Origin: Sphingomonadales bacterium | GTDB lineage: Bacteria; Pseudomonadota; Alphaproteobacteria; Sphingomonadales; Sphingomonadaceae | NCBI GenBank assembly: GCA_027483465.1 | Contig: JAIXUQ010000115.1 | Coordinates: 1-64,000 of the forward strand | Direction of reading: 5' to 3' | DNA: 64,000 nucleotides | Part shown: positions 1-64,000 of the stretch, piece after piece | Numbering within the stretch: position 1 is the first letter of the stretch | Layout: each line of letters begins with the position of its first letter | The notes under the pieces: model-generated | Databases searched by the model: none | What the model was told of the DNA's origin: nothing | What the model saw: the letters and a program-made list of their open reading frames with translations, nothing else | Program-made: the position numbers and the translations under genes

Positions 1-2755
<2,755 letters not shown>

Positions 2756-2763
<8 letters not shown>

Positions 2764-3433
2764 AGCGCAGGCCCATCGCCGCCAGCTTCTCGCGCATGGC
2801 ATAGATATCAAGGCCAAGCTCACCGGCCGCCAGCCGTTCGCGCTTGGCCGCCTCCGCCGCCTCCCGCGCCTGCGCGGCTGCCAGCACGTCGGCCGCAAGG
2901 CCACGCGGCACCACGCACACCCCATCATCATCGGCGACGATCACATCGCCGGCGTTCACCAGCGCGCCGGCGCACACGATCGGCACATTCACGCTGCCCA
3001 AAGTGGCCTTCACCGTGCCCTGCGCAAAAACCGCCTTGCTCCACACCGGAAAGCCCATCGCGGTGAGATCGCGCACGTCGCGCACCCCGGCATCGATCAC
3101 CAGCCCCCGGCAGCCGCGCGCCTGCGCCGAGGTGGCGAGCAGATCGCCGAAATAGCCATCATCGCACGGCGAGGTGGGGGCCAGCACCAGGATATCGCCG
3201 GCCTTGAGCTGCTCGATGGCGACATGCACCATCCAATTGTCTCCGGGCGGGGCGGAGATGGTGACGGCGCTGCCGGCGATGCGGGCGCCCGGGTAGATGG
3301 GGCGCAGGTGCGGCGCCAGCAGGCCGGTGCGCCCCTGCGCCTCGTGCACGGTGGCCACGCCGGCCGCCGCCAGCCCGTCGATCACCGCTGCATCGGCGCG
3401 TTCGACAGTCTGCACCACGATCCCGGCCATCAT
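2756..3433 (-). CDS. ligK: 4-carboxy-4-hydroxy-2-oxoadipate aldolase/oxaloacetate decarboxylase
   Basis: A 225-residue RraA-fold class II aldolase that splits 4-carboxy-4-hydroxy-2-oxoadipate into pyruvate and oxaloacetate, the last step of the 4,5-cleavage pathway. Recognisable segments are [27 protein letters not shown] and the metal/substrate region [12 protein letters not shown]. Two adjacent ATGs (3433 and 3430) are possible starts behind a GGGGGAGAG ribosome-binding site. It is the first gene of the leftward operon and diverges from the LysR regulator gene across 109 bp. Confidence 0.92.
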
Positions 3434-3542
3434 CGCTCTCCCCCGTCAACGCACTCCCGGTGCCGCAACCGGGCTGCCAAAGCCGGCCCGGCCGGCAAAG
3501 ACGGAATTGCATTGCCGCCATAAGCCATGGTTAAGTCTGGCC
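3434..3542. promoter_or_regulatory. Divergent intergenic region between ligK and the LysR gene
   Basis: This 109-bp gap separates two divergently transcribed starts, the usual place for a LysR-type regulator to bind. It contains the GC-rich palindrome GCCGGCCCGGCCGGC at about 3482-3496 and several T-N11-A spacings. No convincing -10/-35 pair stands out. The regulatory role is inferred from arrangement only. Confidence 0.4.
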
Positions 3543-4742
3543 ATGGAACCGCTCTACCGGCTCAACCTGCGCCACCTGCGCGCCGTGCCCGTGATCGCCG
3601 CGGCCGGCGGCATGGGGGCGGCGGCGGCGCGCATCGGCATCAGCCAGCCGGCGCTGGCCCAGGGCCTGGCCCAGTTGGAGGCGCGGCTGGGCACCAGGCT
3701 GTTTGACCGGCTGCCCCACGGCATGGCCGCCACCCCGGCCGGGGCGCTGCTGGCCAGCCGCATCAGCGCCGCCGATGAACGGCTGGCGGCGGCGCTGGCG
3801 CGGGCGGCGCGGCGCGGCTTCAACCCGGTCAATCATCTGGGCATGGCGCAATTGCGCGCCTTTCTGGCGCTGGCCGATGCCGGCAGCTATGCCGAGGCGG
3901 CGCCGCGGCTGGCGCTGTCGGGCCCGGCGCTGCACCGCGCGGTGGCAGAGATGGAGCGGCTGGCCGGCACCACGCTGGTGGAACGGCGCGGGCGCGGCGT
4001 GGCGCTCACGGCGGCCGGGCGCAACCTGGCCCGGCACTTGCGGCTGGCGGTGGCCGAATATCGCGCCGGGCTGGAAGGCTTGCAGCCCGCCGCCGGCCCG
4101 GTGCGGCTGGTGATCGGCGCCATGCCGCTGTCGCGCGCGCGGCTGGTGCCCGGTGCGCTGGCCCGGCTGCTGCCGGCCTGGCCGGGCATCGCGGTGGACG
4201 TGGTGGAGGGCGCCTGGGCCGATCTGGTCGATCGCCTGCGCGATGGCGCCATCGATCTGATGATCGGCGCGCTGCGCGATCCCGCCCCGGCCGATCTGGT
4301 GCAATGGCCGCTGCTGGATGATCGCCCGGCCGTGATCGCGCGGGCCGGCCATCAGCTCGCCGGGCGCCCGGCAACGGCCGCCGCGCTGGCCGCCTGCCCG
4401 TGGGTGACAGGGCGGGCCGGCTCCCCGCTGGCGGCGCAGTGGCGGGCGCTGTTCGCGGGCGCGCCCCCGCCCGCCCCGGTCGCCTGCGGTTCGGTGATGA
4501 CCATCCGCGAACTGCTGCTGGCCAGCGATTGCCTCACGCTCCTTTCCCCCGAACAGGTGCGGGTGGAGCTGGACGCCGGCCTGCTGGTGGCGATTGCCCA
4601 TGATCTGCCGATCCAGCCCCGGCGCATCGGCGCGGTGCTGCGCGAAGGCTGGCGCCCCAGCCCGGTGCAGCGCGCCTTCCTGCACGAACTGGCCGGCGTG
4701 GCGGGCATCGCGGCCGATCCTGCACTTCAGTTTTTCGAATGA
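3543..4742 (+). CDS. LysR-family regulator with two HTH domains
   Basis: A 399-residue regulator, about 100 residues longer than a normal LysR protein. Two LysR-type winged-helix segments are visible: residues about 10-68 (MGAAAARIGISQPALAQGLA, then LGTRLFDRL) and about 101-160 (SYAEAAPRLALSGPALHRAV, then TTLVERRGRGVALTAAG). A ligand-binding domain follows from about residue 182. The start is ATG at 3543, since upstream in-frame sequence has no regulator similarity. It sits between the two arms of the protocatechuate genes and is the likely pathway regulator, sensing an aromatic intermediate (inference). The equivalent single-HTH regulator in SYK-6 is LigR. Confidence 0.85.
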   Translation: MEPLYRLNLRHLRAVPVIAAAGGMGAAAARIGISQPALAQGLAQLEARLGTRLFDRLPHGMAATPAGALLASRISAADERLAAALARAARRGFNPVNHLGMAQLRAFLALADAGSYAEAAPRLALSGPALHRAVAEMERLAGTTLVERRGRGVALTAAGRNLARHLRLAVAEYRAGLEGLQPAAGPVRLVIGAMPLSRARLVPGALARLLPAWPGIAVDVVEGAWADLVDRLRDGAIDLMIGALRDPAPADLVQWPLLDDRPAVIARAGHQLAGRPATAAALAACPWVTGRAGSPLAAQWRALFAGAPPPAPVACGSVMTIRELLLASDCLTLLSPEQVRVELDAGLLVAIAHDLPIQPRRIGAVLREGWRPSPVQRAFLHELAGVAGIAADPALQFFE

Positions 4743-4797
4743 GTGGCGGGCGAAACCGATTGGGCAGCGCCGGGCGGGAACGGGCATCGCTGCGGCC

Positions 4798-5679
4798 ATG
4801 GCAGCTTCTGTCTCCCCTGATGTGCGCCTGATCGGCTTTGGCGAGGCCGCCACCGCCTTTGCCGCCGGGGCGGGCTGGGCCGCCACCGCCTTTGACCGCA
4901 AGACCGGCGATCCCGCCACCGCCGCCGCCAAGCGCGCCGAGTATCGCCGCGCCGGCGTGGCGGGGGCGGAAACGCTCGCCGCTGCGCTGGCCGGCGGCGC
5001 CCTGGTGCTCAGCCTCGTCACCGCCGGGCAGGCGCTGGGCGCGGCGCGGGCGGCGGCCGGCTGCATCGCCCCCGGCGCCCTCTATCTGGATGGCAACAGC
5101 GTCGCGCCCGACACCAAGCGCGCCGCCGCCGCCGCCATCACGGCGGCCGGCGCCCGCTATGTTGATCTGGCGATCATGGCCCCGGTTCACCCCGCCCGCC
5201 GGGCGGTGCCGCTGCTGCTGTCAGGCCCGGATGCGCCGGCCGGCGCGGCGGCGCTGGCGGCGCTGGGCTTTGCCGGCGCGGCCGTGCTGCCCGGCCCGGT
5301 GGGCGCGGCCAGCAGTGTGAAGATGATCCGTTCGGTGATGGTGAAGGGCATGGAGGCGCTGGCCGCCGAATGCGCGCTGGCCGCCAGCCGCGCCGGCGTG
5401 CTCGATGCCGTGCTGGCCTCGTTGGGCCCCGGCTGGCCGGCCGACATCGCCTATCGGCTGGAGCGCATGACCACCCACGGCCAGCGCCGCGCCGAGGAAA
5501 TGGCCGAAGTGGCCGCCACCCTTTCGGCACTGGGCGTGCCGCCGGCGATGGCCAGCGGCGCCCAGGGCTGGCAGCAGCGGCTGGGCGGGCTGGGCATCGC
5601 GCCCGCACTGGATGCCGCCGCGCGGCTGGCCGCCATCGATGTGGCCCTGGCAACCCCCACCACCAAGGACGCCGCATGA
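4798..5679 (+). CDS. NAD(P)-binding DUF1932 dehydrogenase in the lig operon
   Basis: A 293-residue member of the 6-phosphogluconate/3-hydroxyisobutyrate dehydrogenase-like superfamily with a C-terminal DUF1932-type domain. The N-terminus has a Rossmann glycine motif (LIGFGEAATAFAAG). YLDGNSVAPDTKR and VGAASSVKMIRSVMVKGMEAL match the family's substrate and catalytic-lysine regions. It follows the regulator by 55 bp and overlaps ligJ by 4 bp (ATGA), so it belongs to the catabolic operon. No step of the textbook 4,5-cleavage pathway needs it. It may act on a side product or a related substrate (inference). Confidence 0.75.
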   Translation: MAASVSPDVRLIGFGEAATAFAAGAGWAATAFDRKTGDPATAAAKRAEYRRAGVAGAETLAAALAGGALVLSLVTAGQALGAARAAAGCIAPGALYLDGNSVAPDTKRAAAAAITAAGARYVDLAIMAPVHPARRAVPLLLSGPDAPAGAAALAALGFAGAAVLPGPVGAASSVKMIRSVMVKGMEALAAECALAASRAGVLDAVLASLGPGWPADIAYRLERMTTHGQRRAEEMAEVAATLSALGVPPAMASGAQGWQQRLGGLGIAPALDAAARLAAIDVALATPTTKDAA

Positions 5680-6710
5680 GCCGCCCGCCGCTGATCATCG
5701 ATTGCCACGGCCATTACACCGTGCTGCCCAAGGCGCATGACGACTGGCGGGAGGCGCAGAAGGCCGCCTTCAAGGCCGGCCAGCCCGCCCCGCCCTATCC
5801 GGCGATCAGCGACGATGACATCCGCGCCACCATCGAACAGAACCAGTTGCGCCTGATCCGCGAACGCGGCGCGGACATGACGATCTTCTCCCCGCGCGCC
5901 AGCACCATGGCCCCGCATGTCGGCGATCAATCGGTGGCGGTGCCGTGGGCGCGGGCCTGCAATGATCTCATTGCCCGGGTGGTCGGCCTCTATCCCGAAA
6001 GCTTCATAGGCGTGTGCATGCTGCCGCAATCGCCGGAGGGTGATCTGGCCGCCTCCATCACCGAACTGCGGCGCTGTGTGGAGGAACTGGGCTTCATCGG
6101 CTGCAATCTCAATCCCGATCCCGGCGGCGGCCATTTCCGCGCGCCCCCGCTCACCGATCCCTTCTGGTTCCCGCTCTATGAGGCGATGTGCGCGCTGGAT
6201 GTGCCGGCGATGATCCATGTCTCGGGCAGCTGCAACCCGGCCATGCATGCCACCGGCGCCTATTATATCGCCGCCGATACCATCGCCTTCATGCAGTTGC
6301 TGGAAGGCGATCTGTTCAGCCGTTTCCCCACGTTGCGCTTCATCATCCCGCACGGCGGCGGCGCGGTGCCCTATCACTGGGGCCGTTATCGCGGCCTGGC
6401 CGACATGCTGAAGAAGCCGGCGCTCGACACGCACCTGATGAACAACATCTTCTTTGATACCTGCGTCTATCACCAGCCCGGCATCAACCTGTTGGCCGAG
6501 GTGATCGAGACCAAGAATATCCTGTTTGGCAGCGAGATGGTGGGCGCGGTGCGCGGCATCGATCCCACCACCGGCCATTATTTCGACGACACCAAACGCT
6601 ATGTCGATGCGCTGCCGCTGGACGATGCGGCGCGTGCCGCGATTTTCGAGGGCAATGCCCGCCGCGTGTTCCCGCGGCTGGATGCGGCGCTGAAACGGCG
6701 CGGGCTATGA
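5676..6710 (+). CDS. ligJ: 4-oxalomesaconate hydratase
   Basis: A 344-residue amidohydrolase-superfamily hydratase that adds water to the isomerised 4-oxalomesaconate to give 4-carboxy-4-hydroxy-2-oxoadipate. Candidate zinc ligands are visible as H11 and H13 (DCHGHY), H181 (MIHVSG) and E287 (LFGSEMVG). This spacing agrees with characterised LigJ. The start overlaps the preceding stop in ATGA, and the 3' end overlaps the Rieske oxygenase start in the same way. It provides the substrate for LigK, encoded in the divergent operon. Confidence 0.93.
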   Translation: MSRPPLIIDCHGHYTVLPKAHDDWREAQKAAFKAGQPAPPYPAISDDDIRATIEQNQLRLIRERGADMTIFSPRASTMAPHVGDQSVAVPWARACNDLIARVVGLYPESFIGVCMLPQSPEGDLAASITELRRCVEELGFIGCNLNPDPGGGHFRAPPLTDPFWFPLYEAMCALDVPAMIHVSGSCNPAMHATGAYYIAADTIAFMQLLEGDLFSRFPTLRFIIPHGGGAVPYHWGRYRGLADMLKKPALDTHLMNNIFFDTCVYHQPGINLLAEVIETKNILFGSEMVGAVRGIDPTTGHYFDDTKRYVDALPLDDAARAAIFEGNARRVFPRLDAALKRRGL

Positions 6711-7750
6711 GCAGCTGGCTGACCAACGCCTGGTATGTCGCGGCCTGGGATGCCGAGGTGGACGCCAGCCCGCTGGCCCGCACCATCTGCGGCGTGCCGA
6801 TGCTGTTCTATCGCCGGCTCGATCGCCGGGTGGTGGCGATGCGCGATGCCTGCCCGCACCGGCTGCTGCCGCTGTCGCTGGGCATCCGCGAGGGCGATTC
6901 CATCCGCTGCAAATATCATGGCCTGAAGATCGGCCCCGATGGCGTCGCCGAGGAAATGCCGCTCGCCGCCGACAAGCTGAACCGCAGCATCTGCGTGGAG
7001 ACGTTCATCACCCATGAGCGCCACCGCTTCATCTGGGTGTGGATCGGGGAGGCGGCGCTGGCCGATCCGGCGCTGATCCCCGATCTGTGGCCCTGTTCGC
7101 ACCCCGATTGGGTGTTTGATGGCGGCCATTATGACGTGGCCTGCGATTATCGCCTGATGATCGACAATCTGATGGACCTCACCCACGAAACCCATGTCCA
7201 TGCCGGCTCCATCGGCCAGCCGGAAATCATGGCCGCCCCGCTCGATTGCCGGGTGGAGGGCAATGCGGTGTTCCTGTCGCGCTGGATGCCGGGCATCACG
7301 CCGCCGCCGTTCTGGCGCGAGGCGCTGCGCCACGACGGCCCGGTTGACCGTTGGCAGATCTGCCATTTCCTGCTGCCGGCGGCGGTGATGATCGATGTGG
7401 GGGTGGCCCCGGTGGGCGCCGGCGCCACGCTGGACCGCCATGATCAGGGCGTGCGCGGCATGGTGGTGGATTTCATGACGCCGCAAACCGAGACCAGCCA
7501 TCATTATTTCTGGGGCATGGCGCGCAATTTCGATATCCATGATGCCGGCTTCACCGCCCGCTTCAAGCGCCAGCAGGGCGGCGTGTTTGCCGAGGACAAG
7601 GCGATCCTGGAAGCCCAGCAGGCCAGCATCCTGGCCAATCCCGATCTGAAACTGCGCGCCTACAGCATCGATCAGGGCGGGGTGCGCGCCCGCCAGATCA
7701 TCGCCCGCGCCATCGCCGCCAGCAGCGCCGCCGCCGGAGCCACCGCATGA
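6707..7750 (+). CDS. VanA-like Rieske aromatic O-demethylase oxygenase
   Basis: A 347-residue Rieske non-haem iron oxygenase. The [2Fe-2S] motif is CPHR followed by CKYH, and the mononuclear iron motif DNLMDLTHETHVH is the form typical of vanillate O-demethylase oxygenase (VanA). It probably removes the methyl group of vanillate or a related methoxybenzoate, yielding protocatechuate for the adjacent LigAB. It is embedded between ligJ and ligA with 4-bp overlaps on both sides. A matching ferredoxin reductase (VanB) is not in the window, so electrons must come from a reductase elsewhere. The exact substrate is uncertain. Confidence 0.82.
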   Translation: MSSWLTNAWYVAAWDAEVDASPLARTICGVPMLFYRRLDRRVVAMRDACPHRLLPLSLGIREGDSIRCKYHGLKIGPDGVAEEMPLAADKLNRSICVETFITHERHRFIWVWIGEAALADPALIPDLWPCSHPDWVFDGGHYDVACDYRLMIDNLMDLTHETHVHAGSIGQPEIMAAPLDCRVEGNAVFLSRWMPGITPPPFWREALRHDGPVDRWQICHFLLPAAVMIDVGVAPVGAGATLDRHDQGVRGMVVDFMTPQTETSHHYFWGMARNFDIHDAGFTARFKRQQGGVFAEDKAILEAQQASILANPDLKLRAYSIDQGGVRARQIIARAIAASSAAAGATA

Positions 7751-8154
7751 GCATCACCGATATCCACGCCTATCTGGCCGAGTTTGACGATATCCCCGGC
7801 ACCCGCGTCTACACCGCCGCGCGCGCCCGCCAGGGATATCATCTCAACCAGTTCTGCATGAGCCTGATGACGCCCGAAAACCGCGCCCGCTGGAAGGCCG
7901 ATGAGGATGCCTATCTGGCCGATTGGCCGCTCAGCGCCGCGCAAAAGGCGGCGGTGAAGGCCCGCGATTACAACCTTCTGCTCGATCTGGGCGGCAACAT
8001 CTATTTCCTCGCCAAGATCTTCTCCACCGACGGCCTCAGCTTTGTGCAGGCGGTGAGCACGATGACCGGGATGAGCGTGGCGGATTATCAGGCGATGATG
8101 ATCGCTGGCGGCCGCTCGCCGCAAGGCGTCCGTTCGATCAAGGGAGGCTATTGA
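7747..8154 (+). CDS. ligA: Protocatechuate 4,5-dioxygenase alpha subunit
   Basis: A 135-residue small subunit of the extradiol ring-cleavage dioxygenase that opens protocatechuate to 4-carboxy-2-hydroxymuconate 6-semialdehyde. RQGYHLNQFCMSLM, DYNLLLDLGGNIYFLAK and the C-terminal GGRSPQGVRS match LigA. It packs against LigB and helps shape the active site without providing iron ligands. It overlaps the Rieske gene by 4 bp and is 3 bp ahead of ligB. Confidence 0.95.
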   Translation: MSITDIHAYLAEFDDIPGTRVYTAARARQGYHLNQFCMSLMTPENRARWKADEDAYLADWPLSAAQKAAVKARDYNLLLDLGGNIYFLAKIFSTDGLSFVQAVSTMTGMSVADYQAMMIAGGRSPQGVRSIKGGY

Positions 8155-9946
<1,792 letters not shown>

Positions 9947-9950
<4 letters not shown>

Positions 9951-10930
9951 GCGCGCGGGCGCTGGCCGGGCGGCTGGTGAAGCCGGTGGGGCTGGGCTGC
10001 ATGAACCTGTCCCACGCCTATGGCCGCCCGCCGGAACGCGCCGAGGCGGTGCGCTTCTTGAACGCCGCGCTCGATGCCGGCTATGACCATCTCGATACCG
10101 CCGCCCTCTATGGCTTTGGCGCCAACGAGGAATTGCTGGGCGAGGCGCTGGCCGGGCGGCGCGGCGAATTTTTCCTGGCCAGCAAGTGCGGCATGGCCGG
10201 CGTGGACGGCCGCCGGGTGATCGATGGCCGGCCGGAAACCATCACGGCCACCGTCGAGGCCTCGCTGCAGCGGCTGCGCACCGACCGGCTGGACCTTCTC
10301 TATCTGCACCGGCGCGATTTTGCCGTGCCGATCGCGGACAGCGTGGGCGCCATGGCCCGGCTGGTGGCGGCCGGCAAGGTGGGGGCCATCGGGCTTTCGG
10401 AGGTGTCGGCCGCCACGCTGCGCGCCGCCCACGCCGTCCACCCGATCGCGGCGGTGCAGAGCGAATATTCGCTGTGGAGCCGCGAGGTGGAAATCGGCGT
10501 GCTGGCCGCCTGTGCCGAGATCGGCGCCGCGCTGGTCGCCTTCAGCCCGATGGGGCGCGGCCTGCTGTCGGGCGCGATCACCGCCGATACCAATTTCGAG
10601 CGCGGCGACATCCGCGCCGGCATGCCGCGCTTCCAGGGGCCGGCGCTGGCCGCCAATGCCGCGCTGGCCGGCCAACTGGCGGCGCTGGCGGCCGAGGCCG
10701 GGGTGACGCCGGGGCAATTGTGCCTGGCCTGGGTGCTGTCGCGCGGGGCCCATGTTCATGCCCTGCCGGGCACCACCAGCCTGGCGCACATGGCCGACAA
10801 TCTTGCCGTCACCAGCGCCCGGCTCGCGGACGCCATCATCCAGCGGGCGGACATGTTGTGCCGAAATACCGTCACCGGTGACCGCTATCCGGCCACCACC
10901 TACGCCGAAATCGATACCGAACGGGCCTGA
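9947..10930 (+). CDS. Aldo/keto reductase at the end of the lig operon
   Basis: A 327-residue NADPH-dependent aldo/keto reductase with a TIM-barrel layout. The catalytic tetrad appears as D and Y in HLDTAALYGFG, K in LASKCGM and H in LLYLHRRD, and the C-terminal cofactor region is ALPGTTSLAHMADN. It is translationally coupled to ligC, so it is co-expressed with ring cleavage, but no canonical step requires it. Reduction of an aromatic aldehyde such as vanillin, or detoxification of a semialdehyde, is a reasonable guess. A short GGGCC/GGCCC inverted repeat over its stop codon may be a weak terminator. Confidence 0.83.
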
Positions 10931-10998
10931 GACGGCCCGACAAACAGCGCTTGCGCTGGCGCTTGCCCAGCCTGTAACCATCGGCCACGACCGCCAGC

Positions 10999-11661
10999 AT
11001 GAAGGGCCGATGCGTGACCGATGCCGATGGCCGCCCAGGCCGCACCCATGATGCCGATGCCACAAGGGCCGACATATTGAAGGTGGCCGCCAGCGAATTT
11101 GCCGCCAAGGGCCTGGCCGGTGCGCGGATCGATGAAATTGCCGAAAAAACCCGCAGTTCCAAGCGGATGATCTATTACTACTTCGGCAGCAAGGAAGAAT
11201 TATACCGCGCCGTCCTTGAGCAGAATTACGCCGGCATCCGCGAGGCCGAGGCCGACCGCCATTTCGAGGACTTGCCGGCACTGGCCGCGCTGCGCGCCCA
11301 TGTGGAGCACACGCTGGATTATCACCTCGCCCACCCCGAATTCGTGCGCATGGTGATGAACGAAAATATCCATCAGGCTCAACATCTTGGCGGGGTGGAA
11401 GGCATACGCGACCGCAACAGTCGGGTGATCGCATCGATGCAGGCGATCATCGACAAGGGGGTGCGCGAAGGCGTGTTCCGCGCCGGCATCGATGCGCTGG
11501 AACTGCATCTGCAAATCTCGTCGCTGTGCTTCTACATGGTGTCCAACCGCTACACGATCCGCACCATCTTCGGCCTCGACATGGAAGACCCGGCGGTGAT
11601 CGCGCAGCGCCGCGAAGCCATCGTGCAGAGCGTGCTCGCATCGGTGCGGCAGGCCGGCTGA
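10999..11661 (+). CDS. TetR-family transcriptional regulator
   Basis: A 220-residue regulator. The N-terminal DNA-binding domain is clear: ADILKVAASEFAAKGLAGAR, then IDEIAEKTRSSKRMIYYYFG and SKEELY, the standard TetR helix-turn-helix. The rest is a helical ligand/dimer domain. It stands alone between the lig operon and the exported esterases, in the same orientation as both. Four copies of an operator-like sequence lie just downstream in the region, and this protein is the best local candidate to bind them. No copy lies before its own gene, so autoregulation is not evident. Confidence 0.88.
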   Translation: MKGRCVTDADGRPGRTHDADATRADILKVAASEFAAKGLAGARIDEIAEKTRSSKRMIYYYFGSKEELYRAVLEQNYAGIREAEADRHFEDLPALAALRAHVEHTLDYHLAHPEFVRMVMNENIHQAQHLGGVEGIRDRNSRVIASMQAIIDKGVREGVFRAGIDALELHLQISSLCFYMVSNRYTIRTIFGLDMEDPAVIAQRREAIVQSVLASVRQAG

Positions 11662-11710
11662 AGCCGGCGCAGCGCCCGCATCCCCCCTTGTCGCGCGCCC
11701 GCGTCCGGGT

Positions 11711-11732
11711 TATGGACGAACTGGTTAATATA
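11711..11732 (+). promoter_or_regulatory. Operator copy 1, before the esterase operon
   Basis: The core GGACGAACTGGTTAATATA is almost identical to copies before the PQQ dehydrogenase and ThuA genes and lies 28 bp before the esterase ATG. A possible promoter is TTGTCG (11688-11693) and TTATGG (11710-11715) with 16-bp spacing, so the site would cover the -10 and start of transcription. A TetR operator is the simplest reading. Confidence 0.6.
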
Positions 11733-11760
11733 ACAATACACCACCGGGGGGAGGGCAGCG

Positions 11761-12786
11761 ATGAAACGCTGGGCAATTTGGGCAAGCGCCTGTTTCTATG
11801 GCCTTTTCATGCAGGCACCGGCGCAGGCGCAGCGCCCGGCCGCTCCGCGCGATCTGCCCACGGCGGCAGCCGGGCCGGCGCTGGGCGATCCCATGCCGGA
11901 ACGGGCACTGGCCTTTCCCGGCGGCATCACCGGCCTGGCCGACATCATCTTCTCCACGGTGAACGGCTATCGGCCGCTGCGGCTCGATCTCTACCACAAA
12001 CCCGGCGCCGGGCGGCGCCCGCTGGTGATCTATGTCCACGGCGGCGGCTGGGTGGGCGGCCACACCCGCCAGGCCGGCGCGATCAGCGATTTTCCGGCGG
12101 CGCTGGCCCGCCTCGCCGCCGAAGGCTTCGTGGTCGCCAGCCTCGAATATCGGCTGGCCGGCGAAGCCCCGCACCCCGCCCAATTGCAGGATGTGCGCGC
12201 CGCCATCCGCTTTCTGAAGGCCAATGCCGGCCGCTATGGCATTGATTCCAAACGCATCGGGATCTGGGGCGGCTCGGCCGGCGGCCATCTGGCGGCGCTG
12301 GCTGCGACCAGTTGCGGCGATGCCACGCTCGATCCGCCGGCCCGCCCCGGCCAGCCGGCACCACCCGCCGGCGACACCTGCGTGCAGGCCGCGGCCATCT
12401 GGTATGGCGTGTTTGATTTCAAACCCTTGCTGGCCCGCCAGGCCCAGCCGGGCGCCCCGGCGGCGGAAAACCAGCTGCTGCGCTGCACGCCGGCCAGTTG
12501 CGATCCGGCGCGTGTCGCCAATGCCAGCCCGGCGCATTATTTCAGCCGGCAAAGCCCGCCGTTCCTGCTGATCCACGGCATCAATGATCGCACCGTGCCG
12601 GTGGACCAGTCCCGCCTGGCCGAAGCCGGGCTGCAGGCCAACGGCGTGCCGGTGAAGGCCATCTACATCCCCGGCGTGGACCACAGCTTCATCAGCGCCG
12701 ATGCCGCCACCACCCACGCCGCCACCATGCAGGCGGTGAACGCCACCTTCGATTTCTTCCACACCAGCCTGGGAGACCGCAAATGA
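11761..12786 (+). CDS. Exported alpha/beta-hydrolase (BD-FAE-like esterase)
   Basis: A 341-residue esterase with a signal peptide ending near AQAQ (residue 23-24). The oxyanion motif is VHGGGW, the nucleophile S172 lies in WGGSAGGH, the acidic residue is in NDRTVP and the histidine is in GVDHSF, so a full catalytic triad is visible. The ribosome-binding site GGGGGGAGGG precedes the ATG. It is the first gene of an operon (4-bp overlap with the carboxylesterase) behind the shared operator. By context it could hydrolyse a plant phenolic ester such as chlorogenate or feruloyl esters (inference). Confidence 0.82.
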   Translation: MKRWAIWASACFYGLFMQAPAQAQRPAAPRDLPTAAAGPALGDPMPERALAFPGGITGLADIIFSTVNGYRPLRLDLYHKPGAGRRPLVIYVHGGGWVGGHTRQAGAISDFPAALARLAAEGFVVASLEYRLAGEAPHPAQLQDVRAAIRFLKANAGRYGIDSKRIGIWGGSAGGHLAALAATSCGDATLDPPARPGQPAPPAGDTCVQAAAIWYGVFDFKPLLARQAQPGAPAAENQLLRCTPASCDPARVANASPAHYFSRQSPPFLLIHGINDRTVPVDQSRLAEAGLQANGVPVKAIYIPGVDHSFISADAATTHAATMQAVNATFDFFHTSLGDRK

Positions 12787-14360
12787 AGCCCTTCGCCAGC
12801 CTCGCTGCCGCCCTGCTGCTGGCGGCCACACCCCTTTGCGCTCAACAGGTTGCGGTGGAAAGCGGCAGCCTGGCCGGCACCACGCTTGATGGCGGGGTGC
12901 AGGCCTTTCTGGGCGTGCCGTTCGCCGCCCCGCCGGTGCGCGAACTGCGCTGGAAGCCGCCGCAGCCGGCCGCCGCCTGGGCCGGTGTGCGCCCGGCCAC
13001 GCAGGCCGCGCCGATGTGCCTGCAACCCGGCCGCGGCCGCACCATGAACCATTATTTCGGCAACGAGGCGGTGTCGGAAGATTGCCTCTATCTCAACATC
13101 TGGACCCCGCCGGGCGCGCCGCCGCCGGGCGGCTGGCCGGTGGTGGTGTGGATCTATGGCGGCGCCTTCAATGTGGGCTCCACATCCATGGCCAATTATG
13201 CCGGCGCCAATCTGGCCAAAAAGGGCGTGATCCAGGTGAATATCGCCTATCGCGTTGGCCCGCTTGGCTTTTTGGCCCATCCCGAACTCACCCGCGAAGG
13301 CGGCGGCCACAGCGGCAATTATGGCCTGATGGACCAGATCGCCGGCCTGCAATGGGTGCAGCGCAACATCCGCGCCTTTGGCGGCAACCCCGGCAATGTC
13401 ACCATCACCGGGCAATCGGCGGGCTCCATGTCGGTCGGCACGCTGCAGATGTCACCGCTTGCCAAGGGCCTGTTCCACCGCGTGGTCGGCATGAGCGGCA
13501 GCCCGATGCGCCCGCGCGGCGCGGTGCCATTGGCCGAAGCCGAAGCGCAGGGCCTGGCCGTGCAGAAGGCGCTGGGTGCCGATGGCATCGAGGCGATGCG
13601 TGACCTGCCGGGTGACCGGGTGCTGGCCGGGGCCGCCGGGGTGCCGCGGGATGCGCTGGTGGCCGATGGCCATGTGCTCACCGGCGATGCCGCCGCCACC
13701 TATGCCGCCGGCAGCCAGAGCAAGGTGCCGGTGCTGATCGGCTTCACCCGCGATGAAGCCTTTGCCAGCCTGGGCCCGGTGAAGACCGTGGCTGATTTCA
13801 CCGCCGCCGTGCGCGCCCGCTTTGGCGGCCAGGCCGATGCCGTGCTGGCCAGCTATGCCCCGAAGATCGAGGCCGATCTCACCCGCGCCCTCAACGACTT
13901 GCAGCGGGACATGAGCATCGGCCAGCAGGTGATGGGCTGGGCCGAGGCGCAGGCCAAGGCCGGCAGCCCGGCCTATGTCTGGCTGTTTGCCCGCCGCCAG
14001 CCCTATGCGCCGGGCATCACATTTGCCGATCATGATGCCGCCACGGCCGGCGCCTATCACACCGGCGATGTGCCCTATTGGTTCCAGACGCTTGATAGTT
14101 TGAACCTGTTCCGCACCACGCGCACCTGGACCGCCGAGGACCGGGCGCTGGCCGAGCGCATGTCGGACATGCTGGTGCGCTTTGCCCGCGGCGAAGCACC
14201 GGCCACCGATTGGCCGCGCTTTGATCCGGCCAAACCCCGGCTGATGTGGCTTGATCTGGAAACGCGCCCCATCGACTGGCCGCGCGCCGCGCTGGTCAAG
14301 ACGCTGGCCCCCACCCCCGAAGCCCGGCGGACCAATGCCGCCAACCGCCCGCGTGACTAG
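12783..14360 (+). CDS. Exported type B carboxylesterase
   Basis: A 525-residue carboxylesterase with a signal peptide (cleavage near LCAQQ). Family motifs are EDCLYLNIW, the oxyanion segment WIYGGAF and the nucleophile elbow TGQSAGS (S212). The histidine is in the AYHTGDVPYWF region. It is translationally coupled to the preceding esterase and overlaps the cytochrome c gene by 26 bp. In this catabolic setting it is likely to cleave aromatic or quinate esters in the periplasm, but the sequence does not fix the substrate. Confidence 0.85.
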   Translation: MKPFASLAAALLLAATPLCAQQVAVESGSLAGTTLDGGVQAFLGVPFAAPPVRELRWKPPQPAAAWAGVRPATQAAPMCLQPGRGRTMNHYFGNEAVSEDCLYLNIWTPPGAPPPGGWPVVVWIYGGAFNVGSTSMANYAGANLAKKGVIQVNIAYRVGPLGFLAHPELTREGGGHSGNYGLMDQIAGLQWVQRNIRAFGGNPGNVTITGQSAGSMSVGTLQMSPLAKGLFHRVVGMSGSPMRPRGAVPLAEAEAQGLAVQKALGADGIEAMRDLPGDRVLAGAAGVPRDALVADGHVLTGDAAATYAAGSQSKVPVLIGFTRDEAFASLGPVKTVADFTAAVRARFGGQADAVLASYAPKIEADLTRALNDLQRDMSIGQQVMGWAEAQAKAGSPAYVWLFARRQPYAPGITFADHDAATAGAYHTGDVPYWFQTLDSLNLFRTTRTWTAEDRALAERMSDMLVRFARGEAPATDWPRFDPAKPRLMWLDLETRPIDWPRAALVKTLAPTPEARRTNAANRPRD

Positions 14361-14640
14361 ATTGTTCCTCTCGCTGCCGCTGATCTGCGCGGCTGCCATC
14401 AGCGTGGCGGCCGCACAGGCGCCGGCGCCCGATCTGTCGCTGCTGCCGGCCGGGCCGGGGCGCGACCTGGTGGGCGCCAAATGCGGCACCTGCCACACGC
14501 TGGCCATCGTGGTGGGCCAGCGGCGTGACCGGGCGGCCTGGGAACAGTCAATCGACCAGATGATCGGCCGCGGCGCCGAGATCAGCGATGCCGAATATGA
14601 GGCGATCGCGGCCTATCTGGGCACCAATTTCGCGCCCTGA
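14335..14640 (+). CDS. Small periplasmic c-type cytochrome
   Basis: A 101-residue protein with a hydrophobic export signal (residues about 9-28) and a single haem-binding motif CGTCH (C50-H54). M76 is the candidate distal ligand. The C-terminal AEISDAEYEAIAAYLGTNF is typical of small cytochromes paired with quinoprotein dehydrogenases. It converges on the PQQ dehydrogenase gene 6 bp away and probably accepts its electrons. Start at ATG 14335 gives a good n-region; a GTG at 14353 is an alternative. Confidence 0.82.
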   Translation: MPPTARVTRLFLSLPLICAAAISVAAAQAPAPDLSLLPAGPGRDLVGAKCGTCHTLAIVVGQRRDRAAWEQSIDQMIGRGAEISDAEYEAIAAYLGTNFAP

Positions 14641-14646
14641 AGCGCG

Positions 14647-16623
14647 TCATTGCGGCAGCGCAAAGGCCATCACCACGTCGCTGGCCAGCGGGCTGTCGAG
14701 GAAGCTGCCGCCGGTGGCGGTGATCACCACATATTGCCGGCCGTCCTTGCCGCGATAGGTGGCCGGCGTGGCATGGGCGGCGGCGGGCAGGCGATATTCC
14801 CACAGTTGCTTGCCGCTGGCGCTGTCAAAGGCGCGGAAGCGGCCATCGTCGCTGGCGCCCACGAAGGTGACACCGCCGGCCGTGCTGATCGGCCCGCCGA
14901 TATTGGGCCGCCCGGTCAGGCGTTTGCCCTCGGGCAGTTCATCAGTCACCCCCAGCGGCACGCTCCAGGCCAGCTTGCCGCTGCGCGTGTCGATCGCCGA
15001 AAGCCGGCCCCAGGGCGGCTGCTGGCACATCAGGCGGGTGCCCGGCAGCTGGAAGCGCCCGCTCACCGGACCGCGCTCCACCGGCAATGGCCCCTTCGAT
15101 GGCACCAGCGCCGTCACCTGCCCCAGATCCGAGGTGTTAACGATGAGATAGCGCCGGTCAGCGGCATAGGTGAACCCGCCCCAGTTGCCGCCGCCCTGCA
15201 GGCCGGGGAAGCTGATCGTCACCTCGTTGAAGCCCACCGGCACATAAAGCCCGCCGGGCACCATCTGGTTCTTCGTCACCCAATCGGTGCAGCCCTGCTT
15301 CAGCTCCGGAGTCACATCGGCAATATCGGCCATGGCAAAGCCGGTGCGCGACAAGGGCGGTGTCACCTGCGGGATCGGCTGGGTGGGCGATGTCACCTCG
15401 CCGGGCACCGTGCTGGCCGGAAACGGCCGGTCCTTCACCGGAAACAGCGGTTTGCCCGTCACCCGGTCAAGCACGAACACCAGGCCGTTCTTGGAAATGA
15501 TGCCCACCGCCGGGATGCGGCGCTTGCCGCGTTCCACATCAAACAGCACCGGCGGCGCCTGGAGATCATTGTCCCAGATATCGTGGCGCACCACCTGGAA
15601 ATGCCACAGGCGCTTGCCGGTGGCGGCATCGGCGGCGACCAGCGTGGAGGAATAGAGATTGTCCCCCGGCCGGTCCCCGCCGAACCGGTCGAAACTGGGG
15701 GCGGCAAAGGGCATGTAGACGATGCCGCGCGCCGCATCGACGGTGAGGAAACCCCAGACATTGGTGCCTGACCGCGCCTCGGCGCCGCCGCCCCAACTGT
15801 CGTGATGGGGCTCGCCGGGGCGCGGCACGCTGTGGAACGTCCACACCAGCTTGCCGGTGCGGGCATCCCAGGTGCGCACATCGCCGGCGGCGCCGCGCGG
15901 CGGGAATTCCTGCACCGCCGCCCCGGTGATCACCAGATCCTTCCAGACGATGGGCGGTGAGGTCATGCCATATTGGCGCACCTCCTGCCCGTTCATGATC
16001 TCGGGCGTCTTCAGGTTGACGATGCCGCCATCACCAAAGCCGGCGGCCGGCTTGCCGGTGGCGGCCTCCAGCGCGAACAGGCGGCCATCACGGGTGCCAA
16101 AGAACAGCCGCGGCGGCGTCTGGGCATCGCCCGGCCAATATTCCACGCCGCGCAAACTGGGCTGGCCGGGGCCGGGGATCGCTGCCACCCAATATTCGCG
16201 CCCGGTTTCCGGCTCCAGCGCCACCACCCGGCCATAGGGGGTGGTGGTGTACATCACGCCGTCCACCACCAGCGGGGTGGCTTGCGAACCGGCAAAGCGG
16301 CTGCGCTGGCGGGTGAAGGCACCGCCGCCGGGGGGCACACCCTGCTGCAAAGCGGCGGGGGCGCCCACCGCTTCGGCCGCCCGCTGGGCAGCGGCGGCGG
16401 CATCGGGGGCCGGCGCATCCTGATTGGCGGGGCGCATGTGATAGGTCCACGCCGGGACCAGGCCCGCCACATTGGCCGGCGTGATCTGGGCCAGCGGGCT
16501 GTGGCGCTGGCCGCCCTTGTCGTGGCCATAGGTGGGCCAGTCGCCCGGCTCATCGGCGTCGGCCAGCACCGGCGCGGCCGCCAGAAGGAAACTTGTCGCC
16601 AGCAACTTCGGCGTCAGACGCAT
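14647..16623 (-). CDS. Periplasmic PQQ-dependent dehydrogenase, probable quinate/shikimate dehydrogenase
   Basis: A 658-residue quinoprotein with a cleavable signal (MRLTPKLLATSFLLAAAPVL) and no N-terminal membrane domain, unlike membrane glucose dehydrogenase. The propeller domain has WPTYGHDKGGQRHSPL, HDIWDNDLQAPPVL (catalytic Asp region) and SKNGLVFVLDRVTGKPLFP (PQQ-proximal lysine region). The start at 16623 follows a CGGGGAGTG ribosome-binding site. The neighbours AroQ, AroE and QuiC suggest that it oxidises quinate to 3-dehydroquinate, handing electrons to the adjacent cytochrome c. Other polyols or alcohols remain possible. A shared operator lies 20 bp before the start. Confidence 0.8.
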   Translation of the reverse strand: MRLTPKLLATSFLLAAAPVLADADEPGDWPTYGHDKGGQRHSPLAQITPANVAGLVPAWTYHMRPANQDAPAPDAAAAAQRAAEAVGAPAALQQGVPPGGGAFTRQRSRFAGSQATPLVVDGVMYTTTPYGRVVALEPETGREYWVAAIPGPGQPSLRGVEYWPGDAQTPPRLFFGTRDGRLFALEAATGKPAAGFGDGGIVNLKTPEIMNGQEVRQYGMTSPPIVWKDLVITGAAVQEFPPRGAAGDVRTWDARTGKLVWTFHSVPRPGEPHHDSWGGGAEARSGTNVWGFLTVDAARGIVYMPFAAPSFDRFGGDRPGDNLYSSTLVAADAATGKRLWHFQVVRHDIWDNDLQAPPVLFDVERGKRRIPAVGIISKNGLVFVLDRVTGKPLFPVKDRPFPASTVPGEVTSPTQPIPQVTPPLSRTGFAMADIADVTPELKQGCTDWVTKNQMVPGGLYVPVGFNEVTISFPGLQGGGNWGGFTYAADRRYLIVNTSDLGQVTALVPSKGPLPVERGPVSGRFQLPGTRLMCQQPPWGRLSAIDTRSGKLAWSVPLGVTDELPEGKRLTGRPNIGGPISTAGGVTFVGASDDGRFRAFDSASGKQLWEYRLPAAAHATPATYRGKDGRQYVVITATGGSFLDSPLASDVVMAFALPQ

Positions 16624-16643
16624 TGCCAAGCACTCCCCGCTTT

Positions 16644-16667
16644 TATATGTACCAGTTCGTACACATA
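16644..16667 (-). promoter_or_regulatory. Operator copy 2, before the PQQ dehydrogenase
   Basis: On the minus strand it reads GTGTACGAACTGGTACATAT, the most symmetrical copy, with TGTAC and GTACA half-sites around CAGTTC on the plus strand. It sits 20 bp before the PQQ dehydrogenase ATG and about 92 bp before the divergent aroQ start, so it could control both. Confidence 0.6.
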
Positions 16668-16759
16668 CGGACCTGTCGCCGCAATCCCCTGCCCTTGCCC
16701 GCCGCCACCGCGGGGTGGCAGGCTGAACCGACGCCAGGGAACCGAACGGGGGGACAGAC

Positions 16760-17212
16760 ATGAACGCCGATCAGGCCGCCGCCATCCACGTGCTGAACGG
16801 GCCCAATCTCAATCTGTTGGGCGAACGTGAACCCCATATCTACGGCCACGAGACGCTGGCCGACGTGGAGGCGCTGTGCCGCGCCGAGGCCGGCGCCCTG
16901 CCGCTGGTCTTCCGCCAGACCAACAACGAGCATGAGATGGTCGATTGGGTGCAGGCCGCCCGGCGCGGGCAGATCGGCATCGTCATCAATCCGGCCGCCT
17001 TCACCTATGCCGGCTATCCGATCCTCGATGCCCTCAAGATGGTCGATTGCCCGGTGATCGAGGTGCATATCTCCAACATCCACCGCCGCGAGGCGGAATG
17101 GCGGTCGAAATCGATCATGACCCAGGTGGTCACCGGCATCATTTCCGGGCTGGGCGTTGCCGGCTATGGCCTGGCCGTGCGCGATCTCGTCCGCCGCTGG
17201 CAGCAACGCTGA
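16760..17212 (+). CDS. aroQ: Type II 3-dehydroquinate dehydratase
   Basis: A 150-residue dehydratase converting 3-dehydroquinate to 3-dehydroshikimate, here probably for catabolism. It has the N-terminal LNGPNLNLLGEREPHIYG (catalytic Arg and Tyr loop), NPAAFTY and EVHISNIHRRE (catalytic His). The arginine after the EVHISN region is kept in EWRSKS, although this loop is one residue longer and diverges from the usual FRHHSY form. A GGGGGGAC ribosome-binding site precedes the ATG. The stop overlaps the MFS start by one base (TGATG). Confidence 0.92.
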   Translation: MNADQAAAIHVLNGPNLNLLGEREPHIYGHETLADVEALCRAEAGALPLVFRQTNNEHEMVDWVQAARRGQIGIVINPAAFTYAGYPILDALKMVDCPVIEVHISNIHRREAEWRSKSIMTQVVTGIISGLGVAGYGLAVRDLVRRWQQR

Positions 17213-18471
17213 TGCAGCCCAGCCGCGCCCGCCTGGGCATATTGGCGCTGATCACGGCGGCCACGATGCTCAACTACCTCGATCGCTCGGTGCTGGGCGT
17301 CGCCAAGCCGGCGCTCACCGCGGAATTGCAGATCGGCCCGGAGGTGATGGGCCTGATCTTCTCGGCCTTCAGCTGGACCTATGCGCTGGCGCAGGTGCCC
17401 GGCGGCTATGTGCTCGATCGGCTCGGCACCCGCCTCACCTATGGCCTGTCGCTGGCGCTGTGGTCGGCCGCCACCGCGCTGCACGGCCTGATGAGCGGGG
17501 TCGCCGGCCTGCTGGGCGCGCGCCTCGCGCTCGGCCTGGCCGAATCGCCCTGTTTCCCGGCCAACAGCCGCGTGCTGGCCAGCTGGTTCCCGCAGGGCGA
17601 GCGGGCGCGGGCCAACAGCGTCTATGCCGTGGGCCAATATGTCGGCCTTGGCCTGCTGATCCCCGTGCTGGGCTGGATCGTCGCCAACTGGGGCTGGCGC
17701 TCGCTGTTCTGGCTCACCGGCGGCATCGGAGTCGCCTTTGCCGGCATCTGGTTCCTGTTCTACCGGGAACCGCACGACAGCCGCGCCAATGCCGCCGAAC
17801 TGGCGCTGATCAGGGCCGGCGGCGGCCTGTCCACCGGCGCTGCGCCGCCGTTCAGCATGGCGATGCTGGGCCGGCTGATCCGCAAGCGGCAGGTGCTGGG
17901 CGCCTCCATCGGCCAGTTCTGCGGCAATTCCACCCTGGTGTTCTTCCTCACCTGGTTCCCCTCCTACCTCGCCGACGAACGCGGCATGGACTGGCTGAAA
18001 TCCGGCTGGGCCGCCGCCCTGCCCTATCTGGCCGCCAGCGTGGGCGTGCTGGTGGGCGGCCAGATTTCCGACTGGCTGATCCGCCGCACCGGATCGGCGA
18101 CACTGGGGCGCAAATTGCCGATCATCACCGGCCTGCTGCTCACCTCGACGATGATCGCCGCCAATTTCACCGACAGCAATGATCAGGTGATCGCCATCAT
18201 GAGCCTGGCCTTTTTCGGGCAGGGCATGGTCAACCTGGGCTGGACGCTGATCACCGATGTCGCCCCGCGGGAAGCGGTGGGCGTGACCGGCGGCCTGTTC
18301 AGCCTGTGCGCCAATCTGGCCGGCATCGTCACGCCGCTGGTGATCGGCTTCATCGTGGGGGCCACCGGCAGCTTCTATGGCGCCTTGGCCTATATCGCCG
18401 TCCTCGGCCTGATCGGGGCGGCGGCCTATGTGCTGATCGTCGGCCCGGTGGAGCGCGTGGCGCTGGACTGA
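17212..18471 (+). CDS. MFS transporter, organic-anion (ACS-like) type
   Basis: A 419-residue major facilitator with about 12 membrane segments. TM1 contains MLNYLDRSVLGVA, the loop after TM2 has YVLDRLGTR, and the first half ends in WRSLFWLTGG, features of the anion:cation symporter family that carries hexuronates, quinate-like acids and aromatic acids. It is coupled to aroQ and precedes the TonB receptor by 98 bp, so it most likely moves quinate, shikimate, dehydroshikimate or protocatechuate across the inner membrane (inference). Confidence 0.83.
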   Translation: MQPSRARLGILALITAATMLNYLDRSVLGVAKPALTAELQIGPEVMGLIFSAFSWTYALAQVPGGYVLDRLGTRLTYGLSLALWSAATALHGLMSGVAGLLGARLALGLAESPCFPANSRVLASWFPQGERARANSVYAVGQYVGLGLLIPVLGWIVANWGWRSLFWLTGGIGVAFAGIWFLFYREPHDSRANAAELALIRAGGGLSTGAAPPFSMAMLGRLIRKRQVLGASIGQFCGNSTLVFFLTWFPSYLADERGMDWLKSGWAAALPYLAASVGVLVGGQISDWLIRRTGSATLGRKLPIITGLLLTSTMIAANFTDSNDQVIAIMSLAFFGQGMVNLGWTLITDVAPREAVGVTGGLFSLCANLAGIVTPLVIGFIVGATGSFYGALAYIAVLGLIGAAAYVLIVGPVERVALD

Positions 18472-18490
18472 GGGCCGCGGCGCACCCGGC

Positions 18491-18540
18491 TTGACGGCGC
18501 GGTTCGGCGCCGATAGTGAACGCACTAGTTGGTACATTCA
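18491..18540 (+). promoter_or_regulatory. Promoter and operator copy 3, before the TonB receptor
   Basis: TTGACG at 18491-18496 and TAGTGA at 18514-18519 form a plausible promoter with 17-bp spacing. The following CGCACTAGTTGGTACATTCA (18521-18540) is the most divergent copy of the shared operator, keeping the GGTACAT half and CAC...GT spacing. It ends 29 bp before the chosen start codon, in line with the other copies. Confidence 0.5.
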
Positions 18541-18569
18541 CCAGAATGACCGGTCCAGGGGAGGATATC

Positions 18570-21569
18570 ATGGCTGTTTCGACGCGTTTCTTGCCGCATG
18601 TCTCTGTCATGGCGATGGCGATGACGATGGCGTTCCCGCCCACCGCCGCCGCCCGCGCCGCCGAAGACCAGCCGGCCACCGCCGCCGCCGATCAGGCCGA
18701 AGCCGAGGAAGCGGCCGAAATCGTCGTCACCGGTTCCAGCATCAAGGGCGTTGCCCCGGTGGGCTCCAACCTGATCAGCGTGAGCGCCGAAGCCATCGAG
18801 AAGACCAACGCCCAGACCGTGCAGCAGATCCTGCGCACCGTGCCGGCCGTGGTCGGCCTCGGTTCGGCCGGCCAGGGTGCCTTCAACTCCGCCTCGCAAT
18901 CGGGCACCAACGCCCCCACCATCCACGGCCTGGGCGGTTCGGCGTCCAACTCCACGCTCAACATCGTCGATGGCCACCGCATCCCGCTGTCGGGTGTCAA
19001 TCACAGCCTGGGCGATCCCAACATGGTGCCGGTCACCATGATCGAGCGGGTGGAGGTGCTGGCCGAAGGCGCCTCCTCCATCTATGGCTCCGATGCCGTT
19101 GCCGGGGTCATCAACTTCATCACCCGCCGCAAGTTCGATGGCGTGCAGGTGTCCGGCCAGCTGGGCTTTGGCGATGATTACCGCACCTATCAGGCCGGGT
19201 TCGTGGCCGGCACCAGCTGGGAAAGCGGCTGGGTGACGGTGGGTTACAATTATTCCGACCGGTCGCGCCTGCGCGTTGCCGATCGCCCCTTCCTGGCCGC
19301 CGATCAGCGCCAGCGCGCCACCGATGCCGGGCTTGATCTGTCCAGCGCCACCGCCCAGAACCGCGCCAATTTCGCCAGCTTCAACTGCGATCCGGCCAGC
19401 GTGCAGCCGGGCGGCACCACCAGCATCTTCCGCAACACCGGCAGCGGCTATGGCAATCCCGTTTCCAACGCCCAGGCCAATGCCTTTTGCGACATCAACC
19501 AGGCCGGTGACCAGTTGCCCGAAGAGCGCCGCCACAATCTGATGATGAAGGCGGAACAGAAAGTGGGTGACCGGCTGACCGTGGGCGCCGACATCCTCTA
19601 TTCCAACCGCAAGAACAACCAGCAGGTCAGCCGCGGCCAGGGCGGCACCGGTGGCGGCGCCATCCTCGCCACCGTGTTTGGCCCCGGCAGCACGCCGGCG
19701 GGCGGCGCCGGCCAGATCAACCCCTTCTATGTGGCGATGCCGGGGCAGACCTCCACCACCCAGCAGGTGCGCTTTTCGGCCGATGCACTGTTCGGCCCGG
19801 GTGCCGAGATCAATTCCGGCGAGGAGCATTTCTTTGCCAACACCCATGCCGAATATGAGCTGAGCGAGAAGTGGACGGTGTCGGGCCTGGCGCTGGTCGG
19901 CACCTCGGCCAGTTTCGTGCGTGACACCGGCCGCCTCAACCAGTCGGCCGCGCTGCTGGCGCTCAATGGCACCACCAACCAGGGCGGCAGCCTGACGACG
20001 ATTTCGGTGCCGGCCACCGGCCAGATCGTCACCCAGTTGCCGCTCACCACCGCCAATGCGCTGGACGTGTGGAACCTGGGCGCGGCCAACCGCACGTCTG
20101 CCGCGGTGCGCGCCCGCCTCACCGACACGACGACCTGGCGCTACACCCGCCAGGGCATCCAGAATTTCCGCCTGCAGGTGGCCGGTGACCTGTTCGATCT
20201 GCCCGGCGGCGCGGTGAAACTGGCGTTTGGCGGCGAATATATCGGCTACACCATCCGCCAGAATGCCTCCTTCCCCAACGGCACCGGCCCGGCCAGCAGC
20301 GGTTCCAGCACGATCAACCTGGATTACACCCGCAATGTGAAGGCGGCCTATGCCGAAATGCTGTTCCCGATCGTGGGGCCCGAACAATCGATCCCGTTCA
20401 TCCACAAGCTGGATCTGAACGTCGCCGGGCGCATCGACGATTATTCGGATTTCGGTTCCACCAGCAATCCCAAGATCGCGGTGAACTGGGAGCCGACCGA
20501 GGGCATCCGCGTGCGGGGCAACTGGTCACGCAGCTTTGTCGCTCCGGCCTTGACCAGCTTTGGCGCCGATGGCCGCGGCACCACCGCCGAAACCAGCGTG
20601 GCCGGCGGCCCGACCAACCTGGCCGTGCCGATCGCCGCCTATCCCGGCGTGTCGAGCATCCCCGGCGTGTCGTGCAGCGCCACCACCTGCACCATCGGCA
20701 CGCCCACCATCCAGGGCCTGCAGATCAACGGCGGCAACAATGAAATGGTGCCCCAGCGCGGCACCAGCTGGGCGCTGGGCGTGGATTTCACCCCGAATTT
20801 CGCCCCCGGCCTGCGCCTGTCGGCCACCTTCTGGTCCAACCAGTTCACCGGCGGCGTGACCGCGCCGGTTGCCGGTTCGGCGGTGAACATCACCGGGCTG
20901 CAACCGCTGCTGCGCATCTTCCCCACCGGTGCAACCGCCACCCAGATCCAGGACATTGTCGGCAACCGGCCGCTCACCACCTCGATCCCGGCAACGGTGC
21001 ATTATGTGTATGATTTCCGGCAGCGCAACGTGCTCAACCTGAAGGTGCAGGGCATTGATGCCGATGCGCGCTACACCCACAGCACCAGCTGGGGCAATTT
21101 CAGCCTGGGCGCGGCCATGTCGCTGAAGACGAAATTCGATCAGAATTTCGGCGGCGGGCCCACCTTCTCGGTGCTGGGCACCACCGGTTTCAACGGCACC
21201 TTCCCGTCGATCCGGCTGGATCTGCGCGCCGATGCCGGCGTGACCGTGGGCGATTTTGCTGCCAACCTGTTCCTCAACCACACCGGCAGCTATCGCAACT
21301 GGAGCGCCAATGCGGTGAACCCGGTGGTTTCGGTGGGCGGCGTGCCCACCGGCGCCGGCGGCGATCCGGTGAAGCCCTATACCACGGTGGATGCCCACAT
21401 CGCCTATACCCTGCCCGAGCGCTGGATGAAGGATGGCGAGGTGTTCCTCGACGTGCAGAACCTGTTCAACACCAGGCCGCCCTTCTACAACAACGCGCAA
21501 GGCTATGACACGTTTGCCGGCAACCCGATCCTGCGGGTGGTCAGCGTGGGTGTCAGGACACGTTTCTGA
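18570..21569 (+). CDS. TonB-dependent outer-membrane receptor
   Basis: A 999-residue receptor. After a signal peptide (about residues 1-33) comes a TonB-box-like EIVVTGSSIKG, then a plug domain (SVSAEAIEKTNAQTVQQIL, VEVLAEGASSIYGSDAVAGV) and a long beta-barrel ending in an aromatic residue (VGVRTRF), as outer-membrane proteins do. The start at 18570 gives a proper signal peptide and a GGGGAGGA ribosome-binding site; an upstream ATG at 18516 would fall inside the operator. It lies between the transporter and aroE and likely imports the bulky substrate of this cluster, such as chlorogenate (inference). Confidence 0.9.
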   Translation: MAVSTRFLPHVSVMAMAMTMAFPPTAAARAAEDQPATAAADQAEAEEAAEIVVTGSSIKGVAPVGSNLISVSAEAIEKTNAQTVQQILRTVPAVVGLGSAGQGAFNSASQSGTNAPTIHGLGGSASNSTLNIVDGHRIPLSGVNHSLGDPNMVPVTMIERVEVLAEGASSIYGSDAVAGVINFITRRKFDGVQVSGQLGFGDDYRTYQAGFVAGTSWESGWVTVGYNYSDRSRLRVADRPFLAADQRQRATDAGLDLSSATAQNRANFASFNCDPASVQPGGTTSIFRNTGSGYGNPVSNAQANAFCDINQAGDQLPEERRHNLMMKAEQKVGDRLTVGADILYSNRKNNQQVSRGQGGTGGGAILATVFGPGSTPAGGAGQINPFYVAMPGQTSTTQQVRFSADALFGPGAEINSGEEHFFANTHAEYELSEKWTVSGLALVGTSASFVRDTGRLNQSAALLALNGTTNQGGSLTTISVPATGQIVTQLPLTTANALDVWNLGAANRTSAAVRARLTDTTTWRYTRQGIQNFRLQVAGDLFDLPGGAVKLAFGGEYIGYTIRQNASFPNGTGPASSGSSTINLDYTRNVKAAYAEMLFPIVGPEQSIPFIHKLDLNVAGRIDDYSDFGSTSNPKIAVNWEPTEGIRVRGNWSRSFVAPALTSFGADGRGTTAETSVAGGPTNLAVPIAAYPGVSSIPGVSCSATTCTIGTPTIQGLQINGGNNEMVPQRGTSWALGVDFTPNFAPGLRLSATFWSNQFTGGVTAPVAGSAVNITGLQPLLRIFPTGATATQIQDIVGNRPLTTSIPATVHYVYDFRQRNVLNLKVQGIDADARYTHSTSWGNFSLGAAMSLKTKFDQNFGGGPTFSVLGTTGFNGTFPSIRLDLRADAGVTVGDFAANLFLNHTGSYRNWSANAVNPVVSVGGVPTGAGGDPVKPYTTVDAHIAYTLPERWMKDGEVFLDVQNLFNTRPPFYNNAQGYDTFAGNPILRVVSVGVRTRF

Positions 21570-21574
21570 TCACC

Positions 21575-22474
21575 ATGGGAGCGAATGCGACGCCGATGCG
21601 GGAGATGGCGGTGACCGGGAACGCCTGCCTGGTGGGACTGATCGGCCGTGACATCGGCGCCTCGCGTTCGCCCTCGATGCACGAAAGCGAGGCCAGCGCG
21701 CAGGGCCTGCGCCTGCTTTACATGCTGTTCGATTTCGCCCAGCGCGGCTGGGACGTGGCCGATCTGCCGCGCCTGCTGGCGGCGCTGCAAACCGTGGGCG
21801 CGGCCGGCTGCAACGTCACCTACCCCTACAAGCAGGCGGTGATCGCGCATCTGGATGCGCTGTCGCCGCAGGCCGAAGCGGTGGGCGCGGTGAACACCAT
21901 CGTGTTCAGCGGCGGCCGCGCCACCGGCCACAACACCGATGTGAGCGGCTTTGGCGAGGCGCTGGCCGGCGGGGTGGGCAACCGGCCCTTTGCCCGGGTG
22001 GTGCAGGTGGGGGCCGGCGGCGCCGGGGCGGCCACCGCCCAGGCGCTGCTGCGGCACGGGGTGCGGCAACTGGCGCTGTTCGATGTCGATGGCGCCCGCG
22101 CCGCCACACTGGCCAGCCGGCTGCACGGCCAATTCCCTGATCGCGAGGTGACGGTGGGCGGCGATCTGCCCGCCGCGCTGGCCGCCGCCGATGGCCTTGT
22201 GAACGCCACGCCGATGGGCATGGCCAAGCTGCCCGGCCTGCCGGTGCCGGCCGAATGCCTGGGCCCGCATCTGTGGGTGGCCGATATCGTCTATTTCCCG
22301 CTGGAAACCGCGCTGGTGGCCGAAAGCCGGCGGCGCGGCTGCGCGGTGATCAATGGCAGCGCCATGGCCATCGGCCAGGCCGCCGCCGCCTTCACGCTGT
22401 TCACCGGCCGCCCGGCCGATCGGGCCCGCATGCAGGCCAGCTTCGATCGCTTCGCCGCCGCCCGGGCGGCCTGA
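21575..22474 (+). CDS. aroE: Shikimate/quinate dehydrogenase
   Basis: A 299-residue AroE-family enzyme. The catalytic lysine K86 (NVTYPYKQ) and aspartate D122 (HNTDVSGF) are present, and the nucleotide motif is GAGGAGAA (147-154). The substrate motif near residue 30 reads SRSPSMHE instead of the biosynthetic S-x-SP form, which fits catabolic quinate/shikimate dehydrogenases. It starts 5 bp after the receptor stop; ATG 21605 is an alternative start. Together with aroQ and quiC it would bring shikimate or quinate to dehydroshikimate. Confidence 0.87.
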   Translation: MGANATPMREMAVTGNACLVGLIGRDIGASRSPSMHESEASAQGLRLLYMLFDFAQRGWDVADLPRLLAALQTVGAAGCNVTYPYKQAVIAHLDALSPQAEAVGAVNTIVFSGGRATGHNTDVSGFGEALAGGVGNRPFARVVQVGAGGAGAATAQALLRHGVRQLALFDVDGARAATLASRLHGQFPDREVTVGGDLPAALAAADGLVNATPMGMAKLPGLPVPAECLGPHLWVADIVYFPLETALVAESRRRGCAVINGSAMAIGQAAAAFTLFTGRPADRARMQASFDRFAAARAA

Positions 22475-22484
22475 GGGCCCGGCG

Positions 22485-24356
22485 GTGAAGCGCTCCATCG
22501 CCACCGTCTCGCTCAGCGGCACCCTGGAACAGAAGCTGGCGGCGGTGGCGGCGGCCGGCTTTCAGGGCGTCGAGATTTTCGAGACTGACCTGATCACCTT
22601 CCCCGGCCGCCCGCGCGAGGTGGCCGCGATTGCCGCCGATCTCGGCCTTGCCATCACCCTGTTCCAGCCCTTCCGCGATCTGGAGGGCATGCCCGAACCG
22701 CAGCGTTCCCGCGCCTTCGAACGGATGGAGCGCAAGTTTGATGTGATGGCCGAACTGGGCGCACCGCTGCTGCTGCTCTGCTCCAACTGCTCGCCGCTGG
22801 CCCTGCCCGACCGGCCGCGCCTCATCGCCGATCTGCACGAACTGGGCGAACGCGCCGCCGCGCGCGGGCTCAAGGTCGGCTATGAGGCGCTGGCCTGGGG
22901 CCGCCATGTCAATGATCACCGCGAGGCCTGGGCCCTGGTGCGGGACACGGACCACCCCGCCATCGGCCTCATCCTCGACAGCTTCCATTCCCTCGCCCGC
23001 CGCATCCCATCGAGCAGCATCGGCGATATCCGCGCCGAAAAATTGTTCCTGGTGCAGGTCGCCGATGCGCCGCTGCTCGAGATGGACCTGCTGCACTGGA
23101 GCCGGCATTTCCGCTGCATGCCCGGCCAGGGCGATTTCGCGGTGGCCGATTGGGCCGAGGCCATCTGGCGCACCGGCTATGACGGCTGGTGGAGCCTGGA
23201 AATCTTCAACGACCGTTTCCGCGCCGGTTCGGCCAGCGGTGTGGCGCAGGATGGCAACCGTTCCCTGCTGGCGCTGGCCGATCAGGTCGCCCGCCGCCCA
23301 CGCCCGCCGCTGGTGCCGGCCATGCCGCCGCCGGTCACCGCCGAGCGCATGGCCTTCATCGAATTCGCCGCCAGCCACGCCGAGGCCGCCGCGTTGGGCG
23401 AGATGCTGGCCGCGCTGGGTTTCCGCGCCGCCGCCCGCCACCGCCGCAAGGATGTGGTGCGCTGGACACAAGGGGCGATCAACATCGTCGTCAACAGCGA
23501 GCCCGAGGGCTTCGCCCACAGTTTCGACATCATGCACGGCGCCTCGGTCTGCGCGCTCGGCATGGTGGTGGACGATGTGGCCGGCGCGCTCACCCGCGCG
23601 CAGGCGCTGGGGGTGCCGCGCTTTGACCAGGCGGTGGGGCCGGACGAGATGGACATCCCCGGCGTGCGCGCGGTGGGCGGCAGCCTGATCCATGTCATCG
23701 CCAATGGCCACGAAGACGCGGTGTGGGCGCATGAATTCCCGCTGCCGATCGCCGGCGCCGCCACCGGCCAGCCACTGGGCCTCACCAGCATCGATCATGT
23801 CGCCCAGACGATGAGCCACGAGGAATTCCTGAGCTGGCAGCTGTTTTACGTCACGCTGTTTGCCATGGCCAAGACACCCCAGGTCCAGATCGCCGACACG
23901 CTGGGCCTGGTGCACAGCCAGGCGGTGGAATCGCCGGGCAAAGGCATCCGCATCACGCTGAATGGCAGCCAGAGCGGGCAGACCCTGTCCTCCCGCTTCG
24001 TCCAGCATTATTTCGGCGCCGGCGTGCAGCATATCGCCTTCGCCTGCCCCGATATCGTCGCCGCCGCCACCGCCGCTGCCGCCAACGGCCTGCCGGTGCT
24101 GCCCATCCCGGCCAATTATTACGACGATATCGAAGCCCGCTTCGGCCTCGATCCGGCGCTGGTCGCCACCTTGCGCGCCCACAACATCCTGTATGACCGG
24201 GATGGCGAGGCCGAATATTTCCAGGTCTACAGCCGCGCCTTTGCCCGCCGCGTCTTCTTCGAGATTGTCGAGCGCCGGGCCTATGCCGGCTATGGCGCCG
24301 CCAATGCCGTGGTGCGGCTGGCCGCGCAGGCGCGCTTCAAGCCGCCGCCAGCCTGA
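22485..24356 (+). CDS. quiC: 3-Dehydroshikimate dehydratase, two-domain QuiC type
   Basis: A 623-residue fusion. The N-terminal TIM barrel (about 1-275) has the four metal ligands of characterised QuiC1 at the same positions: E134, D165, Q191 and E239. The C-terminal part (about 300-610) resembles 4-hydroxyphenylpyruvate dioxygenase (VOC fold), for example LTSIDHVAQ and GVQHIAFAC. It converts 3-dehydroshikimate to protocatechuate, linking this cluster to ligAB. The start is GTG at 22485, 10 bp after the aroE stop; there is no suitable ATG. It ends 3 bp before the convergent ThuA gene. Confidence 0.93.
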   Translation: MKRSIATVSLSGTLEQKLAAVAAAGFQGVEIFETDLITFPGRPREVAAIAADLGLAITLFQPFRDLEGMPEPQRSRAFERMERKFDVMAELGAPLLLLCSNCSPLALPDRPRLIADLHELGERAAARGLKVGYEALAWGRHVNDHREAWALVRDTDHPAIGLILDSFHSLARRIPSSSIGDIRAEKLFLVQVADAPLLEMDLLHWSRHFRCMPGQGDFAVADWAEAIWRTGYDGWWSLEIFNDRFRAGSASGVAQDGNRSLLALADQVARRPRPPLVPAMPPPVTAERMAFIEFAASHAEAAALGEMLAALGFRAAARHRRKDVVRWTQGAINIVVNSEPEGFAHSFDIMHGASVCALGMVVDDVAGALTRAQALGVPRFDQAVGPDEMDIPGVRAVGGSLIHVIANGHEDAVWAHEFPLPIAGAATGQPLGLTSIDHVAQTMSHEEFLSWQLFYVTLFAMAKTPQVQIADTLGLVHSQAVESPGKGIRITLNGSQSGQTLSSRFVQHYFGAGVQHIAFACPDIVAAATAAAANGLPVLPIPANYYDDIEARFGLDPALVATLRAHNILYDRDGEAEYFQVYSRAFARRVFFEIVERRAYAGYGAANAVVRLAAQARFKPPPA

Positions 24357-24359
24357 GCC

Positions 24360-25307
24360 TCATTTCGGCGCCGCTGTCATGGCGTGCGGGCGCGGGGCCT
24401 GGCCGCCATTGATCGCCCACTTGATGCCTTCAAGAAACAGCGTCTGCACGCGGGGATCGTCCCAGGCGGCATCGGGATGGCCCAGGCCGGAATAAAACAC
24501 CCGGCCCTTCCCGTACGACTTGATCCATGCCACCGGAAAATCGCCATCGGTGCGGTGCACGCCGGGCCGTTTCAGATCCAGCCCGCGCGTGTCCAGCCGG
24601 GCCAGCACGTCCACATCGGCGCGGCTGTAGGGGGTGGGCAGCATCTGGTAATGCTCATCCTCCAGCACGCTGCCGGTCTTCAGCCGCTTCATCGCCGGGA
24701 AATCCGGCCGCTCCACGATGATCTTCGCCTTGGAGATGCCCCAGGGGTGATTGTCGAAACTGCCGCCGATCATCTGCTGATAGTCCGGCCAGCTTGCCGC
24801 CGTGGCGGTGGCGGTGTGCACGCCGATGAAGCCCTTGCCGTCCTTGGCGATGAAATCCAGCAGGTCCTGCTTCTGCTGCGGCATCATCCGCGTCTCGCCG
24901 TTGGTGTAAAACAGCACGGCATCGAAATAATCCAGATTGCGCCCGCGCGCCTGGCGCGGCCCGCCCTTGGCATAGGCGCCGGTGCCCCACACCTCGCCCT
25001 TGGTGACAAGATCGGTATCGGTGCGGATGATGGCGACATAGGCGCCCGATTTGCGGCCCAGTTGCTCGATCACCGAAACAGCATGGCTGGAACCGATATG
25101 GGCCGTCTGGTTGCCGGTGGACAGATCGGCAATGATCAACAGCCGCTTCTTGTCGGCATAAGGATCGCGATAGCCGCGCGGCGGGCCGGCGGGTGCCCCG
25201 GCTGGCGCGGCCCCGGCGGCCGGATTGCGTGGCGGTTCCACCGGCTGCGCCAGCGCGGCGGCAGCCGCAACCAGCCACAGCCCCGCCCCGATCCCCAGCC
25301 CGCGCAT
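24360..25307 (-). CDS. Exported ThuA-like protein
   Basis: A 315-residue secreted protein with a signal peptide (MRGLGIGAGLWLVAAAAALA) and a proline/alanine-rich linker. A ThuA (trehalose-utilisation-like) glutamine-amidotransferase-type fold is shown by KKRLLIIADLSTGNQ, FYTNGETRMM, KGFIGVHTATATAA, GSFDNHPWG and GRVFYSGLGHPDAAW. The molecular function of this family is not settled; links to sugar-alcohol or glycoside metabolism are common. A GGGGGGAGG ribosome-binding site precedes the ATG, and the shared operator lies 23 bp upstream, tying it to the quinate module. Confidence 0.8.
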   Translation of the reverse strand: MRGLGIGAGLWLVAAAAALAQPVEPPRNPAAGAAPAGAPAGPPRGYRDPYADKKRLLIIADLSTGNQTAHIGSSHAVSVIEQLGRKSGAYVAIIRTDTDLVTKGEVWGTGAYAKGGPRQARGRNLDYFDAVLFYTNGETRMMPQQKQDLLDFIAKDGKGFIGVHTATATAASWPDYQQMIGGSFDNHPWGISKAKIIVERPDFPAMKRLKTGSVLEDEHYQMLPTPYSRADVDVLARLDTRGLDLKRPGVHRTDGDFPVAWIKSYGKGRVFYSGLGHPDAAWDDPRVQTLFLEGIKWAINGGQAPRPHAMTAAPK

Positions 25308-25330
25308 ATATGCCTCCCCCCCGGTTCGTG

Positions 25331-25352
25331 TAATGAACCAGTTCGTACATCA
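25331..25352 (-). promoter_or_regulatory. Operator copy 4, before the ThuA gene
   Basis: On the minus strand it reads GATGTACGAACTGGTTCATT. The TGTACGAACTGGT core is identical to that before the PQQ dehydrogenase. It is 23 bp from the ThuA ATG and in the same orientation relative to the gene as the other copies. Confidence 0.6.
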
Positions 25353-25374
25353 GCGAACGCAGCCACGCAACCGG

Positions 25375-25429
25375 GCAGGTTCGACAGCGCTGCTTGTCGG
25401 AAATTGGCGCGCCCAGCAGGACTCGAACC
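25375..25429 (-). repeat. Partial duplicate of the tRNA-Arg 3' end
   Basis: A 25-bp stretch (25405-25429) is identical to the CCA, acceptor and T-loop end of the nearby tRNA-Arg (25489-25513). Similarity continues for about 30 bp beyond the tRNA 3' end (GCAGGTTCGA...GCGC at 25375 versus 25462). The T stem is no longer paired and there is no D arm or anticodon arm, so it is a broken copy, not a gene. The two copies are 84 bp apart. Confidence 0.75.
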
Positions 25430-25488
25430 CCCGTCCGCGCAGCGGACAAGACCAGCAATTCGCAGGTTCGAAAGCGCAGTTCAGGAAA

Positions 25489-25565
25489 TGGCGCGCCCAG
25501 CAGGACTCGAACCTGCGACCCCGAGCTTAGAAGGCACGTGCTCTATCCAGCTGAGCTATGGGCGC
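25489..25565 (-). tRNA. tRNA-Arg (TCT)
   Basis: Read on the minus strand, the acceptor GCGCCCA pairs with TGGGCGC, the D arm is GCTCAGCTGGATAGAGC, the anticodon loop contains CTTCTAA (TCT) and the T arm is GCAGGTTCGAGTCCTGC. The 3' CCA is encoded. Length is 77 nt. The surrounding 330-bp gap (25308-25637) otherwise holds only the operator copy and the partial tRNA duplicate. Confidence 0.97.
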
Positions 25566-25637
25566 GTTGGGCCTCAATTGCCGTGTCGGGCGGGGAAAAT
25601 CCAGCCCCCCAAGCTGATCCGTTCAGGGCGATCCGTT

Positions 25638-25832
25638 TCAGCCGATCAGATCAAGATAGGCGGCGACATCATTGTCGGTGGCGATCCACAGGCCGGCCTG
25701 CACCGCTTCGGGCTGGGCGGCGGCCACGGCCAGCGCTTCGGCCAGTGGGCCATAGAACAGGGTTTCGGCCACCGGATCGCCCTCATCCAGATGATAGAGG
25801 CGGACGCTGGCCGCACCGAAGGTGGAGCGCAT
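25638..25832 (-). CDS. Small conserved-looking protein, unknown function
   Basis: A 64-residue acidic protein with no export signal or membrane segment (for example LYHLDEGDPVAETLFYGPLA). Its start overlaps the stop of the complex I accessory gene by one base, so the two are probably translated together. I do not recognise a family. The tight coupling and clean frame support a real gene. Confidence 0.6.
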   Translation of the reverse strand: MRSTFGAASVRLYHLDEGDPVAETLFYGPLAEALAVAAAQPEAVQAGLWIATDNDVAAYLDLIG

Positions 25833-26116
25833 CAGCGGAAATTGTCGGCGTAGGCCTGGAGCTTGAGCGTGCGCGGGCCAAGCGGGACGATCTCCACCGC
25901 CAGGCCGTTGCGCTCGGCATAGGCCAGCGCGGCCTCCCGGCTGGCAAAGCGCAGCTGGATCTGGCCGGCGGTGAAGCCGGAGCCGGCCCAGCCGGTGAGC
26001 GGATCGGCGCGCAGCCGGTCATCCCGTTCAAATTCCAGCAGCCATTCGCCGGTGCGGGCGCGGCCCGATTGGAGGGCGTGCTTGGGGCGTTGATAAAGGC
26101 GCGCGTGCATGTCCAT
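25832..26116 (-). CDS. Complex I accessory subunit, NDUFS4-like (ETC complex I region)
   Basis: A 94-residue homologue of the 18-kDa NADH dehydrogenase accessory subunit found in alphaproteobacteria and mitochondria. Typical parts are ARLYQRPKHALQSGRARTGEW, shown here only in part as ARLYQRPKHALQSG, then DPLTGWAGSGF, then FASREAALAYAERNGL. It would bind the peripheral arm of complex I. It precedes the small unknown gene in a two-gene unit and follows the prenyl diphosphate synthase by about 30 bp. Confidence 0.85.
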   Translation of the reverse strand: MDMHARLYQRPKHALQSGRARTGEWLLEFERDDRLRADPLTGWAGSGFTAGQIQLRFASREAALAYAERNGLAVEIVPLGPRTLKLQAYADNFR

Positions 26117-26148
26117 CTATTGCCGCGACAGGCTGCCGCAGGCAAGTC

Positions 26149-27162
26149 TCAATAGGCGCGGTGGATGGCGAACTCGACGGTTTCGGTGAGCGCTTCGCGG
26201 GCCGGGCTGTTGGGAAAGCCGGCCAGCACATCGATGGCGCGCTGGCCATAATGGCGGGCGCGGGCCATGGTATCGGCCACGGCGTTGGTGCTGCGCAGCA
26301 ATTCGCCGGCGCGGGCCAGTTCGGCGTCGCCGTTGGCGCGGCCGCTCATGGCGCGCCGCCAGAATTCCCGCTCCGTCTCGCTGCCGCGGGCATAGGCCAG
26401 GATCACCGGCAGGGTGATCTTGCCGTCGCGGAAATCATCGCCGGCATTCTTGCCCATCGTCTCGGCGTCGGAGACATAATCGATGGCATCGTCCACCAGC
26501 TGGAAGGCGATGCCGAGATAGCGGCCATAGCTGGCCAGCGCCTCCTCCACCTGGGCATCGCGTTCGGCCACCACGGCGGCGATCTGGCAGGCGGCGGCAA
26601 ACAGCGCCGCGGTCTTGGCGCTGATGATGTCGAGATAGCGATCCTCGGTGGTGGTCACATCGCGCTGCGCGGTCAGTTGCGCCACCTCGCCTTCCGCAAT
26701 CACCGCCGAGGCGCGGCTGAGGATCTTGAGGACGCGCAGGGAGCCATCCTCCACCATCAGTTCAAAGGCGCGGCTGAACAGGAAATCACCCACCAGCACA
26801 CTGGCCGGATTGCCATAGAGCGCATTGGCGGTGACCTTGCCGCGGCGCAGGCCAGAGGCATCGACGACATCATCGTGCAGCAGCGTGGCGGTGTGGATGA
26901 ACTCCACCGCGGCGGCCAGCTTGTGATGGCGGTTGCCGGCATAGCCGAGCACGCTGGCACAGCCCAGGGTGAGCATTGGGCGCAGCCGCTTGCCGCCGCC
27001 GGCGATCAGATGCCCGGCCAGTTCCGGGATCAGCGCCACCGGGGACTGCATGCGATCAAGAATGACATGGTTGACCGCATTCAGCCCGGCCGCCGTGAGA
27101 TTCATCAGCGGCTTGATCGACGGGTCGCGCCCGGGGCGCAGGGGATGCACGGTTGCGGTCAC
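26149..27162 (-). CDS. ispB: Long-chain polyprenyl diphosphate synthase (ubiquinone side chain)
   Basis: A 337-residue trans-isoprenyl diphosphate synthase. The first aspartate-rich motif is LLHDDVVD and the second is FQLVDDAIDYVSD. GGGKRLRPML is the isopentenyl diphosphate binding region. It makes the octa- or decaprenyl chain for ubiquinone; sphingomonads usually make Q10, but chain length cannot be read from sequence by eye. The start is GTG at 27162 (N-terminus VTATVHPLRPG); an internal ATG at 27105 is less likely because it would remove conserved sequence. Confidence 0.88.
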   Translation of the reverse strand: MTATVHPLRPGRDPSIKPLMNLTAAGLNAVNHVILDRMQSPVALIPELAGHLIAGGGKRLRPMLTLGCASVLGYAGNRHHKLAAAVEFIHTATLLHDDVVDASGLRRGKVTANALYGNPASVLVGDFLFSRAFELMVEDGSLRVLKILSRASAVIAEGEVAQLTAQRDVTTTEDRYLDIISAKTAALFAAACQIAAVVAERDAQVEEALASYGRYLGIAFQLVDDAIDYVSDAETMGKNAGDDFRDGKITLPVILAYARGSETEREFWRRAMSGRANGDAELARAGELLRSTNAVADTMARARHYGQRAIDVLAGFPNSPAREALTETVEFAIHRAY

Positions 27163-27280
27163 GCGGCTTCCTTACCGCAGTTGCGCGCGCGTGCAAGCTT
27201 GGCCTTGCCCGCCGCGCCGCTGTGCCGCAAAGCAACCGCCATGCATCTGGGCACAGAGCCCAAGCCGGGGGGACCAGACG

Positions 27281-27559
27281 ATGAGCGATGCACGACTGAA
27301 AGCCTATCGCGAAAGCATCGACAATATTGATGCGGCTTTGGTGTTCATGCTGGCCGAACGCTTCAAGATCACCCAGGCGGTGGGCCAGTACAAGGCCGAA
27401 ACCGGCCTGCCGCCGGCCGACCCCGGCCGCGAGGCCGAACAGATCGCCCGGCTGCGCGCGCTGGCCGCCAGCGCCAATCTTGATCCGGAGTTTTCCGAGA
27501 AGTTCCTGCGTTTCATCATCGACGAGGTGATCCGCCACCATCAGGCCGCGCGGGGTTGA
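27281..27559 (+). CDS. Chorismate mutase, AroQ class
   Basis: A 92-residue all-helical chorismate mutase that converts chorismate to prephenate for phenylalanine and tyrosine. Recognisable are YRESIDNIDAALVFMLAERF, KITQAVGQYKAETGLPPADP and the C-terminal FIIDEVIRHHQ. It diverges from ispB across 118 bp. A GGGGGGACC sequence just before the ATG serves as ribosome-binding site. It stands alone, without a fused prephenate dehydratase or dehydrogenase. Confidence 0.88.
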   Translation: MSDARLKAYRESIDNIDAALVFMLAERFKITQAVGQYKAETGLPPADPGREAEQIARLRALAASANLDPEFSEKFLRFIIDEVIRHHQAARG

Positions 27560-27653
27560 GCAAAGGTTAACGTTTTGCCATTTGTCAGGGACCATGGCCC
27601 CGCATAGGGTGCGGCCAAAATCACGGTCGCATGGAAACGGGGTGGGGGTCTCG

Positions 27654-28508
27654 ATGCGCGCAATTCATATCGTCATGCCGATGGCCTGTGCGGCCGTGCT
27701 GGCCGCAGCGTCCGTCGCGGCGGCGCCGGTTCAGGTTTATGGTGAGAGTTTCATCCGCAACAGCGGGCTGAATTCATCGGCCAACGGCGGATTCAATTTT
27801 TACAATGGCTATGGCAGCTATTCCAACCCGGCTGACAATGGCAGCGCGGTCGCGGTGACGATCGGGCCGGCCAGCGGCGGGTTTGTGGAGGTTTCGGGCA
27901 ACGGCAACACCGAATCCGATGCCTATGGCGTGATTTCCTATGATCTGCGGCTCAACGGCAATGGCCCGGTTGATGCCAATGGCATGGTGAAGATGCTGCT
28001 CACCACCAAGGGCGTGGCCAGCACCACCGGCTTTTACGAAGCCAGTGCCGGGATCGGCATGTCGCTGATCCCCCTGCATTCCTTTGATTTCTTCCTGCCG
28101 ATCCCGTTCCAGTTCTTCCACAAGAGCTGTTCGGGTTCCAGCTACAACTGCCCCGGCGGGCTGGCGGGGGATGGCGGCTGGGATGTCACCAATTTCGAAT
28201 TCTTCATGTTTCCCAACCGGGATTACACGCTGACCATGAACGCATCGGTGCGGCAGCGCCAACCTGATTACAACAGCATCAGCGTGGGCGGAGCCGGCAC
28301 CCTCAAGTCGGGCAGCGGCCATGCCTATGTTGATCCGGTCATCACCATCGCGCCGGGCGTGACCGGCTTCACCCTGTTCAGCAGCGGGCCGCCGATGGGC
28401 GCCGGCGCGGTGCCGGAACCGGCCAGCTGGGCGCTGATGCTGGCCGGCTTTGGCGCGGTGGGCGGCCTTGCGCGCCGCCGCCGCGCTATTCCGCGCGTGG
28501 CAGGCTGA
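27654..28508 (+). CDS. PEP-CTERM secreted protein 1
   Basis: A 284-residue exported protein of unknown role. It has an N-terminal signal (about residues 1-24) and a C-terminal sorting tail: VPEPASWALMLAGFGAVGGL followed by ARRRR. Such tails are processed by an exosortase/archaeosortase-type system, and the protein is usually displayed on or released from the envelope. The middle is rich in Gly, Ser, Asn and aromatic residues, with a Cys pair (KSCSGSSYNC). Its 3' end overlaps the convergent histidine kinase gene by 23 bp. Confidence 0.82.
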   Translation: MRAIHIVMPMACAAVLAAASVAAAPVQVYGESFIRNSGLNSSANGGFNFYNGYGSYSNPADNGSAVAVTIGPASGGFVEVSGNGNTESDAYGVISYDLRLNGNGPVDANGMVKMLLTTKGVASTTGFYEASAGIGMSLIPLHSFDFFLPIPFQFFHKSCSGSSYNCPGGLAGDGGWDVTNFEFFMFPNRDYTLTMNASVRQRQPDYNSISVGGAGTLKSGSGHAYVDPVITIAPGVTGFTLFSSGPPMGAGAVPEPASWALMLAGFGAVGGLARRRRAIPRVAG

Positions 28509-29871
28509 GGATCACCAGCAGCCCGCCCAGATCCTCCGATTCCGCCAGGCTGACGGCGCCGCCATAAAGTTCGGCCACCTCGCGCACGATGGCGAGGCCC
28601 AGGCCGGTGCCCGGCTTGTCGGTGTCCAGCCGTTCGCCGCGCTGGAACAGCCGCTCGCGCCCATCCGGCGGGATACCGGGGCCGTCGTCCTCCACCAGGA
28701 TGCGCACCATGCGCTCGGCCGCCTCGATGGTGACAAAGGCGCGGCCGCCGCCGTGGATGGCGGCATTCTCGATCAGATTGCCGGCCATTTCCTCCAGATC
28801 CTGGCGTTCGCCGCGGAATTCCAGCGTCTTGTCTCCGGCCAGATCGATCGTCACCCGGCCCTGGTGGATGCGCTCCACGGTGCGCGCCACGGCGGCCAGC
28901 ACCGGCCACACCGGGGTGCGCACATTGCTGGCGGCGCGGCGGCCGGCGGCACGGGCGCGGGCCAACTGGTGATCGACATGGCGGCGCATCACCTGCACCT
29001 GCGCCTCGATGGCGCGGGCCAGCGGATCATCGCGGCCCTGGGCCTCGCCCACCAGCACGCTCATCGGGGTTTTCAGCGCATGCGCCAGATTGCCGGCATG
29101 GCGGCGCGCGGCTTCGGCCTGGGCCTCGCCATGGGCCAGCAGCTCGTTGATTTCGGCCACCAGCGGCGCCACCTCCACCGGGAAACGCGCCGAAACCCGC
29201 TGCGCCCGGCCGCTGCGGATGGCGGCAATCGCATCGGAAACCCGGCGCAGCGGCGCCAGGCCATAGGTGGATTGCAGCGCCGCCATGCCGATCAGGCCCA
29301 GGCCCAGCACGCTGAGCGACCAGAACAGGATCGACCGGGTGCGCGCCAGCTGGGCCTGGAGATCGCGGCTGGATTGCGCCACCTGGAAATAGAATGTGGC
29401 GCGGGCACCGGGCAGGCGCACGCTGCGCCCCATCACCCGCAGCGGTTCGCCGGCAAACACGCCCGAATCATACCGGCAGGGATTGCGGCAATCGGCGCCG
29501 GCCGGCGGCGGGCCCAATTGGCGATCCCACAGGCTGCGCGACGGAAACGGGCTGCTGCCGCCGCCGCTGATCTGCCAGTAAAGCCCGGAATAAGGCTCGG
29601 AAAAACGCTGGTCGCCCAGCGGGCGCAGCAGGCGCACCTCGCCCAGTTCGTCCAGTTCGGCGGTGTTGATCATGGCCCGCAGATTGCTGGCCAACTGTTC
29701 ATCGAAACCGGCGCGCAGCGTATCGGCCAGCACCCGATCCAGCGCAAACCCGCCCAGCGCCAGCAGCATGGTGATCCAGGCCGCCGCAATCATGATCATG
29801 CGGCGGCGCAGCGAGCGGCCGGTCGAAACCGGCGGCGGCTGATCAGATCTGGTCGTTGAGGCTGTAGCCAA
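28486..29871 (-). CDS. Sensor histidine kinase, PhoQ/OmpR-class partner
   Basis: A 461-residue membrane kinase: TM1 about residues 25-45, a periplasmic sensor to about 180 with a Cys pair (CRNPC), TM2 about 182-200 and a HAMP-like linker. The phosphoacceptor is H264 in LAHALKTPM. N box (NLIENAAIHGG), G1 (EDDGPGIP) and G2 (GTGLGLAIV) boxes complete the ATP-binding domain. It lies downstream of, and overlaps by 29 bp, the response-regulator gene. The PepSY protein next door suggests an envelope or cation signal, but the stimulus is unknown. Confidence 0.88.
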   Translation of the reverse strand: MATASTTRSDQPPPVSTGRSLRRRMIMIAAAWITMLLALGGFALDRVLADTLRAGFDEQLASNLRAMINTAELDELGEVRLLRPLGDQRFSEPYSGLYWQISGGGSSPFPSRSLWDRQLGPPPAGADCRNPCRYDSGVFAGEPLRVMGRSVRLPGARATFYFQVAQSSRDLQAQLARTRSILFWSLSVLGLGLIGMAALQSTYGLAPLRRVSDAIAAIRSGRAQRVSARFPVEVAPLVAEINELLAHGEAQAEAARRHAGNLAHALKTPMSVLVGEAQGRDDPLARAIEAQVQVMRRHVDHQLARARAAGRRAASNVRTPVWPVLAAVARTVERIHQGRVTIDLAGDKTLEFRGERQDLEEMAGNLIENAAIHGGGRAFVTIEAAERMVRILVEDDGPGIPPDGRERLFQRGERLDTDKPGTGLGLAIVREVAELYGGAVSLAESEDLGGLLVILSLPRAE

Positions 29872-30505
29872 GGCCGCGCGTGGTCAGGATGAGATCGGCA
29901 CCCAGTTTCTTGCGGATGCGGGTGATGAACACCTCGATCGTGTTGGAATCGCGATCGAAATCCTGATCATAAATATGCTCGATCAGCTCGGTGCGGCTCA
30001 CCACCTTGCCCTTGTGGTGCATCAGATAGCTCAGCAGCTTGAATTCCTGCGCCGTCATCTTCACCGGCTCGCCGTTCAGCGTGACGCGGCCCGAACGGCC
30101 GTCCAGCCGCACCGCACCGGCGGTCAGTTCCGAAGTCGCCTTGCCGGCCGACCGGCGGATCAGCGCCCTCAGGCGGGCCACCAGCTCCTCGATCTGGAAC
30201 GGCTTGGCCAGATAATCATCCGCCCCGGCATCCAGCCCGGCCACCTTGTCGGCCCAGCTGTCGCGCGCGGTCAGCACCAGCACCGGCATGGTGCGCCCCT
30301 CGCGGCGCCAGCGGTCCAGCACGGTCAACCCGTCCATTTCCGGCAAGCCCAGATCAAGCACCACCGCGTCATAGGCTTCGTTGGCGCCCAGATAATGGCC
30401 GTCCTCGCCATCGCCGGCCACATCAACGGCGTAACCGGTCTGCTCCAGCACGTTCTTCAACTGCCGCCGCAGATTCGGTTCGTCTTCCACCACCAGGATG
30501 CGCAT
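29843..30505 (-). CDS. Response regulator, OmpR/PhoP family
   Basis: A 220-residue two-domain regulator. The receiver has the acidic pocket VEDE, the phosphoacceptor D51 (VVLDLGLPEMDG) and conserved K101 (AKPF). The winged-helix output domain includes TAQEFKLLSYLMHHKGKVVS and the C-terminal hairpin TTRGLGYSL. The start at 30505 gives the standard MRILVVEDE N-terminus; an in-frame ATG 39 bp upstream lacks family similarity. It forms an operon with the downstream kinase and follows the PepSY gene by 56 bp. Confidence 0.92.
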   Translation of the reverse strand: MRILVVEDEPNLRRQLKNVLEQTGYAVDVAGDGEDGHYLGANEAYDAVVLDLGLPEMDGLTVLDRWRREGRTMPVLVLTARDSWADKVAGLDAGADDYLAKPFQIEELVARLRALIRRSAGKATSELTAGAVRLDGRSGRVTLNGEPVKMTAQEFKLLSYLMHHKGKVVSRTELIEHIYDQDFDRDSNTIEVFITRIRKKLGADLILTTRGLGYSLNDQI

Positions 30506-30561
30506 TGACCCCCCACTACCGCCACCGGGCATACAGCCCGTCAATGGCGAAAATCAGCCTC

Positions 30562-30861
30562 TCAAAAACTCTGCCGCCGCTGCACGCGCGCCCCGGTGCG
30601 CGCGTCGACGTCCACGTTGATCACATTGCCATCGCGCATGAAGCGGAAGCGGTATTGCTTGGTGGTGACATCAAACTGGGACCCGATATATTCACCGGGC
30701 GGATTCTGCATCATCCGGCGCTGGATCACCTCATAGGGGATGAGATCGCCGGCCTTTTGCAGCTGCTCCAGATGCTCGGGCATCGCCCGCACGGGTGCGG
30801 CTCCGGCCATCATCGCCAGCGCCAGCATCCCACCCACTGCTCCAGCCTTGCGCACGTTCAT
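30562..30861 (-). CDS. Exported PepSY-domain protein
   Basis: A 99-residue protein with a signal peptide (MNVRKAGAVGGMLALAMMAG, cleavage near VRAM) and a C-terminal PepSY-like fold (QYRFRFMRDGNVINVDVDAR). PepSY proteins often sit in front of two-component genes and may modulate sensing or bind metal or peptidase partners. Two starts are possible, ATG 30861 and ATG 30870; the former gives a cleaner signal. It is probably co-transcribed with the downstream response regulator and kinase. Confidence 0.75.
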   Translation of the reverse strand: MNVRKAGAVGGMLALAMMAGAAPVRAMPEHLEQLQKAGDLIPYEVIQRRMMQNPPGEYIGSQFDVTTKQYRFRFMRDGNVINVDVDARTGARVQRRQSF

Positions 30862-31015
30862 CAATACCATATCCGCGACATTGCTCGTCAAACTGGCACC
30901 CACCGCTTGAACCACTTCTGAACGCCGCATCGCCTTGGCATGACCGCGCCGCTTCATCAAGACCCGCACTGCCCGCTTGCCAGCGCCGCCGTCCTTCGCC
31001 ACTGCCGCACTCATC

Positions 31016-32800
<1,785 letters not shown>

Positions 32801-32819
32801 ACCCGGCCACAACAGGCGC

Positions 32820-33317
32820 TCACACCAGTCGCTGCATCAGCAGTTCGTCCACCGACTGGCCGTTCACCCGCAGCGCGTCCGGTTCCACGCCATAGGGCTG
32901 GAACCCGCAGGCGCGATACAGGGCGATGGCGGCACCATTGTCGATGGCCACGGCCAGGCACAGGCGTTCCACCTGCCCGCCGGCAAGGCCGATCACCGCC
33001 TCCACCAATGCCCGACCAATGCCCAGCCGCCGCGCTGGCGGCGCCACCACCATGCCCACCAGATGGCCGCGGTGCCGGTTCTTGCGCCCCGCTGCAATGG
33101 CCAGCGCCGCCGTGCCCACCAGACCGGCCTCGGCAAAGGCCCCCAGCGTCGCCCGCTGCTGCAAGCGGGCCAGCCAGTCTGACAGCGGCCAGGCCGCCTC
33201 CTCTTCGGCATCGCCGCCAAAGGCGGTGGGGTGGGCGCTCAGGCCGGCCAGGCGCAGCGCGCGATAGGCCTCCATGTCCGGCGCCGCCAGCAACCGGATG
33301 GCGGCGGCGGCCGCCAT
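32820..33317 (-). CDS. GNAT-family N-acetyltransferase
   Basis: A 165-residue acetyltransferase. Motif A for acetyl-CoA binding is VVAPPARRLGIGRALVEAVI, and motif B is LYRACGFQPYG. The acceptor cannot be deduced. The ATG at 33317 lies one base beyond the PHB depolymerase stop, so the two genes are probably one operon. It converges on the ABC-F gene. Confidence 0.85.
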   Translation of the reverse strand: MAAAAAIRLLAAPDMEAYRALRLAGLSAHPTAFGGDAEEEAAWPLSDWLARLQQRATLGAFAEAGLVGTAALAIAAGRKNRHRGHLVGMVVAPPARRLGIGRALVEAVIGLAGGQVERLCLAVAIDNGAAIALYRACGFQPYGVEPDALRVNGQSVDELLMQRLV

Positions 33318-33318
33318 G

Positions 33319-34623
33319 TCAGGCCACTTCAACGCCCGGCGGCACGTCAGGCTCGACATGGCGGGGCACCACCACGCGCAGCGGCGCCGGGGTCACGCGG
33401 CCCAGATCATGGGCGCGCACGAATTGTTCCACCACCGGGGCGATGCTGGTGCGCCACTTGCTGCCATTGAAGATGCCATAATGGCCGGCGCCCAGCGCCA
33501 GGTGATAGTGTTTCTTGTCCTCGGCCAGGTTCACCGCCAGGTCCAGCGCTGCCTTCGTCTGGCCCAGCCCGGAAATATCGTCGCGCTCACCCTCGATCGC
33601 CAGCAGCGCGGTGCGGGTGATCTTCGCCGGATCGGCGATGCGACCGCGATGGGCGAACTGGCCGGTGGCCAGCGCCTGGCGCTGGAACACCAGATCGATC
33701 GTCTGCAGATAGAATTCCGCCGTCATGTCGCACACGGCGCGATATTCATCATAGAAGGCCTTGGTCGCCTCGGCCGATTCCTCGTCGCCCTCCACCAGGT
33801 GCTTGAACATTTCCCAGTGGGATTTCATGTGGTTGGCCAGGTTCATCGACATGAAGCCCGACAATTGCAGAAAGCCGGGATACACATGCCGGCCGGCGCC
33901 CGGATAGATATCGGGCACCTGCTGGATCACCGTCTGCTCAAACCAGGCAAAGGGCCGCTTGAACGCCAGTTCATTCACCGCGGTGGGCGCCCGCCGCGTG
34001 TCCACCGGCCCGCCCATCATCGTCAGGCTGGGCGGGGTGCAGGGGTGATCATCCTCGTTCATCAACGCCACGGCGGCCAGCGCCGGCACCGATGGCTGGC
34101 ACACCGCCAGCATGTGCGTATCGGGCCCCAGCAGTTCGAGGAATTCGATCAGATAATCGACATAGTCATTCAGATCGAAGCGGCCGGCACTGGTCGGCAC
34201 CAGCCGGGCATCGCGCCAATCGGTGATATACACCTCGTGATCAGGCAGCAGCCGTTCCACCGTGCCGCGCAGCAGCGTGGCATAATGGCCCGACATCGGC
34301 GCCACCACCAGGATGCGCGGATCGCGCCGGCCGCTCACGCCGCGGCGGAAATATTTCAGCTGGCCAAAGGGCTTGCGCAGCACGATCTCCTCGGAAACCG
34401 GCACCGAATGGCCATCCACGATGGTGGCATTCAGGCCAAAGGCCGGCTTGCCGCGCACCGCCACGCTGTGGGCAAACACCTCCAGCGCGCGCGCCATCAC
34501 CGGGGAAGCCGGGGTCCAGGCCATGGGATTGGAGGCGGCCAGCAGCCATTGCGAGCCCTGCGAGGCGGCCATGCCAAGGCCGGCCAGCCAGGCCTTCTGC
34601 ATTTCGTGCGCGGTGTAGAGCAT
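33319..34623 (-). CDS. phaZ: Intracellular polyhydroxybutyrate depolymerase
   Basis: A 434-residue enzyme without an export signal that degrades stored PHB granules. The nucleophile is probably the cysteine in AVCQPSVPA, as in Ralstonia-type PhaZ1. The later IEGERDDISG and GAGHYGIFNG segments supply the Asp and His. The N-terminus MLYTAHEMQKAWL is typical of the family and fixes the start at 34623 behind AAAGGCG. The 207-bp gap to the divergent ABC exporter holds no obvious gene; its promoter elements were not resolved. Confidence 0.9.
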   Translation of the reverse strand: MLYTAHEMQKAWLAGLGMAASQGSQWLLAASNPMAWTPASPVMARALEVFAHSVAVRGKPAFGLNATIVDGHSVPVSEEIVLRKPFGQLKYFRRGVSGRRDPRILVVAPMSGHYATLLRGTVERLLPDHEVYITDWRDARLVPTSAGRFDLNDYVDYLIEFLELLGPDTHMLAVCQPSVPALAAVALMNEDDHPCTPPSLTMMGGPVDTRRAPTAVNELAFKRPFAWFEQTVIQQVPDIYPGAGRHVYPGFLQLSGFMSMNLANHMKSHWEMFKHLVEGDEESAEATKAFYDEYRAVCDMTAEFYLQTIDLVFQRQALATGQFAHRGRIADPAKITRTALLAIEGERDDISGLGQTKAALDLAVNLAEDKKHYHLALGAGHYGIFNGSKWRTSIAPVVEQFVRAHDLGRVTPAPLRVVVPRHVEPDVPPGVEVA

Positions 34624-34830
34624 CAATCGCCTTTCATTGCGAACAACCAGCACCACCCGTGCGCGGCCATATCGCAGTGCAGCATAAACCGCAAATGCCG
34701 CCGGCCCCGCATGAATTGGCCGCAATACGGAAAAAACGCCGCGGCGCATCCGGCAGCAATGTCGCGCCTGCGCTGCCGGCGGCGCGGCCACGGCCATTGA
34801 GCCACGCTCAAAGCCCTGTTATCAGCCGCC

Positions 34831-36624
34831 ATGGCTTCCCGTCCCCAAAAACCGCCGCTGCCGCCCAAGGCCGAGCGCAAGCTGTCGCGCCTCAAGCTGC
34901 TGTGGCGCTTCGCCCGCGCCTATCCGGTGCAATTGTCGTGCGCGCTGGCGGCGCTGGCGGTGGCGGCACTCACCACCCTGGCCATCCCGCAGGGGCTGAA
35001 GATGGTGGTGGACAATGGCTTTGCCCGCGGCAGCGATCCGGCCGCCATCACCCCCTATTTCGCTGGCCTGCTGGGCCTCACCGCCTTTCTGGGGCTGGCC
35101 ACCGCGGTGCGCTTCTTCTTCGTGTCGTGGATTGGCGAGCGGGTGGTGGCCGATCTGCGCAAAGCGGTGCAGCAGCATCTCGTCACGCTGGACCCGGTGT
35201 TCTTCGAAACCAACCGCCCGGCCGAAATCGCCAGCCGCATCACCTCCGACACCGCGATCATCGAACAGGTGGTGGGCACATCGGCCAGCCTGGCGCTGCG
35301 CAACAGCGTGATGGGCATTGGCGGCATCGTCTATATGTTCTGGCTGTCGCCCAGGCTCACGCTGCTGATGCTGCTGGTGATCCCGCTCACCATGGGGCCG
35401 ATCCTGCTGCTGGGCCGGCGCGTGCGCGATATCTCCCGCGCCAGCCAGGATCGGGTGGCCGATATCGGCACCATGGTTTCAGAAGTGCTGGGCGCCATCC
35501 GCATCGTGCAGGCCTTCACCCAGGAAGGCCGCGAGGCCGGCCGCTTTGGCGCGGCGGTGGAGCGGAGTTTCGACACCGCCAAGCGCCGCATCCGCCTGCG
35601 CGCCACCATGACGGCGGTGGTGATCAGCCTGGTGTTTGGCGCCATCACGCTGGTGCTGTGGCGCGGCGCGCTGGACGTGATTTCGGGCACACTTTCGGGC
35701 GGGGCGATCGCCGCCTTCGTGTTTGCCGCCGCCATCGTGGCCGGCGCCTTTGGCACGCTCACCGAAGTCTATGGCGATTTCATGCGCGCCGCCGGTGCTT
35801 CGGGCCGGATGGAGGAATTGCTGGCGGCGCGGCCGCTGATCCGTGCGCCGGAACGGCCGGTGGCGCTGCCGCAGCCGCCGCAGGGCCGGCTGGAATTCAG
35901 CCATGTGCGTTTCCATTATCCATCCAAGCCGGACGTGGCGGCGCTGAAGGATTTCACCCTGGCGGTGGAGCCGGGCGAGACGGTGGCCGTGGTCGGCCCC
36001 TCGGGCGCCGGCAAATCCACCCTGTTCCAGCTAGTGCAGCGTTTCTATGATCCCGATGCCGGGCATCTGGCGCTGGACGGCGTGCCCTATACCGATGCCG
36101 ATCCGCGCGCCATCCGCGGCCGGCTGGCCGTGGTGCCGCAGGAAACCGTGATCTTCGCCGCCAGCGCGCTGGACAATATCCGCTATGGCCGGCCCGACGC
36201 CACCGAGGCCGAGGTGTGGGCCGCCGCCGAGGCCGCCCATGCCGATCTGTTCCTGAAGGAATTGCCGGAGGGCATCCACTCCTATCTGGGCGAGAGCGGC
36301 ACGCGGCTTTCGGGCGGGCAGCGCCAGCGCATCGCGATTGCCCGGGCCATCCTGCTCAACGCGCCGGTGCTGCTGCTGGACGAGGCGACCAGCGCGCTGG
36401 ACGCCGAAAGCGAGCGGCTGGTGCAATCGGCGCTGGACGAATTGATGAAGCGCCGCACCACGCTGGTGATCGCCCACCGCCTCGCCACCGTGCGCAATGC
36501 CGATCGGATCGTGGTGATGGACAAGGGCCGCATCGTCGCCACCGGCACCCACGACAGCCTGCTGGCCGGCGGCGGCCTCTATGCCCGGCTGGCCAAGCTG
36601 CAATTCGATCAGATCGCCGCCTGA
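34831..36624 (+). CDS. ABC exporter, MsbA/lipid-type half-transporter
   Basis: A 597-residue fusion of a six-helix membrane domain (about 25-320) with an ATPase domain. The latter has Walker A GPSGAGKST, signature LSGGQRQRIAIARA, Walker B VLLLDEATSALD and the switch histidine in VIAHRLAT. It would act as a homodimer exporting a lipid, peptide or drug; the substrate is not evident. Its stop codon lies in the first unit of a 15-bp triplicate repeat. Confidence 0.88.
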   Translation: MASRPQKPPLPPKAERKLSRLKLLWRFARAYPVQLSCALAALAVAALTTLAIPQGLKMVVDNGFARGSDPAAITPYFAGLLGLTAFLGLATAVRFFFVSWIGERVVADLRKAVQQHLVTLDPVFFETNRPAEIASRITSDTAIIEQVVGTSASLALRNSVMGIGGIVYMFWLSPRLTLLMLLVIPLTMGPILLLGRRVRDISRASQDRVADIGTMVSEVLGAIRIVQAFTQEGREAGRFGAAVERSFDTAKRRIRLRATMTAVVISLVFGAITLVLWRGALDVISGTLSGGAIAAFVFAAAIVAGAFGTLTEVYGDFMRAAGASGRMEELLAARPLIRAPERPVALPQPPQGRLEFSHVRFHYPSKPDVAALKDFTLAVEPGETVAVVGPSGAGKSTLFQLVQRFYDPDAGHLALDGVPYTDADPRAIRGRLAVVPQETVIFAASALDNIRYGRPDATEAEVWAAAEAAHADLFLKELPEGIHSYLGESGTRLSGGQRQRIAIARAILLNAPVLLLDEATSALDAESERLVQSALDELMKRRTTLVIAHRLATVRNADRIVVMDKGRIVATGTHDSLLAGGGLYARLAKLQFDQIAA

Positions 36625-36657
36625 TCCATCGCCGCCTGATGCATCGCCGTCTGGTCA
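36613..36657 (+). repeat. Three tandem 15-bp units
   Basis: Units at 36613-36627, 36628-36642 and 36643-36657 read ATCGCCGCCTGATCC, ATCGCCGCCTGATGC and ATCGCCGTCTGGTCA. The first includes the TGA stop of the ABC exporter. The third has drifted. They are likely products of local slippage. Confidence 0.8.
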
Positions 36658-36729
36658 AGCCGTGTCACCCCTTATGGCTACCGGCACCCGGATCGGGCAG
36701 CGTGGCCGGTGAGGCTTGGGTGGTGACTT

Positions 36730-37377
36730 ATGATTGCAAGACATTTTGTTGCTGCGATGCTGCTGCTGGCGGCCCCGGCAGGTGCGCACATCACGTTCCG
36801 GCAGGGACTGGTTGATATCAGCGGCGATGGCGGCACCGGGGCGTCCCTCGGCACGGGCAGCCAATCCGGCGGTTTCAATTTCGCTGACTACAGCGCCTGC
36901 GACGGGCGGGAGGAATTCTGCCTGAGCCAGCCCTATGGCGGGCGCTACGCCAACGGCGGCTATGTCATCGCCATCACCGGCAACAGCCTCAGCTTCCGGC
37001 TGGATCTGTGGCAGGGCACAGATATCGGCGGACCGCTGGGCCATGATGTCCTGCTGGAAGCCTCCTTCATCAGCGACGTGCCGGTGCGGTTGTTCACCAG
37101 CAACCGCAGTGGCGTCACGCTGGAAAATGGCTGTGGCGGGTGCAGCCGCAGCCTGGGCCTGGGCGAAGCCAATGCCGAACTGCGCCCCGATGGCCGCTAT
37201 GACATCACCTATTTCCTTTTCAGCCAGGCCAGCGCCAGCAACGGCGGCCAGCGCCTGGTGCAGGAAGGGCGGTTGAAGATTGCCGCCGTGCCGGAACCGG
37301 CCAGTTGGGCCATGCTGATCGCCGGCTTTGGCCTGATCGGCGCCGTGCAGCGCCGCCGCCGTTATTGCGCGGTATAG
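36730..37377 (+). CDS. PEP-CTERM secreted protein 2
   Basis: A 215-residue exported protein with a signal peptide ending near AGAH and a C-terminal sorting tail VPEPASWAMLIAGFGLIGAV followed by QRRRR. The mature part contains several Cys (SACDGREEFC; NGCGGC) likely to form disulfides in the periplasm or outside. No known domain is recognised. It follows the ABC exporter by 105 bp in the same direction but is probably an independent unit. It overlaps the convergent SDR gene by 16 bp. Confidence 0.82.
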   Translation: MIARHFVAAMLLLAAPAGAHITFRQGLVDISGDGGTGASLGTGSQSGGFNFADYSACDGREEFCLSQPYGGRYANGGYVIAITGNSLSFRLDLWQGTDIGGPLGHDVLLEASFISDVPVRLFTSNRSGVTLENGCGGCSRSLGLGEANAELRPDGRYDITYFLFSQASASNGGQRLVQEGRLKIAAVPEPASWAMLIAGFGLIGAVQRRRRYCAV

Positions 37378-38126
37378 CCGCCGTCCACCACCAGTTCGGC
37401 ACCGGTGATGAAGCTGGCCTCGTCGCTGGCCAGAAAGGCGATGGCATCGCCGATCTCGCGCGGCAGGCCAAAGCGGCCGACCGGATGGGCGGCCATCAGC
37501 GCCACGCGCATCTCGTTGCCGTCGTCGCGGCCGGCCAGCGCATTGCTGACCAGCGGCGTGTCGATGAAGCCGGGGTGGATGCTGTTGACCCGGATGCCCA
37601 GCGGCGCCCATTCCAGCGCCGCCGCCTTGGTGAGCAGGGTGACCCCGCCTTTCGACGCGCAATAGGCCGCCGCACCGGCCATGCCCACCTTGCCGAGGAT
37701 CGAGCTGATGTTGATCACGCTGCCACCGCCCCCAGCCGCCATCTCCGGCCCGGCATGGCGCAGGCCCAGGAACACGCCATCCAGATTGACCGCCATTATC
37801 TGCCGCCAGGCCTCCAGGCTGTGGTCCAACAGAGTGTGATTGCCGCCGGCCACCCCGGCATTGTTGACCAAAATGTCGAGGCGCCCGAATTCGGCCACCG
37901 CGCGCCCCACAGCCGTCACCCAATCCCCTTCCGCCGTCACATCGTGGCCACAAAAGGCCACGGATGTGCCACCGGCGGCCAGGCTGGCGGCCACATTCTC
38001 GCCGGCCGGATCGCGATCCGTCAGCAGCACCGCCGCGCCATCCTGCGCCAGCCGCCGCGCCGCCGCCGCCCCGATGCCCGAAGCCGCGCCGGTCACCAGC
38101 GCCACCTTGCCTGCCAATCGTGCCAT
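37362..38126 (-). CDS. Short-chain dehydrogenase/reductase
   Basis: A 254-residue classical SDR. The cofactor motif is VTGAASGIGAAAA, the structural motif is NNAG, and the catalytic residues are in INISSILGKVG (Ser) and AAYCASKGG (Tyr-x3-Lys). A D in LLTDRDP after the second beta strand suggests NAD(H) preference. Substrate is unknown. It stands alone, with 135 bp and a terminator hairpin separating it from exbD. Confidence 0.87.
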   Translation of the reverse strand: MARLAGKVALVTGAASGIGAAAARRLAQDGAAVLLTDRDPAGENVAASLAAGGTSVAFCGHDVTAEGDWVTAVGRAVAEFGRLDILVNNAGVAGGNHTLLDHSLEAWRQIMAVNLDGVFLGLRHAGPEMAAGGGGSVINISSILGKVGMAGAAAYCASKGGVTLLTKAAALEWAPLGIRVNSIHPGFIDTPLVSNALAGRDDGNEMRVALMAAHPVGRFGLPREIGDAIAFLASDEASFITGAELVVDGGYTAQ

Positions 38127-38205
38127 GATGCCCTCCCCTTTTCGCCCGATGCTAGGCCCGGGGCAGCCACGGCGAAACCGGCGTTATGGCGAGGCGGCGC
38201 AATGA

Positions 38206-38233
38206 AAAAGGGCGACCCGGAGGCCGCCCTTTT
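38206..38233 (-). terminator. Rho-independent terminator of the tonB-exbBD operon
   Basis: The inverted repeat AAAAGGGCG (38206-38214) and CGCCCTTTT (38225-38233) forms a 9-bp stem with a 10-base loop. On the minus strand the stem is followed by a T-run. It lies 28 bp beyond the stop of the last exbD and before the separately transcribed SDR. Confidence 0.85.
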
Positions 38234-38260
38234 CCGTTGTTTCCCAAATGCTTGGGCCGA

Positions 38261-38683
38261 TCAGTTGGCGTAGGCCTCGTTGCCGACGAAGCCCATCTTC
38301 TCCACCCCGGCCTGCTGGGCGGCGGCCATCACCTGGTCCACCAGCTCATATTTGGCTTCGGCTTCCGGGCGGAGCCGCAGTTCCGGCGGTTCCGGCATCT
38401 TGGCGGCCTGGGTCAAGTAGGTCTTGAGCGTGCCCAAGTCGACTTCCTGCTTGTTCCAGTAAATATTGCCGAGGAAATCAATCTCGATCTGGTTGAACAC
38501 CGGATCAACATTGCTCGGGTTCGGGTTGGGCGGCGGCAGATCAAGCTTCACAGCGTGAGTCTGCACCGGGATGGTGATGATGAACATGATGAGCAGCACG
38601 AGCATGACGTCGATCAGGGGGGTGGTATTCATTTCCCCCATCGGCGCATTGTCGCCACCGCCACCACCCACAGACATACCCAT
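38261..38683 (-). CDS. exbD: ExbD biopolymer transport protein (second copy)
   Basis: A 140-residue ExbD/TolR protein with one membrane helix after a short cytoplasmic head. The proton-pathway aspartate lies in MNTTPLIDVMLVLLIMFIIT. The periplasmic domain follows. It is the last gene of the tonB-exbB-exbD-exbD operon that energises TonB-dependent receptors such as the one at 18570. It differs from the first ExbD mainly in the periplasmic domain (PPPNPNPSNVDPVF), which suggests a different partner or an accessory role. Confidence 0.9.
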   Translation of the reverse strand: MGMSVGGGGGDNAPMGEMNTTPLIDVMLVLLIMFIITIPVQTHAVKLDLPPPNPNPSNVDPVFNQIEIDFLGNIYWNKQEVDLGTLKTYLTQAAKMPEPPELRLRPEAEAKYELVDQVMAAAQQAGVEKMGFVGNEAYAN

Positions 38684-38704
38684 GGGTCAAACTCCCTTCT
38701 TCTG

Positions 38705-38734
38705 GCGCGGGCAACCGGTCAGGGTTGCCCGCGC
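38705..38734 (-). promoter_or_regulatory. Perfect 12-bp stem hairpin between the two exbD genes
   Basis: GCGCGGGCAACC and GGTTGCCCGCGC form a perfect 12-bp stem with a 6-base loop in the 58-bp gap between the exbD genes. There is no T-run, so it is not a standard terminator. It could be an RNA stability or processing element that tunes the amount of the last exbD. Confidence 0.65.
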
Positions 38735-38741
38735 GACCTGA

Positions 38742-39215
38742 TCATTCCCTGGTAACGCTGCCCGGGACCGGCTCCGAAATGAAGCCAACCTTCAGGAAGC
38801 CCGCCCGTTGCATGGTGAACACCACGCCGCCGATGCAGCGGTAGGCCGCATCCTTGTCGCCGCGGATATGCACCTCGGGCAGTTCAACCTTGAGACCAGC
38901 CGCCTCCTGGCGGGCAATCTCGTCCTTCAGGGCCTTCACGCCGCGATCAAGCAGTTCTTGCTTGGTCTCGATCTTGGTCTGGCCCCAATAGGCGTCGCAA
39001 TTGCCGTCGACCGAGATCAGCACATTCTCAGGCTTGGTCGTGGTCGGCAGGTTGTTCACCGTCGGCAAGGTCAGCGGCACGGTCTGGATGACAACGGGAA
39101 CGGTGATCAGAAAGATGATGAGCAGCACCAGCATAACGTCGACGAGCGGCGTCGTGTTGATTTCGTTCATCGGTGCATTGTCTTCACCGCTGTCGTTTCC
39201 GACACTCATCCCCAT
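38742..39215 (-). CDS. exbD: ExbD biopolymer transport protein (first copy)
   Basis: A 157-residue ExbD with the essential aspartate in INTTPLVDVMLVLLIIFLIT and a periplasmic domain containing a Cys pair (GNCDAYWG and YRCIGG). It couples the proton gradient through ExbB to TonB. It follows exbB by 31 bp in the leftward operon. The duplicated ExbD arrangement is common in xanthomonads and sphingomonads. Confidence 0.92.
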   Translation of the reverse strand: MGMSVGNDSGEDNAPMNEINTTPLVDVMLVLLIIFLITVPVVIQTVPLTLPTVNNLPTTTKPENVLISVDGNCDAYWGQTKIETKQELLDRGVKALKDEIARQEAAGLKVELPEVHIRGDKDAAYRCIGGVVFTMQRAGFLKVGFISEPVPGSVTRE

Positions 39216-39246
39216 GGGATCGTCTCCTCAGTCGTGATCGCAGCGA

Positions 39247-39972
39247 TCACTTCTTGGCGGCGGGGGCAGCCGGGGCCGGAGCCGCAGCAACCGGGCGCTG
39301 GATGCGCGCACCCGAGACCAGGGCACCGTGCACGTCGGCGGTGAAGTTGTTCAGACGATCAGCCACGTCCTTGTTGCGACGGGTCAGCCAGTTGTAACCG
39401 AGCACGGCCGGCACGGCGACGGCCAGACCGAGCGCGGTCATGATCAGCGCTTCACCCACCGGGCCGGCGACCTTGTCGATCGAGGCCTGGCCGGCCAGAC
39501 CGATGTTGATCAGCGCGCGATAGATGCCGACGACGGTGCCGAACAGACCGACGAACGGCGAGGTCGAACCGACCGAGGCCAACCAGGAGAAACCGCCCGA
39601 CAGCTTGCCGGTGATGGCCGCGTTGGACCGGTTCAGGGCCATCGTCACCCACTCGTGCTGATCGATCTTGTCGGTCAGGCGGCCTTCGTGGTGATCCGAA
39701 GCGCGCAGGCCGTCGTCAACGATCTGGCGGAACGGCGAATTCTTGTCGAGCTTGCTGGCGCCGGTCTTCAGGTCGCTGGCGGTCCAGAACTTCTTTTCCA
39801 GCTCGGCGGCTTCGGACAGAATCTTGCGCTGGTCCAGGTACTTGGTGATGATCACGAACCAGCTGGACAGCGACATGATCACCATCAGCAGGAACACGGC
39901 CCAAGCGATCACACCACCCTGCTCCAGGGCGGCCATCAGGCCATAGGGGTTTTCAGCGGCTTCAGTCTGCAT
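39247..39972 (-). CDS. exbB: ExbB proton channel protein
   Basis: A 241-residue MotA/TolQ/ExbB-family protein with three predicted membrane helices: about 20-42, then the pair around VGSTSPFVGLFGTVVGIYRAL and ALIMTALGLAVAVPAVLGYN. The intervening cytoplasmic loop is long. The C-terminus is an Ala/Pro tail. It forms the motor core with ExbD. It is preceded by tonB with 63 bp between them. Confidence 0.93.
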   Translation of the reverse strand: MQTEAAENPYGLMAALEQGGVIAWAVFLLMVIMSLSSWFVIITKYLDQRKILSEAAELEKKFWTASDLKTGASKLDKNSPFRQIVDDGLRASDHHEGRLTDKIDQHEWVTMALNRSNAAITGKLSGGFSWLASVGSTSPFVGLFGTVVGIYRALINIGLAGQASIDKVAGPVGEALIMTALGLAVAVPAVLGYNWLTRRNKDVADRLNNFTADVHGALVSGARIQRPVAAAPAPAAPAAKK

Positions 39973-40035
39973 TTTGTCTTCCCTCGGTTATCTTTGATCC
40001 AGGCTGGCCGCGGCCAGGCCGGCTCTGGTTGAATA

Positions 40036-40686
40036 TCAGCCTTCAAGCTTCCAGCGGACCGGAACAGTCTTGCGTTCGGCAACCGGCTTGCCGTCACGGG
40101 TCGCCGGGTTGAAGCGCCAGCGCCGCATGATGATCTTGCAGGTGGCATCGTCGAGGCGGCTGAAGCCGCTGCCCTGCGTCACTTCGCAGGCCGACACCCG
40201 GCCATCTTCGGCCACCACATAGCTCACGCGGACCACGCCTTCCTCTTCGGCGGCGCGCGAGGCGCTGGGGTAATCATCGGGCGTGATCACGTTGCCGCGG
40301 CCGCGCGGGGTGGCCGGGGTCGGGGCCACGGCGGGCGGCGCCGGTTCGGCGGGCGGAGCCGGAGGAGCCACACGCGGCGGTTCCGGCCGGGCCACTTCCG
40401 ATTGCGTGGTGATGGCGTTGGGCGGCGCTTCCGACTGCACCGACACCTCGGGCGGCGGCACATAGGGCGGAATCTCGATGTCCTTCGGCGGCGGCGGCGG
40501 CGGCTCATCCGGCGGCGGCGGCTCTTCCTTCACATCAACCGCTTCGATCGGTTCCATGATCTTTTTGACCACCTTGATCGCGAAGCCGTTGACGATGGCA
40601 TATCCGAGCAGAACGTGGAGGACAGCAACCCCGACCAGGGCATACTGTCGGTTTCTGCTCATCCCAGGTTGGTCCATGTATGACAT
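40036..40686 (-). CDS. tonB: TonB energy-transducing protein
   Basis: A 216-residue TonB: a single N-terminal membrane anchor (YALVGVAVLHVLLGYAIVNG), a proline-rich periplasm-spanning region (EEPPPPDEPPPPPPKDIEIP and on), and a C-terminal receptor-binding domain (GVVRVSYVVAEDGRVSACEV, then RRWRFNPATRDGKPV). The start ATG 40686 has AAGGGAG upstream; ATG 40677 is possible. It heads the leftward exb operon. The 252-bp gap upstream, to 40939, holds GC-rich inverted repeats but no recognisable gene. Confidence 0.92.
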   Translation of the reverse strand: MSYMDQPGMSRNRQYALVGVAVLHVLLGYAIVNGFAIKVVKKIMEPIEAVDVKEEPPPPDEPPPPPPKDIEIPPYVPPPEVSVQSEAPPNAITTQSEVARPEPPRVAPPAPPAEPAPPAVAPTPATPRGRGNVITPDDYPSASRAAEEEGVVRVSYVVAEDGRVSACEVTQGSGFSRLDDATCKIIMRRWRFNPATRDGKPVAERKTVPVRWKLEG

Positions 40687-40938
40687 GGCTGGTGTGGCAC
40701 TCCCTTGAACTTGGGAAAGCCGCGGACAGAGGACCCCCCTCAAACCCTGCGTCATCCCTCGACGGCATCCTTAGCCGCAAGTCTTTGGCCGCCGCAACCG
40801 GCTTTTTGCCACATTCTCGCCCGCATTTGTCCAACTACGTCAATTTGCCGGGCTGATCGGGCCGCTGGTGCCACCGGCCGGCGCAAAGCCGGGGCTGCCG
40901 GCTTGCATCGGCTGCCGCCATCGCCATAGCATTTCACC

Positions 40939-41745
40939 ATGCGGCCGTTGATTCCTGCCATCACCCTGATTTTGCTGGGCCACAGCCTGCCGGCGCCGGC
41001 CCAGCCGATGCCGGCGCCGCCGCCGCTCACCGGCTTTGCCGATCTGGCCGACCTCACCCTGGCGGCCCCGCTGGTCGTGCGCGCCACAATCACCCGCGCC
41101 AGCCCGGCACCGGCGCGGCAGGCCGGGGTGCCCGCCGTGGGCAAGCAGCGCCTCGCCGTCACCGCCACCGCCAGCAATCCGCTGCTGGCCCCCGGCCCGA
41201 TCGGCGCGACACTGAAGTTCCTGTGGGATGTGCCGGCGCCGGCACCCAACCGGCCGGTTAACGTGAAGGGATTGGAAATACTGGCTTTTCTTTCCGTTCC
41301 TGATGCCGGCGGCGCCACCCGTCTGGTGTCAAGCCGGGCGGTGCAGGCCTGGGATCCGGCGCTGGCCGATCAGGTGCGGGCGATCATTGCCGATCAGCGC
41401 AGCGGGCAGGTGCCGGTGGTGACCGGGGTGAGCAACGGCTTCCGCGCCGATGGCACTGTGCCCGGCGAAAGCGAGAGCCAGTTTTTCCTGACCACCAGCG
41501 ACAACCGGCCGCTGACCCTGGTGGTGATCAACCGCCCCGGCGAGGCGCGGCGGGTGCGGCTGGCGCGCGGCGACATCATCGACGAATCGGCCGAAGCCGT
41601 GCCGCCGCGCAGCCTGCTCTGGTATCGGCTGGCCTGTTTCCTGCCCCGCCAGCTGCCGGTGGGCGCCGGCGGCAGTGACCCGGCGCTGGCGCGGGACTGG
41701 CAGGATGCACTGGCCGGGATCGGCCGCTGTGATCGCAGCAGCTGA
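40939..41745 (+). CDS. Exported hypothetical protein
   Basis: A 268-residue protein with a signal peptide (MRPLIPAITLILLGHSLPAP, cleavage near PAQP). The mature part looks beta-rich (LEILAFLSVPDAGGATRLVS; PLTLVVINRPGEARRVRL) and ends in a cysteine-containing segment. No known domain is recognised. It diverges from tonB and converges on folB. The clean signal peptide and steady codon pattern support a real gene. Confidence 0.65.
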   Translation: MRPLIPAITLILLGHSLPAPAQPMPAPPPLTGFADLADLTLAAPLVVRATITRASPAPARQAGVPAVGKQRLAVTATASNPLLAPGPIGATLKFLWDVPAPAPNRPVNVKGLEILAFLSVPDAGGATRLVSSRAVQAWDPALADQVRAIIADQRSGQVPVVTGVSNGFRADGTVPGESESQFFLTTSDNRPLTLVVINRPGEARRVRLARGDIIDESAEAVPPRSLLWYRLACFLPRQLPVGAGGSDPALARDWQDALAGIGRCDRSS

Positions 41746-41760
41746 CCGGAACGCGGCCGA

Positions 41761-42186
41761 TCAGAAACTGGCGAGTTCCACCCCCACGGCGCCGCAATCG
41801 GGATAGACATCGGGCTTGCGGGTGGAAAGCCGCACCGCCACCACCCCGTCGCGGGCTGCAACCAGTTCGTAGATGGCATGGGCCACGGTTTCCTGCAGGT
41901 TGAAGCGCCGGCCTTCCACCAGCCGCAGCACCGACAGGCGCAGGAAATTATAATCCCAGGCTTCGGCCACCGCATCGCTGCGCGGGAAATGGCCGGCATC
42001 CACCCACACCTCGATGTTCACCCGCAGCGTTTGCGGGCTGCCCACCTCGAAATCATGGAATCCAATGTCCACCGGCAGATCGAAATCCTCCAGGAAAATC
42101 TTGCGGGTGCGGATGCCCAGGCCAGGCGGCACCAGGCCGCTGGCCAGCGGTTCGATCACAGTGGGCGGGGGAGCGGCATCGGGCAT
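41761..42186 (-). CDS. folB: Dihydroneopterin aldolase family protein
   Basis: A 141-residue FolB/FolX-type protein. IFLEDFDLPVDIGFHDFEVG is the conserved N-terminal strand, ETVAHAIYELV carries the catalytic-region helix, and VRLSTRKPDVYPDCGAVGVEL is the C-terminal strand pair. It would cleave or epimerise dihydroneopterin derivatives. A N-terminal extension of about 25 residues is unusual. The ATG at 42186 (GTG 42189 is alternative) overlaps the stop of the upstream SDR, suggesting joint pteridine synthesis. Confidence 0.82.
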   Translation of the reverse strand: MPDAAPPPTVIEPLASGLVPPGLGIRTRKIFLEDFDLPVDIGFHDFEVGSPQTLRVNIEVWVDAGHFPRSDAVAEAWDYNFLRLSVLRLVEGRRFNLQETVAHAIYELVAARDGVVAVRLSTRKPDVYPDCGAVGVELASF

Positions 42187-42947
42187 CACAGATCAACCAT
42201 ATGGGCAACATCGCGCGGCAGGCCAAGCAGGCGTTGCCCGCCGTCCAGCACGATGGTTTGCGCGTTGAGGGTGGGGGTGGCGATGATGAAGCGCAGGGCG
42301 GTGACGATCTCGTCCACCGTCACGCCGCGCCCCAGCGGGTTGAGGCCGTGCACCGCCTCGAAATTCTCCCGGCTCTGCGGGCCCGACACCAGCGTGACCG
42401 CCGGCGCGATGCCCACACAGCGCAGGCGCGGCGCAAAGGCCCGCGCCGCTAGTTCGCTCATCCCGGCGAAGCCGATCTTTGACAATGTGTAGGTGAAGAA
42501 ATCCGGATTGAGGCTGGCCAGTTTGGCATCAAGCAGATTGACCACCAGCGCCGGCTCGGCGGGCGTTTCCGGCAGGGCGGCGGCAAAGGCGCGGGTGAGC
42601 AGCGCCGGCGCGCGCAGATTGACCGCCATGTGCACATCGAATTCGGCGGCGCTGAAATCGGCAAACTGATCATAGACGAAGCGGCTGGCGCTGTTGACCA
42701 GCAGGCGCGGCGGCGGCAACCCGACAGTGGCCGCCATGATCGCATCGGCGGCGGCCGGATCGGCCAGATCGGCGGCCACCACACTGGCGGCGGGCAGGCT
42801 GGCGGCCAGCGCCTCGGCCTCGGCACGGCTCTGGTTGCAGTGGATCAGCACGTGCCAGCCATCGGCGGCCAGCGCGCGGGTGATGGCGCCGCCGATGCGC
42901 TTGGCACCGCCGGTGATGATCGCAGTCTGGGTGGGCGCTTCGTTCAT
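42186..42947 (-). CDS. SDR, pteridine (dihydromonapterin/dihydrofolate) reductase-like
   Basis: A 253-residue short-chain dehydrogenase of the pteridine reductase/FolM type. The cofactor motif is ITGGAKRIGGAI, with an Arg in the loop as in NADPH-dependent pteridine reductases. LVNSASRF replaces the usual NNAG, and YTLSKIG carries the Tyr-x3-Lys. The context, one-base overlap with folB, supports tetrahydropterin formation. Substrate specificity is inferred. Confidence 0.78.
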   Translation of the reverse strand: MNEAPTQTAIITGGAKRIGGAITRALAADGWHVLIHCNQSRAEAEALAASLPAASVVAADLADPAAADAIMAATVGLPPPRLLVNSASRFVYDQFADFSAAEFDVHMAVNLRAPALLTRAFAAALPETPAEPALVVNLLDAKLASLNPDFFTYTLSKIGFAGMSELAARAFAPRLRCVGIAPAVTLVSGPQSRENFEAVHGLNPLGRGVTVDEIVTALRFIIATPTLNAQTIVLDGGQRLLGLPRDVAHMVDL

Positions 42948-43007
42948 GTGCCGCGCCGCCTAGGGCTTTGGGCCGCCAAGCGCAACATGCAGTTCAGCGC
43001 AGGGGGT

Positions 43008-44204
43008 TCAGCGCAGGGCCGGTGCCAGCACCGCCGGATCGCCATCACTGGCCAGCGGCGGCAGGCCCAGCAGCCGCAGCAACAGCGGGTGAAGATGGAC
43101 ATTGTCGAACGGCGGCAGCACCAGGCCACGGCGGAAGGCCGGGCCGGCGGCGACGAAACTGGCCGCCATGTCGGGATGGGCCGGATCATAGCCGTGCATG
43201 CCGGCCAGCGGCCGCGCCGCCTGTTCCGGCGTGGGGGCCGATAGCCAGATCAGCCAGCCCGGTTCGGCAATGCAGATGATCGATGGCACCCGGCGGTGGC
43301 GGCCATAGGCCAAGGCCGGCGGGATCGCCGCCTTGTCGTGGCAGGCCATGTGGGCATGCGGGCGCAGCAGCGCGGCGCGCACCGCATCGGCCTTGCCGGG
43401 CGCCGGCTCCAGCGCCGCCACCGCGCCACCCGCCACAAAGCGCACATCGGCCGGGTTGATCAACCCATCCAGCAGGATGCGGCGATCATTGCTGACCTGC
43501 GCCATGCCATGATCGGCCACCAGCACGATATTGGCCTGGATGCGCCGCGCCTTCAGCCCGGCCAGCAGATCGGCAATGCGGGCATCCACTTCGGCCACCG
43601 CCGCGTTCACCTGCGGCGAATCCGGCCCGAAATCGTGGCCATCATGATCGACCGTATCGAAATAGAGCGTGAGGAAGCGCGGCCGCGGCGTGGCATCCAG
43701 CCAGGCCAGCACCTGGGCAACGCGCGCCGTGTTGGGCAGCTTGCCATCAAAGGGCAGCCAGCGGCCCGGCCTGGTGCCGCGAATCGCCGCTTCGCTGCCC
43801 GGCCAGAACATGGTGGCGGTGGGCAGGCCGGCCTTTTCCGCCGTCACCCACAAGGGTTCGCCATCCTGCCACCAGCGCCCGTCCTCCACCGCGCCGCGCA
43901 GCGACAGGGCAAAGCGCCCCAGTTCGGGATCGTCCATGTTGTTGTTGACGATGCCGTGCCGATCCGGCCGGAGCCCGGTGACCAGCGTGTAGTGATTGGG
44001 GAAGGTGAGGCTGGGAAAGCTGGGCCGCATCGCCGGGGTGGTGACTCCGTCGGCCGCCAGCGCGTTGATGGTGGGCGTAAGGCCGCGCCGCAGATAATCG
44101 GCCCGCAGGCCATCCACCGAAATCAGGATCAGCGGCGCCGGCGCAGCCAGGGTGGCAATGGGCGCCAGCAGCAGCGCGACGAGGAGGAGAATCAGACGGA
44201 CCAT
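43008..44204 (-). CDS. Exported nucleotide pyrophosphatase/phosphodiesterase (alkaline phosphatase superfamily)
   Basis: A 398-residue secreted enzyme with a signal peptide ending near TLAAP. The metal site begins in LISVDGLRADYL. The nucleophilic threonine is in FPSLTFPNHYTLVTG, and other metal ligands are in FDTVDHDGHDFG, VADHGMAQV and MHGYDPAHPDM, the pattern of the NPP family. It would hydrolyse phosphodiester or pyrophosphate bonds of nucleotides or lipids in the periplasm. It diverges from uvrC across 61 bp. Confidence 0.87.
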   Translation of the reverse strand: MVRLILLLVALLLAPIATLAAPAPLILISVDGLRADYLRRGLTPTINALAADGVTTPAMRPSFPSLTFPNHYTLVTGLRPDRHGIVNNNMDDPELGRFALSLRGAVEDGRWWQDGEPLWVTAEKAGLPTATMFWPGSEAAIRGTRPGRWLPFDGKLPNTARVAQVLAWLDATPRPRFLTLYFDTVDHDGHDFGPDSPQVNAAVAEVDARIADLLAGLKARRIQANIVLVADHGMAQVSNDRRILLDGLINPADVRFVAGGAVAALEPAPGKADAVRAALLRPHAHMACHDKAAIPPALAYGRHRRVPSIICIAEPGWLIWLSAPTPEQAARPLAGMHGYDPAHPDMAASFVAAGPAFRRGLVLPPFDNVHLHPLLLRLLGLPPLASDGDPAVLAPALR

Positions 44205-44265
44205 GGCGAGGGCATAACAGCCGCATATGGATTTGCCATGGCAGCGCGGCTATCGGCAGCAGGGC

Positions 44266-46182
44266 ATGAGCGAAACGCCCGACCGATTTTCCGAAGAATC
44301 GCAAACCTGGACGGTGCGCGGGCGGGATGCGCCCGATCTGGATCGCGGCGTGGAAACGATTCGCGGTGTGATGAAGACACTGCCGCTGCGCCCCGGCGTC
44401 TATCGCATGCTCGATGCCGGCGGCGATGTTCTGTACGTGGGCAAGGCGCGCACGCTGAAAAACCGGGTGAGCAATTACACCCAGGTGGCGCGGCTGCCGC
44501 GCCGCCTGCAGCGCATGGTGGCGCAAACCCGCGCCATGGAGATCGTGACCACCAACAGCGAGGCCGAGGCCCTGTTGCTGGAAGCCCAGCTGATCAAGCG
44601 CTATCGCCCGCCCTATAATGTGCTGCTGCGCGACGACAAGAGTTTCCCCTTCATCCTGCTGCGCGAAGACCATGATTTTCCCCGCATTTCCAAGCATCGC
44701 GGGGCACGGGTGGCACGCGGCAGCTATTATGGGCCCTTTGCCAGCGCCGGCGCGGTGAACGCCACGCTGAACGCGCTGCAGAAGGTGTTCCTGCTGAGAA
44801 GCTGCACCGACAGTTTCTTTGCCAACCGCAGCCGGCCCTGCCTGCTGCACCAGATCAAGCGCTGTTCGGCGCCCTGTGTCGGGCGTATCGACGATGCGGC
44901 CTATGCCGAGCTGGTGGCGGACGCGAAGGGATTCTTGTCGGGCCGCACGCAGGAGGCGCAGAAGAAGCTGGCCACCGCCATGCAGGCCGCGGCCGAGGCC
45001 ATGGATTTCGAGCGGGCGGCGGTGCTGCGTGACCGGTTGAAGGCCCTCACCTTCATCCAGGGCAGCCAGGCGATCAACGCCGACGGGGCGACCAGCGAGG
45101 CCGATGTGATCGCCATGGCCACCGATGGCGGTGCCATGTGCGTGCAGATCTTCTTCATCCGCGGCGGCCAGAACTGGGGCCACCGCAGCTTCTTCCCCGG
45201 CCACACCGACGGCGTGGACGAAGGCGAGGTGCTGCAAAGCTTCCTGGCGCAGCTGTATGAGGAATTGCCGCCGCCCAAGGAATTGCTGCTGGACCGCGCC
45301 CTGCCCGAGGCCGAACTGCTGGCCACCGCGCTGGGTGAGAAGGCCGGCCGCAAGGTGGCCATCCGCCATGCCCAGCGCGGCCCGGCCCGCAAGCTGGTGG
45401 AGCAGGCCCAGCGCAACGCCGAGGAGGCCATCCAGCGCCGCCGGGCAGAGACCACCACGCAAGGCAAGCTGCACCGCGAGCTGGCCGAAATCTTCGAGCT
45501 GGACGGCCCACCGGGGCGCATCGAGATTTACGACAACAGCCATATCCAGGGCACCAACGCGCTGGGCGCCATGGTGGTGGCCGGCCCCGAAGGCTTTCAG
45601 AAGGGCCAGTATCGCAAGTTCAACATGAAGGACGAAAGCATCACGCCGGGCGATGATTTCGCCATGATGAAGGCGATGCTGCACCGCCGCTTTGCCCGGC
45701 TGGAGGCGGAGGATCCGGACCGCGAATCGGGCAATTGGCCGGATCTGTGCCTGATTGATGGCGGCAAGGGCCAGGTGGCGGCAGTGATGGCGGCGCTGGC
45801 CGAACTGGGGGTGGAGGTGCCGATCGTGGGCGTCGCCAAGGGGCCGGACCGCAACGCCGGGCGCGAGATTTTCCACCTGCCCTCCGGCCGCGAACTGACC
45901 CTGCCGCCCAACGCGCCGGTGCTGTTCTACTTGCAGCGGCTGCGCGACGAGGCACACCGCTTTGCCATTGGCGCGCACCGGGCCAAGCGGGCGAAATCCA
46001 TCACCCAGAGCCCGCTGGACGAAGTGCCCGGCATCGGCCCGGCCCGCAAGAAGGCACTGCTGATGCATTTCGGCACCAGCCGCGCCGTGAAGGGCGCCAC
46101 GCTGGCCGATCTGGAACGCGCGCCGGGCATCAGCAGGCAGATGGCGCTGGCGATCTGGCAGCACTTCCACCCGAACGGGTGA
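44266..46182 (+). CDS. uvrC: Excinuclease ABC subunit C
   Basis: A 638-residue UvrC that makes both incisions in nucleotide excision repair. The GIY-YIG domain is at the N-terminus (LPLRPGVYRMLDAGGDVLYV), followed by a Cys cluster, a UVR motif (ATAMQAAAEAMDFERAAVLR), the RNase H-like nuclease (EIYDNSHIQGTNALGAMVV and LIDGGKGQ) and a C-terminal helix-hairpin-helix pair (VPGIGPARKKALL). The start at 44266 is preferred to an upstream in-frame ATG at 44227 by family similarity. A glutathione transferase gene follows after 17 bp. Confidence 0.96.
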   Translation: MSETPDRFSEESQTWTVRGRDAPDLDRGVETIRGVMKTLPLRPGVYRMLDAGGDVLYVGKARTLKNRVSNYTQVARLPRRLQRMVAQTRAMEIVTTNSEAEALLLEAQLIKRYRPPYNVLLRDDKSFPFILLREDHDFPRISKHRGARVARGSYYGPFASAGAVNATLNALQKVFLLRSCTDSFFANRSRPCLLHQIKRCSAPCVGRIDDAAYAELVADAKGFLSGRTQEAQKKLATAMQAAAEAMDFERAAVLRDRLKALTFIQGSQAINADGATSEADVIAMATDGGAMCVQIFFIRGGQNWGHRSFFPGHTDGVDEGEVLQSFLAQLYEELPPPKELLLDRALPEAELLATALGEKAGRKVAIRHAQRGPARKLVEQAQRNAEEAIQRRRAETTTQGKLHRELAEIFELDGPPGRIEIYDNSHIQGTNALGAMVVAGPEGFQKGQYRKFNMKDESITPGDDFAMMKAMLHRRFARLEAEDPDRESGNWPDLCLIDGGKGQVAAVMAALAELGVEVPIVGVAKGPDRNAGREIFHLPSGRELTLPPNAPVLFYLQRLRDEAHRFAIGAHRAKRAKSITQSPLDEVPGIGPARKKALLMHFGTSRAVKGATLADLERAPGISRQMALAIWQHFHPNG

Positions 46183-46199
46183 GGGGCTAGTCTGCGGCC

Positions 46200-46886
46200 A
46201 TGGCCATCACCCTGTTCACCGCACCCACGCCCGATGGCTACAAGATTTCCATCGCGCTGGAAGAACTGGGCCTAGCCTATCAGGTGCAGCCGCTCGATCT
46301 GGGCAAGGGTGAGCAGAAGGCGGCCGATTTCCTGCGGCTCAATCCCAATGGCAAGGTGCCGGCGATCGTCGATGATGGCTTTGCCGTGATGGAATCGGGC
46401 GCCATCCTGATCTGGCTGGCCGAAAAGACCGGCCGCCTGCTGCCCGCCGATCCCCGCGGCCGGTCCGAAGCGTTGCAGTGGCTGATGCTGCAGGTGGGCG
46501 GGCTCGGGCCGATGATGGGCCAGGCCAATTTGTTCGGGCATTTCTGGCCGGAAAAACTGCCCGCCGTGCAGGCGCGTTACCTGGCCGAGGTGAAGCGGCT
46601 GTTTGCCATCCTTGATGCCCGGCTGGCTGATCGGCCCTATCTGGCCGGGGACTATGGCATCGCCGATATCGCGCATTTCTGCTGGGCGCGCACCGCCGGC
46701 TGGACCGGGGTGGATATTGCCCCCTTCCCCCATCTCGCCGCCTGGCTGGAGCGCATCGCCGCCCGCCCCGCCGTGCAGCGCGGGCTCAACGTGCCGGAAA
46801 CCTCCCCGGTGAAGGACGGCGCCGACAACAGCGACTTCATCGCCCGCACCCGGAAATTGCTGGGGCTTGGCCCCAGGGAAGCCTAG
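46200..46886 (+). CDS. Glutathione S-transferase, Nu-class-like
   Basis: A 228-residue GST. The thioredoxin-fold half has LFTAPTPDGYKISIALEELG and the glutathione-binding NGKVPAIVDDGFAVMESGAI (cis-Pro then E-S). The helical half has GPMMGQANLFGHF and the N-capping motif YLAGDYGIADIA. The TPDGYK form instead of a Cys or Tyr at the active site matches YfcG/YghU-type disulfide-bond oxidoreductases. It follows uvrC closely and is probably co-transcribed. Confidence 0.88.
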   Translation: MAITLFTAPTPDGYKISIALEELGLAYQVQPLDLGKGEQKAADFLRLNPNGKVPAIVDDGFAVMESGAILIWLAEKTGRLLPADPRGRSEALQWLMLQVGGLGPMMGQANLFGHFWPEKLPAVQARYLAEVKRLFAILDARLADRPYLAGDYGIADIAHFCWARTAGWTGVDIAPFPHLAAWLERIAARPAVQRGLNVPETSPVKDGADNSDFIARTRKLLGLGPREA

Positions 46887-46895
46887 GCGCGAAGC

Positions 46896-47624
46896 CTAAT
46901 TGCCCACCGCGCAGAAGAAGGCGGAGATATAATTGGGCGTGTTGTAGCTGATCTGCTGGCTGCCGAGGCTGGGTTGCAGCTTTTGCAGGTCGGCGGCCTC
47001 TGCCCGCTCCCCATACTGATGGCGGATGATGTTGCTGAAAATGCCATAGCCCGGCCGCAGATTGACCGATTCCGGCAATGGCCGCACCCGCAGCCGGCCA
47101 AAGCTGCCCGCAGCCTCGGCGGCGGTGCGCAATTGTTCGGCCTGCGCCTGGCGACCGGGGGCGCCCGGCCCCTCGCACCAGAAGATATCCACCGCCACCT
47201 TGCTGGCGGTGGCGGCTGGCGTCGGCGCCGCATCCACGGCGGCGAACTGTGCCTCGCGCGTGATCGTCTTTTGCAGCTTGTCCTTCACTGCCGGCACCGC
47301 TGCTGCCACCAGCGCATTCTGCAGTTGCCGCTTCACCTCGCTGTCGGCCAGGGTGTTGATCAGCACACGTGCCACATCCTGCTGCTGGGCCGATCCGGAG
47401 CCCATGGCATCGATCACCCGTTCCGTCACCTTCAGCATATAGTCGCGTTCGGCGCCGCGTTCCTGCCGCACATCCTGCCGTTCCTGCAGTTTCACCTGCA
47501 TGCCGGCGATTTCATCGGCCTGTTTCTGCTTGTCGATGGTGGCCCAGGTGCCCACGCCCGAACCGATCAGGCCCAGCACCACGCCAATGATGGCCAGCGG
47601 CCCATCCTGCCTTTCGCCCGCCAT
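46896..47624 (-). CDS. Membrane-anchored protein of unknown function
   Basis: A 242-residue protein. One N-terminal membrane helix (LAIIGVVLGLIGSGVGTWAT) is followed by a Lys/Gln/Glu-rich stretch likely to form a coiled coil (about 30-65), then a soluble domain with VDIFWCEGPGAPGRQAQAEQ and a conserved-looking end ISYNTPNYISAFFC. The later part recalls SPOR/LytR-type domains of envelope proteins, but I do not assign a family. The start at 47624 follows a GGGGGAAAT sequence. Confidence 0.62.
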   Translation of the reverse strand: MAGERQDGPLAIIGVVLGLIGSGVGTWATIDKQKQADEIAGMQVKLQERQDVRQERGAERDYMLKVTERVIDAMGSGSAQQQDVARVLINTLADSEVKRQLQNALVAAAVPAVKDKLQKTITREAQFAAVDAAPTPAATASKVAVDIFWCEGPGAPGRQAQAEQLRTAAEAAGSFGRLRVRPLPESVNLRPGYGIFSNIIRHQYGERAEAADLQKLQPSLGSQQISYNTPNYISAFFCAVGN

Positions 47625-47673
47625 GATTTCCCCCTGCTTGATCGCCCAAGGCTGAACCGGGGTGGCCGCAAGG

Positions 47674-48531
47674 TCAATGCGCAAAACCGATCAGCGCCGC
47701 GCCGGCACACACCACCGCCGCCCCGGCCCAGCGCCGCGCCGTCACCGCCTCCTTCAGCAACAGGGCGGCCAGGCCTGCGCCAAAGATCACGCTGGTTTCG
47801 CGCAAGGCCGTGATCGGCCCGATCGGCGCGCGCATCTGGGCCCACAGCACCAGCATGAAGCCGGCGCTGGAAACTGCCCCGGCCGCCATGCCCCGGCCCC
47901 AGCGCCCGGCCGCCGCCTTGGCAAAGCCCGCCGGCCCACGCCGCGCCATCACCCACAGGCTGATCGGCAGGAAGGTGAACACCGCCCCCCAGCCCTTGTA
48001 GCTGAACACATCACCGTTCATCCGCACGCCCAGCGCATCGACCAGGCTGTAACCGGCGATCGCCACACCGGTGAGCAGCGCCCACAGCGTGGCCGACAGC
48101 GGCGCGGCGCGGTTCACCCCCACCAGCAGCACGCCGGCCGAAATCGCCATCACGCCCAGCGCCGGCCCCGGCCCGGGCACCTCGCCGGCCGCCAGCAGCG
48201 CACCAAGCGTGACCAGCGCCGGGGCAATGCCGCGGGCGATGGTATAGACATGGCTCATGTCCCCGGCGGCATAGCCCCTCGTCAGCGCCGTCCAATACAC
48301 GAGGTGGATGGCGCTGGAGGCGAGGATGAACGGCCAGGCGCCTGCCACCGGTGCGCCAAACAGGGTGATCAGCACCGCGCCAAACAGGCTGCCGCCCAGC
48401 CCGAGCAGCGCCAGGTCCACCATCCGGTCACCGCCGCCGGCCTGTTTCAGAAACAGGTTCCAGCCCGCGTGCAGCAGGGCCGAAATCAGGGTGGCAGCGA
48501 TGGCGGCAAGCGGAATGGCGCTGCCGCTCAT
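47674..48531 (-). CDS. EamA/DMT-superfamily transporter
   Basis: A 285-residue membrane protein with about ten helices in two EamA repeats (LISALLHAGWNLFLK at the start; TALRETSVIFGAGLAALLLKE near the end). This superfamily exports or imports small metabolites; the substrate is not evident. Its start overlaps the stop of the upstream small membrane protein by 4 bp, forming an operon with that gene and the nitroreductase. Confidence 0.83.
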   Translation of the reverse strand: MSGSAIPLAAIAATLISALLHAGWNLFLKQAGGGDRMVDLALLGLGGSLFGAVLITLFGAPVAGAWPFILASSAIHLVYWTALTRGYAAGDMSHVYTIARGIAPALVTLGALLAAGEVPGPGPALGVMAISAGVLLVGVNRAAPLSATLWALLTGVAIAGYSLVDALGVRMNGDVFSYKGWGAVFTFLPISLWVMARRGPAGFAKAAAGRWGRGMAAGAVSSAGFMLVLWAQMRAPIGPITALRETSVIFGAGLAALLLKEAVTARRWAGAAVVCAGAALIGFAH

Positions 48532-48905
48532 GGCGCCAGGTCTTTGGGGTCCAGCGGGTCCCAACGAGTGGGGTTGATCCAGGTCCACAGCGCCGTGTCG
48601 CGCCGCATGGCGATGATCAGCCGGTCGCGCGCCGCCGGCCAGCGCGGATCATTGCGCGGCAGCCGGCGCAGCGCTTCGGATGCCTTGGCGACCTGGGTGG
48701 GCGCTGCCACTGCCAGCCGCGCCAATTGCGCGTCCATCTGCGCCTCCTGCTCGGCGGGCGAGGCCAGTTCCACGGCGATATCGCCATAGATGCGCAGGCG
48801 CTGGGCCTGCAAATCCCATGCCTTGCTCATCAGCCAGGCCAGCGCCCCGATCAACACCGACCGCACCAGATCGCCGGCCAGCAGGGTGCGCAACAGGCCC
48901 ATCAT
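48528..48905 (-). CDS. Small single-helix membrane protein, unknown function
   Basis: A 125-residue protein with one N-terminal hydrophobic segment (MGLLRTLLAGDLVRSVLIGA to about residue 27) and a charged helical remainder. There is no recognised domain. ATG at 48905 overlaps the nitroreductase stop by one base and its own stop overlaps the transporter start by 4 bp, so it is a coupled middle gene of a three-gene operon. An adjacent ATG at 48902 is equally possible. Confidence 0.65.
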   Translation of the reverse strand: MMGLLRTLLAGDLVRSVLIGALAWLMSKAWDLQAQRLRIYGDIAVELASPAEQEAQMDAQLARLAVAAPTQVAKASEALRRLPRNDPRWPAARDRLIIAMRRDTALWTWINPTRWDPLDPKDLAP

Positions 48906-49576
48906 CACAGGCCGTGGAATTGCGCCCAATCGGCCAGCGGCGCGCGCGCCGGCTTGGCGAGATTGGCCTTGTCGTCCGGATCGATGAAGCCGATCGCCAT
49001 GCCGGTGAACAGCATCCGCTCCTCGGGAATGCCGATGAACTGGCGGATCGTGTCGGGATAGATCGCCCAGCATTCCTGCGGGCACGAATCCAGCCCTTCT
49101 TCCTTCAGCAGCAGCATCAGCGTTTGCAGATACATGCCCAGATCACTCCACTGCGGCGGGCCCATGCGCTTGTCCACCGAACAGAACAGCGCCACCGGCG
49201 CGCCGAAAAACTGGAAATTGCGGGCAAACCACATCCGCCGCCCGGCCTTGTCCTCGCGCGGAATGCCCAGCCGGGCATAAAGCTCCTCGCCAACGGCAAA
49301 GCGATAATCGCTGTAGGGCTTGGGCAATTCCTTGGGATAAATGTCATATTCGGTCGGTTCGGTCTGGCCGCCGGCCATCAGCTTGCCCAGCATGATGCGC
49401 TTCAGCTCATCCAGCCGTTCGCCGCCCACCACATCGATGTGCCAGGGTTGGAGATTGCCGCCCGAAGGCGCCCAGGCGGCCTTTTCCACCACGCGGCGCA
49501 GCACGGCGCCATCGACCGGGGTGGGCAGAAAGCCACGCACCGAACGTCGGGCAAGAACGGCATCGGAAACCTGCAT
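48905..49576 (-). CDS. Nitroreductase-family flavoprotein
   Basis: A 223-residue FMN enzyme. RRSVRGFLPTPVD and APSGGNLQPWHIDVV are the FMN phosphate- and ring-binding regions. MYLQTLMLLLKEEGLDSCPQ and GMAIGFIDPDDKAN are typical of the family. It reduces quinones, nitro groups or enoates with NAD(P)H; the natural substrate is unknown. It is the first gene of the leftward three-gene operon and diverges from pgsA across 54 bp. Confidence 0.88.
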   Translation of the reverse strand: MQVSDAVLARRSVRGFLPTPVDGAVLRRVVEKAAWAPSGGNLQPWHIDVVGGERLDELKRIMLGKLMAGGQTEPTEYDIYPKELPKPYSDYRFAVGEELYARLGIPREDKAGRRMWFARNFQFFGAPVALFCSVDKRMGPPQWSDLGMYLQTLMLLLKEEGLDSCPQECWAIYPDTIRQFIGIPEERMLFTGMAIGFIDPDDKANLAKPARAPLADWAQFHGL

Positions 49577-49630
49577 GGCGGGGCCTTTCCTTCACTTTTC
49601 AGCCGTGATGGGATTGCCTATGAAGGGCCC

Positions 49631-50185
49631 GTGTTGTCCAGCCTCCCCAATCTGCTCACCCTGTCGCGCATCCTGGCGGTGCCCGGCCTGGTGGCGCTGA
49701 TGTGGGGCAGCAATCCGTGGGAATGGCTGGCGGCCTGGGCGCTCTATGCGCTGGCGGCGATCACGGATTATTTCGATGGCTATCTCGCCCGCAGCTGGGG
49801 CACGGTGTCCAAGATCGGCCAGTTCCTCGATCCGATTGCCGACAAGATCATGGTCGCCGCTGTCATCGTCATGCTGGTGGATGCGCAGGTGCTGCACGGC
49901 TGGAGCGTGATTGCCGGCCTCGTTATCCTGCTGCGCGAAATCTTCGTCTCGGGCCTGCGCGAATATCTGGCCGGCCTGTCCGTCTCGGTGCCGGTCAGCC
50001 AGTTGGCGAAATGGAAAACCACGGCGCAGTTGCTGTCGTTGGGGGCGCTGATCCTGGTGGGTGCACAGCCGTTGATGCCGTGGCTGCCGGCGCTGGAGGT
50101 TGGCCTCATCTCCCTGTGGATCGCGGCCATCCTCACGCTGATCACCGGCTATGATTATCTGCGTGTTGGCCTGAAGCATATGTGA
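49631..50185 (+). CDS. pgsA: CDP-diacylglycerol-glycerol-3-phosphate 3-phosphatidyltransferase
   Basis: A 184-residue integral membrane enzyme making phosphatidylglycerol phosphate. The CDP-alcohol phosphotransferase motif D-G-x2-A-R-x8-G-x3-D-x3-D is complete in DYFDGYLARSWGTVSK and GQFLDPIADK. The start is GTG at 49631 (MLSSLPNLLTLSRI) with GAAGGG just upstream; no in-frame ATG fits. Its stop overlaps the moaD start by one base, so lipid and molybdopterin genes are co-transcribed here. Confidence 0.92.
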   Translation: MLSSLPNLLTLSRILAVPGLVALMWGSNPWEWLAAWALYALAAITDYFDGYLARSWGTVSKIGQFLDPIADKIMVAAVIVMLVDAQVLHGWSVIAGLVILLREIFVSGLREYLAGLSVSVPVSQLAKWKTTAQLLSLGALILVGAQPLMPWLPALEVGLISLWIAAILTLITGYDYLRVGLKHM

Positions 50186-50439
50186 TGGTGGACCTGCTCT
50201 ATTTTGCCTGGGTGCGCGAGATGATCGGTGTGGAATCCGAACGCCTTGCCCAGCCCGCTGCGGTCACCACGGTGGCCGCCCTGCTCGATTGGCTCGCCAC
50301 CCGCAGCCCCGGCCACGCTGCCGCACTGGCTGATCGCACCCGCATCCGCGTGGCGGTGGACCAGCGCTTTGCCACGCCCGACACGCCGCTCGCCGGCGCG
50401 CGCGAGATCGCCATCTTCCCGCCGGTGACGGGCGGGTGA
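50185..50439 (+). CDS. moaD: Molybdopterin synthase small subunit
   Basis: An 84-residue ubiquitin-fold sulfur carrier (LLYFAWVREMIGVESERLA at the start) ending in the essential Gly-Gly (FPPVTGG), which carries the thiocarboxylate used to build the dithiolene of molybdopterin. It lies directly upstream of moaE, and its start overlaps the pgsA stop. Confidence 0.92.
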   Translation: MVDLLYFAWVREMIGVESERLAQPAAVTTVAALLDWLATRSPGHAAALADRTRIRVAVDQRFATPDTPLAGAREIAIFPPVTGG

Positions 50440-50450
50440 TCGGGGGGCGG

Positions 50451-50894
50451 ATGATCAGCGCAAGCCTGCAAGCTGGCCCGTTCGATGCCGCGGCCGAGCA
50501 GGCAGCGCTGCTCGCCGGCCGCACCGATCTGGGCGCGGCCGTGCAATTCACCGGGCTGGTGCGCGCCGATGCCGGCCTGATCGCGCTCACGCTTGAACAT
50601 TATCCGGCGATGACCCTGGCCCAGATGCAGGCGATTGCCGACCAGGCCGCCGCGCGCTGGCCCGGCGTTGCCGGCCGCATCATCCACCGCCACGGCCGGC
50701 TGCGGCCCGGCGAGACTATCGTGCTGGTCACCACCGCCAGCGCCCATCGCGGCGATGCCTTTGCCGCCGCCGAATTTCTGATGGACTGGCTGAAGACCGC
50801 GGCCCCGTTCTGGAAGCGCGAAGAATGGGCCGATGGCACGACGCGCTGGGTGGAGGCCCGATCCAGCGACGATGCCGCGGCCGAACGCTGGTGA
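50451..50894 (+). CDS. moaE: Molybdopterin synthase large subunit
   Basis: A 147-residue MoaE that receives sulfur from MoaD and converts precursor Z (cPMP) to molybdopterin. QFTGLVRAD, TLEHYPAMT, IIHRHGRLRPGE and PFWKREEW (catalytic Lys) are all present. The start is ATG 50451 behind GGGGGGCGG; a GTG at 50436 that would overlap the moaD stop is an alternative. The upstream moa genes are not in the window. Confidence 0.93.
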   Translation: MISASLQAGPFDAAAEQAALLAGRTDLGAAVQFTGLVRADAGLIALTLEHYPAMTLAQMQAIADQAAARWPGVAGRIIHRHGRLRPGETIVLVTTASAHRGDAFAAAEFLMDWLKTAAPFWKREEWADGTTRWVEARSSDDAAAERW

Positions 50895-51000
50895 GATGCC
50901 CGGCAGACATGTCACACACGTAATGTCCCCTAAACGGAACCGCGCCGCGCGGTGGTAGTATTGCGGGCATGGTCGTCCCGACCAGGGGGAGAAGACTGCC

Positions 51001-51879
51001 ATGCGCAAGATCAACATGGTTCGCCTGTGGACGCTCACCGCCATGGCGGCAATGGCCGTGTCGCCCGTGCAGGCTGTGATCATCGCCGGGGGCGCAGCCA
51101 GCCTGGCAAGCACGCCCACGCCCACGCCAACGCCAACGCCAACGCCGCCACCACCACCGCCGCCACCACCGCCGCCGCCAAAACCGCCAAAACCGCCGCC
51201 CACCGAGAAATATGATCTCAGGATCGGCCTGTCGTTTCAGGACACGCTCACCAGCGGAACAGTGAATGTCGATGCGACGGCCACGGGCTTCGTGCCGGCA
51301 CTCAGCAGCGAATATCTCAACACCCGCATCATCGGCACGCTGTCCACACCGCTGCATCTTGGCGATCTGCGCGATGGGCGCATCGATCCCGGTTTCATCG
51401 GCGATCCGCGCCTTGCCCTCAAGCTCACCACCACGCTGGACAGCGTCTACAGCCCCTACATCATACCCTCGCTCAGTGCCGAACTCGCTTCGGCCCTGTC
51501 TGATCTCGATCCCGGCCGCGGCGATGGCGGCCCCACGGCACGGCTGTTCCTCAGCGTCCAGCCCGGGCCCAACGTGCCGCTGCTCGGCCGCTTGCGCACC
51601 AGCCTCAATTTCGGCGTTCAGACCGAACATGTCGGCGGCGATGAGCGCACCAGCGTCTATGGCGCACTTGATCTGGCCGGCCTGTGCTTCGGCTCCACGC
51701 GCTTCCGCAGTCTGGCGCCGGCCTATGATTGCGAATTTGACCGGTTTGATTTCCGGCTGTTCGCCAATGGCGTTCCGGAACCAGGCACGTGGTTGCTGCT
51801 GATCACCGGCTTTGGCCTTGTTGGCGCCACGCTGCGGGCGCAGCGCCGGGCAGGCCATTCCCCCGGTGCGGCGCCCTGA
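51001..51879 (+). CDS. PEP-CTERM secreted protein 3 with Thr-Pro/poly-Pro linker
   Basis: A 292-residue exported protein. After a signal peptide (to about residue 25) comes a Thr-Pro then poly-Pro linker (about 38-67). A beta-rich domain of unknown function follows, and the C-terminal sorting tail is VPEPGTWLLLITGFGLVGAT followed by Arg residues. GGGGGAGAAG precedes the ATG. The rigid linker would hold the domain away from the signal region or envelope. No exosortase gene is in the window. Confidence 0.82.
   Translation: MRKINMVRLWTLTAMAAMAVSPVQAVIIAGGAASLASTPTPTPTPTPTPPPPPPPPPPPPKPPKPPPTEKYDLRIGLSFQDTLTSGTVNVDATATGFVPALSSEYLNTRIIGTLSTPLHLGDLRDGRIDPGFIGDPRLALKLTTTLDSVYSPYIIPSLSAELASALSDLDPGRGDGGPTARLFLSVQPGPNVPLLGRLRTSLNFGVQTEHVGGDERTSVYGALDLAGLCFGSTRFRSLAPAYDCEFDRFDFRLFANGVPEPGTWLLLITGFGLVGATLRAQRRAGHSPGAAP
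51112..51202 (+). repeat. Simple-sequence repeat coding for the Thr-Pro/Pro linker
   Basis: Six units of ACGCC followed by C, A or G (51112-51147) run into CCA/CCG codon repeats. It codes for the Thr-Pro and poly-Pro linker of the PEP-CTERM protein. Hexamer and triplet units keep frame on expansion or contraction, so linker length could vary between strains. Confidence 0.85.
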
Positions 51880-51923
51880 TGCGGCAGGGTGCAGTGGCCG
51901 CGCGGTTCTGATAAGCCGGTGGC

Positions 51924-52505
51924 ATGTCCAGCCCGTCCGCCCGCGTCCTTGTTCTTGATGGCCATCCCGACGGCTCGTCGCTGTGCAGCGCGCTGGCGGT
52001 GGCCGCCGCCGAAGCGGCGCGGGCGCGCGGGGCGGAAGTGCGGCTGGTCAGCCTGTCGGCCATGCAGTTCGATCCCAATCTGGCCAACGGCTACAAGAGC
52101 CGGATGCCGCACGAGCCTGATCTGGAAGCCGTGCTGGCCGATATCCGCTGGTGTGACACGTTCATCCTTGTCCACCCCCTGTGGTGGGGGGCGGCCCCGG
52201 CCAAGCTGAAAGGCCTGTTTGACCGGCTGTTCCTGCCCGGCATCGCCTTTGCCTATGAAGGCGACGGGCATTTTCCGAAGAAATTGTTTGAAGGCCGCAC
52301 CGCCCGCGTGCTGATCACTGCCGACACGCCGCCCTGGTATCTGTGGCTGGGCTATCGCAACGGCTGGCTGAACGTGCTGCGGCGCCAGATCCTCGATTTC
52401 GTCGGCCTGAAGGTGACGCAGATGAAGGTGGTGGGCACCATCCGCGATGCCACCCCGGCACGGATCGAACAATTTTTCGCGGTGGCGCGCCGGCTGGCGG
52501 GTTAG
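51924..52505 (+). CDS. Flavodoxin-fold NAD(P)H quinone oxidoreductase
   Basis: A 193-residue member of the NQO1/MdaB/KefF-type family. LVLDGHPDGSSLCSALA is the FMN phosphate loop, ILVHPLWWGAAPAKLKGLFD is the family hallmark and TADTPPWYLWLGY the active-site loop. It would reduce quinones by two electrons, limiting redox stress from aromatic metabolism. Its TAG stop is contributed by the left arm of the inverted-repeat element at 52502. Confidence 0.87.
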   Translation: MSSPSARVLVLDGHPDGSSLCSALAVAAAEAARARGAEVRLVSLSAMQFDPNLANGYKSRMPHEPDLEAVLADIRWCDTFILVHPLWWGAAPAKLKGLFDRLFLPGIAFAYEGDGHFPKKLFEGRTARVLITADTPPWYLWLGYRNGWLNVLRRQILDFVGLKVTQMKVVGTIRDATPARIEQFFAVARRLAG

Positions 52506-52695
52506 AGCGGTTTCCGGGCAATCTGGATCGCCAGCACGGAGCCGATTTTGGTTCGGTGCAAGGAGCAAGGAGGGCGCGATGCAGCGCATCGTAACCGACA
52601 CAGCGACGCTGCACCGGGCCAAAATCGGCCCGCCCCGCCAGGGGTCGCCCGCCAGGGCGATGATGGTGGTTCAGATTGCCCGGAAACCGCTCTAA
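52502..52695. repeat. 194-bp MITE-like inverted-repeat element between convergent genes
   Basis: The ends (52502-52525 and 52672-52695) are perfect 24-bp inverted repeats starting TTAGAGCGGTTTCCGGGCAA. A second pair of arms (52541-52560 and 52610-52629) matches at 18 of 20 positions, and the centre has the small palindrome GATGCAGCGCATC. There is no transposase-sized gene inside. Both flanking convergent genes stop at TAG codons within the terminal repeats. It may be a MITE or a dispersed intergenic repeat, and its RNA could act as a two-way terminator. Confidence 0.85.
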
Positions 52696-53540
52696 AGCGT
52701 GCGGATATAGCGCAGATCGGACCAGCCGGGCACGAAGCGGGCCGGCGCGGGCAGGCGGCGCAATTCACCATCAAACAGGCAGCGCAGGGTGCGGCGGCGG
52801 CCGGCGACCAGTTCGGGCGCGGTGAAGGCGGTGACGGCGGCCGCCCCGCGCCAATCGCCCAGCAGCCAGTTCACCGCCACCGCCATGGCATCGCCCAGGC
52901 CGCGCCCGGAAAACAGCGCGATTTCAAGCCCCTGGGCCGATGGCATGACCAGCACGCCGGGGTGGCGGCCGGGCTGGCCGGCCACCTTCACCCCGCCCAG
53001 AAAGCCGCGTGCCAGCGCCAGCCGCACCGCCTGCCACACCCGCCACAACCGGCCGTGCCGGGCATTCTCGCGCGCCCTGGCCCAGCGGGTGAGCGGGCCG
53101 ATGATGATCCGGCAATGGCTGATGTGGCCGCCGGCGCGCACCACCGGCACATGGGTGAGGCAGCCCTGCCCCGCCGCCGCCACGATGGCCTCCACCCCGG
53201 TATCGCCGTGCAGGGCGCGCGGCAGCAGGTTCATGGTGCCGCCGGGCAGCGCCAGAAACTGCCCCTCCCAGCCGGCGGCCGCCGCAGCGGCGGCACCCAG
53301 CGTGCCATCGCCGCCCAGCACCACCAGCGTGTCGATCCCGGCGGCGGTGAGCGCGGCGGCGGTGGGCGCAGGTTCACGCGGGAAATCGCTCTGCCCGGCC
53401 AGCCGCGCCCCGGCCGCCGCCAGCGCCGCCAGCAGCGCGGTGATGCGGCCATCATCGGTGGAACGGCTGGTGCGGTTGGCCACCAGCCACACGGCCCCCA
53501 GCGGGCGGGCAGGTTCGGGCGGGCGGGGCGCAGGCGTCAT
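52692..53540 (-). CDS. Diacylglycerol-kinase-family lipid kinase
   Basis: A 282-residue protein with the DAGK catalytic signature: VVLGGDGTLG (nucleotide loop) and ALPGGTMNLLPRAL. The N-terminal half is the kinase fold and the C-terminal half a beta-sandwich (KVAGQPGRHPGVLV). It would phosphorylate diacylglycerol, sphingoid bases or a related lipid; sphingolipid use is attractive in this order but unproven. The start is ATG 53540. Its TAG stop lies in the right terminal repeat of the 52502 element. Confidence 0.83.
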   Translation of the reverse strand: MTPAPRPPEPARPLGAVWLVANRTSRSTDDGRITALLAALAAAGARLAGQSDFPREPAPTAAALTAAGIDTLVVLGGDGTLGAAAAAAAGWEGQFLALPGGTMNLLPRALHGDTGVEAIVAAAGQGCLTHVPVVRAGGHISHCRIIIGPLTRWARARENARHGRLWRVWQAVRLALARGFLGGVKVAGQPGRHPGVLVMPSAQGLEIALFSGRGLGDAMAVAVNWLLGDWRGAAAVTAFTAPELVAGRRRTLRCLFDGELRRLPAPARFVPGWSDLRYIRTL

Positions 53541-53706
53541 CGCCCGGCATGTGGGGCGGGCGGGGGGCCCGGTCAATGCCTGGCCCCCTGTCCTACAGCC
53601 GGGGTTTCGCGCTATGGTTCTGCCATGGCCGAACCGGGGCGGCCGGAAAATCGCTGGAATCGGTCAGGATCGTCCAAACTGTCAAAACTGGTGCGGGGTG
53701 GGCGCC

Positions 53707-55353
53707 TTACAGCTTGGCGCTCAACTCCTTGATTTCCTTGTTCAAGATGCGATCATTGTCGCTATAGTCCATCGGGCAGTCGATCAGGTGCACGCCGGGC
53801 GTGTTGAGGCAATGATCGAGCAGGCCAGGCAGCATTTCGGCGCTGGTGACCCGGTGGCCCTTGGCACCATAGCTTTCGGCATAGGCGACGAAATCCGGGT
53901 TGCCATATTCCAGGCCCCAATCCTTGAAGCCCATGTTGGCCTGTTTCCAGCGGATCATGCCATAGCTGCCATCATTGAGGATCAGCACGGTGATGTTGAG
54001 CCCCAGGCGGACGGCGGTTTCCATCTCCTGGCTGTTCATCATGAAGCCGCCATCGCCGCACACCGCCAGCACCTTGCGATCAGGATAGACCATGTTGCTG
54101 GCCATGGCCGATGGCAGGCCGGCGCCCATGGTGGCCAGCGCGTTGTCGAGCAGCACGGTGTTGGGCCGGTAGGCGGTATAGTTGCGGGCAAACCAGATCT
54201 TGTAGACCCCGTTGTCCAGCGCGATGATCCCGTCTTCCGGCATGGCCTTGCGGATTTCGCTGACCAGATATTGCGGATAGATTGGGAAGCGGGCATCGCC
54301 TACCGCGGCATCGCGGTGGACCACTTCGGCGGCACGGGCGGCCAGCATGGCGGCGAAATCCCAGTGCGGCTGCCGGGCCACCTGCTGGCCCAGTTGCCAC
54401 ACGGCGTTGGCGATATCGCCCACCACCTCTACTTGCGGGAAATAGACCGGGTCCACCTCGGCCGATTTCACGCTCATGTGGATCACGGTCGTCTCGTTGC
54501 CGTTCATGAAGAAGGGCGGCTTTTCGATCACGTCATGCCCGATGTTGACGATGACATCGGCCTTGCGGATCGCGGCATGAACGAAATCGCCGGCCGAAAG
54601 CGCCGCGCAGCCCAGGAACAGCGGGTGGCGCTCGTCCACCACGCCCTTGCCCAGTTGCGTCGTCAGGAAGGGAATGCCGGTCTTGTCGATGAACTCCAAA
54701 AGCATCTTGGAGGTCATGGTGCGGTTGGCACCGGCGCCGATCACCAGAATGGGGGCCTTGGCACCTTCAATGGCGCGGGCGGCCATCGCCACCGCCTTGG
54801 CATCGGCCAGCGGGCGGCGGACATAGCTGGGCTTGAACGGCACCGCGTCGGTCGGATCATGGGCGATGTCTTCGGGCAGTTCCAGATGGGTGGCGCCGGG
54901 CTTTTCCTCCTGCGCCAGCCGGAACGCCTCCCGGGTGCGGGCCGGGATATTGTCGGCACTGGCCAGTTGGTGGGTGTATTTGGTGATCGGCCGCATCATG
55001 TCGACCACGTCGAGGATCTGGAAACGGCCCTGCTTGCTCTTCTTGATCGGCTTTTGCCCGGTGATCATCAGCATCGGCATGCCGCCCAGAAAGGCATAGG
55101 CGGCGGCGGTGACAAAATTGGTGGCGCCGGGCCCCAGCGTGGCCACGCACACCCCGGCCTTGCCGGTGTGGCGGCCATAGGTGGCGGCCATGAAACCGGC
55201 GCCCTGTTCGTGGCGGGTGAGGATCAGCTTGATCTTGGTGGAACGTTCCAGGCTGTCGAGAAAATCGAGATTCTCCTCGCCGGGCACGCCAAACACATAT
55301 TCGCAGCCCTCTTCCTCAAGGCATTGCACCAGCAGGTCAGATGCTTTGGTCAT
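53707..55353 (-). CDS. Acetolactate synthase-like ThDP enzyme (AlsS type)
   Basis: A 548-residue thiamine diphosphate enzyme. The catalytic glutamate is in LTRHEQGAGFMA, and the ThDP/Mg motif is CGDGGFMMNSQEMETAVRLG. ALDNGVYKIWFARNY, where biosynthetic enzymes have a different active-site loop, and the absence of a regulatory subunit gene point to the catabolic AlsS-like branch, although closely related carboligases cannot be excluded. It is 3 bp from the upstream DUF4188 gene, so both form one unit. No acetolactate decarboxylase is nearby. Confidence 0.83.
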   Translation of the reverse strand: MTKASDLLVQCLEEEGCEYVFGVPGEENLDFLDSLERSTKIKLILTRHEQGAGFMAATYGRHTGKAGVCVATLGPGATNFVTAAAYAFLGGMPMLMITGQKPIKKSKQGRFQILDVVDMMRPITKYTHQLASADNIPARTREAFRLAQEEKPGATHLELPEDIAHDPTDAVPFKPSYVRRPLADAKAVAMAARAIEGAKAPILVIGAGANRTMTSKMLLEFIDKTGIPFLTTQLGKGVVDERHPLFLGCAALSAGDFVHAAIRKADVIVNIGHDVIEKPPFFMNGNETTVIHMSVKSAEVDPVYFPQVEVVGDIANAVWQLGQQVARQPHWDFAAMLAARAAEVVHRDAAVGDARFPIYPQYLVSEIRKAMPEDGIIALDNGVYKIWFARNYTAYRPNTVLLDNALATMGAGLPSAMASNMVYPDRKVLAVCGDGGFMMNSQEMETAVRLGLNITVLILNDGSYGMIRWKQANMGFKDWGLEYGNPDFVAYAESYGAKGHRVTSAEMLPGLLDHCLNTPGVHLIDCPMDYSDNDRILNKEIKELSAKL

Positions 55354-55356
55354 CGC

Positions 55357-55848
55357 TCATTCCCCTGTTTTCAACTGCACCTGACGGCGCCCGTCGGCCC
55401 GGGCCCTGGGGCCCACCGCATCGTGGAGGGTGCCGGCGCGGCCCAGGCCCCACGCCGGCATATTGTTGTAAACACTCTCATACTGGCCCGGTTGGACCAG
55501 ATAGGTCTCGTGCCAGATGCCCACATCGCCGTTGGAACCCACTGCCTGGTTGAAGCGTTGCCAGGCCGGCAGGTGCAGTTGGTCACGGGATGTGGCAAAG
55601 GCTTGCAGGGCTTCGTGGCTGCGCCAATACTGCACCAGCATCGTGGCCGGAAAGCCGAAGTGGGTGCGGTTGTGCAGCAGGCCCAGTTCCGGCCGGCGCG
55701 ACAATTCGGCGATCATCGGCCCCATCGCCATGAAGGTTGGCAGCCAACTGTTCGGTTTCCACAGCCGGTTGATGCGGATGCCGATCAGGAACAGCACGAA
55801 CGGGCCATCGATTTCGGCGCACACCCGGCGATCGATGATCCCGTTCAC
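55357..55848 (-). CDS. DUF4188 protein (haem-monooxygenase-like fold)
   Basis: A 163-residue protein with the DUF4188 pattern: FVLFLIGIRINRLWKPNSWL, LVQYWRSHEALQAFA and GIWHETYLV. Distant relatives are small antibiotic-biosynthesis-type monooxygenases. The role is unknown. It precedes the acetolactate-synthase-like gene by 3 bp and follows gdhA by 24 bp, so it may be expressed with either. Confidence 0.75.
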   Translation of the reverse strand: MNGIIDRRVCAEIDGPFVLFLIGIRINRLWKPNSWLPTFMAMGPMIAELSRRPELGLLHNRTHFGFPATMLVQYWRSHEALQAFATSRDQLHLPAWQRFNQAVGSNGDVGIWHETYLVQPGQYESVYNNMPAWGLGRAGTLHDAVGPRARADGRRQVQLKTGE

Positions 55849-55872
55849 GGCTGGCCTCCTGCCCGGCTGCCC

Positions 55873-57231
55873 TCACACCACCCCAAAGGCCAGCATGGCA
55901 TCGGCGACCTTCTTGAAGCCGGCGATGTTGGCGCCCTTCACATAGTCGGTGTAGCCGCCGCCCTGGCCGCCATATTCCAGGCAGCGGTCATGGATGCCGC
56001 GCATGATGTCCCGCAGCATCTCCTGCAGTTCCTCTTCCTTCCAGCTCATGCGGGCGCTGTTCTGGCTCATTTCTAGGCCCGACACGGCAACACCACCGGC
56101 ATTGCTGGCCTTGCCGGGGGCATAGAGGATCTTCGCTGCCTTGAAGATGTGCACGCCATCCAGATCGGTGGGCATGTTGGCGCCTTCGGCCACCGCGATG
56201 CAGCCGTTCTTCAGCAGCGTCCTGGCCTCCTCGCCATTCAGTTCATTCTGGGTGGCGCAGGGCAGCGCCAGGTCGCAAGCCACACCCCACGGCCGCGCGC
56301 CGCCGCCATGGAAGCTGGCCCCCTTGAACTCATTCACATATTCCGAAATCCGGCCACGACGGACATTCTTCAATTCCTTCACCCAGTCGATCTTTTCCTG
56401 GCTGATGCCGTCGGGGTCGTGGATGAAGCCTTCCGAATCGGAAAGCGTCAGCACTTTGCCGCCCAGTTGCACGATCTTTTCGGCGGCATGGGTGGCAACG
56501 TTGCCCGAACCGGAAATCACCGCTGTCTTGCCGGCGACGTCCATGCCCTTGGCGGTCAGCATGTTCTGCAGGAAATAGACCGCGCCATAACCGGTGGCCT
56601 CGGTGCGGATCAGGCTGCCGCCCCATTCCAGCCCCTTGCCGGTGAGCACGCCGGTGAAATGGTTGGTAATGCGCTTGTACTGGCCGAACATGAAGCCGAT
56701 CTCGCGCCCGCCCACGCCGATATCACCGGCCGGCACGTCCACATCGGCGCCGATGTGGCGATACAGCTCGGTCATGAAGCTCTGGCAGAAGCGCATGATT
56801 TCATTCACGCTCTTGCCCTTGGGGTTGAAGTTGGAGCCACCCTTGCCGCCGCCCATCGGCAGGCCGGTGAGGGCGTTCTTGAACGTCTGTTCAAAGGCCA
56901 GGAATTTCAGCACGCTTTCGGTGACGCTGGGGTGAAAGCGGATGCCACCCTTGTAGGGGCCGATGGCGTTGTTGTTCTGCACGCGCCAGCCGCGCTGCAC
57001 GCGGATATTGCCCTTGTCATCAGCCCAGCACACGCGGAACGACACCACCCGGTCAGGCTCGGCGATGCGGCGCAGGATCTGGGCCTCATGGTATTTCACC
57101 TTGTCGCCCATGAAATCGAAAATATCCTCGGCCACCTCCTGCACGGCCTGCACGAATTCCGGCTGGCCCGGGTTGCGGCGCTTCACGCCTTCAACAAACC
57201 CATTGAGATCGACATGTTCATTGACGCCCAT
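55873..57231 (-). CDS. gdhA: NADP-type glutamate dehydrogenase
   Basis: A 452-residue hexameric-type glutamate dehydrogenase assimilating ammonia into glutamate. GPYKGGIRFHPSV, PMGGGKGGSNFNPKG (catalytic lysine region), PAGDIGVGGREIGFMFGQYK and the Rossmann motif ISGSGNVATHAAE are all present. Length and these motifs match the small 50-kDa GdhA class, usually NADP-dependent. The 153-bp gap upstream shows no gene. Confidence 0.94.
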   Translation of the reverse strand: MGVNEHVDLNGFVEGVKRRNPGQPEFVQAVQEVAEDIFDFMGDKVKYHEAQILRRIAEPDRVVSFRVCWADDKGNIRVQRGWRVQNNNAIGPYKGGIRFHPSVTESVLKFLAFEQTFKNALTGLPMGGGKGGSNFNPKGKSVNEIMRFCQSFMTELYRHIGADVDVPAGDIGVGGREIGFMFGQYKRITNHFTGVLTGKGLEWGGSLIRTEATGYGAVYFLQNMLTAKGMDVAGKTAVISGSGNVATHAAEKIVQLGGKVLTLSDSEGFIHDPDGISQEKIDWVKELKNVRRGRISEYVNEFKGASFHGGGARPWGVACDLALPCATQNELNGEEARTLLKNGCIAVAEGANMPTDLDGVHIFKAAKILYAPGKASNAGGVAVSGLEMSQNSARMSWKEEELQEMLRDIMRGIHDRCLEYGGQGGGYTDYVKGANIAGFKKVADAMLAFGVV

Positions 57232-57384
57232 GGCATACCCCCCAGATGGCCAAGCGCAGGGCGCGCCGGCACGATCACAACATGCGCCGGCTTGAGCGCC
57301 GGTCTGTGCAGCGACAATAGGTAGCAGCCTAACAGAAATTCCGGCCGCGCAAAGGCCAATATCAGGGGAATTTTGGCAGGTGGT

Positions 57385-58224
57385 TCAGGCGCCCGCCGGG
57401 GCCAGCGCCGCCTGATGCGCAGCGATCAGGGCGCGGTCATCATGATCCCAGGGGTGAAAGCCGGGCCGCAGATAGGCCAGCCATGGCAGGGCCACCTGGC
57501 GCAGCACGCCGGGGCTGCCCAGCAGATACCACCACAGCCGCAACCGCGCCGACCAGCCGGTGATCCCGTCCTGGGCCAGAAGTTCCAGCGCATCACGCAC
57601 CCGGTTCCTCACGAAATTGCGCGAGATGCGCAGGAACACCAGGCTGCGGATGGCCCAGCGCCTGATTGGCTTCAGACCGCGTGTGACATGCATGTAGGTG
57701 TCGAAGGCGACACCCTTGTGCTCGATCTCCTCGATCGCATGCCAGGTCCACATGGCGCGGGTTTCGGCACTGGCCCCGGCAAACTGGCGGGCACCGCGTG
57801 CCAGCATGGCATGGGCAAAGATGGCGGTGAAATGCTCCAGGCTCACGGTGATCAGCAACTGCGCCACCGGATGGGCGCGGCGGGCATCGACCAGGCTGTC
57901 GGCGATGCGCTGTTCGATGGCGACGGTGTCATAGCCGGCACCGCTCACCTGATCATTGAAGGCGACATGCTCGCGGGTGTGATAGGCCTCTTGCCGCACG
58001 AAGGCGTCAATCTGGGCGGCAAGCGCCGGCGGCACATCGGCGCGGAAACGGCGCACGGTCTCGATGAAAAAGCCCTCGCCCTGCGGAAAGCTGGCAGAGA
58101 GGGCATTGTGCCAGGCGGTGGCGACCGGATCGCCGCCCAGCCACCAGCGGCCGCGCACTTCGCTGCGGCCAAAGCGCAGGTTGCGCGGCACGATGGCCAG
58201 ATCGGCAGGCGCGGCACGGTTCAT
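57385..58224 (-). CDS. Predicted metal-dependent hydrolase (PF10118-like)
   Basis: A 279-residue helical protein. Histidine/glutamate clusters likely to bind metal are EAYHTREHVAFN, VSLEHFTAIFAH and WHAIEEIEHKGVAFD, recalling ferritin-like di-iron or metal-dependent hydrolase proteins. It starts within the stop of the FKBP gene (4-bp overlap). Substrate unknown; the family is widespread in proteobacteria and not well characterised. Confidence 0.78.
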   Translation of the reverse strand: MNRAAPADLAIVPRNLRFGRSEVRGRWWLGGDPVATAWHNALSASFPQGEGFFIETVRRFRADVPPALAAQIDAFVRQEAYHTREHVAFNDQVSGAGYDTVAIEQRIADSLVDARRAHPVAQLLITVSLEHFTAIFAHAMLARGARQFAGASAETRAMWTWHAIEEIEHKGVAFDTYMHVTRGLKPIRRWAIRSLVFLRISRNFVRNRVRDALELLAQDGITGWSARLRLWWYLLGSPGVLRQVALPWLAYLRPGFHPWDHDDRALIAAHQAALAPAGA

Positions 58225-58667
58225 GGCTGCACGCCCACCAGTTCAACCTCGAACAACAGGGTGGCGCCGGGCGGGATGGTCTCGCCGGCACCATTCTCGC
58301 CATAGCCAGCCTGCGGCGGCACGATCAGCGTGCGTGTGCCGCCCACCTTCATGCCGGCCACCCCCTCGTCCCAGCCGGGGATGACCTGACCATAGCCCAG
58401 CAGGAACACGAACGGATCGCCGCGATCACGTGAACTGTCAAACTTGCGGCCCTTCATGCCATCAACATAGAGCCAGCCGGTATAATGCACCGCCACCGCC
58501 CGGCCCGGTTCGGCCAGCGCCCCGGTGCCGATACGGGTTTCGATGAAGCGGGTGCCGCCGGGCAGCACCTGCGGTTGTGACGGGCCAGGGGCTTGCGCGA
58601 GGGCGGGGGCGGGAGCGGACGCCGCCAGGGCCGCGGCAACAAGGAGAATGGGAACGCGCCAGATCAT
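58221..58667 (-). CDS. Periplasmic FKBP-type peptidyl-prolyl isomerase
   Basis: A 148-residue exported folding catalyst with a signal peptide ending near ALAQA. The single FKBP domain has AVHYTGWLYVDGMKGRKFDS, PFVFLLGYGQVIPGWDEGVA and the terminal strands GATLLFEVELVGV, so the catalytic pocket is complete. It helps fold envelope proteins. It is coupled to the downstream predicted hydrolase. Confidence 0.92.
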   Translation of the reverse strand: MIWRVPILLVAAALAASAPAPALAQAPGPSQPQVLPGGTRFIETRIGTGALAEPGRAVAVHYTGWLYVDGMKGRKFDSSRDRGDPFVFLLGYGQVIPGWDEGVAGMKVGGTRTLIVPPQAGYGENGAGETIPPGATLLFEVELVGVQP

Positions 58668-58698
58668 GCCGGGGATTAGGCCGCATCCGGCGCCACAA

Positions 58699-59487
58699 TC
58701 AAGGGGCCGCAGCGGCCAGCCCCAGCCGCTGGCGGAAAAAGCCGATCACCCGAGCCTCGGCCGCCTTGCCGGGGCCGCTGTCAGGCAGGTGGATGGTCAG
58801 CACGGAATGCGGGGTCATTCCGGTGCCTTGCCTTGCGTCTTCAGGCTCCAGCGTCACATCGATGAAGCGCTCGCCCAGTTCGCGGGCATAACGGGCAAAG
58901 CGTTCATCAGGCACGAACGGATCGCCGCGATAGCGCAGGCCCATCACGGTCAGATCCTCCCGCTCCAGCCGGGCACGCGCGCAGGCAATTTCGGCCGGGC
59001 TGCAATCGATGCTGCCGGCGCGGGTGCCCCTGATCGGCATGCTGGGCTGGCTCAGCACGGGTGCGATCACACTGGGCTCGGTCATCATCGCCAGGGCAAA
59101 TCCGCCGGTGAAGCACATGCCGATGGCGCCCACGCCCGGCCCGCCGCAACTGGCATGGGCATGGGCCGCCAGCGCCCGCAGCCAATCGACAATCGGGCTG
59201 GAACGGCCATCGGCCCACACCGAAAATTCGCGGTGGATGCAGATGTTCTTCACCATCTGGGCCAGCGCATAGGGCTTGGTCGCCGGCTTGCCCGGCGTGC
59301 CGAACAGGCTGGGGCAAAACACCGTCATGCCGGCCGCCACCAGCCGGTCGGCAAAATCGATCACCAGCGGGTGGAGGCCGGGGATTTCATGGATCACCAC
59401 CACGGCCGGGCCGCTGCCCCGCCGATAGACCGGCCGGGTGAAGGCCCCGGCCGTGAACGACGACAAATCATAATCCGCCAAGGCCAT
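58699..59487 (-). CDS. Dienelactone hydrolase family protein
   Basis: A 262-residue alpha/beta hydrolase with the DLH-type cysteine nucleophile in IGMCFTGGFAL. VVVIHEIPGLHP supplies the oxyanion region and the histidine appears in the C-terminal GMTPHSVLTIHL. The start at 59487 is preferred to an upstream in-frame ATG. DLH proteins open lactones of chlorocatechol pathways, but most chromosomal copies have unknown substrates. The gene is 66 bp from tRNA-Lys. Confidence 0.83.
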   Translation of the reverse strand: MALADYDLSSFTAGAFTRPVYRRGSGPAVVVIHEIPGLHPLVIDFADRLVAAGMTVFCPSLFGTPGKPATKPYALAQMVKNICIHREFSVWADGRSSPIVDWLRALAAHAHASCGGPGVGAIGMCFTGGFALAMMTEPSVIAPVLSQPSMPIRGTRAGSIDCSPAEIACARARLEREDLTVMGLRYRGDPFVPDERFARYARELGERFIDVTLEPEDARQGTGMTPHSVLTIHLPDSGPGKAAEARVIGFFRQRLGLAAAAP

Positions 59488-59553
59488 GGCTGCTGCTCCC
59501 CCTGCCCTGCCGGCAAGGCTAATCAACTTTGGCCCGGGTGGGAATGGGAGGGG

Positions 59554-59630
59554 TGGTGGGTCCTTCGGGACTTGAACCCGAAACCTACCGCTTAAAAGGC
59601 GGGCGCTCTAACCGATTGAGCTAAGGACCC
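59554..59630 (-). tRNA. tRNA-Lys (TTT)
   Basis: On the minus strand the acceptor GGGTCCT pairs with AGGACCC, the D arm is GCTCAATCGGTTAGAGC, the anticodon loop contains CTTTTAA (TTT) and the T arm is TCGGGTTCAAGTCCCGA. CCA is encoded. Length 77 nt. Confidence 0.97.
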
Positions 59631-59648
59631 CCAGGGGCAAGGCGCGTA

Positions 59649-60137
59649 TCAGGCGCGGGGGAGGCCTTTAGGGCGAAGCAGCCGGCGGCGCAACTGTCTT
59701 GCCGTCAGATTCTCCACCGGGTGCCGCCAATCCGGGGCCACGCCCACCAGCGGATCGAGCACAAAGCGCCGCTGCGCAATGCGCGGGTGCGGCACAATCA
59801 GGCCGGGAGCGCGCAAACGGGTGGAGCCGGCAGCCAATATGTCCAGATCCAGCACCCGATCACCCCAACGCCGGCCCCGGCGGCGGCCAAAGCCGCGCTC
59901 GATGGCCTTCAGCGCTGCCAGCAGCGCGGGCAGCCCGTGCGGCCAATCGATCAGCGCCACGGCATTGGCATAACGGCGGCTGCCCGGCCCGATCGGCGCG
60001 GTATCGTGGATTGCGGAAACCAGAAGCACCGGTGCCAGCAGCGCCAATTCGGCCAGCGCCGCACGCACCACGCCGGCCGGCCGGCCATGGCGGCCGTGGC
60101 AGCGGTTGGAACCCAGTGCGATCAGCGTGATTGCCAT
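59649..60137 (-). CDS. folK: 6-Hydroxymethyl-7,8-dihydropterin pyrophosphokinase
   Basis: A 162-residue HPPK of folate synthesis. IALGSNRCHGRHG is the N-terminal substrate region, YANAVALID the middle, and RWGDRVLDLDILAAG with HPRIAQRRFVLDPL the catalytic and ATP/Mg motifs. ATG 60137 is the start by family length. It diverges from the uracil-DNA glycosylase gene across only 29 bp, so the promoters must overlap. Confidence 0.93.
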   Translation of the reverse strand: MAITLIALGSNRCHGRHGRPAGVVRAALAELALLAPVLLVSAIHDTAPIGPGSRRYANAVALIDWPHGLPALLAALKAIERGFGRRRGRRWGDRVLDLDILAAGSTRLRAPGLIVPHPRIAQRRFVLDPLVGVAPDWRHPVENLTARQLRRRLLRPKGLPRA

Positions 60138-60166
60138 ATCCGCCCAAGCCCTTACAGGCTTGGCCG

Positions 60167-60814
60167 ATGACTGACGAGAGCCTCCACCCCGGCACGCCAC
60201 CCCGGGATTGCACCCTGTGCCCGCGGCTGGTGGCCTATCGCGCCGAACAGGTGGCCCGCCACCCCGGCTGGTGGAATGCGCCAGTGCCGCCGCTGGGCGA
60301 TGCAGCGGCATGGCTGGCCATCATCGGCCTCGCCCCCGGTCTGAAGGGCGCCAACCGCACCGGCAAACCCTTTCATGGCGACGAGGCCGGCCGCCTGTTG
60401 TTTGCCACCCTGGCCGAACTGGGGCTGGCCAGCGAAACGCCCGACGGCGGGCCAGAGCCCTGGCGCTTGCCGGGCCTGTTCATCACCAACGCGGTGGCTT
60501 GCGCGCCGCCCGGCAATCTGCCGGAAACCGCCGAAAAGCACGCCTGCCGGCCGTTTCTGGCCCAGCAACTGGCCGCCCTGCCCGCGCTCAAGGTCGTGGT
60601 TGCGCTCGGCGAAACCGCCCACCAGGCCGCGATCAAGGCGATTGGGGGCAAGCTGCCCAAATATCGCTTTGCCCATGGCGCCGTGCACAAGCTGCCTTCG
60701 GGCGTGCTACTGGTGGACAGCTATCACCCCAGCCGGCTGAACCTGAACACCGGTGTGCTGACCCCGGCGATGTTCAGGGCCGCCCTGGAAACTGCGGTTG
60801 CCTGCCGCTTCTGA
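60167..60814 (+). CDS. Uracil-DNA glycosylase, family 5 (UDGb)
   Basis: A 215-residue iron-sulfur glycosylase that removes uracil and other deaminated bases. Cluster cysteines are in RDCTLCPRL, TNAVACAPP and KHACRPF. Motif A is GLAPGLKGANRTGKPFHGD, with the NRTG form typical of family 5, and motif B is DSYHPSRLNLNTG. It starts at ATG 60167. It converges on aguB. Confidence 0.9.
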   Translation: MTDESLHPGTPPRDCTLCPRLVAYRAEQVARHPGWWNAPVPPLGDAAAWLAIIGLAPGLKGANRTGKPFHGDEAGRLLFATLAELGLASETPDGGPEPWRLPGLFITNAVACAPPGNLPETAEKHACRPFLAQQLAALPALKVVVALGETAHQAAIKAIGGKLPKYRFAHGAVHKLPSGVLLVDSYHPSRLNLNTGVLTPAMFRAALETAVACRF

Positions 60815-60820
60815 GAAAAC

Positions 60821-61684
60821 TCAGATATCCTGCGCGATCCGGCCATAAAGATCAGGCCGGCGGTCGCGGAAGAAGCCGAAGGCGGCGCGGTGGCGGGCGG
60901 CGAGATCCAGATCGAAGGTCGCCCGCACCACGCCCGGCGTCGCGTCGTCCAGATCGTGCACGATGTCCCCGCGCTGGTCGCAGGCAAAGCTGGTGCCATA
61001 AAATGTCTGGGCGTGCGGTGTGCCGGCCTCCTCGGTGCCGATGCGGTTGCAGGCCAGCACCGGCACCACGTTCGACACCGCATGGCCCACCATCGCGCGG
61101 CGCCACATCCGCCGCGTGTCCAGCCCCGGATCATGCGGTTCGGTGCCGATGGCGGTGGGATAGAGCAGCACTTCGGCGCCCATCAGCATCATGGCGCGGG
61201 CGGTTTCGGGATACCATTGATCCCAGCAGATGCCGACCCCGATCACGCCAAGGCGCGTGGGCCACACCTTGAAGCCGGTGTTGCCGGGGCGGAAATAGAA
61301 TTTCTCCTCATAGCCCGGCCCGTCGGGGATATGGCTCTTGCGATAGACGCCCATGATGTTGCCGCCATCATCGATCATCGCCAGGCTGTTGTAATGGTGC
61401 GGGCCGTCCTTCTCGAAGAAGGAGCAGGGGATATAGGTCCGCGTTTCCAGCGCCACCTCGCGCATCGCGGCCACCGCCGGGTGGCGATCCAGCGGCAGGG
61501 CAATGGCGAACAGGCCTTCATCCTCGTGCCGGCAGAAATAATGGCCTTCAAACAATTCCGGCGGCAGCACCACGTCCGCCCCCTCGGCGGCTTGGCGGGC
61601 GGCGGCGGCGGTCATGGCGATATCGGCATCGCGGTGGCCGGAAAAGGCCAGTTGCAGGCCGGCAATGGTGATCGGGCGGGTCAT
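60821..61684 (-). CDS. aguB: N-carbamoylputrescine amidase
   Basis: A 287-residue nitrilase-superfamily amidase with the catalytic triad E43 (PPELFEGHYF), K116 (YRKSHIPDGPGY) and C153 (GICWDQWYPE). The WDQWYPE and KSHIPDGPGYEEKFYF segments are specific to the N-carbamoylputrescine branch. It releases putrescine, CO2 and ammonia from the product of AguA, encoded 48 bp upstream in the same operon. Confidence 0.93.
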   Translation of the reverse strand: MTRPITIAGLQLAFSGHRDADIAMTAAAARQAAEGADVVLPPELFEGHYFCRHEDEGLFAIALPLDRHPAVAAMREVALETRTYIPCSFFEKDGPHHYNSLAMIDDGGNIMGVYRKSHIPDGPGYEEKFYFRPGNTGFKVWPTRLGVIGVGICWDQWYPETARAMMLMGAEVLLYPTAIGTEPHDPGLDTRRMWRRAMVGHAVSNVVPVLACNRIGTEEAGTPHAQTFYGTSFACDQRGDIVHDLDDATPGVVRATFDLDLAARHRAAFGFFRDRRPDLYGRIAQDI

Positions 61685-61732
61685 GCCGCGCGCGTTAGCG
61701 CAGGAATGTGGCGCGGGAAAGACGCCGCCGCC

Positions 61733-62719
61733 TCACTTGGGCTGCTGCTGGGTGATGCAGTGGAAACTGCCGCCGCCGGTCAGGATATGGTCGGCAGGCA
61801 AGCCCACCACCCGGCGATCCGGAAAGAGGCCGGCGATGGCCTTGACCGCATCCTCATCGCTGCCGGTGCCATAGAGCGGCACCACCACCACGGCATTGGC
61901 GATATAGAAATTCATGTGGCTGGCCGGCACGATGCGGCCATCCGCCTCCACCCGGCCCGGCGAGGGCACCGGCACCACCTCCAGCCCGAAATCGCGGGCA
62001 CGGTCCCAGGCATCCTCAAACACATCCTTGTTGGGATCATCCTTGCCGGCCGCCACCGGCAGCGCCAGCCGGCCGGGGCCGACAAAGCGGGCCAGATTGT
62101 CCACATGGCCATCGGTGTGGTCGTTCATCAGGCCTTCGCCCAGCCACAACACCCGATCCAGCCCCAGGTCGCGGCGCAGGTGGCTTTCCACCTCGTGCCG
62201 GTCCATGCGCGGGTTGCGGTTGGGATTGAGCAGGCATTGTTCGGTGGTCACCACCAGGCCGGTGCCATCCACATCGATGGCACCGCCTTCCAGCACCCAG
62301 CCATGGCGGGCCAGCGGCAGCTTGCACTGGCCCGCGATGAAGGCCGCCACCCCATCGTCGCCGGGCAGTTCATATTTGCCGCCCCAGCCGTTGAAGCGGA
62401 AACCCGCCGCCGCCGCGCCATGCGGGCTGGCCATGAACAACGGGCCGGTATCCCGCAGCCAGATATCGCCAAAGCCATAATCATGCAGGCGCACGGTGCC
62501 GGCCGTCACGGCATCGCCCAGCAGGGCGCGGGCGGCGGCGGCGGCATCCGCATTGGCCACCAGCAATTCCACCCGTTCACCCGTGGCGATGGCCGCCACC
62601 ATGGCCGCCACCTCGGCCTGGGCCGGTGCCAGATCCGCCTGCCACAATTCGCCGTGAGAGGGGAATGCGGTCCAGGTGGCAACATGCTTCGCCCATTCCG
62701 CCGGTTGCCGCGCCGTCAT
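61733..62719 (-). CDS. aguA: Agmatine deiminase
   Basis: A 328-residue guanidine-modifying enzyme converting agmatine to N-carbamoylputrescine. FGDIWLRDTGPLF, VLEGGAIDVDGTG, NDHTDGHVDNLARFV and the C-terminal GGGSFHCITQQQP with the nucleophile C321 are diagnostic. ATG 62719 is the start; upstream in-frame sequence has no family similarity. With aguB it makes putrescine or lets agmatine serve as a nitrogen source. An arginine decarboxylase is not in the window. Confidence 0.95.
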   Translation of the reverse strand: MTARQPAEWAKHVATWTAFPSHGELWQADLAPAQAEVAAMVAAIATGERVELLVANADAAAAARALLGDAVTAGTVRLHDYGFGDIWLRDTGPLFMASPHGAAAAGFRFNGWGGKYELPGDDGVAAFIAGQCKLPLARHGWVLEGGAIDVDGTGLVVTTEQCLLNPNRNPRMDRHEVESHLRRDLGLDRVLWLGEGLMNDHTDGHVDNLARFVGPGRLALPVAAGKDDPNKDVFEDAWDRARDFGLEVVPVPSPGRVEADGRIVPASHMNFYIANAVVVVPLYGTGSDEDAVKAIAGLFPDRRVVGLPADHILTGGGSFHCITQQQPK

Positions 62720-62868
62720 CTGTGCCCCGTCATAACTGCTGTCGAACGTCACAGCCCGGCCCGGAACCTGCGCGTCTGCCCCCCGCCGGTCGTGCCACCC
62801 CAAGCTGTTGAATGGCGACTGATTGCCAGCCAAATGCGCGGCTGGCAACAGCCAAGTGCGACGCTTTG

Positions 62869-63564
62869 TCAATCGGCCGGGGTGCCACCCTTGAAGCCCT
62901 GGGCCACCACATACCATTCGCTGGAGCCCTTGCGGCTGGCCGGCGGCTTCACATGCTTCACACTGGAAAATTCGCGCCGCAGCGCCGCGGTCAACTGCCC
63001 GTCGCCACCGCCGGCCAGCACCTTGGCCAGAAAGGCGCCGCCGGGGCGCAGCAGGCGGGTCGCCATGTCCAGCGCCACCTCGATCAGGCCCATGGTGCGC
63101 AGATGGTCGGTCTGCTTGTGGCCCACGGTGTTGGCGGCCATGTCGCTCATCACCAGATCGGCCGGCCCGCCCAGCGTCGCCAGGATCAGCGCCTCGCTGT
63201 CCTCGTCGGTGATGTCCTTCTGGAAAAAATCCACCCCGGCCAGCGGCTCGATGGCCAGCAAATCCATGCCCACCACGCGGGCCTTGGGCTTTTTCTGCTT
63301 CACCACCTGGCACCAGCCGCCGGGCGCGGCGCCCAGATCGACCACCCGCTCCACGCCATTCAGGAGGCCGAACTGCTCATCAAGCTCCTTCAGCTTGAAG
63401 GCGGCACGGCTGCGATAGCCCTGGGCCTTGGCGGCGGCCACATAGGGATCGTTCAATTGCCGTTCCAGCCAGCGCGTGGATTGGGCGCTGCGCCGTTTGG
63501 CGGTCTTCACCCGCACCTTGCCGCCGCGCGAACGGCCGCCACCGCCTGAAGGGGGCATGCTCAT
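62869..63564 (-). CDS. rlmE: 23S rRNA 2'-O-methyltransferase (FtsJ/RrmJ family)
   Basis: A 231-residue SAM-dependent methyltransferase that modifies U2552 of 23S rRNA. The tetrad positions are visible: K in RAAFKLKELDEQF, D in VMSDMAAN, K in FLAKVLAGG and E in SSEWYVV. The SAM loop is DLGAAPGGWCQV. The N-terminus is a basic Gly/Arg/Lys tail typical of alphaproteobacterial copies. Its start overlaps the ppx/gppA stop by 4 bp. Confidence 0.94.
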   Translation of the reverse strand: MSMPPSGGGGRSRGGKVRVKTAKRRSAQSTRWLERQLNDPYVAAAKAQGYRSRAAFKLKELDEQFGLLNGVERVVDLGAAPGGWCQVVKQKKPKARVVGMDLLAIEPLAGVDFFQKDITDEDSEALILATLGGPADLVMSDMAANTVGHKQTDHLRTMGLIEVALDMATRLLRPGGAFLAKVLAGGGDGQLTAALRREFSSVKHVKPPASRKGSSEWYVVAQGFKGGTPAD

Positions 63565-64000
63565 GCTGCCGCCATCCAGGTGCCGTCGCGGCCCATCAGG
63601 GTGCGCAATATGCCTTCGCGGATGCCGCGATCGGCCACCCGCACCTGCCCGCCCGGCCAGCGGGTGAGGATGGCTTCCAAAATGGCACAGCCGGCCACGA
63701 TCAGTTCGGCCCGATCGGGCCCCACACAGGCGATGCGGGCGCGCTCCGCCACGCTGCGCAGGCCGATGGAACGGCACAGCGCCGCCAGTTCGGCATTGGC
63801 AACCTGGCAGCCATCCACCCGCCGCCGGTCATAGCCGGGCAGGCCCAACTGCACGCTGGCCAGCGTGGTGATCGTGCCCGAAGTGCCCAGCAACTGCACA
63901 TCGGCAATGCCGCGCGCCGCCAGCCGATCGGCAAAACGGTCCGCCCAGGGGCGCACCTCGGCCAGCATCCGCTCATAGGCGGCCAGCCGGCCTTCCGGGC
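63561..64000 (-). CDS. Ppx/GppA-family phosphatase (5' end outside window)
   Basis: The last 145 or so residues of an exopolyphosphatase/guanosine pentaphosphate phosphatase. The frame is open to the right edge, so the N-terminal part is missing. The phosphate-binding motif QLLGTSGTITTLASV is present, followed by GLRSVAERARIACVGPDRAE and VADRGIREGIL. It degrades polyphosphate or converts pppGpp to ppGpp. The coupling to rlmE is common in alphaproteobacteria. Confidence 0.88.
   Translation of the reverse strand, partial: PEGRLAAYERMLAEVRPWADRFADRLAARGIADVQLLGTSGTITTLASVQLGLPGYDRRRVDGCQVANAELAALCRSIGLRSVAERARIACVGPDRAELIVAGCAILEAILTRWPGGQVRVADRGIREGILRTLMGRDGTWMAAA

Follow-up and report, generated by a model that had tools for sequence, protein, structure and literature searches.

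Four copies of one 20-bp palindrome, with the ideal form TGTACGAACTAGTTCGTACA, precede genes for quinate and shikimate catabolism in the 64,000-nucleotide stretch of Sphingomonadales DNA that we analysed (the window), and the TetR-family protein encoded at position 10999 is very probably their regulator. Sequence comparison establishes that the sites exist, that they are unique in the genome and conserved, and that they are tied to the clade of this TetR protein and to quinate genes. We consider it likely that the four sites (S1 to S4) are operators through which a TetR dimer would repress five transcription units until a metabolite of the quinate/shikimate type releases it. Control of the whole quinate/shikimate set by one repressor is very likely, because matching sites precede quinate/shikimate genes and because, in relatives across the Proteobacteria, this element likewise accompanies a regulator of this type. 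The regulon is located in a variable segment adjoining a tRNA-Arg gene (Table 1), and it is much wider than the local regulon proposed in a first-pass annotation of this DNA.

Four copies of a palindrome in the catabolic segment

The first-pass annotation had described four copies of one operator-like sequence 20–30 bp before start codons. All four are present, at measured gaps of 20–33 bp (Table 1), and when the whole 3.58 Mb genome was scanned with a degenerate form of the 20-mer, allowing up to three mismatches, S1 to S4 were the only matches (the reversed pattern, used as a control, gave 1). Thus, the many unrelated matches that the annotation had named as counter-evidence did not appear in the genome outside S1 to S4. 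Moreover, with a scoring matrix trained on 66 sites, all from other genomes, S1 to S4 were the top four matches in the window (22.1–27.7 bits; note that the training was not fully blind, the starting palindrome having been derived from the window and the sites of relatives viewed jointly). The next match scored 2.6 bits, a gap of 19 bits, and the maximum that the same matrix reached in 30 Markov-simulated windows was 10.4 bits. The full 20-bp element is highly significant.

The 10-mer core ACGAACTGGT is exact at three of the four sites. By itself it is weak evidence, because it has 86 matches in the window at up to two mismatches (22 expected) and a further exact copy inside an ORF (41861–41870). 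We rejected this core as an independent motif for being too common, and the pattern TGNACGAACTGGTNCA at up to two mismatches for being too loose (93 matches in the genome and 31 in the control). The abundance of core matches is what might suggest a chance likeness or a small dispersed repeat, a reading with next to no probability that is refuted by the way in which the full element stands out in the matrix scan of the window, against permuted matrices (see below) and in the genome-wide scan.

Reading the element as a palindrome alters several details of the earlier description. The four loci had been placed correctly, but in the palindrome register S3 occupies 18517–18536 and not 18521–18540. 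Nor is S3 the weaker copy: it ranks third by matrix and is closest to the ideal form (three mismatches, against four to five at the other three sites), whereas S4 scores lowest and has a weak downstream half (3.3 bits). The shared orientation of the sites relative to their genes says little because the element is palindromic, and the better half of S3 is in fact the downstream one. A constant position between promoter and ribosome-binding site is likewise unproven, because a search around S1 to S4 found no sigma-70-like promoter better than those in shuffled sequences. Lastly, the aroQ-MFS unit, which is divergent from S2 and whose ATG lies 96 bp from it, had been overlooked.

A short element that lies at a similar distance from each start codon, and whose right end is AT-rich and TATA-like at S1 and S2, could also be a core promoter element or the site of an alternative sigma factor. 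We regard this as very improbable for an element that is a palindrome, has four copies in the whole genome, follows one clade of TetR proteins and varies in its distance to gene starts among relatives.

Table 1. Putative operators, genes and segment edge in the window
Feature	Position	Strand	Remarks
TetR-family regulator (TetR_N + TetR_C_29), proposed repressor	10999-11661	+	domain search; near quinate genes in relatives
Operator S1 (putative)	11713-11732	+	TGGACGAACTGGTTAATATA; 28 bp to esterase ATG; 25.5 bits
BD-FAE-type esterase, leads S1 unit	11761-12786	+	domain/ORF evidence
Carboxylesterase	12783-14360	+	domain/ORF evidence
Small c-type cytochrome	14353-14640	+	cbb3-type match under Pfam cut-off; GTG start picked by eye
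PQQ-dependent dehydrogenase, glucose/quinate/shikimate family	14647-16623	-	445 bits, under NCBIfam cut-off of 833; start set at 16623, longest-ORF start 16761 not used
Operator S2 (putative)	16644-16663	-	TGTACGAACTGGTACATATA; 20 bp to PQQ dehydrogenase ATG; 27.7 bits
AroQ-type 3-dehydroquinate dehydratase	16760-17212	+	divergent from PQQ dehydrogenase; named from reading of N-terminus, no family search
MFS transporter, D-galactonate transporter-like	17212-18471	+	
Operator S3 (putative)	18517-18536	+	TGAACGCACTAGTTGGTACA; 33 bp to TonB receptor ATG; 24.2 bits
TonB-dependent receptor, leads S3 unit	18570-21569	+	
AroE-type quinate/shikimate dehydrogenase	21575-22474	+	
QuiC-type 3-dehydroshikimate dehydratase, HPPD-like C-terminal half	22473-24356	+	NF042435: 668.6 bits, under equivalog cut-off of 1200; residues 46-661 of frame; named QuiC-type
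ThuA-domain protein, downstream of S4	24360-25307	-	
Operator S4 (putative)	25330-25349	-	TGTACGAACTGGTTCATTAC; 22 bp to ThuA ATG; 22.1 bits
Two perfect 25-bp copies of tRNA-Arg 3' end	25405-25429, 25489-25513	-	right edge of catabolic segment

(In an Rfam search of the window, two tRNAs made up all of the matches at gathering scores.)

The motif and its TetR clade in other genomes

Among 298 genomes of the family, the motif was found in 11 of the 18 with a close homologue of TetR and in 5 of the 280 without one (p = 3.6e-12, treating genomes as independent), which supports the earlier proposal that the sites define a local regulon under the protein at 10999. The strict pattern had no match in the other 7 of the 18, and the matches in the five motif-bearing genomes that lack such a homologue scored 17.5–24.0 bits. 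QuiC-type matches that exceed the HPPD background (at least 219 bits, the background reaching at most 169) were present in 17 of the 18 TetR-positive genomes, partial in G025 and G117 and missing from G217, and in 1 of the 280 others. In one TetR-positive genome (G112) the site precedes quiC on contig C1 and the TetR gene is on a separate contig, C5. (As a counter-example we considered a quinate genome lacking TetR; the single case, G205, is itself without the motif.)

A wider scan that used the TetR protein alone returned at least 510 relatives, of which 80 named loci were kept. AroE, QuiC or AroQ is encoded near TetR in 73 of these 80 loci (AroE in 68, an AroQ homologue in 36) and an MFS transporter in 15, whereas esterases and LigAB are rare (FAE 7, COest 9, LigA 2, LigB 3). 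In Alpha-, Beta- and Gammaproteobacteria alike, the motif precedes quinate/shikimate genes that neighbour TetR homologues. In particular, and as expected of a palindromic operator near the genes of its regulator, 144 places scoring at least 15 bits occur in 85 of 96 TetR loci, a count that includes the 66 training sites and loci of which several are closely related among themselves. Of these places, 109 fall in the interval from -60 to +350 bp around a matched gene's start, with TetR counted as such a gene; 35 lie elsewhere and none lies inside a matched gene. For example, locus L040 has a 17.3-bit site between the PQQ dehydrogenase gene and aroQ. Sites are also present in L072, L092 and L097, where AroE, QuiC and AroQ are absent from the fetched stretch. 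No place reached 15 bits in 11 of the 96 loci, 6 of which peak at 12–14 bits, and three loci of outgroup TetR proteins had none. Ten half-permuted matrices yielded 0–5 places, compared to 142 with the real matrix (95 loci). Note that L075 and L071 were left out of matrix building and of the permuted-matrix test, L071 being taken as identical to G185:C58.

These counts bear on whether another regulator acts at the sites and TetR is merely adjacent. The obvious candidate is the LysR protein encoded at 3831–4739, the gene of which shares the catabolic segment with that of TetR; LysR proteins control quinate genes in other bacteria. We think this improbable. A homologue of this LysR protein lies near TetR in 2 of the 80 named loci and in 1 of 17 loci from the family, but 85 of 96 loci of the TetR clade have sites. 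Moreover, the palindrome is present in loci retrieved by the TetR protein alone, and the motif is nearly missing from the 280 genomes in which a close TetR homologue is lacking. Among relatives, a TetR gene is preceded by a site in 34 cases. Upstream of the TetR gene in the window an operator is absent (best score -18.8 bits); autoregulation through an operator at the regulator's own gene is common in the TetR family, not obligatory.

The TetR protein and its proposed action

The protein encoded at 10999 matches TetR_N (PF00440; 47.7 bits, cut-off 24) and TetR_C_29 (PF17938; 139.2 bits, cut-off 26.2), and is the sole TetR_C_29 match in the genome at E values up to 0.001. Its predicted structure is a TetR fold of ten helices (mean pLDDT 91.4), consistent with which the best Foldseek matches of this all-helical model are TetR proteins, the top ones with TM scores of 0.75–0.85. 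Two residues, R117 and H170, do not vary within the quinate clade, in an alignment of 18 sequences and in one of 44, but are not conserved in three outgroup proteins; note that alignment A3 combines the window with 43 of the 80 loci, with several rows shortened and L110 left out for a stop codon.

We propose that a TetR dimer would bind the 20-bp palindrome just 5' of the ribosome-binding sites, where it would probably cover the core promoter or the transcription start. Transcription would thereby be blocked in five units, namely esterase-carboxylesterase-cytochrome c, PQQ dehydrogenase, aroQ-MFS, TonB-aroE-quiC and thuA. Binding of quinate, shikimate or 3-dehydroshikimate to the C-terminal domain of TetR may then lead to release. 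Chlorogenate and protocatechuate are predicted to have no such effect, given the rarity of esterases and LigAB in the 80 loci. (For release by a ligand from the pathway, the pointers are the gene context and the clade-specific R117 and H170.)

The direction of control is a separate matter. Activators usually bind further upstream, and sites 20–33 bp from start codons fit blocking better than recruitment of polymerase. That TetR binds the sites but activates the quinate genes, or both activates and represses them, is therefore unlikely, though conceivable because a possible relative, the TetR protein Pip (PA0243), is described as a positive regulator in a passage of PMC9736018; in a passage of PMC3684763, Pip raises phzI and phzR expression in P. 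chlororaphis.

Comparison with known regulators

RutR of E. coli, a TetR-family protein with uracil-bound structures, shares its superfamily with TetR at 10999. RutR chains 6z1b and 4jyk rank second and third among the structural neighbours of TetR (26–27% identity), and RutR is its best NCBIfam match, but at 67.4 bits, far under the equivalog cut-off of 368. Moreover, the gene context is quinate for TetR and pyrimidine for RutR, and the RutR operator, TTGACCA-NN-TGGTCAA, is unlike the palindrome described here. The closest solved chain both by sequence (4.5e-24) and by fold (rank 1) is DIP1788 of Corynebacterium diphtheriae (3npi), a TetR protein with 29% identity whose structure entry names no target or ligand.

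Pip of Pseudomonas belongs, as does TetR at 10999, to the TetR family. Four Pseudomonas loci (L133, L140, L144 and L147) have the order quiC-TetR-aroE-aroQ, with a site before quiC in 4 of 4 and before aroQ in 3 of 4, and PA0243 is presumably located in a cluster of this kind. As a tentative extension, TetR might found an unnamed, proteobacteria-wide family of quinate/shikimate repressors that share one palindrome and include Pip, in which case the effect of Pip on phenazines would stem, directly or by way of shikimate-pathway flux, from a regulator that primarily senses quinate or shikimate. If Pip belongs to the clade, what it senses and binds becomes directly testable. Those passages of the Pip literature that we drew on report phenazine induction and hold no link to quinate, and the words "quinate" and "TetR" are both absent from the main text of PMC6449761.

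Plants supply quinate and its esters, such as chlorogenate, as abundant carbon sources. The regulators of bacterial quinate breakdown known to us are of the IclR and LysR families. If our reading is correct, a TetR clade whose one conserved operator is shared by Alpha-, Beta- and Gammaproteobacteria would add a third solution to these two, by a mechanism that is itself ordinary. Regulons would then be predictable in many genomes, given the at least 510 relatives of TetR, and TetR would be a candidate quinate/shikimate biosensor. Quinate/shikimate genes are listed among IclR-family regulons in a passage of PMC8222616. The regulators PcaU, QsuR and QuiR all govern quinate/shikimate catabolic genes, as proposed for TetR at 10999. 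PcaU is an IclR protein of Acinetobacter, QsuR and QuiR are LysR proteins of Corynebacterium and Listeria, respectively, and all three differ from TetR at 10999 in protein family and in operator.

The four predicted operators and the genes behind them

A 10-mer core with flanks had been claimed in the first-pass annotation to occur in four copies, and all four are present (S1-S4, the predicted operators listed in the table); an alignment of the four together with sites of relatives, however, shows that the true unit is a 20-bp palindrome, TGTACGAACTAGTTCGTACA. The core by itself (86 matches at ≤2 mismatches in the window versus 22 expected) is unconvincing evidence, whereas the full element is convincing. 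In the genome-wide scan that had been proposed as a check (3,582,211 bases in 118 contigs, 96% complete), TGWACKAACTRGTTMRTWCA matched exactly S1-S4 at ≤2 mismatches (reversed control, 0) and still only these at ≤3 mismatches (reversed control, 1). Moreover, with a symmetric matrix built from 66 distinct sites of other genomes (49 of 95 loci around TetR homologues; ≤4 mismatches to the palindrome; window excluded), S2, S1, S3 and S4 were, in this order, the top four matches in the window at 27.7, 25.5, 24.2 and 22.1 bits, a test that is partly blind because the palindrome of the training sites was first spotted by comparing the window with its relatives. The fifth-best window match scored 2.6 bits, and the best across 30 Markov windows 10.4 bits.

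The genes around S1-S4 look like a complete quinate/shikimate route. Upstream of them are a protocatechuate 4,5-cleavage set (LigA, LigB, a LigC-like oxidoreductase, an amidohydrolase and a VanA-type oxygenase) and, with these, a LysR gene. The four sites could jointly suffice for all five quinate units because S2 stands between the PQQ dehydrogenase and aroQ, whose ATG is 96 bp away. The matrix scan of the window found no site upstream of the lig genes or of the TetR gene, and a promoter search around S1-S4 gave no readable promoter. (Note that a ThuA-domain protein, in the proposed quinate regulon here, is also present in a few related clusters: L036, L129 and near the L069 site.)

Features of the window. 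Distances run to start codons picked by eye, with the signal peptide and ribosome-binding site as guides; if their longest ORFs were used, the PQQ dehydrogenase and TonB receptor genes would overlap the operators.
Feature	Position (strand)	Mismatches to palindrome	Distance to start codon	Remark
S1	11713-11732 (+)	5	28 bp	esterase
S2	16644-16663 (-)	4	20 bp	PQQ dehydrogenase, divergent aroQ
S3	18517-18536 (+)	3	33 bp	TonB receptor
S4	25330-25349 (-)	5	22 bp	ThuA
BD-FAE esterase				gene set by S1-S4
Carboxylesterase				gene set by S1-S4
Small cytochrome c				gene set by S1-S4
PQQ dehydrogenase				gene set by S1-S4; glucose/quinate/shikimate group
AroQ				gene set by S1-S4; named from reading of N-terminus
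MFS transporter				gene set by S1-S4
TonB receptor				gene set by S1-S4
AroE				gene set by S1-S4
QuiC-type dehydratase				gene set by S1-S4
ThuA protein	24360-25307			gene set by S1-S4
Metallo-beta-lactamase gene	1-822			
Protocatechuate and quinate segment	806-25513			between metallo-beta-lactamase gene and tRNA-Arg
25-bp repeat, copies 1 and 2	25405-25429, 25489-25513			tRNA-Arg 3' end

Association of the palindrome with the TetR clade

With the TetR protein as query (E ≤ 1e-20), 25 of 298 family genomes yielded homologues, 18 of them close (>170 bits, the window's own included) and 7 distant. The motif occurs in 11 of the 18 genomes with a close TetR versus 5 of the 280 others (Fisher p = 3.6e-12, treating genomes as independent); these five matches (17.5-24.0 bits) have zero cluster genes within 1.5 kb. 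Likewise, QuiC-type matches that exceed the HPPD background were found in 17/18 genomes (partial in G025 and G117, none in G217) versus 1/280. In genomes with the TetR, 17 of 19 motif places lie within 15 kb of its gene. One of the two exceptions, in genome G112 (C1:335771), is directly upstream of quiC (C1:333848-335689) and the TetR gene is on another contig, C5, which shows that the motif tracks the regulon and not the neighbourhood. The other, at C187:2555 of G025, has no recognised neighbour genes.

Two variants were seen. A TetR subclade (L015, L016, L017 and L012, from G034, G028, G117 and G076) lacks two helix-turn-helix residues, and the palindrome core is near an MFS gene in two of its four genomes (L041, L042). 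In L029 and L030 (G185, G050), tandem operators with starts 25 bp apart precede a TonB receptor.

Genome contigs were also scanned with the TetR alignment. The scan gave at least 510 relatives. In the 80 best, which were kept, record titles include Sphingomonadaceae, Acetobacteraceae, Rhizobiales, Burkholderiales and Pseudomonas; AroE, QuiC or AroQ is in the fetched stretch of 73 (AroE 68, QuiC 54, AroQ 36), and the palindrome occurs 60 times at ≤4 mismatches versus 0-1 for 30 half-shuffled palindromes. Family loci have one of these genes in 16 of 17 cases, the exception, L043, being a 4.8-kb contig. The relatives' matrix gave 144 places at ≥15 bits in 85 of 96 TetR loci: 109 lie within -60 to +350 bp of a matched gene's start, 35 elsewhere and none within a matched gene. 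Many of the 35 directly follow TetR in Burkholderiales, perhaps upstream of an operon whose first gene is outside the query set. Ten half-permuted matrices gave 0-5 places versus 142 for the real matrix (95 loci), and three outgroup-TetR loci gave none. The 11 loci with no place at ≥15 bits (L038, L043, L044, L082, L091, L095, L104, L108, L113, L117, L148) have best scores of -5.6 to 13.9; five of them (L043, L082, L091, L095, L113) also lack AroE, QuiC and AroQ, and L072, L092 and L097 have sites and none of these three genes. Together, these comparisons show one unique set of predicted operators, whose conservation follows a single TetR clade and a single pathway.

TetR homologues (<60% identity, E ≤ 1e-40) also occur on plasmids: of 273 such records, 202 are from Sinorhizobium or Rhizobium and 81 are predicted to be conjugative.

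A variable tRNA-Arg site

The metallo-beta-lactamase gene is common to genus relatives, as are the tRNA-Arg and its right flank. Between them, in unchanged orientation, G304 carries other DNA (~9.4 kb). The metallo-beta-lactamase homologue of G106 and G311 is inverted and stands 0.13 kb and 3.2 kb, respectively, from the tRNA, the G106 interval being nearly empty. The family sample contains six further genomes of the genus, and in none of them was the TetR (E ≤ 1e-20) or a full-length QuiC found. Given other DNA at the same place and these absences, the stretch at ~0.83-25.4 kb was apparently acquired as a catabolic segment at a variable tRNA-Arg site, and the locus looks like a tRNA insertion hotspot. 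In agreement with such a gain, the tRNA 3' end has a perfect 25-bp duplicate 84 bp away. No further copy at ≤3 mismatches exists elsewhere in the genome, and no integrase was seen among the segment genes searched in Pfam. Because the tRNA end in G020 (L165) is apparently joined straight to the sequence after the second copy, the window appears to carry an 84-bp insertion or duplication scar.

Proposed mechanism and known systems

Since 20-33 bp separate the palindrome from the ATG, TetR bound at S1-S4 would block transcription by occlusion, and a pathway compound would release it. AroE and QuiC are common and esterases and LigAB rare in the 80 loci, which makes quinate, shikimate or dehydroshikimate a more likely ligand than chlorogenate or protocatechuate; in the 17 family loci, however, esterases are common (FAE 10, COest 11). 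The predicted TetR model is a confident TetR fold, and the closest solved structures are DIP1788 and RutR. A RutR identity was rejected. R117 and H170 are invariant in quinate-clade proteins (alignments of 18 and 44) and differ in three outgroup proteins, while E122 and N123 are common to both groups; our guess is that R117 holds a carboxylate.

Among the titles and abstract openings listed in searches of openly accessible literature, none describes a TetR regulator of quinate genes (several searches were uninformative), and the main text of a comparison of Betaproteobacteria aromatic regulons mentions neither 'quinate' nor 'TetR' (PMC6449761). Four Pseudomonas loci (L133, L140, L144, L147) have the gene order quiC-TetR-aroE-aroQ, with sites upstream of quiC in all four and of aroQ in L133, L140 and L147. 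PA0243 presumably lies in a cluster of this kind, and the TetR of these loci may be Pip, a protein known from phenazine control. One report gives Pip as PA0243, a positive regulator (PMC9736018). Autoregulation excepted, the window system matches a TetR-operator regulon on every feature tested, and by these predicted features it is one.
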